Below are positions 1 through 32,151 of a DNA stretch of 32,151 nucleotides, piece by piece. Position 1 is the stretch's first letter. Each line of letters starts with the position of its first letter. The translations under genes and the position numbers were made by a program. The notes under the pieces are model-generated. The model was not told the origin of the DNA. It searched no databases and worked only from the letters and a program-made list of their open reading frames with translations. The DNA comes from Ruminococcus difficilis (GTDB lineage Bacteria > Bacillota_A > Clostridia > Oscillospirales > Acutalibacteraceae): NCBI RefSeq assembly GCF_016680995.1, contig NZ_JAEQMG010000013.1, positions 1-32,151 on the forward strand, read 5' to 3'.

Positions 1-119
1 AAAGTATTTACGCTTATGAAGCAGGAAGCAAGGTTGCACAGGCATATTCCGCTTTCACTAAGGAGGTGTTGACAGATGCCAAAAAGAAAGACCGACTTCG
101 ATCTTCCGACGCTCGATGA
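1..119 (+). CDS. parA: ParA/Soj partition ATPase, C-terminal fragment
   Basis: Reading frame 3 is open from the contig start to a TGA at 117-119 and encodes about 38 residues. It begins SIYAYEAGSKVAQAYSAF, which resembles the extreme C-terminus of ParA/Soj ATPases of clostridial ICEs (a YxxxGKVAxAY pattern). Everything upstream, including the Walker motifs, lies off the contig. The fragment overlaps the start of parB by 44 bases, as expected for a tightly coupled parAB operon. The assignment rests on a short match plus the position immediately before ParB, so it is probable rather than certain. Confidence 0.6.
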   Translation, partial: SIYAYEAGSKVAQAYSAFTKEVLTDAKKKDRLRSSDAR

Positions 120-1026
120 TCTTTTCTCTACGCAGGAGGAACGCGACGAAGCAAAGCTCGACAAAATCAGGGACATTCCTTTGGAACTGATCGACGATTT
201 CCCCGATCATCCTTTCCACGTTCGTGATGACGAGGATATGCAACAGCTTGTCGACAGCATTAAAACGCGCGGCGTACTAACTCCTGCTGTCTTGCGTGAA
301 AAGGAGGACGGCAGATATGAGCTTGTCAGCGGACACCGCAGAAAGCGGGCTTGTGAGCTTGCAGGATTATCCACGCTCCGCAGCGAGATTAAGGATTTGT
401 CCCGCGATGAAGCAATCATCTATATGGTCGAGAGCAATTTTCAGCGTTCTTCCATTTTGCCGAGCGAAAAAGCCTTTTCGTATAAAATGCGGCTTGAAGC
501 TATAAAAAGGCAAGCGGGCAGACCGAAAGCAGAAAATGGTGTCCCAGTGGGACACGATTCTTTGGTGGGTAAATCCAGAGAGATTATTGCAGCTCAATCA
601 ACAGATAGCAATACTCAAATCCAAAGATATATCCGCTTAACTCACCTTATTCCCGAATTGTTGGATTTGGTTGACGAGGGCAGTATCAAAATGCGCCCTG
701 CCGTTGAGTTGTCTTATCTCGATTACGATTATCAGAAAGATGTATTGGAAGAAATCGAGGTAACACAATCTACTCCGTCCCACGCGCAGACCATTCGTAT
801 GCGAAAAATGCAGGACGAAGGGACTTTGAGCACAATGGCAATCCGAGAGATTATGTCTGAGGAAAAGCCGAATCAAAAGGAGCGCATTATACTCCGAGGC
901 GAAAAAGTCCGCAAGCTCATTCCCAAAGCTGTTCCGATAGAACAGACGGAGGATTATATCTACAAGGCTATTGAGCATTACAACAAGTTTCTTAGCAAAA
1001 AGCGGTCAGAGCGTGACAGCAGATAG
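76..1026 (+). CDS. parB: ParB/Spo0J-family partition protein
   Basis: This 316-residue protein is a centromere-binding partition factor that would work with the upstream ParA to stabilise the element, probably while it is circular. The N-terminal ParB/Srx domain spans about residues 30-125 and contains the GHRRKRA nucleotide-binding box near residue 86. The conserved VESNFQRSSILPSEKAF segment of ICE and chromosomal ParB proteins follows, then a helix-turn-helix region at about 150-215. The C-terminus is charged, as in dimerising ParB tails. The start at 76 has an AAGGAGG ribosome binding site and overlaps the ParA end. ICE ParB proteins sometimes act on neighbouring promoters; nothing in the sequence decides that here. 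No confident parS was identified. Confidence 0.92.
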   Translation: MPKRKTDFDLPTLDDLFSTQEERDEAKLDKIRDIPLELIDDFPDHPFHVRDDEDMQQLVDSIKTRGVLTPAVLREKEDGRYELVSGHRRKRACELAGLSTLRSEIKDLSRDEAIIYMVESNFQRSSILPSEKAFSYKMRLEAIKRQAGRPKAENGVPVGHDSLVGKSREIIAAQSTDSNTQIQRYIRLTHLIPELLDLVDEGSIKMRPAVELSYLDYDYQKDVLEEIEVTQSTPSHAQTIRMRKMQDEGTLSTMAIREIMSEEKPNQKERIILRGEKVRKLIPKAVPIEQTEDYIYKAIEHYNKFLSKKRSERDSR

Positions 1027-1094
1027 GCGGAGTATTTTTTTTAAAATCCCCTTTCCCACACCCTAACCCCTTAGACTGACCGTTACTCTCCGAA

Positions 1095-1147
1095 AAGAAA
1101 GATATATCTATTAAATTAAATCTATCTATTTAATCAAACTCTTTCTT
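1095..1147. repeat. AT-rich nested inverted repeats between parB and the adhesin
   Basis: AAGAAAGA (1095-1102) and TCTTTCTT (1140-1147) form a perfect 8-base inverted repeat. Inside it ATTAAAT (1110-1116) and ATTTAAT (1128-1134) form a second, 7-base repeat. The stretch is much richer in A and T than the flanking genes. It could hold an operator, a partition site or the promoter of the adhesin gene, but no clear -35/-10 pair was found. Function is unassigned. Confidence 0.4.
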
Positions 1148-1188
1148 ATAGACGAGGGCGACGGTACAAACACACAATTTCAATCACA

Positions 1189-1214
1189 CGGGCGGTCAAT
1201 CCGCCCGATTTTTT
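1189..1214 (+). terminator. Rho-independent terminator just upstream of the adhesin ribosome binding site
   Basis: CGGGCGG (1189-1195), loop TCAAT and CCGCCCG (1201-1207) form a perfect 7-bp GC stem, followed by ATTTTTT (1208-1214). It would end the parAB transcript. The adhesin ribosome binding site (GGAGG, 1217-1221) begins three bases after the T-run, so no promoter fits between them. The adhesin must be transcribed through this structure, which makes it attenuator-like. Confidence 0.8.
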
Positions 1215-1229
1215 ATGGAGGTTATTACG

Positions 1230-4200
1230 ATGAAGAAAGTAATCCACAAGAGCTTTTTCAAAAGAGGAACGGCTATTCTGCTGGCTCTGGTGTGCCTGAT
1301 TTCAGCAATCTGCCTTGTTCCGATCAACGCGGCTTCAAGAGAAGTCACCATCACCTTTGACTATGCCTACGATACAGGCGGCAATATCATCGGCTTTGTG
1401 CAGTACACGGAACACGATGGCTATGTTGTCGGCACGGCTGGCGAAGAACTGTGTACCATTCAGGCAGACGGCGACGATGCCTACTGTATCGAGCCCGGTC
1501 ATTCGCTTTACTCAGGCAATACACTGACAACCGATGCTTCTGCGGCTTGGAACGCACTGTCAAAGGCTCAGAAGAAGGCGGTCAACCTCGCCCTTCTTTT
1601 CGGAAAGTCCGGCAACGGCGCGAATTTGGGCGGAACGGAAGGTCAGAAATGGATCGCAACTCAGCTTGTAGTTTGGGAATTCTGCACTGGCTGCCGCGAC
1701 GCTTCAACCTTTAAGCTGAAGAACTCCAAATTTATCGACGGCATCACGGCGGGCGACAACAACCCCGGCGTTAAGTCAAATTACAACAAGATTATCGCTA
1801 AACTCAACGACTACAATGTGATTCCGAGCTTTGCCTATGAAACTCAGGCAAATGCAAAGAGCAACGTCAAGGAGCTGAAGTACAGCGACGGCAAGTACAC
1901 CCTCACTCTGACAGACAGCAACGGTATGTTATCCGACTACGCTTTCAAAAAGACCGGCGATGTATCTGTTTCGATTTCAGGCAATAAGATCACTCTGACT
2001 TCATCAAAGGCGATTGACAGCCCTGTTGTTTTCGGCGCAGAGAAGAAAATGCCGAAGGTTACGGGTACGCTTATTGCTTGCGGCGCGTCCTCTAAGCAGG
2101 ATGTTGTCACGGGCGTACAGTCCGATACGGAAACCAAGAGCGCGTATTTCGCCGTCAAAACATCTTCGGGCAGCTTGAAGCTCATTAAGACTTCTGATGA
2201 CGGTAAGGTCAGCGGTATCAGCTTCAATATCACGGGACCGAACAATTACAGCAAAACAGCCAAGACCAACGCGAACGGTGAATTTCAGCTCAATGACCTC
2301 GTTCCGGGAACGTACACGGTAACAGAGGTCACCGAGGATAGATATGAAACGCAGAAAGCACAGAAAGTAACCGTAGAAAGCGGCAAGGTTGCCAGCGTAA
2401 AATTCAGCAATGTTTTGAAGCGCGGCGATTTACAGGTTGTGAAGTCCTCTGAGGACAATTTCAACGAAGGCGTAAAATTCCATCTTTACGGCACTTCTCT
2501 TTCGGGGGCAAAAGTAGATGAATATGCTGTTACTGATAATACTGGTACTGCTAATTTCAAAAATATCTTGGTGAGCGGCGATACACCCTATACGCTCGAA
2601 GAAGTTGACACAGCTATCCGATACGTTGTTCCGAAGTCACAGACCGCACCCGTCGTTTGGGATAAGGATACTAAACGTGAATTTACCAATACCCTCAAAA
2701 AGTTTATCGTTGAGGTTGCAAAGGTCGATTCCGAAACAAAGCAGCCGCAGGGCGACGCTTCGCTTGCAGGAGCAAAGTACGGTATCTATGACGGCGACAA
2801 GCTGATTGACACCTACACCACCGATAAGGACGGCAAATTCACCACTAAAGAATATGTCTGCGGCGATAATTGGACTATCAAGGAGATTGAGCCTTCCGAG
2901 GGCTATTTGCTTGATGAAACTGTCTATCCTGTCGGCGCAGAAGCGAAGAAGTACACCATTGAGCATAACAAATGCGTTCTCAGCGTTAATGAGGACGTTA
3001 TCAAGGGCGATATTGAAATTGTCAAGCACACCGATCAGGGACAGACCAAGATTGAAACACCCGAAGAAGGAGCCACGTTTCAGCTCTTTCTCAAAAGCGC
3101 AGGGAGTTTTGACAACGCACACGAAAGCGTCCGTGACACCCTTGTCTGTGACGAAAAAGGCTACGCAAAATCAAAGAAGTTGCCTTACGGCACCTACACT
3201 GTCCACCAGACCTACGGCTGGGAAGGCAGACACTATGTTGACGACTTCGATGTATTCGTCTGCGACAACTCTAAGCCGTACAGCTTCATCATTAACAATG
3301 ATATTTTTGAATCCTATCTCAAGGTGGTTAAGGTGGATGCTGAAACAGGAAAAACCATCCCCTACAAAGGAGCAGGATTCCAGATTTATTCACCCGATAA
3401 TACTCTGATCACTATGTCCGTTCCGTATCCCTCGAATCTGACAATCGACACATTTTATACCAACAGCGAGGGCTATCTGATTACGCCCGAAATGCTTGTG
3501 TACGATAAGGGTTATAAACTCGTTGAGGTACAGGCTCCCTACGGCTATGTACTCGACAGCACACCCGTCACCTTTGATATTACCGAGGACAACGCTACCG
3601 AGGAAAATGCGCTCACTATCGTAAAGGTAAACAAAGCGAACACACCGCAAAAGGGTAAGATTACTGTCACCAAAGAGGGCGAGAGCTTTGTAGGCGTGAA
3701 TGTTATCGGTGAGGAAACTCCCGTTTTTCAGCCCGTGTTCGAAATCACCAAGCAGAAAGGCGCAGTTTACTCCATCACCGCCGCCGAGGATATTGTTACT
3801 CCCGACGGCACCGTCAGAGTAAAGAAAGGCACGGTTGTAGATACCGTTACCACAGACGGCAAGGGTACGGCAACAAGCAAAGCGCTCTATCTCGGTAAAT
3901 ATACCGTCAAGGAGTACAAGGCTCCTGCCGGAATGGTCATCAGCGACGAGATCCACACGGTTGAGCTTGCCTATGCAGGGCAGGAAATCTCCGTAACCGA
4001 TAGCGCTACTTCGTTTTATAACGAAAGGCAGAAAGCCAACATTACACTCGCAAAGGTAATGGAGAGAAACGAAGCCTTTGAAATCGGCGACAACAGCGAA
4101 ATCCTCAATGTCACCTTCGGCTTATTTGCCGAGAGCGATATTACCGCCGCGAACGGCGACACCATCCCCGCTGACGGTCTGATTGAGATCGTTTCCGTTG

Positions 4201-5408
4201 ATGAAAACGGTAACGCTGCCTTTACAGCCGATATTCCGTTCGGCAAATATTATGTCAAGGAGCTTGCTACTGACGAGCATTATATCCTTAACGATGAACG
4301 CCACGGCTTTGAGTTTACCTACGGCGGTCAGACCGTCAAGACAGTTGAAATCAAGGCAAACGGCGATGAGCCGTTCACTAACGAGTTGATTTACGGCTCC
4401 GTATCCGGCAAGAAGGTTGATGAAAACGGCGAAGCACTCGGCGGCGCGGTTATCGGACTATTCAAGACCGATGATGTAGAATTCGCAAAGGAAAACGCAA
4501 CCTTGACAACAGAATCAGCCGATGACGGCAGCTTCAGCTTTGGCGAGAACAATATCCCGTTCGGCACTTGGTATATCCGTGAGATTGCCCAGCCCACAGG
4601 CTTTGTACTCAACGATACCGTGTACCCCGTCACCATCGGCGCAGACGGCGATATGGTCGAAATCGAGATTGTCAACGAGTATATTCGCGGCAACGTCAAG
4701 ACAACTAAGGTTGATGCCGACTATCCCGAAAACAAGCTGACAGGCGCAGTATTTGAAATCTATTCAGATACCAATGAGGATGAAAAGCTCGACAAGGATG
4801 ATACGCTGGTCGGCGAACTCAAAGAATCCGATACAGGTATTTATGAGATGAACGACATCGTTTACGGTCACTATCTTGTAAAGGAAAAGACCGCGCCTGA
4901 CGGCTTCATTCTTGACGAGAACACCTATCCCGTATTCATTGAAACAGACGGTACTACCTATGAAGTTGAAAATGAAGCAGAAAAAGGATTTTTGAATGAA
5001 GCGATGAAAGGCTCGCTCAAAATCATCAAGACTTCCTCCGATGATAAGGTGGAAGGTATTTCATTCCGCATCACAAGTGATAACGGCTTTGACCAGACCG
5101 TAAAGACCGATAAAAACGGCGAGATTACGATTGAAGGCTTACGCATCGGCAAATATCTTGTATCTGAGGTAAACAATGAAGCCTCTGCCGGTTATCTGCT
5201 CCCCGAGGACGCGGTTGTTGAAATCGAATACGGCAAGACCGCGACAGTCAAGATGCACAACGAGAAAATTGACGTTCCGCAGACAGGCGACTTCCGCACT
5301 TCCAACAGCTTTTGGATTGTACTCGGCGGCGTCGCGGCGGCAGGCATCGCCGTTTGTGTTGTGCTTCTTTTGAGAAAGAAAAAGAGAGTCAGCAAGGAGG
5401 CTGAATAA
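1230..5408 (+). CDS. Thioester-domain, multi-Cna-B surface adhesin with sortase signal (SpaA-like)
   Basis: This is a 1392-residue cell-wall-anchored adhesin. The chosen start at 1230 sits 8 bases after GGAGG; an in-frame ATG at 1215 is part of that site and has no site of its own. Residues 1-35 are a signal peptide (KRGTAILLALVCLISAICLV core). A thioester (TQXA-type) domain follows, with YCIEPG at Cys86 and ATQLVVWE at Gln145, the pair expected to form the internal Cys-Gln thioester that binds host surfaces covalently. From about residue 300 to 1345 there are ten prealbumin-like Cna-B modules, each opening with a K-x-x-K/KxD strand; modules 1 and 10 are closely similar (GSLKLIKTS versus GSLKIIKTS). 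VPQTG at 1349-1353, a hydrophobic segment (about 1360-1382) and an RKKKR tail form the sorting signal. No sortase is in the window. A role in mating-pair contact or host attachment is inferred. Confidence 0.9.
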   Translation: MKKVIHKSFFKRGTAILLALVCLISAICLVPINAASREVTITFDYAYDTGGNIIGFVQYTEHDGYVVGTAGEELCTIQADGDDAYCIEPGHSLYSGNTLTTDASAAWNALSKAQKKAVNLALLFGKSGNGANLGGTEGQKWIATQLVVWEFCTGCRDASTFKLKNSKFIDGITAGDNNPGVKSNYNKIIAKLNDYNVIPSFAYETQANAKSNVKELKYSDGKYTLTLTDSNGMLSDYAFKKTGDVSVSISGNKITLTSSKAIDSPVVFGAEKKMPKVTGTLIACGASSKQDVVTGVQSDTETKSAYFAVKTSSGSLKLIKTSDDGKVSGISFNITGPNNYSKTAKTNANGEFQLNDLVPGTYTVTEVTEDRYETQKAQKVTVESGKVASVKFSNVLKRGDLQVVKSSEDNFNEGVKFHLYGTSLSGAKVDEYAVTDNTGTANFKNILVSGDTPYTLEEVDTAIRYVVPKSQTAPVVWDKDTKREFTNTLKKFIVEVAKVDSETKQPQGDASLAGAKYGIYDGDKLIDTYTTDKDGKFTTKEYVCGDNWTIKEIEPSEGYLLDETVYPVGAEAKKYTIEHNKCVLSVNEDVIKGDIEIVKHTDQGQTKIETPEEGATFQLFLKSAGSFDNAHESVRDTLVCDEKGYAKSKKLPYGTYTVHQTYGWEGRHYVDDFDVFVCDNSKPYSFIINNDIFESYLKVVKVDAETGKTIPYKGAGFQIYSPDNTLITMSVPYPSNLTIDTFYTNSEGYLITPEMLVYDKGYKLVEVQAPYGYVLDSTPVTFDITEDNATEENALTIVKVNKANTPQKGKITVTKEGESFVGVNVIGEETPVFQPVFEITKQKGAVYSITAAEDIVTPDGTVRVKKGTVVDTVTTDGKGTATSKALYLGKYTVKEYKAPAGMVISDEIHTVELAYAGQEISVTDSATSFYNERQKANITLAKVMERNEAFEIGDNSEILNVTFGLFAESDITAANGDTIPADGLIEIVSVDENGNAAFTADIPFGKYYVKELATDEHYILNDERHGFEFTYGGQTVKTVEIKANGDEPFTNELIYGSVSGKKVDENGEALGGAVIGLFKTDDVEFAKENATLTTESADDGSFSFGENNIPFGTWYIREIAQPTGFVLNDTVYPVTIGADGDMVEIEIVNEYIRGNVKTTKVDADYPENKLTGAVFEIYSDTNEDEKLDKDDTLVGELKESDTGIYEMNDIVYGHYLVKEKTAPDGFILDENTYPVFIETDGTTYEVENEAEKGFLNEAMKGSLKIIKTSSDDKVEGISFRITSDNGFDQTVKTDKNGEITIEGLRIGKYLVSEVNNEASAGYLLPEDAVVEIEYGKTATVKMHNEKIDVPQTGDFRTSNSFWIVLGGVAAAGIAVCVVLLLRKKKRVSKEAE

Positions 5409-5491
5409 TGAAGGTTATTATTGCCATCGTACTTCTTGTCTTTATCATTGCAGGATTTATCTTCTTGCAGATTAAGAACAAGAAAAAATGA
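5408..5491 (+). CDS. Tiny single-pass membrane peptide, translationally coupled to the adhesin
   Basis: This 27-codon ORF has an ATG that shares one base with the adhesin stop (TAATG), so it is probably translated by re-initiation. AAGGAGG (5395-5401) inside the adhesin end provides a ribosome binding site. The peptide starts MKVIIAIVLLVFIIAGF, is a single hydrophobic helix of about 20 residues, and ends in a basic tail (QIKNKKK), so the tail is predicted in the cytoplasm. No family is recognised. Its position suggests an accessory to adhesin export or anchoring, which is inference only. It could also be a chance ORF, but the coupling and the textbook membrane topology argue for a real gene. 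Confidence 0.55.
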   Translation: MKVIIAIVLLVFIIAGFIFLQIKNKKK

Positions 5492-5498
5492 ACCCAAC

Positions 5499-5528
5499 GG
5501 AGAGGACGGCACCCCTGCTGTCCTCTCC
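5499..5528. repeat. Very stable 13-bp hairpin without a T-run
   Basis: GGAGAGGACGGCA (5499-5511) pairs with TGCTGTCCTCTCC (5516-5528) around a CCCC loop, with one G-T wobble. What follows is ACACATTTAGG, not a run of T, so it is not a standard intrinsic terminator. It lies between the membrane peptide stop and the ribosome binding site of the next gene. A role in mRNA processing, 3' end protection or partial termination after the adhesin transcript is plausible. Confidence 0.55.
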
Positions 5529-5546
5529 ACACATTTAGGAGCTTTT

Positions 5547-5879
5547 ATGAGCAAACTTAAAACTATCGAAAGCCGAGTTTTAGAGGTGCTGCTTGACGAA
5601 AAGAAAACACGCGACGATGATATGCTGTTGTATTTTATGGTGTGTCAGCGCTGCTTTTTCGATTCACACGGAATGAGAGATATTTCATTTAATGAGTTTA
5701 TCCATAAATTTCGTGATCTTGGTTGTCCTAACTTTGAGAGTGTAAGGAGGACAAGACAGATGGTACAGTCACAGTACCCCGAACTTGGTTGCAGTCCCAA
5801 AGCCCGACGCGCAAGGAGCCGAGGGCAAAAAGCTTATGAAAAATATGCAAAGGAGGCAGCAGAAAATGGCGAAGGATGA
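5547..5879 (+). CDS. Conserved ICE/phage-type hypothetical protein
   Basis: This 110-residue basic protein starts at 5547, preceded by AGGAG at 5537-5541; the frame is open further upstream but no other start has a good site. It opens MSKLKTIESRVLEVLLDEKK and has a helix-rich centre containing CQRCFF and an RRTRQMVQSQYPEL segment that looks like a DNA-binding helix pair. Small proteins with this RVLEVL...RNDDxxLY look occur in phages and ICEs as far as I recall, without known function. The C-terminus (KARRARSRGQKAYEKYAKEA) is strongly basic. It overlaps the next gene by 14 bases, so the pair is co-translated. A nucleic-acid-binding role is a guess from composition only. Confidence 0.7.
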   Translation: MSKLKTIESRVLEVLLDEKKTRDDDMLLYFMVCQRCFFDSHGMRDISFNEFIHKFRDLGCPNFESVRRTRQMVQSQYPELGCSPKARRARSRGQKAYEKYAKEAAENGEG

Positions 5880-6111
5880 TATTTTCACCCCGAATTTTCA
5901 GCAAAAATCCAAAACATTGAAATTGCTTTTTGAAAAGGGAGTTACCGATGAAAAAAGTCTGCTTTCTTTATCGACAATGCAGATTTTACAGATAGCGACC
6001 AACTATCAAGAAGCGTTTATCATTTCGGAATTACAGGTTAATTCCAAAGCAAACAAACTCTATTCTTATCTTGGAGGAAACACGAATGAACAGCAAAGCG
6101 AAGTATCCTAA
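5866..6111 (+). CDS. Small hypothetical protein
   Basis: This 81-residue protein has its start chosen at 5866 because AAAGGAGG lies at 5849-5856; the frame is open upstream, but that part overlaps the previous gene and lacks a site. The sequence (MAKDDIFTPNFQQKSKTL at the start, then LSLSTMQILQIATNYQEAF) suggests a compact helical protein with no transmembrane segment or cysteine motif. No family is recognised. It is packed between overlapping neighbours in the same orientation, which supports expression as part of the operon leading into the helicase gene. The start of the following gene overlaps its last 26 bases. Confidence 0.6.
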   Translation: MAKDDIFTPNFQQKSKTLKLLFEKGVTDEKSLLSLSTMQILQIATNYQEAFIISELQVNSKANKLYSYLGGNTNEQQSEVS

Positions 6112-6652
6112 TTTTTTCGATCAGCGGTGCATTGTATGGACAAATATCAATCTTTTCAACGGCTTTGACTATGAGGCGCTTCGTGGTCATTGTTGTGTAT
6201 GTCAGGACACACAGATCGTCCGCGCCCTGAAGCTGAATAATGATGCGCTTGATGAAATCCGTGAGCTTATGAATGTTGAAGTGGAACAGCCAATCATCTC
6301 GATTGATATGCATTACGACGCGGATGATGAAGCAATGAGCGATTGCTATATCTTCCCCTACTGTAATCTTAATGGTTGCTTTTGTTTCAGCGGCGACGGC
6401 ATTAAAGAGTGGTATATCGACGAGAAAGACGATCTCAGGTCTTTTGAAGTTACTGACATTGATAGCTGTTTCAGTCTTTTTCGTATGCTCAAACCGTCAT
6501 TGTCGCCGCGTGACGTTCAGCATTTTAAGGAAGAAATCATCGCCGGAAATATCAATTGGGATATGGTTGAAAAATACACGGATTCAATCGGCGAGAAAGT
6601 CGCAACCGCGATGTTCGGTGATGTGAATAACGAGGTCAGCAATAATGAGTGA
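6086..6652 (+). CDS. Hypothetical ICE protein (188 aa)
   Basis: The start at 6086 follows TTGGAGGA at 6071-6078. The protein is acidic, soluble and has a cysteine-rich N-terminal half (HCCVCQ near residue 33, then CYIFPYCNLNGCFCFSG near 95-110), which could bind a metal but does not fit a known zinc-finger spacing. The C-terminal third is helical and charged (LSPRDVQHFKEEI). I do not recognise a family. It overlaps the following gene by 8 bases, so the two are very probably co-translated and act together. No membrane segment or signal peptide is visible. Confidence 0.7.
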   Translation: MNSKAKYPNFFDQRCIVWTNINLFNGFDYEALRGHCCVCQDTQIVRALKLNNDALDEIRELMNVEVEQPIISIDMHYDADDEAMSDCYIFPYCNLNGCFCFSGDGIKEWYIDEKDDLRSFEVTDIDSCFSLFRMLKPSLSPRDVQHFKEEIIAGNINWDMVEKYTDSIGEKVATAMFGDVNNEVSNNE

Positions 6653-7601
6653 TACAGACTTCAAGGCTGTTCCGATGCAGCTCGAAGAAGCGCGGTATTC
6701 TTATCGCAACAGTCAGCAAATCAGCTCACAGACAGGCTTGATCGGCTATCTCCGCGCCGATATGGGGACAAACGGCAACGAGTTTTGGTCAACTTGGAAC
6801 GATTATCGCAAGGATTTGAAAACCGATGATTTCAAGAGCGAGTTTGATGATGTGATCAATTCATTCAGAGAGAAAGGACAGTTTCTTTCTGACCGCCAGA
6901 CCTTGAGCCGATTTTGTGATGATTCGCAGAACGCTTTAGAGTTTGGCGAGCGTTACGGTGCAGGCAGAGATTACGGCGTGAGAGTAAACACGCAGGATTA
7001 CGCCTATCTTATGCGGCTCAATCCTCATAAGGGCGAATATAATCTGTACTGCTATTGCTACCGCAAGGATTGGCTTGACCATCACCTCGAACGCGCAAGG
7101 CGCGGTATCCGTTTTATCAACCCTCATTACAAAGAGCTGTTTCGTATTCCTGATGGCGACCATATAAGAATAACCTATCCCGATGGCTCTCATAAAGACC
7201 GTACTTGCAGATATATCGACGATAGTCACGTTGAGGTTGACAATAATCTTTATCATATCTGCGAGTTTGCCGAGATAATGGAGAGCAACGGTAATACGGT
7301 TGTTCCTTTGCGCGCTTCACTTCCCGACCAATGTTATACCTTTGTTGAAGGCTTGAATATGATAGCCATTATCAACAAGGGCGAGCTTGGCTATACCGAT
7401 GCAAAATCAGCAAATGGCAGACCGATTGAAAACCGCGCTATGGTTGATAAGCTGAACGCCCAGCTTGGTGTGACAAAAGCACAGTACGCAGCTATGAAGC
7501 AAGGCTCACGCTTTGGATTTGATAAGCCGGACGCCGATCCGAAAAGCTATGACGAAAACGGGCAGGCTATCAAGCCGAAGCAGAAGGACAGAGAGAGGTA
7601 A
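6645..7601 (+). CDS. Large-polyvalent-type ICE accessory protein, function unknown
   Basis: This 318-residue protein sits immediately before the giant helicase gene (6 bases apart) and overlaps the gene before it. The N-terminal part (about 1-100) is helical. A central region (about 105-165: YGVRVNTQDYAYLMRLNP...YCYCYRKDWLDHHLERARRGI) is aromatic-rich. A following beta-rich stretch (FRIPDGDHIRITYPDG, then a conserved-looking CRYIDDSHVEV) resembles modules seen beside ICE helicases. The tail ends KPKQKDRER, a basic ending shared in style with several ICE proteins here. I recall similar unnamed proteins next to LtrC-like helicases but cannot name the domain. A role in DNA processing or anti-restriction is inferred from context. 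Confidence 0.7.
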   Translation: MSDTDFKAVPMQLEEARYSYRNSQQISSQTGLIGYLRADMGTNGNEFWSTWNDYRKDLKTDDFKSEFDDVINSFREKGQFLSDRQTLSRFCDDSQNALEFGERYGAGRDYGVRVNTQDYAYLMRLNPHKGEYNLYCYCYRKDWLDHHLERARRGIRFINPHYKELFRIPDGDHIRITYPDGSHKDRTCRYIDDSHVEVDNNLYHICEFAEIMESNGNTVVPLRASLPDQCYTFVEGLNMIAIINKGELGYTDAKSANGRPIENRAMVDKLNAQLGVTKAQYAAMKQGSRFGFDKPDADPKSYDENGQAIKPKQKDRER

Positions 7602-7607
7602 TTTTTA

Positions 7608-10600
7608 ATGGCAAAAAGAAAATTTGAAATTATATCAGAAATGTTTGATAGAGTTTCAACCGAAGTGACTTCCTCCCCCGATAGTTGGAGATCATTTCTT
7701 AATTCTGCCTGCCGTAACTTCAAACTCCGTTATGATGAACAAATCTTAGTTTACGCCCAAAAGCCCGAAGCGACTGCCGTTCTACCCATTGAACGGTGGA
7801 ACAGGACTTTCGGCAGATGGGTAAACCGAGGTGCAAAGGGAATCGCCGTCTTTGAAATGATAGGCGGAGATTCTCAACGATTAGTCCATTATTTCGATAT
7901 TTCCGATACACACGCAAGCGAGAATTCAAGACCTGTCCCTATATGGAATATGCGCTCCGAGTATGAGAACGAGGTCATTGATACGCTTGAAAATACCTTT
8001 GGCTACTTGGACAGCAAGGACAGTATCGAGCAGGCGATTATCAGCGCCGCAGACAACGCCGTCGAGGACAACACGCCCGACTATATCAGCGACCTAATAA
8101 GAACCGTTGATGACAGTTTCCTTGAAGGTTTAGGAGAAATAGCCGTTGATACAATGTACCGTCAGCTTGTTAAAAACAGCGTAGCCTATATGATGATGAC
8201 AAGACTCGGTATCGACGCCGACCGGTATTTTGATGATGACGATTTCCGTGATGTTATCAATTTCAATACCAAAGCAACAGCCAACGCCATCGGTTTTGCG
8301 ACGAGCGATATTGCCGAAATGGGACTTACCGAAATAGCAAGAACCGTAAATGCCCTTGCTCGGCAAAATCGCATAATTGCAGAAAATCGGAATACGGAAT
8401 ATACTAATGACACACCAAACGAAAGGAGTTTTGACAATGGCAGAACTGACTTACACGATGCAGGGCGATTATCTTCTGCCCGACGTGACACTCCCCGAAC
8501 AGCCGAGAGTAACGCTGGGACACTACGCGCAGATGAGGAAGAATTATCTGCTGAATCATCACAAGCTGATCTACTTCAACTATCTGACCAGCGGAACGCT
8601 GACAGCGCATCTGGCGGACGTTCAGGAGCAGGCGATAACGCTGGAGGAGAGCATCGTCAAGAAGATGGCTCAGAAAGAAGGAGTGACCGAGAAGCTGAAA
8701 GCGGAAGATCCGATGAAGTGGACGCGCCTGATGAACAATCTCAGACACTCGGCGCAGGAGATCGTCAAGGAACAGGTGATATTCGTATAAGTGAACAGGA
8801 GCAGGCTCAGTCAGAGGACGAGCCTGCTTTGTCTGTTATTAACGATGACCGATATGTGCGCGGCGATACCAATTTCAATTTGTTTGATGAAAGCATATTG
8901 AGAGATTTACCATTCTACGGTGTAGATGAGCGCATCAATGAGATATTTGCAACAACGCCCCACCTTCGTGCGTCCTTAGAGGAAATACGCAATTATATTG
9001 AAGCTGTTACCGATGAAGCAAAGCGAGAAGAATATATCCGCAGTGTTTTTAACGATGATTTTACTGAGGTTATTCTTGCTGACGGAGAACGCGCCGGATA
9101 TAAGACCTACGAAAACGGTTTATATATCTGGAAAGGCAGATACCCTGACCGCGAGGGCGACAACTTCCTTCATTGGAAAGATGTTGTCGGACACTTTAAC
9201 GCTATGCGAATGCTTGGTATGCTCCAAAGCACCGTTAAACCTTTGCCGTCGCAGGACGGACAATTACAACTTATCGCTGAATCGGCAGAGCGCAACGCGC
9301 CTGCTTTTTCTTTTGCACAGGAAATTATCGACAGCGTGTTAACACGAGGTAGTGGTGTTTCCGAGGGGAAAATGAGAATATATGAGCAGTTTCAGAAATC
9401 ATTATCCCAAACAGAAAACATTTCTTTTCTAAAAAATGAATACGGCTGGGGCGGTTCATCTAACGCTGTTAATTATACAGGCATCGGAGAAATGCACGAC
9501 GGTAAAGGCATCACGCTGAGTATTGGTTATAAGGAGGGTGCGCCGACACAACTTCTCAAATGGAACTATGTCGAAAAGCGCATCCGTGAACTGATACGGC
9601 TTGACCGTTACCTCAATCCAAAAGAAAAGGAATACTATCCCACTTGGCTTGACAGACAGGAGCAACTCAGAGCCGAACGTGCGGCTGAAAAGGCAGTCCG
9701 TGAAGCACTTTATACTCCACCGAGCCGTAAACGCGAGCTTGTTCCTACTGAGTATGAGTACCGCTATTCTCTCGGCGCGACGGTCTATATCGGCGCAAGT
9801 GAATATGAGATTGTTTCCTTTGATGAAAACCGTGTAATGCTCTTTGACCGCAGCTTTCCGTTAATCAACACGGAAATGACAAGAACCGAGTTTGACGCGA
9901 AGGTCAGAGAAAACCCGATGAACGATCACCTTCGTGTCGCAATACAACCCGAAAAAGAAGTAGACAGCACAGAACGCGATTACAGCAAATATACGCCTGT
10001 TATGCAGAAGTATTTCAAGCTGAGGGACGAAAATCCCGATTCAATCATTCTATTCCAAATCGGCGCTTTCTACGAAGCTATGGGCGATGATAGCCATACT
10101 GTTTCTCAGGCACTCGGCTTGAATATCACTACCCGTATGATAGCGGATGACGAGGGCATTGAGCTTTGTGGTTTTCCGTCGAGCCGACTTGAAACCAATA
10201 TGAATATGCTCCTTGACCGAGGACACAGGATTGGTATTTCAGCGATTGAAGAAAACGGCAGCCGCAAGTTTGTTACGGTACTGCCTAATCGTGATCGTGA
10301 GCCTGTTCAATCTGAGCCTGTCGGCAGGATTGAATACCTTAATGCAGACGGTACGGTTGAAAACAGTATCGAGTACACCAACGCGACAATGCTTGAGCGT
10401 GACATTAAAGCTGAAAGCGCTGATAATGTCAGTATGGCGGTGTATCTGTATAAGGACAGCGACGGAAATATGATGCCGCACGACTTTATAGACAGCCTTC
10501 CGCATCCCTTACAACGCTTTGAGATAGTCGATAAGCCTGAGCCGCAATCGGAGTACGATATTCTGATGAACAAAGCGCAGGAGCTTATAGCCTACTATAT

Positions 10601-13600
10601 GGATGCCGAATTTGGCGAGAACGAGGAATATAAGCTGCCTGATGATTTGTCCGAAATTAATCTTGCTTATACGACCACAGAGGACGAACAGCACGAAATA
10701 ACAGCCGACCTCAATCTGGTCGATTTTCGTATCCAGACGAAAGTTGACGGGCAGGTTGTCCGCACAGAGCAGTATTCCTCTTTGCAGGATATTGTTGAGA
10801 ACGGCTTGGATGGTATGCTCTTTGATGACCTTGTGTATGTTTCAGACGAGGAGCTTGCACCTTTCTATGCCGACCACGACGAGCTTGATGATGTTGATCC
10901 TGCCGAGATTCGTGCGCGACTTGCCGAATCCGGCATCGTAAACGGTGAGTTAGTCGATCCTGAAAAACTTGACAGCGATCCGTTTATTCAACAGGTAATG
11001 GCTGATGTTGAATCTATTACCGGAGCGACCGGTTTTATTGACCATTACTATGTTGTCGATGATCTGAGGGCTGCCCCGCTTAATGTAACAGAGTATAAAG
11101 ACCGTGACGAAGCGTTGTCGGCGTACTTTGACTTGCCCACCGACAAATTAAAAGCCTTCGGATTGATGAATACCAATAAGCTGCCGGGCAGTTTGGACTT
11201 TATTCAATGTATCGACGGAAAGGATAAATTCATTGAGGATTATGCAAGAGCAGATGTTCCTTCTTGGAGAAATCCCGAAATTGATGAGCTTGTATCATAT
11301 CTGAAACAACAGCTTGACGAGCGCACGACCATTCAACAAGCAGATGATGGTTCCTTGATTGATCAGGTATATGTAGATGCGAAGGACGCGGCGCGTGAGC
11401 AGGAACAATCCGAGGATAAACCGCAGCTCCGCACTATAACCTTTGATTTGACCGCGACAGAACAGGACGGCGCAAATCAGGATTTACTCGGAAAGCAGAT
11501 TAGACTTGATGACCGTGATTTCAAAGTCATCAAAGTCAACACCTACGGCGACGTCAGTTTGGAGGATCTCACCTTTAAGAGTGCAACAGGATACCCGATT
11601 GTCCGTATCGAAAAGGTTGAATTTGTCCGCAGAACATTAGAAGAACAGCAGGCAAAAGAACCGATTACTCCTGCTTGGGAGCAGAAGCCGAGAGCAAAGA
11701 CACAGACCTTTGACCTTCATCCCGATATTCCTATGGCTGACCGCCATACCTTTGACCTCAAAGCGTTCGAGTTAGAGGAAGTCGGTAAAAAGGCGCGTTT
11801 CCGCAGAAATGTTGACGCTATCCGCGTATTGAAGGAATGTGAGTTTGACAACCGCTTTGCAACGCCCGAAGAACAAAAAGTCCTTGCTCAGTATGTCGGT
11901 TGGGGCGGAATACCCGAAGCCTTTGATGAGAACAATGCTGCTTGGACAGATGAATTCTTTGAGTTGAGCGGTTTACTCTCTCCCGAAGAATATCAGTCAG
12001 CAAGAGAAAGTACGCTGACCGCGTTCTATACGCCGCCTGTTGTAATCTCAGCTATCTATAAGACAATGGAGCAGATGGGCTTCAAAGAAGGCAACATCTT
12101 GGAGCCTTCGTGTGGTATCGGCAACTTTATCGGTATGCTGCCCAACTCAATGGAAAACAGCCGCGTTTACGGTGTTGAGATTGATAAAATCTCCGCAGGC
12201 ATAGCACAGCAGCTTTACCAGCGCACATCAATAGCGGCACAACCCTTTGAACAAGCGGATATTCCCGACAGCTTCTTTGACGCGGTTGTCGGTAACGTTC
12301 CTTTTGGTGATTTTAGCGTCGCTGACAAACGCTATGATAAACACCATTTTCTGATTCACGATTACTTTTTCGCAAAGTCGCTCGACAAGCTCCGTCCGGG
12401 CGGCGTGATGGCTCTTGTTACCTCAAAGGGTACGATGGATAAAGAAAGTCCTGCCGTCAGAAAGTATATCGCCCAGCGCGCGGAGCTTCTCGGCGCAATC
12501 CGTTTGCCGAACAACACCTTTAAGGGAAACGCCGGAACAGAGGTCGTATCCGATATTCTGATTTTGCAAAAGCGTGACCGTATCATCGACATTGAACCGG
12601 ATTGGGTACACTTGAATACCGATGAAAACGGTATCAAGATGAACAGCTACTTTGTCGATCACCCCGATATGATTCTCGGTGAAATGAAGATGGTGTCGGG
12701 ACGGTTCGGCGAAGAAGCGACCTGTGAGCCATACGAAAACGCCGACCTTGAAAGTTTGCTGAACGACGCGATTTCCAATATTCACGGCGAGATTACAGAC
12801 TATCAGCTTGACGAGGATTTAGAGGAAGAAGATAATTCCATTCCTGCCGATCCGACTGTCAGGAACTTCTCCTACGCTCTTTATGACGGCAAAATCTATT
12901 TCAGAGAGAACAGCCGAATGGTTCCCGTTGAAGCATCCGCGACGGCGGAAAACCGTATCAAGGGCTTGATTGAGATTAGAGATTCCGTCCGCAGACTCTT
13001 GGAGTTGCAGACGGAGGATTATCCCGACAGCGACATCAAAGCTGAACAGCAACACCTTAACAAGCTATATGATGATTATACGGCGAAGTACGGTCTGATC
13101 AACAGTCGCGGCAACAGTATGGCATTCTCTCAGGACAGCTCCTATTCTCTGTTGTCCGCGTTAGAGGTTATCGACGATGAAGGTAATCTTGAGCGTAAAG
13201 CGGATATGTTCTTTAAGCGTACCGTTAAACCGCACACTCCCGTTACTTCGGTCGATACCGCGTCGGAAGCTCTTGCCGTATCAATGGCGGAGAAAGCCCA
13301 CGTTGATATGGACTATATGGAGCAGCTCACAGGCAAATCCGAAAAAGAGATTTTCGACGAGCTGAAAGGCGTTATTTTCCTTAATCCTCATTATGAATAC
13401 GGAAACGATCCGTCAGGAAAGTATCTGATGGCAGACGAATACCTCTCCGGAAATGTCCGTGAAAAGCTGCGGGTAGCGAGAAAATCCGCAGAGCTGTATC
13501 CCGAAGATTATACTGTCAATGTGCAGGCTCTCGAAAAGGTACAGCCAAAGGATTTGACTGCCAGCGAGATTTCCGTCAGGCTCGGCGCGACTTGGCTGCC

Positions 13601-14942
13601 TGTTGATGTTGTCGAGAAGTTTATGCACGAATTCTTTGATACTCCCTACTATTCCCGTCACAAAATGAAGGTGCATTTTTCCGAGTACACGGGCGAATGG
13701 AATATCGAGAACAAGACCGGCGACAAGAGCAATGTCAAGGTAAACAGCACCTATGGCACAAAGCGAATCAACGGCTACAAAATCTTAGAGGAAACGCTTA
13801 ACCTCAAAGATGTTCGTATTTTTGATTACGTTGAGGATGCAGACGGCAAGCGTAAGGCTGTCCTCAACAAAAAGGAAACCGCTATTGCTCAATCCAAGCA
13901 GGAGCTTATTAAGCAAGGTTTTCAAGATTGGGTATGGGCTGATCCGAAACGCCGCGAGCGTCTTTGTAAAATCTACAATGAAAGATTCAACAGCACGCGC
14001 CCCCGTGAGTATGACGGCAGTCACATCACTTTCAGCGGAATGAACCCTGAGATTGAGTTGAGAACCCATCAAAAAAACGCTGTTGCACACATCCTTTACG
14101 GCGGCAACACACTACTCGCACACGCGGTTGGAGCCGGCAAGACGTTCGAGATGGTCGCGGCGGCGATGGAGAGCAAAAGGCTTGGTTTATGTACCAAGTC
14201 TTTATTTGTTGTGCCGAATCATTTGACCGAGCAATGGGCGGCTGAATTTTTGCAGTTATACCCTGCGGCAAACGTCCTTGTTGCTACGAAAAAGGATTTT
14301 GAAACCAAAAACCGTAAGCGCTTTTGCGGTCGTATTGCCACAGGTGATTACGACGCTATCATTATCGGACACTCACAGTTTGAAAAAATCCCGATGAGCG
14401 TTGAACGTCAGAAGCAGATTTTGGAGCAGCAGCTTCAGGAAATCACCGACGGTATCATCGAAATGAAGGCGAATCGCGGCGAGCGTTTTTCAATCAAGCA
14501 GCTTGAAAAATCCAAAAAAGGAATCCAGGCAAAGCTGAAAAAGCTCAACGACCAGAGCCGCAAGGATGACGTAGTAACCTTTGAAGAACTCGGTGTTGAC
14601 CGTCTGTTTATCGACGAAAGTCATTATTACAAGAACCTTTTCCTGTTCACAAAAATGCGCAATGTCGGCGGCATCGCTCAGACAGAAGCGCAGAAGTCCA
14701 GCGACCTTTTTATGAAGTGTCGCTATCTCGACGAGCTGACGGGCGGCAGAGGTGCGATATTCGCCACAGGTACGCCTATCTCCAATTCTATGGTAGAGCT
14801 TTACACCATACAGCGCTATTTGCAGTATGAAACGCTCCAGCAAAATGGCTTACAGCACTTCGATTCTTGGGCTTCAACCTTTGGTGAAACGATTACGGCA
14901 GTTGAGTTGACACCCGAGGGCTATACTTTAATAGGACGATAA
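7608..14942 (+). CDS. Giant ArdC-like / MutS-I / adenine methylase / SNF2 helicase, 5' part (gene split by transposon)
   Basis: The native protein runs to residue 2436 (up to 14915); only about nine foreign codons follow before a stop inside the transposon. Residues 1-120 resemble an ArdC/LtrC-type N-terminus (FRSFLNSACRNFKLRYDEQ, GRWVNRGAKGIAVF-like). Residues 277-394 are a low-complexity linker overprinted by tnpV. About 790-895 resembles MutS domain I (PVMQKYFKLRDENPDSI, LFQIGAFYEAMGDDS). About 1440-1640 is an N6-adenine methylase with LEPSCGIGNF (1498-1507) and NVPF (1563-1566). Helicase lobe 1 carries AVGAGKT (2173-2179) and DESH (2336-2339). Lobe 2 lies at 22638-24248, beyond the transposon. 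Such proteins are common in clostridial ICEs and are thought to process or modify transferred DNA; the exact role is not established. With the lobes separated, helicase activity should be lost, while the methylase could survive. Confidence 0.9.
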   Translation: MAKRKFEIISEMFDRVSTEVTSSPDSWRSFLNSACRNFKLRYDEQILVYAQKPEATAVLPIERWNRTFGRWVNRGAKGIAVFEMIGGDSQRLVHYFDISDTHASENSRPVPIWNMRSEYENEVIDTLENTFGYLDSKDSIEQAIISAADNAVEDNTPDYISDLIRTVDDSFLEGLGEIAVDTMYRQLVKNSVAYMMMTRLGIDADRYFDDDDFRDVINFNTKATANAIGFATSDIAEMGLTEIARTVNALARQNRIIAENRNTEYTNDTPNERSFDNGRTDLHDAGRLSSARRDTPRTAESNAGTLRADEEELSAESSQADLLQLSDQRNADSASGGRSGAGDNAGGEHRQEDGSERRSDREAESGRSDEVDAPDEQSQTLGAGDRQGTGDIRISEQEQAQSEDEPALSVINDDRYVRGDTNFNLFDESILRDLPFYGVDERINEIFATTPHLRASLEEIRNYIEAVTDEAKREEYIRSVFNDDFTEVILADGERAGYKTYENGLYIWKGRYPDREGDNFLHWKDVVGHFNAMRMLGMLQSTVKPLPSQDGQLQLIAESAERNAPAFSFAQEIIDSVLTRGSGVSEGKMRIYEQFQKSLSQTENISFLKNEYGWGGSSNAVNYTGIGEMHDGKGITLSIGYKEGAPTQLLKWNYVEKRIRELIRLDRYLNPKEKEYYPTWLDRQEQLRAERAAEKAVREALYTPPSRKRELVPTEYEYRYSLGATVYIGASEYEIVSFDENRVMLFDRSFPLINTEMTRTEFDAKVRENPMNDHLRVAIQPEKEVDSTERDYSKYTPVMQKYFKLRDENPDSIILFQIGAFYEAMGDDSHTVSQALGLNITTRMIADDEGIELCGFPSSRLETNMNMLLDRGHRIGISAIEENGSRKFVTVLPNRDREPVQSEPVGRIEYLNADGTVENSIEYTNATMLERDIKAESADNVSMAVYLYKDSDGNMMPHDFIDSLPHPLQRFEIVDKPEPQSEYDILMNKAQELIAYYMDAEFGENEEYKLPDDLSEINLAYTTTEDEQHEITADLNLVDFRIQTKVDGQVVRTEQYSSLQDIVENGLDGMLFDDLVYVSDEELAPFYADHDELDDVDPAEIRARLAESGIVNGELVDPEKLDSDPFIQQVMADVESITGATGFIDHYYVVDDLRAAPLNVTEYKDRDEALSAYFDLPTDKLKAFGLMNTNKLPGSLDFIQCIDGKDKFIEDYARADVPSWRNPEIDELVSYLKQQLDERTTIQQADDGSLIDQVYVDAKDAAREQEQSEDKPQLRTITFDLTATEQDGANQDLLGKQIRLDDRDFKVIKVNTYGDVSLEDLTFKSATGYPIVRIEKVEFVRRTLEEQQAKEPITPAWEQKPRAKTQTFDLHPDIPMADRHTFDLKAFELEEVGKKARFRRNVDAIRVLKECEFDNRFATPEEQKVLAQYVGWGGIPEAFDENNAAWTDEFFELSGLLSPEEYQSARESTLTAFYTPPVVISAIYKTMEQMGFKEGNILEPSCGIGNFIGMLPNSMENSRVYGVEIDKISAGIAQQLYQRTSIAAQPFEQADIPDSFFDAVVGNVPFGDFSVADKRYDKHHFLIHDYFFAKSLDKLRPGGVMALVTSKGTMDKESPAVRKYIAQRAELLGAIRLPNNTFKGNAGTEVVSDILILQKRDRIIDIEPDWVHLNTDENGIKMNSYFVDHPDMILGEMKMVSGRFGEEATCEPYENADLESLLNDAISNIHGEITDYQLDEDLEEEDNSIPADPTVRNFSYALYDGKIYFRENSRMVPVEASATAENRIKGLIEIRDSVRRLLELQTEDYPDSDIKAEQQHLNKLYDDYTAKYGLINSRGNSMAFSQDSSYSLLSALEVIDDEGNLERKADMFFKRTVKPHTPVTSVDTASEALAVSMAEKAHVDMDYMEQLTGKSEKEIFDELKGVIFLNPHYEYGNDPSGKYLMADEYLSGNVREKLRVARKSAELYPEDYTVNVQALEKVQPKDLTASEISVRLGATWLPVDVVEKFMHEFFDTPYYSRHKMKVHFSEYTGEWNIENKTGDKSNVKVNSTYGTKRINGYKILEETLNLKDVRIFDYVEDADGKRKAVLNKKETAIAQSKQELIKQGFQDWVWADPKRRERLCKIYNERFNSTRPREYDGSHITFSGMNPEIELRTHQKNAVAHILYGGNTLLAHAVGAGKTFEMVAAAMESKRLGLCTKSLFVVPNHLTEQWAAEFLQLYPAANVLVATKKDFETKNRKRFCGRIATGDYDAIIIGHSQFEKIPMSVERQKQILEQQLQEITDGIIEMKANRGERFSIKQLEKSKKGIQAKLKKLNDQSRKDDVVTFEELGVDRLFIDESHYYKNLFLFTKMRNVGGIAQTEAQKSSDLFMKCRYLDELTGGRGAIFATGTPISNSMVELYTIQRYLQYETLQQNGLQHFDSWASTFGETITAVELTPEGYTLIGR
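8437..8790 (+). CDS. tnpV: TnpV-family protein overprinted inside the helicase gene
   Basis: This 117-residue ORF lies entirely within the helicase gene in a different forward frame. It has its own ribosome binding site, AAAGGAG at 8422-8428, 8 bases before the ATG, and ends at a TAA. It is clearly homologous to the tnpV at 17161: shared blocks include YFN-LTSG-L--HL, KxMAxKxGVTExLK and LMNNxRxxAxEIV. TnpV is a small protein of unknown function first defined in Tn4451. In this region the helicase frame encodes a Gly/Ser/Arg/Asp-rich disordered linker, so conserved coding information appears to sit in the TnpV frame. An upstream in-frame start at 8377 has no ribosome binding site. I consider this a true embedded gene, not a shadow ORF. 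Confidence 0.85.
   Translation: MAELTYTMQGDYLLPDVTLPEQPRVTLGHYAQMRKNYLLNHHKLIYFNYLTSGTLTAHLADVQEQAITLEESIVKKMAQKEGVTEKLKAEDPMKWTRLMNNLRHSAQEIVKEQVIFV
14916..14917. other. Left transposon junction (GA crossover, attL)
   Basis: The helicase frame reads V-E-L-T-P-E up to this GA and then departs into transposon sequence (G-Y-T-L-I-G-R-stop). The right junction has the same GA after cccc. Large serine recombinases of the TnpX/TndX group are known to exchange at a 2-base GA core, leaving one copy at each end. The core inside either adjacent trinucleotide is ambiguous by one base at most. Confidence 0.85.
14922..14927 (+). promoter_or_regulatory. Left-end -10 box (TATACT), half of the circle-joint tnpX promoter
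   Basis: TATACT lies 4 bases inside the left GA. In the integrated state the hexamer 17 bases upstream is CAGTTG, a poor -35, and a TTGACA at 14907-14912 is only 9 bases away. In the excised circle the right end supplies TTGACA with exactly 17 bases of spacing. Known Tn4451 biology is a tnpX promoter formed at the circular joint. Confidence 0.8.
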
Positions 14943-15019
14943 ATAATGCGTTTCTAAATTGAAAAAGAGGTTATCAAAAGCGGCTTGGAGGTTGCGAAAG
15001 AATTTATATATTTTCTTGA

Positions 15020-17532
<2,513 letters not shown>

Positions 17533-17543
17533 TGAAATACCTG

Positions 17544-17588
17544 CCGAAAGAGAACTGCTGTCGATTGATGGCAGTTTTCCTTTTTCGG
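17544..17588 (+). terminator. Terminator of tnpX-tnpV
   Basis: AACTGCTGTC (17553-17562) pairs with GATGGCAGTT (17567-17576) around GATT, with two G-T wobbles, followed by TTCCTTTTT. An outer CCGAAA/TTTCGG pairing (17544-17549 with 17583-17588) extends it. It isolates tnpX-tnpV from the ABC-F gene, which has its own promoter. Confidence 0.75.
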
Positions 17589-17673
17589 TAAGTGTTCAAG
17601 AAGTTATTAAGTTGCGACAGTAATGGAAGAAATCACAATTATACAAGAAAGCAATAAAAAGCCATATTACATC

Positions 17674-17702
17674 TTGTATTTTTTCTTTTCTTGTGGTATA
17701 AT
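17674..17702 (+). promoter_or_regulatory. Sigma-A promoter of the ABC-F leader
   Basis: TTGTAT (17674-17679) and TATAAT (17697-17702) are separated by exactly 17 bases, and a second overlapping TATAAT begins at 17702. Transcription should start near 17709, giving a leader of about 240 bases before the ABC-F start. This promoter lies after the tnpX-tnpV terminator and serves only the cargo gene. Confidence 0.8.
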
Positions 17703-17733
17703 ATAATGGATTTTTTTAGAAAGAGGTGGAAAG

Positions 17734-17757
17734 ATGATTAACTTTTCTTGCAAATAA
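17734..17757 (+). CDS. Leader peptide MINFSCK of the ABC-F attenuator
   Basis: This seven-residue ORF is preceded by AGAGGTGG (17720-17727) at suitable spacing. Codons 3 to 7 lie within pairing arm 1 of the leader (17740-17753), so a ribosome stalled here would mask that arm. This is the usual layout of leaders controlling vga, lsa, msr and erm-type genes. Translation is inferred from position and site, not proven. Confidence 0.6.
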   Translation: MINFSCK

Positions 17758-17759
17758 TA

Positions 17760-17822
17760 ATGAAATATGTGGTTATACTGCTTTGCTGCGGTATTATCAC
17801 ACTCGTTGCAAGAAAGTTATAA
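17760..17822 (+). CDS. Possible second leader ORF (20 aa)
   Basis: This ORF begins two bases after the first leader stop and encodes a hydrophobic peptide (MKYVVILLCCGII at the start) ending ARKL. It could be translated by re-initiation and it runs through pairing arm 2, so its translation would affect the same RNA switch. It has no ribosome binding site of its own apart from the stop of the first leader. It may be coincidental. Confidence 0.35.
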   Translation: MKYVVILLCCGIITLVARKL

Positions 17823-17892
17823 GTCTATTCATTTTATATAAGCTAATCTCTATTCTATTATAGAGAAATTATTGGCATTGTATTGATATGAG

Positions 17893-17931
17893 GAGCTGTA
17901 AGAGTTGACTTTCTTGCAGCTCTAATTTTGT
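17893..17931 (+). terminator. Conditional terminator upstream of the ABC-F start
   Basis: An 11-bp stem with one G-T pair (17893-17903 with 17912-17922), an 8-base loop and a T-rich tail (TAATTTTGT) end just before the ABC-F ribosome binding site AAGGAG at 17935-17940. It is the terminator half of the attenuator described at 17740-17931. Confidence 0.75.
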
Positions 17932-17950
17932 ATTAAGGAGAAGATGTACA

Positions 17951-19429
17951 ATGTCAATGATTAAAGTGGAAAATCTTACATTTTCCTATCCATCAAGTTA
18001 TGATAATATTTTTGAAAATGTAAGCTTTCAGATAGACAGTGATTGGAAACTTGGCTTTATAGGCAGAAATGGTAGAGGTAAGACAACATTTTTGAACTTG
18101 TTACTTGGCAAGTATAAATACAGTGGTAAAATTTTTTCTTCTGTACAGTTTGATTACTTTCCCTATCCAGTTTGCGACAAAGGCAGAATGACAACGGATG
18201 TTTTAGCAGAAATATGCCCCATTGCAGAAGAATGGGAAAAGATGAGAGAATTGAATTATCTTGAGGTAGAAGCAGATGTGCTTTATAGACCATTTAGCAC
18301 CCTTTCAAATGGTGAGCAAACAAAGGTATTACTTGCGGCATTGTTTTTAAATGAGGGACATTTTCTGCTGATTGATGAGCCTACAAATCACTTGGATATG
18401 CAGGCAAGAGAAATTGTTTCTGAATATCTCAGAAAAAAACAAGGATTCATATTAGTATCACACGACCGCAGGTTTGTGGATAATTGCGTAGACCATATTT
18501 TATCTATCAATAGAACAAATATTGAGGTTCAAAAAGGTAATTTTAGTTCTTGGTGGGAAAATAAGCAAAGACAAGATTCCTTAGAGATTGCTACAAACGA
18601 AAAATTGAAGAAAGAAGTTAATCGATTGTCCGAAGCAGCGAAACGAAATGCAAACTGGTCGGATAAAGTGGAAAAAAGTAAGAAAGGAACAACAAATTCC
18701 GGTTCTAAATTGGACAAAGGTTTTGTCGGTCATAAAGCGGCTAAAATGATGAAGCGGTCAAAAGTCATAGAGGCAAGGCAACAAGAAACAATCGAGAAAA
18801 AATCAGCACTGTTGAAGAATATTGAAACGATAGCGAGTTTGAAAATTTGTCCTTTAATATATCATTCCGATATTCTACTGCGTGCATCTAATCTTTCTAT
18901 TTGCTATGGACAAAATATTGTCTGTGATAATGTGTCTTTTGAAATTAGGCAAGGTGACCGTATTGCTCTTGATGGAAAGAACGGAAGTGGAAAAAGCAGT
19001 CTGCTAAAGTTGATTGTTGGCGAAACTATTGTACATTCAGGAGAATTATCCGTAGGAACACAACTTATTATTTCATATGTTCCGCAGGATACCTCTCATT
19101 TGAGAGGACTACTATCTGATTATGCCAGAAACTGTGAAATAGACGAAAGTTTGTTTAAATCAATTCTTAGAAAGCTTGGCTTTGAAAGAGTACAATTTGA
19201 AAAGGACATAGCAGATTTTTCAGGTGGGCAAAAGAAAAAAGTGCTGATAGCACGGAGCCTTTGCGAACAGGCACACCTCTATGTATGGGATGAGCCTTTG
19301 AACTTTATTGATGTGTATTCACGAATACAGATTGAACAGTTAATCGAAGAAAATGCATTGACAATGATTTTTGTAGAACACGATAAAAACTTTAGAGAGA
19401 GGATTGCAACGAAAACATTTCAATTATAA
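17951..19429 (+). CDS. Antibiotic-resistance-type ABC-F ribosomal protection protein (Lsa/Vga-like)
   Basis: This 492-residue protein has two ABC ATPase domains and no membrane segment, the ABC-F layout. Domain 1: Walker A GRNGRGKT (38-45), signature LSNGEQ (118-123), Walker B with DEPTNHLD (about 142-149). The interdomain linker runs from about 195 to 300 and is rich in Lys and helix formers. Domain 2: GKNGSGKS (342-349), signature SGGQ (424-427), and DEPLNFID (about 447-454), the second-domain signature typical of Lsa/Vga/Msr resistance factors. Members bind the ribosomal E site and displace drugs such as lincosamides, streptogramin A and pleuromutilins. The exact drug range cannot be read here. 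It occupies the catP slot of Tn4451, is markedly AT-rich, and has its own attenuated promoter, all pointing to a drug-response cargo gene. A housekeeping ABC-F is less likely. Confidence 0.9.
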   Translation: MSMIKVENLTFSYPSSYDNIFENVSFQIDSDWKLGFIGRNGRGKTTFLNLLLGKYKYSGKIFSSVQFDYFPYPVCDKGRMTTDVLAEICPIAEEWEKMRELNYLEVEADVLYRPFSTLSNGEQTKVLLAALFLNEGHFLLIDEPTNHLDMQAREIVSEYLRKKQGFILVSHDRRFVDNCVDHILSINRTNIEVQKGNFSSWWENKQRQDSLEIATNEKLKKEVNRLSEAAKRNANWSDKVEKSKKGTTNSGSKLDKGFVGHKAAKMMKRSKVIEARQQETIEKKSALLKNIETIASLKICPLIYHSDILLRASNLSICYGQNIVCDNVSFEIRQGDRIALDGKNGSGKSSLLKLIVGETIVHSGELSVGTQLIISYVPQDTSHLRGLLSDYARNCEIDESLFKSILRKLGFERVQFEKDIADFSGGQKKKVLIARSLCEQAHLYVWDEPLNFIDVYSRIQIEQLIEENALTMIFVEHDKNFRERIATKTFQL

Positions 19430-19460
19430 AATAACTAAATATCTTTTGAATAATACAAAA

Positions 19461-19486
19461 ACATCGTAGAAATACGGTGTTTTTTG
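19461..19486 (+). terminator. Terminator of the ABC-F gene
   Basis: ACATCGTA (19461-19468) and TACGGTGT (19473-19480) form an 8-bp stem with one G-T pair around a GAAA tetraloop, followed by TTTTTG. AAAAA before the stem mirrors the T-run, so it may work from both sides. Confidence 0.85.
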
Positions 19487-19513
19487 TTACCTAAAACTCA
19501 CAATTTCATACAT

Positions 19514-19641
19514 AACCACAGATTAGTACAAATACCTTGTGTGATTTTTTGAAAGGCTTAGAGAGGGGATTTTCCTCGATTTTTGCCCCGAAAAGTTACA
19601 GAAACAAGGCTGATGTATCTCTATCTGTGGTTTTTTTATTT
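19514..19641 (+). promoter_or_regulatory. Long-range inverted repeat with T-run upstream of the small Cys-rich ORF
   Basis: AACCACAGAT (19514-19523) is the exact reverse complement of ATCTGTGGTT (19623-19632), about 100 bases apart, and the right copy runs into TTTTTTTATTT. This could be a long-range terminator or leader structure before the tnpY operon. No promoter was confidently identified between the ABC-F terminator and 19665. Confidence 0.45.
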
Positions 19642-19664
19642 CTCAGAGAAAAAGGAGGATTGGT

Positions 19665-19850
19665 ATGCCGAGAATGAGCAAGAAACGGAAACAGGAATGG
19701 GCATTGTTTCTGAATGACCGAAACCGCATTACCTACAACGAACTTTGCAGAAAATGCAGTAATCTTTGCAAGCAGAGTTTCCGTTGTATTGTAGTGTATT
19801 GCCCGAATTATTTGTCGAAAAGGAGGACAACGAAAAATGAGACAGATTGA
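19665..19850 (+). CDS. Small cysteine-rich basic protein
   Basis: This 61-residue protein has a strong AAAGGAGG site directly upstream and overlaps the next gene by 14 bases. It is basic at the N-terminus (MPRMSKKRKQEW) and carries five cysteines at 28, 31, 35, 41 and 46 (CRKCSNLCKQSFRCIVVYC region), suggesting a small zinc-binding fold. No named family is recognised. Its tight coupling to the RepA-like ATPase suggests a partner in transposon maintenance or mobilisation. Because it is short and unusual, the function is open, but the site and overlap make a real gene likely. Confidence 0.65.
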   Translation: MPRMSKKRKQEWALFLNDRNRITYNELCRKCSNLCKQSFRCIVVYCPNYLSKRRTTKNETD

Positions 19851-20859
19851 AAATGAAATGAATGTCAGCGTACCGCTTGAAGTTGTCAAAGCAAGTGAGA
19901 TTGAGCCGAAAGAAGTAAAATGGCTGTGGTATCCGTATATTCCGTTTGGCAAGGTTACGCTGTTGCAGGGCGATCCCGGCGATGGTAAAAGCAAGTTAAT
20001 GCTTTCCATCTCCGCCCTGCTCACGAAAGGCGAGCCACTTCCGTTTACCGAGACGGAAGAAAACGAGCCTATGACTGTCATTTATCAGACAACGGAAGAT
20101 GATGCAGACGATACGGTAGTGCCCCGATTTAATTCGGCAGGCGGTAACGGAGAAAAACTTATCTTCATCAAGGAAGATGAAAAATCTTTATCCTTTGGGG
20201 ACAACCGTATTCGTGAAGCAATAGAGATGTACCACGCAAGACTTTTAATTCTTGACCCGATGAGTTCCTACATCGGAGAAAACTGTTCTATGAACAACGC
20301 CAACGAAACACGAGCAGAGTTTAATCATCTGATAGCGGTTGCAAAAGAAACAGGCTGTGCGATTGTGATTATCTCCCATATGAATAAGATGAAAGACATC
20401 AATCCGCTTTACCGCACAAACGGTTCAATTGATATTGCGGGTGCTGCAAGAAGTATTCTTGCAATCACACGCACACCTAACAAGGAAGCCCCTGCGGAGA
20501 GGTATTTGGTGCAGGTAAAATCCAACCTTGCCCCGACAGGCTCTGCCATTCTTTTTGCAGTATCGGAGAAAGGTGTGGATTTTATTTCTGAAATGGAAAT
20601 GACGGCAGAGGAAGCGTTTCAATCCCTTGCCCCTAAAATCGGCAGACCCAATGACAAGGAGATTAAGGCGAAAGCATTTCTTGTTGAAATGCTGAAAGGC
20701 GGTGAAATGCTTTCTTCGGATTGTGAGGAAAAACTTGAAGCTGCAGGGTTCAAGAAATCGACCATCAAAAAGGCAAAAAAGAACGCAGGGGTTATCTCAG
20801 AAAAGAAAGGCTTTCTGTGGTACTGGTCTTTGCCGATGGGCGATATACCGAGAGAATAA
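19837..20859 (+). CDS. tnpY: RepA-like AAA/RecA-fold ATPase (TnpY position)
   Basis: This 340-residue protein opens with a short N-terminal region and then a RecA-type core: Walker A GDPGDGKS (45-52), Walker B in LLILDPMSSYIG (near 132-143), and a later IVIISHMNKM segment that fits the sensor region of hexameric replicative helicases such as plasmid RepA. The C-terminal 90 residues look like a winged helix (AFLVEMLKGGEML...KKSTIKKAKKNAG). AAGGAGG precedes the ATG. In Tn4451 the gene before tnpZ is tnpY, so the name rests on synteny. A role in replicating or unwinding the mobilised single strand is inferred. A terminator follows at 20862. Confidence 0.8.
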   Translation: MRQIENEMNVSVPLEVVKASEIEPKEVKWLWYPYIPFGKVTLLQGDPGDGKSKLMLSISALLTKGEPLPFTETEENEPMTVIYQTTEDDADDTVVPRFNSAGGNGEKLIFIKEDEKSLSFGDNRIREAIEMYHARLLILDPMSSYIGENCSMNNANETRAEFNHLIAVAKETGCAIVIISHMNKMKDINPLYRTNGSIDIAGAARSILAITRTPNKEAPAERYLVQVKSNLAPTGSAILFAVSEKGVDFISEMEMTAEEAFQSLAPKIGRPNDKEIKAKAFLVEMLKGGEMLSSDCEEKLEAAGFKKSTIKKAKKNAGVISEKKGFLWYWSLPMGDIPRE

Positions 20860-20861
20860 AG

Positions 20862-20893
20862 ACAGGCTGTCTGCTGAATGGACAGTCTGTTTT
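20862..20893 (+). terminator. Terminator of tnpY
   Basis: ACAGGCTGTC (20862-20871) pairs with GACAGTCTGT (20881-20890), a 10-bp stem with one G-T pair and a 9-base loop, followed by TTTTAA. It lies just after the tnpY stop. Confidence 0.75.
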
Positions 20894-20917
20894 AATGATT
20901 GAGGTATCTAAGGAGGT

Positions 20918-21003
20918 CAAGGGGGAACTCCCTTGCCCACGACATCTTTGCAGACGAAGTCTGAAAGTGTCATAGTGGGTTACACACATTCAGAGAATGT
21001 TGT
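20918..21003. other. Probable oriT of the inner transposon (MobV/pMV158 type)
   Basis: Three stem-loops precede tnpZ: CAAGGG/CCCTTG (20918-20935); a strong one of 13 bp with two bulges and a GAA loop (20941-20971); and an ACACACATTC/GAATGTTGTGT one (about 20983-21004). Directly after the second stem is ATAGTGGGTTA (20972-20982), close to the pMV158 nick region ATAGTGTG/TTA, which also follows an inverted repeat. Position just upstream of the MobV relaxase gene fits known oriT placement. The nick would be expected between 20979 and 20980. Confidence 0.65.
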
Positions 21004-21039
21004 GTAATGGCTTCGCCCTGCCGAGAAAGGAGAACGAAA

Positions 21040-22305
21040 ATGGCGAAAAACAATAAGGCGGATATGAGTTGTGCAAGGGTAAAAAAATATACCGCTTCTG
21101 ATGTAAGCAAGGCAGAAAGACACAACGAACGCAAGAATGAAACCTACGAAAATATGAATGTGATTGAGGAACGAATACCCTTTAATGTGCATTTCAAAGA
21201 GCCGAACGCACCGACCTATATGGAACAATTAAAGCAGATGGAAACAGAGGGTTTAGTGTCGCTTCGTGGGTTGAGAAAAGACGCAACACTCTTTAACGAG
21301 ATAGTGATTGATGTGAATACGATGTACTTCGAGCGTAACGGTGGCTATGAATATGCGAAGCAGTTTTATGAAGAAGCCTATCATTTCATCGAGGAAAAAT
21401 TCGGTGCTGACAATGTTATATCGGCGGTAATGCACGCTGATGAAATCAATTTAGCGGCAACTGAGGACTTGGGAAAAGAGGTATATCATTACCATTTACA
21501 CGCTATGGTCTTGCCTGTGGTTGAAAAAGAAATCCTATGGAGCAAGCGTTGTAAAGACCCTGAACTTCGAGGAACTGTTAAGGAAGTAGTAAATCAGATA
21601 AGCCATTCAAAGAAATGGAAGTCCGATATTCCGCTGACCGATGAAAAAGGAAATCCGTTGCTTAGAAAGAACGGAAAGCCGATGTTCAGAGCTTCGTACA
21701 GCATACTGCAAGACGAATTGTTTGCCTATATGACGGAGCGAGGGTTCAAAGGCTTTCAGCGTGGCGAATACGGAAGCACAGCGGAACACCTTACTTCCCT
21801 GCAATATCAAATCAAGCAGGATAAAGAGCGTTTGGAAAAACTGCAAAAGCGTATTCAGAAAGAGCAAGTGAAATATGAGCCTGCCCGTCATATCTCTAAA
21901 ACTTTAAGCGAGATTGACAGTATGGGGCAGAAAACAATTACAGGCAAAATGGCAATATCCAAAGAGGATTATTCCCAACTTACTGCCCTTGCTAAAGAGG
22001 GCATTACAAGTCGTGGAGAAATCAAAAACTTGGAGCAGAGTGCCAGTTATTACCGACAGAAGTATTATGACAGTGCAAACGTATTGGAAAGAATGAAAAC
22101 AAAATACAACGAACTGAAAGAAAAGTGCAGACCTTTTCTCGAAGCGTTGGAGCATTTTCCAGAGGTTGCTAAACTTTTTACCGAGAAAGTGAAGCAACTT
22201 TTTTCTTTTAAGGAAGCACAGGAACGAGCCGAAAAAGAAGCGAGAGAAAAAGAAAGGCAGGAGCGTATCAAGGCACGAAAAAACAAGCGTGGTTGGGAAA
22301 GATAA
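21040..22305 (+). CDS. tnpZ: MobV/Pre-type relaxase TnpZ
   Basis: This 421-residue mobilisation relaxase would nick the adjacent oriT and lead the strand into a mating channel supplied by a co-resident conjugative element. Start 21040 follows AAAGGAG (21026-21032); the frame upstream to 21007 has no site. MobV features: MSCARVKKYTASDV at the start, motif I HNER (30-33) in the KAERHNERKN segment, and motif III HADEIN...EVYHYHLHAMVLPV with the metal-binding histidines (about 130-160). The C-terminal half is coiled coil (about 250-421, Lys/Glu-rich). Synteny with Tn4451 gives the name. Nothing is truncated. Confidence 0.92.
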   Translation: MAKNNKADMSCARVKKYTASDVSKAERHNERKNETYENMNVIEERIPFNVHFKEPNAPTYMEQLKQMETEGLVSLRGLRKDATLFNEIVIDVNTMYFERNGGYEYAKQFYEEAYHFIEEKFGADNVISAVMHADEINLAATEDLGKEVYHYHLHAMVLPVVEKEILWSKRCKDPELRGTVKEVVNQISHSKKWKSDIPLTDEKGNPLLRKNGKPMFRASYSILQDELFAYMTERGFKGFQRGEYGSTAEHLTSLQYQIKQDKERLEKLQKRIQKEQVKYEPARHISKTLSEIDSMGQKTITGKMAISKEDYSQLTALAKEGITSRGEIKNLEQSASYYRQKYYDSANVLERMKTKYNELKEKCRPFLEALEHFPEVAKLFTEKVKQLFSFKEAQERAEKEAREKERQERIKARKNKRGWER

Positions 22306-22388
22306 CCGCTTCGATTATACTCACGACTTAATGACTTGTTGATATGTTGAGGTGTATCGGAGGAATATTTTTCTTCGGCTGGTAATCG

Positions 22389-22421
22389 GGACACTTGGAA
22401 ACGGGTGTCCTTTATTTTTTT
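22389..22421 (+). terminator. Terminator between tnpZ and tnpW
   Basis: GGACAC (22389-22394) and GTGTCC (22405-22410) form a 6-bp stem with a 10-base loop, followed by TTTATTTTTTT. The tnpW ribosome binding site (AAAGGAG, about 22423-22429) begins right after the T-run, so tnpW expression may depend on partial read-through. Confidence 0.75.
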
Positions 22422-22438
22422 GAAAGGAGCAAAACGAT

Positions 22439-22624
22439 ATGGAGAATAGAAATTCAAGTTATTCGGTACGAATTGGAAATACAACCTTTATTGTGTGCGT
22501 AAAGCAATCGGAAACTGCCCAAAAACCGATTGAAAAGGTCTTTAAGGATATGTGCAGACACGAGATTGCAGGCGGTTTCTTTTCGGATAAATTTGATTTA
22601 GAAAAGTTACAGAAAACATCTTGA
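22439..22624 (+). CDS. tnpW: TnpW-like small transposon protein
   Basis: This 61-residue protein begins after AAAGGAG and ends 13 bases before the right crossover. Position at the extreme right end, after tnpZ, and its size match tnpW of Tn4451. The N-terminal beta-like part (YSVRIGNTTFIVCVKQ) and the helical C-terminus (AQKPIEKVFKDMC) are typical of the small proteins annotated as TnpW. No function is established. Its stop codon TGA (22622-22624) lies inside the TTGACA that serves as the -35 half of the circle-joint promoter, so coding end and promoter share bases. Confidence 0.8.
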   Translation: MENRNSSYSVRIGNTTFIVCVKQSETAQKPIEKVFKDMCRHEIAGGFFSDKFDLEKLQKTS

Positions 22625-22626
22625 CA
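22621..22626 (+). promoter_or_regulatory. Right-end -35 box (TTGACA), half of the circle-joint tnpX promoter
   Basis: TTGACA lies at 22621-22626 near the right end. On circularisation 13 bases (22627-22639, ending in GA) join four bases of the left end (14918-14921), giving a 17-base spacer to TATACT at 14922. The result is a consensus-like sigma-A promoter reading into tnpX. In the integrated form no -10 lies at proper distance downstream in the helicase sequence. Confidence 0.8.
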
Positions 22627-22637
22627 AACACTGCCCC

Positions 22638-22639
22638 GA
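22638..22639. other. Right transposon junction (GA crossover, attR)
   Basis: The sequence cccc-GA-aggaacaggc resumes the helicase frame (E-G-T-G-Y-R-A-K). The same GA occurs at 14916-14917. The reading frame of the helicase is preserved across the reconstructed junction. Confidence 0.85.
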
Positions 22640-24248
22640 AGGAACAGGCTATCGTGCAAAGACGAGATTTGCAAAGTTTTATAATCTTCCTGAGCTGATG
22701 GCGATGTTCAAAGAGGTTGCCGATATTCAGACAGCCGATATGCTCAATCTCCCTACGCCCGAAGCGCACTATCACAATGTAGCTGTCAAGCCGTCCGATT
22801 TCCAAAAGGATATGGTTGAGGAGCTTGGAAAACGAGCCGAAAAGATACGCAACGGAATGGTGGACGCGAGCGTCGATAATATGCTGAAAATCACCAACGA
22901 CGGACGCAAGCTCGCGCTCGACCAGCGTATGCTCAATCCGATGTTGCCTGATTTTGATGGCAGCAAGGTCAACGCCTGTGTGGATAATATCTTCCAAATA
23001 TGGCAGGATAACGCAGATAAGAAGTCAGCACAGCTTGTGTTCTGCGACCTCTCAACGCCGAAGCCGGATGCGGAATTTTCTGTCTATACCGATATTCGCA
23101 GAAAGCTCATTGAGCGCGGCGTACCGGAGAGCGAGATCCGCTTCATACACGAAGCGAACACTGAGGTACAGAAGCAGGAGCTTTTCAAAAAGGTGCGGCG
23201 CGGCGAGGTCAGAGTGCTGCTTGGTTCTACTCAGAAGATGGGAGCAGGCACGAATGTTCAGAATAAACTGATAGCCTTGCACGATATAGATTGCCCTTGG
23301 CGACCTTCTGATCTGGAGCAGCGGTCAGGCAGAATTATCCGTCAGGGTAATGAAAACAGCGACGTTCATATCTACCGATATGTTACGGAGCAGACCTTTG
23401 ACAGCTACCTTTATCAGCTTGTTGAGGGTAAGCAGAAATTCGCGTCACAAATTATGACATCGAAATCTCCTGTCCGTTCTGCCGAGGATATAGACGAAAC
23501 AGCGTTATCGTATGCCGAGATTAAAATGCTTGCTACGGGCAATCCCCATATCAAAGAGAAGATGGATTTGGATATTCAAGTCCAAAAACTCAAACTTTAT
23601 AAATCCAACTATCTCTCTGAAAAGTACGCGCTGGAGGATAGAATTCTTAAATACTATCCGCAGGAAATCGCGCGTCTGACGGCGAGCGTTGAAGGTCTGA
23701 CAAAAGACCTTGAAACGGCAAAAGTCCATCCAAAAGAGGTAGCAGGAAAGTTTGTCGGTATGGTTATCAACGGATTTAACTTTACCGAAAAAGCAGAAGC
23801 AGGACAGGTGCTTATCGAATCCTGCAAGGCAAAAACCACACCGGAGCCTACGCCTCTCGGAGAGTATCGCGGCTTCAAAATGGAGCTTGCGTTCGACACC
23901 TTTACGCGCGAATATGAGGTAAAACTTAAAGGGCATTTTACTCATTCTGTTTCCCTCGGCACAGATGTTTACGGTAATATTACTCGAATTGATAACGCCA
24001 TAGACAATCTTGAAACCCGTCTGAATCAGGCGAAGGCTGACCTTGAAAACACCAAAACACAGCTTGAAACAGCAAAGGTTGAGGTCGAAAAGCCCTTTGC
24101 CCAAGAGGAAGAATTGAAACAGAAAATGGCTCGCTTGAATGAGCTTAACGCCCTGCTGAATGTAGATAAGCGCGAAAATGAAATTGTTGGCGGTGAACCT
24201 GATGAGGGCGAACAGCCAACGAAAAACCGTGACCGCGACTGCCGATAG
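22638..24248 (+). pseudogene. SNF2 helicase lobe 2, 3' part of the split giant gene
   Basis: This fragment continues residues 2437-2972 of the reconstructed protein. It begins EGTGYRAKTRFAKFYNLPEL; the first possible ATG is at 22698, with only a weak ribosome binding site, so independent translation is uncertain. It contains the second helicase lobe: LVFCDLSTP, VRVLLGSTQKMGAGTNVQ (motif V) and LEQRSGRIIRQGNENSDVHIYRY (motif VI, arginine finger), the SNF2-family pattern. The last 200 residues are a coiled coil (DNLETRLNQAKADLENTKT) and an acidic/basic tail. It is cut off from lobe 1 by the transposon. No other damage such as a frameshift or internal stop is visible, so precise excision should restore the gene. 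Confidence 0.9.
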
Positions 24249-24259
24249 GAGGTGTGATT

Positions 24260-24592
24260 ATGGCTAAAGATTATAATAAACTGCTTTACGGAAAGCTCGC
24301 ACAGGAACACGATGACTTCATTGACGAACTCAAAACCAAGCCGCCCGAACAGATTATTGAAGCAAGCTATGAGAAGGTTATTAAGGATGATTTACTCTCT
24401 ATTTTTGAGTATACCAACTTCACACAGACCGAAGCAAAGGCTTTGTATAAGCTCGATAAGCCGCTTGACGCGCTCTATCAGGAGTGGCTTCACAACGATT
24501 TATCCTATATGGATTTGCTCAGAGATACGATAGATAACCGTATTGAATCGGCGGTAAGAGAGCTGAAAGCCAAGAGCAGGGACAGCAGGTGA
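24260..24592 (+). CDS. DUF3848-like ICE protein
   Basis: This 110-residue protein starts at 24260, 7 bases after AGGAGG; an upstream in-frame GTG at 24254 overlaps the site and is less likely. Features such as LLYGKLAQEHDDFIDELK, PPEQIIEASYEKVIKDDLL, then LYQEWLHNDLSYMDLLRDT match what I recall of the DUF3848 family, found beside ICE helicases. It is all-helical and acidic, with no catalytic motif. It follows the helicase gene at 11 bases and precedes the Toprim gene at 4 bases, so it belongs to the same transcript. Transposon insertion upstream may reduce its expression. Confidence 0.75.
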   Translation: MAKDYNKLLYGKLAQEHDDFIDELKTKPPEQIIEASYEKVIKDDLLSIFEYTNFTQTEAKALYKLDKPLDALYQEWLHNDLSYMDLLRDTIDNRIESAVRELKAKSRDSR

Positions 24593-24596
24593 TCGT

Positions 24597-25559
24597 ATGC
24601 CGTATGTCAGTTCAGACGATATTCTTGAAGCGAGAAAAATGGATTTGCTGACTTATTTGCAGAACTACGAACCACAGGAGCTTGTTAAGTTTTCGGCGGA
24701 CACCTACACGACAAAAAGCCACGACAGCCTTAAAATTTCCAACGGAAAATGGATGTGGTGGTCGAGAGGAATCGGGGGCTACACAGCCCTCGATTACCTT
24801 GTCAAAGTAGAAAATATGCCCTTTATCAAGGCGGTTGAAACAATCATAGGTAGGTGCGCGGCGACGCCGCCCACCTATGTGAAGCCCACAAATCCTGCGC
24901 CGAAAGTTTTGCTGTTACCGCCGAAAAGCGCAACTACTACCGCTATAACTTCGTACCTTTGCGGTAGAGGGATTGATGAAAGCATTATAAAAAGCTGTAT
25001 CAATCACGGCTTAATCTTTGAAAGTTTACCGTACCATAATGTTGTATTTGTCGGTTTTGATAAGGATAATAAACCGAGATACGCTTCATTCCGCGCGGCA
25101 AATGATAAGAGAATATTAGGCGATTGCACTGGCAGCGACAAGCATTTTTCATTCAAAATAGCGGACGGTCAAAGCAAAACCGTCCACATCTTTGAGTGTC
25201 CGATTGACTTGCTTTCTTATGCGACTTTGCTCAAAATGAGAGGTTATGACTACACGAAAACAAACCTTGTTTCTCTTGCCGGAGTGTATTCGCCTGCAAA
25301 GAATATATATGAGAGCAAGGTTCCTGTTGCGCTTCAGAAGTATCTTGAAGAACACCCCGATACAACCAAAATCATTACCCATTTTGATAATGACCGAACA
25401 GGTGTATTGGCTGCCGAAGCAATAAAAATACTGCTGCAAGGCAAGTATAACGTCGTTGATTTTCCACCGCCGCGCGGTAAGGATTTCAACGACTTTCTTT
25501 GTTTGGAGAGGAAGATCCAACGAAACAAACCACCAATAAACAGAGGTGAACGCGAATGA
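24597..25559 (+). CDS. DUF3991 and Toprim-domain protein (primase-like)
   Basis: This 320-residue protein resembles DnaG-like primases carried by ICEs and plasmids. The N-terminal part (about 1-90, YLQNYEPQELVKFSADTYT then GKWMWWSRGIGGYTALDYL) has the shape of a CHC2 zinc-binding domain but without the cysteines. About 110-190 fits DUF3991 (YLCGRGIDESIIKSCINHGLI). About 195-290 is a Toprim domain with HIFECPIDLLSY (glutamate) and THFDNDRTG (DxD-type motif). These residues support metal-dependent phosphotransfer, perhaps priming of the transferred strand. The stop overlaps the next start by four bases (ATGA). Confidence 0.85.
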   Translation: MPYVSSDDILEARKMDLLTYLQNYEPQELVKFSADTYTTKSHDSLKISNGKWMWWSRGIGGYTALDYLVKVENMPFIKAVETIIGRCAATPPTYVKPTNPAPKVLLLPPKSATTTAITSYLCGRGIDESIIKSCINHGLIFESLPYHNVVFVGFDKDNKPRYASFRAANDKRILGDCTGSDKHFSFKIADGQSKTVHIFECPIDLLSYATLLKMRGYDYTKTNLVSLAGVYSPAKNIYESKVPVALQKYLEEHPDTTKIITHFDNDRTGVLAAEAIKILLQGKYNVVDFPPPRGKDFNDFLCLERKIQRNKPPINRGERE

Positions 25560-26602
25560 ATATCAACATTTATCAGATTGACACATCAAGGGACAGAAAG
25601 CGGATTTGCTTTTTCGGGCTTGATGAAATCAAAGAATTGACGGGAGTAGATACGCTGAACAGCGGTATATATGATAAGATTTTCAGCGGCGATGTTGACT
25701 GCAATAATCTTGAAGCTGTGTACCGTATGTTTAACACCGACCATCCCGCAGGCTACACAGGGAGATCACTTTCTGTTTCCGATGTCGTAGAAATAACGGA
25801 CGGTGACAAAAAAGGATTCTATTTCTGTGACAATATCGGCTTTCAGAAAATCGACTTTGACAGCTCGCTGTGCAAGGACTTGACCGCAACAGAAAAGCTA
25901 TCCGTGCTTTTGATTCAGCCCGGCAAAGCTTCGAGAATGGTCGAGATTCCTGATACTCTTGACGCGATGCAGGAGCTTGTCGGCGGCTATATCGAGGAAT
26001 ATATGCCGTTCGATGATGAAGTCGCCATTATCGTAAACGAGGAAGGAAAACTCAAGGGATTGCCGCCAAACAGAGCGATCTACGCTGAAAAGGCTGAAAC
26101 AGAAATACCGTCTTACGCAGAGCTGAAACGGATTTTTATGGAGGCTGAGAGCGTTAGAAAGCATCTTACAGCTCATATCACTTTTACAGCCGACAGTTTC
26201 AAAAAAGAGTATTCAGAGCAGTCGAGAACGTATGTAGTGAGCAGCGACAACAAGGCTTATTGGAGCAAACATCTCGGCTTATCTATCTTCGGTTCGTGCC
26301 TTGACGGAACCGATCAGCGTGTCAATCTCGATAAGTATATGGCGGAGGAACACGGCGGAGCTGATGGTTGGAAGGTAGAAAAATGTGTTTTGGTATCTTC
26401 CGAAAAGGAGATTGCCGATGTGATTGTCGGCGATTTCTTCATCGTAAAAGCTCCCGTCGATTCTGAAAAATACCAGAGTTTGACGAAGGATTTAGAGAAA
26501 AAATACTCCGAAAAATTCAAATATCCCGAAAGATTTTACCGTCAGAACGGCGAGATAAAAGTCCATCAAATCAAACCGAAGGAGCGTTCAGACGCTCGAT
26601 AA
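25556..26602 (+). CDS. YodL / DUF3846 domain protein
   Basis: This 348-residue protein has an N-terminal YodL-like domain (about 1-105; YQIDTSRDRKRICF, then FSGDVDCNNLEAVYRMFN and RSLSVSDVVEI), a DUF3846-like domain (about 115-185; LLIQPGKASRMVEIPDT, IVNEEGKLKGLPPNRAIY) and a C-terminal module (about 190-345; YVVSSDNKAYWSKHLGLSIFGS, then YMAEEHGGADGWKVEKC) that I recall only from ICE accessory proteins. No catalytic motif is visible. It is coupled to the upstream Toprim gene by ATGA overlap and precedes the oriT/mobC region. Its biological role is unknown. Confidence 0.85.
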   Translation: MNINIYQIDTSRDRKRICFFGLDEIKELTGVDTLNSGIYDKIFSGDVDCNNLEAVYRMFNTDHPAGYTGRSLSVSDVVEITDGDKKGFYFCDNIGFQKIDFDSSLCKDLTATEKLSVLLIQPGKASRMVEIPDTLDAMQELVGGYIEEYMPFDDEVAIIVNEEGKLKGLPPNRAIYAEKAETEIPSYAELKRIFMEAESVRKHLTAHITFTADSFKKEYSEQSRTYVVSSDNKAYWSKHLGLSIFGSCLDGTDQRVNLDKYMAEEHGGADGWKVEKCVLVSSEKEIADVIVGDFFIVKAPVDSEKYQSLTKDLEKKYSEKFKYPERFYRQNGEIKVHQIKPKERSDAR

Positions 26603-26634
26603 ATCACATCTTGTATAGTAAATGTTAATTCTTA

Positions 26635-26695
26635 GCAAGCAGTGTATTTTTACTCCTACCCGTAAAAATACGCTTGTTAGGGGGCGCTCCCCTAA
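26635..26695. other. Probable oriT region of the ICE (hairpins upstream of mobC)
   Basis: GTATTTTTAC (26644-26653) and GTAAAAATAC (26662-26671) form a perfect 10-bp stem, extended by CAAGC/GCTTG outside it. A second perfect stem TTAGGGG/CCCCTAA (26677-26683 with 26689-26695) follows, then TACCCC. The region is noncoding and directly precedes mobC and the relaxase gene, the usual oriT position in such ICEs. A nick site is not assigned. Confidence 0.55.
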
Positions 26696-26723
26696 TACCC
26701 CGAATAAAGGAAGGTGATACACA

Positions 26724-27065
26724 ATGCGAAGAACGGTAAAGAAGCAGTATTGGCTAACGCCGGACGAGGACGCTGAGCTGAAAAAGAAAGCCAAAGCGAC
26801 CTGTCTGACAGAGGCGGCGCTGACACGATTTCTGATAAACGGTTTTGTCCCAAAGCAAAAGCCCGACGAAAAGGTCGAGGAGTTTTTGCACCAGCTCATT
26901 ATGCTCGGCAACAACCTTAACAAACTTCTTGCTAAAGCCTATTCGCTGAATTTTATAGACACGCCGATTCTGCAAAAGGAAATGCAGAAATGGAATCAGT
27001 TTCAGCTTGCGGTAGAGAAAGAATTTCTGTGTCCCGAAAAGAGTGATCTGTTTGGCGATAAGTAA
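26724..27065 (+). CDS. mobC: MobC-like relaxosome accessory protein
   Basis: This 113-residue protein follows AAGGAAGGTG and starts MRRTVKKQYWLTPDEDAEL. The N-terminal half (YWLTPDEDAELKKKAKATC, TEAALTRFLINGF) is a ribbon-helix-helix domain, and the segment LIMLGNNLNKLLAKAYS is characteristic of MobC proteins that load relaxase at oriT. It is the first gene after the hairpin region at 26635-26695 and overlaps the relaxase start by 14 bases. DNA binding at oriT is known for the family and inferred here. Confidence 0.85.
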   Translation: MRRTVKKQYWLTPDEDAELKKKAKATCLTEAALTRFLINGFVPKQKPDEKVEEFLHQLIMLGNNLNKLLAKAYSLNFIDTPILQKEMQKWNQFQLAVEKEFLCPEKSDLFGDK

Positions 27066-28425
27066 ATTATGGACGGTACGGGATAATCTTTGGAAAGTAT
27101 TAGATTATGCTGCTAATCCAAATAAGACTTTCAATCCGAAGTTTTCCGATGAGCAATATCAGGCTCTTGCCGATGTGCTGTCCTACGCAAAGGACGAGGA
27201 GAAAACCGAACAGCAGTTTTTTGTTCAGGGCATCAATTGTAATCCGGCGATTGCGCGCCAACAGTTTATAGAAGTAAAGGAGAGGTTCGGAAAGACCGAT
27301 GGTATTCAAGCCTATCACGGCTATCTCAGCTTCAAGGAACAGGATATTACGCCAGATCAGGCGCAGGCGATTGGTATGGAGTTTGCACAAAGAGTTTGGG
27401 GCAAACGCTTTCAGGTGTTAGTGACTACACATCTGAATACACAGCACCTACATTGCCATTTTGTGCTGAATTCCATTTCCTTTGTTGACGGTAAACGCTG
27501 TCAGGATACCTCTTGGTTTAAGTTTCGCCATATCGCCGATGAGATATGTCAGGAACACGGCTTGTATTACAATCCAAATCCGAAAAGAAATGTGTTGACC
27601 GATTATCATATTACTGAGAAAGAAAAAGCCGGTATGCCTACGCGCTATTCTTTACTTCGTGAAGCGATTGACACGGCGATTGAGCATAGCGGCAGCTTGA
27701 AGGAGTTTGAAAAGAACCTCCAAAAGCTCGGCTATCAGTATCAGCTCAGCGAAAGCCGCAAGTATTGGACGGTCACGCCAGTCGGCAGAAAGAAGCCTAT
27801 CCGACTTATCAATCTCGGTGAGAACTATTCCAACGCCGCTATCCGTCAAAGACTTCTTGAAAACAGCAGCCGCCTTGACTTGAAACCGTTTCATCCGCAG
27901 ACGGTCGTCATTCGTCAGTATCACTTGCCTACACGGGAGGATAGGATCAAAAAGCGCGGCGGTTTATACGGTATGTATCTCTACTACTGTTACCGCCTCG
28001 GCTATTTGCCGAAATACAAGATAAAACAGAATACGGCTCGGCTTCATTATCTGCTAAGAGAAGATTTGATGAAGCTGGATAAGCTGACCGCAGAAACAAC
28101 GCTGCTTGGCAGAGAGAACATTCAATCTGTTGAGCAGCTTGTTATATATAAAGGTTCAGTCGAGAACGAAATAAAAACCTTGACCGAGGATAGAGCGCAG
28201 CTTTATAGGCAACGGAGGATGAAGGCTTTTGAAGCTAAGCGTCCCGAAATCAAGGCAAAGATTTCTTCTCTTACTGATAAATTATGGAAGCTCCGCAAGG
28301 AACTTCGCCTGTGCGATGACGTTTTGGAGAGGTCGGATGAAATCCGGCATAACCTTGAACAAGTCATTGCAGAGGAAGAAAAAACACAAGGAAAGGAGGC
28401 GCGCAGTTATGACCAATGGCGGTGA
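27052..28425 (+). CDS. MOBP-type relaxase (MobA/VirD2-like)
   Basis: This protein of 457 residues nicks the ICE oriT and stays covalently attached to the transferred strand. A TTG start at 27052 gives MAISKLWTVRDNLWKVLDYAANPNKT, matching the N-terminus usual for this family; a GTG at 27043 would add MIC, and no ATG is in frame nearby. Tyr19 in LDYAANP is the likely catalytic tyrosine. The metal motif is HLNTQHLHCHF (His127, 132, 134, 136). The middle (about 195-290) includes a charged DNA-binding-like part, and the C-terminus (about 345-457) is coiled coil. The gene overlaps mobC and pcfB, so all three are translationally linked. Confidence 0.92.
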   Translation: MAISKLWTVRDNLWKVLDYAANPNKTFNPKFSDEQYQALADVLSYAKDEEKTEQQFFVQGINCNPAIARQQFIEVKERFGKTDGIQAYHGYLSFKEQDITPDQAQAIGMEFAQRVWGKRFQVLVTTHLNTQHLHCHFVLNSISFVDGKRCQDTSWFKFRHIADEICQEHGLYYNPNPKRNVLTDYHITEKEKAGMPTRYSLLREAIDTAIEHSGSLKEFEKNLQKLGYQYQLSESRKYWTVTPVGRKKPIRLINLGENYSNAAIRQRLLENSSRLDLKPFHPQTVVIRQYHLPTREDRIKKRGGLYGMYLYYCYRLGYLPKYKIKQNTARLHYLLREDLMKLDKLTAETTLLGRENIQSVEQLVIYKGSVENEIKTLTEDRAQLYRQRRMKAFEAKRPEIKAKISSLTDKLWKLRKELRLCDDVLERSDEIRHNLEQVIAEEEKTQGKEARSYDQWR

Positions 28426-29200
28426 TGCTGCCGAACAGGTTGTCAGACTATCGCTCGAAGGCTTTGAAGTCGCGGCGAAGCTGTCCGGCTCGGCGGCAAA
28501 AGAAATCGCGCTGTTACTCATTTCTGTCTTGAAGCAGGAACACAAAACCAAAGGCAAGGCTCGACTTACCAATATGATCAAGTCCGGCAAGGAGCTAAAG
28601 GTTTTTTCCATTCCGCAGAAGGACTTGAAAAAGTTTGTGCAGCAGGCTAAACGGTACGGCGTTCTTTACAATGTTCTCAGGGATAGGAACAGCAAGTCCG
28701 ATAATTCCCCTGTAGATATTATCGCCCGTGCCGAGGACGCATCCAAAATCCAGCGTATCGTTGACCGCTTTGAACTTGGTAAGGTGGATAAGGCATCTAT
28801 TGTATCTGAGGCAGAGAAGGATATAGCCGACAGAAAAGAAGCCGAGATCGAACGCCCCGTCAAGACAAAAGGACAGCTTATCGTTGAAGAAACCGTTGGG
28901 AAAAAGAACAAGGAAACACGCAGCCATTCAAACCCCAATGCAGCCAAAACGGACAAAAGCCCTCCGTCAAGGCGTTCCTCAGATCGGAAATCAACGCGCT
29001 CTGATAAGGGTAAAGCAAAACAGCCTGATAAGCCTTCCGTTCGGGAGGAACTTGAACGTATAAAGGCTCAGTCGGACAAGAGCAAAGGAGCAGATCGCAA
29101 GGTTCCCGAAAAGAAAGCGGAGAAAAAAACTCCGACAAAAAACGGTCAGACTAAGCATAAACAGCCTAAACCAAAAAAGAAAAAATCAAAGGAGAGATAA
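28409..29200 (+). CDS. pcfB: PcfB-like relaxosome adaptor (DUF3801)
   Basis: This 263-residue protein starts at 28409 after GAAAGGAGG and overlaps the relaxase end by 17 bases. The first 130 residues (VVRLSLEGFEVAAKLSGSAAKE, LTNMIKSGKELKVFSI, DLKKFVQQAKRYGVLYNVL) match the PcfB/DUF3801 domain of pCF10-type systems, which docks relaxosomes to the VirD4 coupling protein. The remaining half is a long, disordered, Lys/Ser/Asp-rich basic tail (about 145-263) ending KPKKKKSKER. Such tails commonly bind DNA or the coupling protein. Position between relaxase and VirD4 fits this role. Confidence 0.88.
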   Translation: MTNGGDAAEQVVRLSLEGFEVAAKLSGSAAKEIALLLISVLKQEHKTKGKARLTNMIKSGKELKVFSIPQKDLKKFVQQAKRYGVLYNVLRDRNSKSDNSPVDIIARAEDASKIQRIVDRFELGKVDKASIVSEAEKDIADRKEAEIERPVKTKGQLIVEETVGKKNKETRSHSNPNAAKTDKSPPSRRSSDRKSTRSDKGKAKQPDKPSVREELERIKAQSDKSKGADRKVPEKKAEKKTPTKNGQTKHKQPKPKKKKSKER

Positions 29201-29206
29201 TTCCTT

Positions 29207-30103
29207 ATGACAAAGGATTTTATTGCCAAAAGAAATAATCGTCAGCAGAACACCCGGCGCGAGCAGCTCAGTCCGCAGGAATGGGCGGAGAAAAAACAGC
29301 TCGAAAAAGAATCTGTTTATCAGTTGATTGACAGCACAGCCGAGGAGATTTCCGAGAATCCCGACAAGCTCAAGGCGTTCCTCGATGTGCAGGCGCGTAT
29401 GGACAAGTATTCGTCCGCTAACGCCCTGCTAATTTACAGCCAGCTTCCCGAAGCAACACGGCTCAAGGATTTTGCAGGCTGGGGCGAGGACAATGTCCGC
29501 GTGAAGAAAGGCGCAAAGAGCATTTCCATTCTGGAGCCTGTGGAGTACACCAAAAGCGACGGCTCACAGGGTATCTCCTATAATGTGAAGAAAATGTTTG
29601 ATGTGTCGCAGACCAACGGCAAAAAGCAGCCTGCGCCTACACTCAACCGTGACACGGATGATATTATCGCCGTGATGGTTGATACCTCGCCCGTCAATGT
29701 TGAGTTGATCGACGAAATGCCGCAGCCGGGCATGGGCGCGTTCTACAAGAACGAGGATCAAACCCTCTATATCCAGCGCGGCTTTGATGACAGCGTTAAG
29801 CTGGTACAAAACATTGCACAGGAGCTTGCGTTTGCTCAGCTTTCCATTCAGAGCGACAGCTACAGTCGCAGAGATATGGGATTCAAGGCTGTCTGCGTCG
29901 GTTATATGGTATGCAAGAAGCTCGGTGTTGAAACCAAGAGCTTTGCGGTCAACCGTATTCCCGCCGACTGGAAGGATATGGACGCGAAAGCTGTCCGTTC
30001 CGAATTGTCACAGATGCGTTCCGCTTTGGGCGAGATTGCTACCCGCGTTTCCGATGAGCTTTATCGTCAGAAGCAGGAGCGCACAAAAGACCGTGAGAGA
30101 TAA
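29207..30103 (+). CDS. ArdC-like protein with a degenerate zincin site
   Basis: This 298-residue protein has an N-terminal ArdC/LtrC-like single-strand-binding domain (about 35-130; LKAFLDVQARMDKYSSANALL, LKDFAGWGEDNVRVKKGAKSI). The C-terminal half aligns by eye with the zincin-like part of ArdC proteins, where HExxH is expected; here the segment reads NIAQELAFAQL, so both histidines are missing (QELAF). It is therefore predicted to be catalytically dead but may still bind DNA. ArdC-type proteins protect incoming ICE DNA. It lies in the same transcript as pcfB, 6 bases after it. Confidence 0.75.
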   Translation: MTKDFIAKRNNRQQNTRREQLSPQEWAEKKQLEKESVYQLIDSTAEEISENPDKLKAFLDVQARMDKYSSANALLIYSQLPEATRLKDFAGWGEDNVRVKKGAKSISILEPVEYTKSDGSQGISYNVKKMFDVSQTNGKKQPAPTLNRDTDDIIAVMVDTSPVNVELIDEMPQPGMGAFYKNEDQTLYIQRGFDDSVKLVQNIAQELAFAQLSIQSDSYSRRDMGFKAVCVGYMVCKKLGVETKSFAVNRIPADWKDMDAKAVRSELSQMRSALGEIATRVSDELYRQKQERTKDRER

Positions 30104-30118
30104 TCGGAGGTGCTTTCC

Positions 30119-30316
30119 GTGAAAGAGCCTCATTATCATCTCTACCTCGACGATGACGAGCATAGTATCATCATTCGTTCTCTGAATACGCTGAAAACGG
30201 AGCTGATAGAGAACGGCATCACCACCGACGCGGTGGACGATCTGATTGTAAAGGTCGGTCACGCGCCGCAGAAAAAGCTCAAGGTAGTTGAAAAGAGCGT
30301 AGATGATGCGAGGTAA
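30119..30316 (+). CDS. Small conserved ICE protein (65 aa)
   Basis: The start is taken as GTG at 30119, 8 bases after ATCGGAGG (30103-30110); a GTG at 30110 overlaps that site. The protein starts VKEPHYHLYLDDDEHSIIIR (V read as Met) and continues with a helical LKTELIENGITTDAVDDL and a basic end. No named domain is recognised, though similar short proteins sit before VirD4 in related ICEs as far as I recall. It overlaps the VirD4 start by 14 bases, so translation is coupled. A helper role for VirD4 is inferred from position only. Confidence 0.7.
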   Translation: MKEPHYHLYLDDDEHSIIIRSLNTLKTELIENGITTDAVDDLIVKVGHAPQKKLKVVEKSVDDAR

Positions 30317-32105
30317 CGATAAAAAGACCGTTCTGATTTTATCGGTAATAGGTATCGTCCCTGTTGTTTGGATTGCGCTGTGTGTCGCGCCTTTCGCAAA
30401 GGGCGGACTTGTAGAGATGTTATCCTCTTTATCGAAAGCCTTTGAGAATCCGTTGAATATCAAGTTGTGTGAGGACAGCCTAAAAACTGTCCTCATTTTT
30501 CTTGCCGTCTATTTTGTGGGTATCGGTATCTATCTTTCAACACGGAGGAACTATCGCCGCGGCGAAGAACACGGCTCCGCTAAATGGGGCGAAGCCGAGA
30601 AGATCAACAAGAAGTACCGTCAGCGAAACGACTTCAAGAATAAGCTGATGACGCAGAATGTTCGGATCGGACTAAACGCCAAGAAGCACAGACGTAATCT
30701 TAACACACTTGTATGCGGCGGCTCCGGCGCAGGCAAAACGCGGTTTTACTGCAAGCCTAACCTAATGCAATGCAATACGTCCTTTGTTATCCTCGATCCT
30801 AAAGGAGAAATTCTGAGAGATACAGGCAATTTGCTTGAAGCAGAGGGCTATGAAATCCGAGTGCTTGACTTGCTCAATATGGAGCGCAGTCATTGCTACA
30901 ATCCGTTCGTGTATATCCAGAACGATAACGATATTCAAAAGCTGGTCACTAATCTTTTCAAAGCCACTACGCCGAAAGGCTCGCAGAGCAACGATCCCTT
31001 TTGGGACACATCCGCTTCAATGCTGTTGACCGCCTTGATGTGTTATCTTCATCACGAAGCGCCTGTTGAAGAACAGAATTTCCCGATGGTAATGGAAATG
31101 CTCAGAGCAGGCGCGATTGAGGACGAAGAAAGCAACGACGATACGCCGCTTGATATTCTGTTTCATCGGCTTGAATGCCGTAATCCCGAACACATCGCGG
31201 TCAAGTATTACAAGGGCTATCACTCAGGCTCGGCTAAAACCTTGAAATCCATTCAGATCACGCTGATCGCAAGGCTTGAAAAATTCAATCTGGACAGCGT
31301 AGCCGCGCTGACCGCAACCGACGAGATGGATTTATCATTGTTGGGACAGAAAAGGACAGCTTTGTTTGCGCTTATTCCCGACAATGATTCAAGCTTCAAT
31401 TTCTTGGTATCCATTCTCTATACGCAGTTGTTTCAGCAGCTTTTCCACGATGCAGACTTTGTTTACAAAGGAGCTTTGCCTGTTCCCGTCCATTTTCTGA
31501 TGGACGAATTTGCGAATGTTTCGCTGCCTGACGATTTTGATAAAGACCTTGCTACAATGCGCTCGCGCGGCGTATCGGTCAGTATCATCTTGCAGAACTT
31601 GGCGCAGCTCAAGGCGCTGTTTGAAAAGCAATGGGAAAGTATCGTCGGCAACTGCGATGAGTTTCTGTATCTCGGCGGCAACGAGCAAAGCACACACAAA
31701 TATGTGTCCGAAATGCTCGGCAAGGAAACGATTGACACCAACACCTATGGCAAGAGTACCGGACACAGCGGTAATTATTCAACGAATTATCAGATTGTCG
31801 GCAGAGAGCTGATGACTCCCGATGAAGTCAGATTGCTCGATAACGACTATGCAATCCTCTTTATCAGAGGTGAACGTCCCGTAAAGGACTTGAAGTACGA
31901 TATATTAAAGCATCCCAATGTTGACCTGACAGCCGACGGTAACGGAGGAATATACCAACACGGCGAGGTTCGAGATGATGTTGCCTCAATTCAGCTTGAG
32001 AGCTTTGATGTATCTTGGATTGAAAAAGCCGAAACCTTTGAAACAAGCTATGAACTGAAATCCAGCGAAGAGCTTGAAGAAGAATTCTTAAATGAACAGG
32101 AGTAA
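30303..32105 (+). CDS. virD4: VirD4/TraG-family type IV coupling protein
   Basis: This 600-residue membrane ATPase recruits the relaxosome to the mating channel. Two N-terminal transmembrane segments lie at about 7-30 (LILSVIGIVPVVWIALCVA) and 60-80 (VLIFLAVYFVGIGIYL). The motor domain has Walker A GSGAGKTRF (about 139-147), ILDPKGE (about 162-168) and Walker B FLMDEFAN (about 398-405), then RSRGVSVSIILQNLAQLKA, a conserved coupling-protein motif. The C-terminus is acidic (SSEELEEEFLNEQE). Length is normal for PcfC-like proteins of Firmicute ICEs. ATGATG at 30303/30306 gives two adjacent starts. The gene is complete and a further gene begins after it. Confidence 0.93.
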   Translation: MMRGNDKKTVLILSVIGIVPVVWIALCVAPFAKGGLVEMLSSLSKAFENPLNIKLCEDSLKTVLIFLAVYFVGIGIYLSTRRNYRRGEEHGSAKWGEAEKINKKYRQRNDFKNKLMTQNVRIGLNAKKHRRNLNTLVCGGSGAGKTRFYCKPNLMQCNTSFVILDPKGEILRDTGNLLEAEGYEIRVLDLLNMERSHCYNPFVYIQNDNDIQKLVTNLFKATTPKGSQSNDPFWDTSASMLLTALMCYLHHEAPVEEQNFPMVMEMLRAGAIEDEESNDDTPLDILFHRLECRNPEHIAVKYYKGYHSGSAKTLKSIQITLIARLEKFNLDSVAALTATDEMDLSLLGQKRTALFALIPDNDSSFNFLVSILYTQLFQQLFHDADFVYKGALPVPVHFLMDEFANVSLPDDFDKDLATMRSRGVSVSIILQNLAQLKALFEKQWESIVGNCDEFLYLGGNEQSTHKYVSEMLGKETIDTNTYGKSTGHSGNYSTNYQIVGRELMTPDEVRLLDNDYAILFIRGERPVKDLKYDILKHPNVDLTADGNGGIYQHGEVRDDVASIQLESFDVSWIEKAETFETSYELKSSEELEEEFLNEQE

Positions 32106-32111
32106 TTAACA

Positions 32112-32133
32112 ATGAGATATTCTAAAAAGAGAT
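32112..32133 (+). CDS. Start of the next ICE gene, cut off at the contig end
   Basis: ATG at 32112 follows AGGAG (32098-32102) at good spacing and encodes MRYSKKR before real sequence ends. The TAG that seems to close this frame is made from the last genomic T and the first adapter bases, so it is artificial. In related ICEs small membrane and T4SS genes follow virD4. Identity cannot be stated. Confidence 0.4.
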
Positions 32134-32151
32134 AGATCGGAAGAGCACACG
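32134..32151. other. Illumina TruSeq adapter remnant
   Basis: The last 18 bases, AGATCGGAAGAGCACACG, are identical to the start of the TruSeq read-1 adapter. They are not biological sequence and should be trimmed. Confidence 0.97.

What the first reader, a model, noticed from the sequence alone, without database searches (positions are those of the whole stretch)
8437..8790. A complete tnpV gene is overprinted in another frame inside the giant helicase gene
An ORF of 117 codons with a strong ribosome binding site (8422-8428) and clear homology to transposon TnpV lies wholly inside the helicase coding sequence. The helicase frame is open throughout but encodes a disordered Gly/Ser/Arg/Asp-rich linker. 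Two proteins thus use the same DNA, with the constraint apparently on TnpV. One scenario is that tnpV was captured in a frame compatible with read-through and then domesticated by the ICE.
Basis: partly seen in the sequence, partly recalled or inferred. Interest (0 to 1): 0.85.

Follow-up and report, generated by a model that had tools for sequence, protein, structure and literature searches.

The report
Small gene nested in helicase gene
A complete small gene (tnpV) lies in a shifted reading frame inside a giant helicase gene of a conjugative element, and the same double use of the DNA recurs in distant relatives among Gram-positive bacteria, which makes it an unusually old and widespread overlapping gene pair.

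Summary
The 117-codon ORF at 8437-8790 is a full-length TnpV (PF14198, E 3.7e-40) in the +1 frame of an open 2,444-codon polyvalent helicase ORF. In 102 of 102 loci where a TnpV hit follows the helicase N-terminal domain (Clostridia, Bacilli, Tissierellia), the frame offset is the same and both frames are open. The wobble base before stop-risk codons is T in 0 of 2,844 nested sites, against 26% of 1,010 sites in free-standing tnpV genes. A GAAAGGAG ribosome-binding site precedes 70 of 102 nested genes, and the helicase frame there uses its least-used Arg codon, AGG. Selection acts mainly on TnpV; the helicase frame is kept open and hydrophilic, otherwise nearly free. TnpV and helicase distances correlate (r 0.87), so the pair was inherited together. 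Free-standing tnpV genes branch among nested ones in several places (one nested clade rejected, p 0.006). Whether tnpV was first captured or born there is open. TnpV's function is unknown; its translation is inferred, not observed.

The parts
7608..14942 (+). host ORF: polyvalent helicase (N-terminal domain related to ArdC-like proteins, acidic linker, MutS-I domain, methyltransferase-like region below Pfam cut-off, SNF2 region), 2,444 codons; its 3' part is displaced by an inserted element
   Evidence: remainder of the helicase matches at 22632-24236
7608..8393 (+). helicase N-terminal domain used to recognise relatives (residues 1-262)
8422..8428 (+). AAAGGAG ribosome-binding site of the nested tnpV, inside helicase codons GAA-AGG-AGT
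   Evidence: AAAGGAG upstream of 74 of 102 nested starts, GAAAGGAG in 70 of 102; host Arg codon AGG in 85 of 127 Glu-Arg pairs near the start against 111 of 932 Arg codons in the N-domain
8437..8790 (+). nested tnpV, +1 frame of the helicase, 117 aa, mostly helical by prediction
8437..8790 (+). the same DNA read in the helicase frame: acidic, hydrophilic linker

Best explanation
The 354 bases encode two proteins. SHOWN from sequence: tnpV is nested in the +1 frame of the helicase gene in a wide family; selection preserves the TnpV protein; the helicase frame is kept free of stops and hydrophilic and otherwise changes almost freely. SUPPORTED by trees and distances: the two genes have been inherited together since before the sampled helicases diverged, and free-standing tnpV genes arise from among the nested ones in several places. 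INFERRED: ribosomes start tnpV internally on the helicase mRNA at the conserved GAAAGGAG-ATG, so TnpV is made wherever the helicase mRNA is made. Other ribosomes read through in the helicase frame and produce an acidic flexible linker between the N-terminal domain and the rest of the helicase. INFERRED, weakest: TnpV is a small, near-neutral, mostly helical protein that works in the same process (processing or establishment of the transferred element), more likely as a protein partner than as a DNA binder.
For: 102 of 102 with the same offset and both frames open. All 23 strongest N-domain places in 398 genomes carry it (L001, 22 loci). Wobble T 0 of 2,844 nested against 25.9% of 1,010 free. 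Host stops 0 observed against 320 expected under synonymous shuffles in 101 nested genes. Third codon position slower in nested genes at matched identity (0.507 against 0.608 at 50-60% identity). Shuffle tests. Close-pair selection test. Helicase-TnpV distance correlation 0.872, largest of 2,000 permutations 0.312, 59 loci. Nested state on both sides of the place where ArdC-type proteins without TnpV attach. One nested clade rejected, p-AU 0.00585. Among 22 helicases the tnpV frame is open and similar in all 22, and no other same-strand ORF appears among the 45 rows listed.
Against: No translation or function data. Start choice favoured sites with a ribosome-binding site, so the ATG/SD counts are inflated. 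The most distant cases are weak: R. albus L097 (E 5e-5) and a Listeria plasmid L111 (E 3e-8) were seen only with a retrained model; L105, L130, L134 and L098 score E 9e-7 to 2.4e-5, the first three without the N-terminal part. In L101 the N-domain itself is split between two frames and was counted by its second piece. A relative with a 2,354-codon open frame (L135, G242) has neither the linker nor TnpV. TnpV trees rest on 116 columns, many forks are open and the bootstrap had not settled. The close-pair test is a simple site-count, not a published overlap method. The linker's function is untested.
Confidence: 0.86

Rival explanations
1. Ancient capture or operon fusion: a free tnpV downstream of an ArdC-like gene was read through in its +1 frame and fused to the helicase before the family diversified, so the linker is the newer reading; later copies escaped again. 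(This and the next rival concern the origin only and are compatible with the best explanation.)
For: The TnpV frame is predicted to be well folded (mean pLDDT 89.7) while the host frame is low-complexity and its composition is largely dictated by TnpV codons. Several free tnpV genes looked at closely follow or overlap the 3' end of another ORF (window 17161 inside the recombinase end; L006, L156, L159). Relative L135 has neither linker nor TnpV.
Against: No free-standing lineage is clearly outside the nested ones in the tree; the root is not inferred.
Confidence: 0.5
2. Birth by overprinting: tnpV arose de novo in the +1 frame of an existing linker and free-standing tnpV genes are escapees.
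For: Nested lineages are the deep and diverse ones under midpoint drawing; free ones lie among them in several places. No solved structure matches well by sequence (best hits are designed proteins, E 0.017) or by Foldseek (best E 3.2). Free copy L159 has 0 host-frame stops where 5.6 are expected.
Against: No linker-bearing helicase shown to lack TnpV was found, so the pre-birth state is unseen. A folded inner frame with a low-complexity outer frame is the reverse of what is usual for new overprinted genes (recalled). L159 is 1 of 54 tested and not corrected for multiple tests; total free-gene stops are only mildly low, 385 against 437.
Confidence: 0.33
3. Only the helicase frame matters; the TnpV ORF is a by-product of codon use in the linker.
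For: Long open frames can arise in G+C-rich low-complexity coding sequence (general knowledge).
Against: TnpV conservation greatly exceeds host-synonymous shuffles (0.443 against 0.201); substitutions spare the TnpV protein, not the linker; the same protein exists as a free gene whose helicase-type frame is closed.
Confidence: 0.02
4. Only tnpV is translated; the helicase is really two genes and its frame through tnpV is open by chance.
For: Record L095 annotates TnpV and starts the SNF2 gene downstream; L096 annotates TnpV and no helicase.
Against: 0 host stops in 102 loci; wobble T absent at 2,844 stop-risk sites.
Confidence: 0.02
5. TnpV is an excisionase-like factor that steers the element's recombinase, as postulated for Tn4451.
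For: Published postulate from homology with lambda Xis (passage in PMC3158075); a free tnpV follows the serine recombinase in the window.
Against: Predicted mostly helical with median net charge -1; no Xis or winged-helix protein among Foldseek's 16 listed PDB hits, all weak, though such matches can be missed; many copies sit in a helicase, not beside a recombinase.
Confidence: 0.25

Closest known systems
TnpV family, PF14198 (Tn4451, Tn6104-6106)
   Same: Same protein family over its full length.
   Different: Described as a separate gene of transposons (PMC3158075 passages); here it is nested in a helicase gene. Of 20 papers that hold the word (several use it for something else), I read passages of four; none of those passages mentions nesting.
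Rz/Rz1 spanin genes of phage lambda
   Same: Inner gene embedded in the +1 frame of the outer gene; embedded, overlapped and separated forms exist; annotation often misses the inner gene (PMC6139136 passages).
   Different: Two lysis proteins of phages that work together; here the partners are a giant conjugative-element helicase and TnpV.
comS inside srfAB of Bacillus subtilis
   Same: Small gene in another frame inside a very large gene of a Bacillota (PMC12915044 passages).
   Different: ComS is a competence protein of Bacillus; no mobile element, and no free-standing family known to me (recalled).
Polyvalent proteins of conjugative elements (PMC5512222)
   Same: The host ORF has the MutS-I and helicase domains of that class; about 80% of MutS-I polyvalent proteins also carry ArdC-N (passages).
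   Different: A term search of that paper's text finds no 'TnpV' and no 'overlapping'.
SNF2 / COG4646 genes of Tn5252- and Tn1549-family ICEs, target of IMEs
   Same: Same kind of gene by description, and the window's copy carries an inserted serine-recombinase element (PMC7168690 and PMC9815147 passages).
   Different: The passages seen describe a TnpV carried by the inserted elements, not one nested in the gene itself.

Membership tests
TnpV (PF14198) | Profile match above the curated cut-off over the full domain | tested here: met
   136.8 bits against a cut-off of 27, positions 1-111 of 111
TnpV (PF14198) | Located in a mobile element | tested here: met
   window holds ParB, relaxase, T4SS coupling protein and recombinase genes
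Same-strand nested (overprinted) gene pair | Inner ORF wholly inside another coding frame, conserved in homologues beyond chance | tested here: met
   102 of 102
Same-strand nested (overprinted) gene pair | Purifying selection on the inner frame after accounting for the outer | tested here: met
Same-strand nested (overprinted) gene pair | Selection on the outer frame | tested here: met
   stops excluded; amino-acid constraint is weak
Same-strand nested (overprinted) gene pair | Both proteins are made | not testable with these tools
   needs ribosome profiling or mass spectrometry
Polyvalent proteins | MutS-I plus helicase domains in one polypeptide of a conjugative element | tested here: met
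   MutS_I 6.3e-18, SNF2 6.8e-9
Polyvalent proteins | N-terminal ArdC-N domain | tested here: inconclusive
   no Pfam ArdcN hit in the host ORF at E up to 0.1, but its N-domain is related to proteins annotated or matched as ArdC-like
Xis / recombination directionality factors | Winged-helix or similar DNA-binding fold | tested here: inconclusive
   no such match among the Foldseek or VIA rows; absence from these lists excludes nothing

The most novel reading that the evidence does not exclude
TnpV was born by overprinting inside the helicase linker of an ancestral Gram-positive conjugative element, has been kept in that overlap ever since, and every free-standing tnpV, including those carried next to resistance genes and recombinases, is an escapee: an old de novo gene of bacteria whose birthplace is still occupied.
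Probability: 0.3. Interest if true: 0.93.

Novelty: new variant of a known kind. Interest (0 to 1): 0.85.

Why it matters
Long same-strand overlaps are rare and disputed in bacteria (recalled). This one recurs among Bacillota in highly diverged sequences, comes with an internal control (the same protein as a free gene), and so allows measurement of how one frame shapes the other. It also exposes an annotation fault: of nine annotated records seen, none lists both genes; two list TnpV without the overlapping helicase part and seven list the helicase or ArdC-like gene without TnpV. And it suggests a source for the tnpV genes that travel with integrative elements and resistance cargo.

Full report
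WHAT WAS CHECKED. The ORF at 8437-8790 exists as described: ATG start, AAAGGAG at 8422-8428, 117 aa. It is a full-length TnpV (PF14198, E 3.7e-40). It lies in the +1 frame of the open 2,444-codon ORF 7608-14942, which carries MutS-I (E 6.3e-18) and SNF2 (E 6.8e-9) matches and a methyltransferase-like match below Pfam's cut-off. The third frame has 15 stops over the same stretch.

OCCURRENCE. A scan of one genome per species with the first 631 helicase residues gave 64 loci. By tblastn 60 of these 64 carry TnpV; one of the 60 (L074) only in part, at a locus end. The four without are not intact counter-examples: L085 stops at a contig end; in L088 both frames are interrupted soon after the tnpV start; in L092 and L093 the open frame begins downstream of the linker. 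In 398 genomes of the phylum the 23 strongest N-domain places (E at most 5.3e-57) all carry TnpV in the +1 frame (L001; L112-L133). Of the 31 weaker places 11 regions were fetched (L134-L144). One, L134, has TnpV; the other ten show no TnpV row even at domain E up to 1; seven of these ten have open frames of 173-476 codons, the others 750, 843-1,041 and 2,354. Named distant relatives have it in the +1 frame: Cohnella L096, Virgibacillus L108, Enterococcus L098 and L107, Anaerococcus L105, S. suis L110, and, with a retrained model only, R. albus L097 (E 5e-5) and a Listeria plasmid L111 (E 3e-8). Five of five fetched contigs labelled as phage from human faeces have it too (L100, L101, L102, L106, L109); in L101 the N-domain is split between two frames. 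L135 (G242), with a 2,354-codon open frame, has neither the Gly/Asp linker nor TnpV; by eye its methyltransferase region follows the N-domain closely.

COUNT. Over the loci held there were 132 TnpV hits (E at most 1e-4). Of these, 102 lie downstream of a helicase N-domain; all 102 have offset 1, an open host frame through tnpV, and no stop in the TnpV hit. The other 30 have 2-17 host-frame stops except L094 (which begins inside the linker) and L029 (no N-domain seen, 0 stops). After further loci were added the numbers were 102 and 56, and L159 joined the free genes without a host-frame stop. This count is conditional on a TnpV hit; the unconditional counts are those of the paragraph above.

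SELECTION. 76 nested and 28 free genes remained after near-copies (over 95% identity) and L094 and L029 were dropped. Before codons starting AA, AG or GA, where a T wobble base would create a host stop, nested genes have T at 0 of 2,844 sites; free genes have 25.9% of 1,010. Synonymous shuffles predict 320 host stops in 101 nested genes; 0 are seen. At equal protein identity the third codon position changes less in nested genes (0.507 against 0.608 at 50-60% identity). At 40-50% TnpV identity (759 of 2,850 pairs) TnpV identity is 0.443 against 0.201 in host-synonymous shuffles; host identity there is 0.277 against 0.248 in TnpV-synonymous shuffles (40 shuffles each). In 22 disjoint close pairs (of 71 close pairs) with 384 differences, 227 fall on TnpV third positions; the TnpV ratio NN/SN is 0.28 of expectation and the host ratio NN/NS is 0.96. 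Three differences there would singly create a host stop against 10.6 expected; none of the sequences holds one. So TnpV is strongly preserved, and the host frame must stay open and hydrophilic but otherwise drifts. Host linkers have median net charge -15, 88% hydrophilic or small residues, and 2 Cys in 7,963 residues (67 loci).

START SITE. GAAAGGAG stands at the same distance in 70 of 102 and AAAGGAG in 74 of 102; ATG in 101 of 102. The start-picking rule favoured such sites, so these counts are inflated. The codon test does not depend on it: in Glu-Arg pairs of the helicase near the TnpV start, Arg is AGG in 85 of 127, against 111 of 932 Arg codons in the N-domain, where AGG is the least used of the six.

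HISTORY. N-domain and TnpV distances correlate at 0.872 over 59 loci (largest of 2,000 permutations 0.312). In the N-domain tree (75 rows) the ArdC-type proteins without TnpV attach between nested lineages, so the overlap appears to predate the sampled helicases; several long branches make this unsure. That tree's own label count (7 changes) is not meaningful as it stands: it labels the window's separate ArdC-like protein as nested, and several rows labelled as lacking TnpV are cut or interrupted (L085, L088, L144_N_118) or were later found to have it (L097, L111). In the TnpV tree (110 of 155 rows after thinning at 82% identity: 59 nested, 51 free; 116 columns; bootstrap not settled) the labels need 11 changes, at least 5 forced by starred branches; free genes L004 and L006 sit with nested L067 (100/97), L166 with nested L106 (97/84). 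With the rows of ten long-branch loci removed (99 rows) one nested clade is rejected, p-AU 0.00585. Re-entry of a free gene into the identical frame and place several times is implausible, so I read these as escapes; the tree is unrooted and cannot prove direction. Codon footprints are weak support: free genes have 385 host-frame stops against 437 expected, and only L159 (0 against 5.6) stands out clearly among 54.

CONTEXT IN THE WINDOW. The window holds ParB, a SpaA-repeat protein, the helicase, a DUF3991/Toprim protein, a relaxase, an ArdC-like protein and a coupling protein, which resembles Tn1549-type conjugative elements (recalled, not tested). The helicase match breaks at 14921 and resumes at 22632; between lie a serine recombinase, a second free tnpV, an ABC-type ATPase, an AAA protein and a Mob_Pre relaxase, much like the IMEs reported inside SNF2 genes (PMC9815147, PMC7168690, passages). 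The nested tnpV is intact in this interrupted helicase.

ANNOTATION. In nine annotated records seen, none lists both genes: L095 and L096 list TnpV but not the overlapping helicase part; L097, L098, L105, L107, L108, L110 and L111 list the helicase or ArdC-like gene but not TnpV. The plasmid tables omit pseudogenes and are incomplete, so some originals may differ.

VERDICT. A real, old and widespread nested gene pair. Translation and function remain untested.

Noticed in passing
window 14922-22631: An element with serine recombinase, free tnpV, ABC-type ATPase, AAA protein and Mob_Pre relaxase interrupts the helicase gene; in L081 and L086 the helicase match breaks at the same residue (2458 of L041).
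   Followed up: partly
window 17161-17532: A second, free-standing TnpV gene overlaps the 3' end of the serine recombinase gene (15116-17236) by 76 bases; its helicase-type frame has 9 stops.
   Followed up: partly
L095, L096: The plasmid gene tables keep TnpV and lack the overlapping helicase part; L096 also carries an antisense hypothetical CDS over the N-domain.
   Followed up: yes
window 1215-5408: 1,397-codon surface protein with thioester domain and ten SpaA-type stretches.
   Followed up: no
window 29207-30103: Separate ArdC-like protein (ArdcN E 7.8e-5) whose N-terminal part is a distant relative of the helicase N-domain.
   Followed up: partly
L029 and L159: TnpV genes without a recognisable helicase upstream but with no stop in the helicase-type frame; possible recent escapees.
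   Followed up: partly
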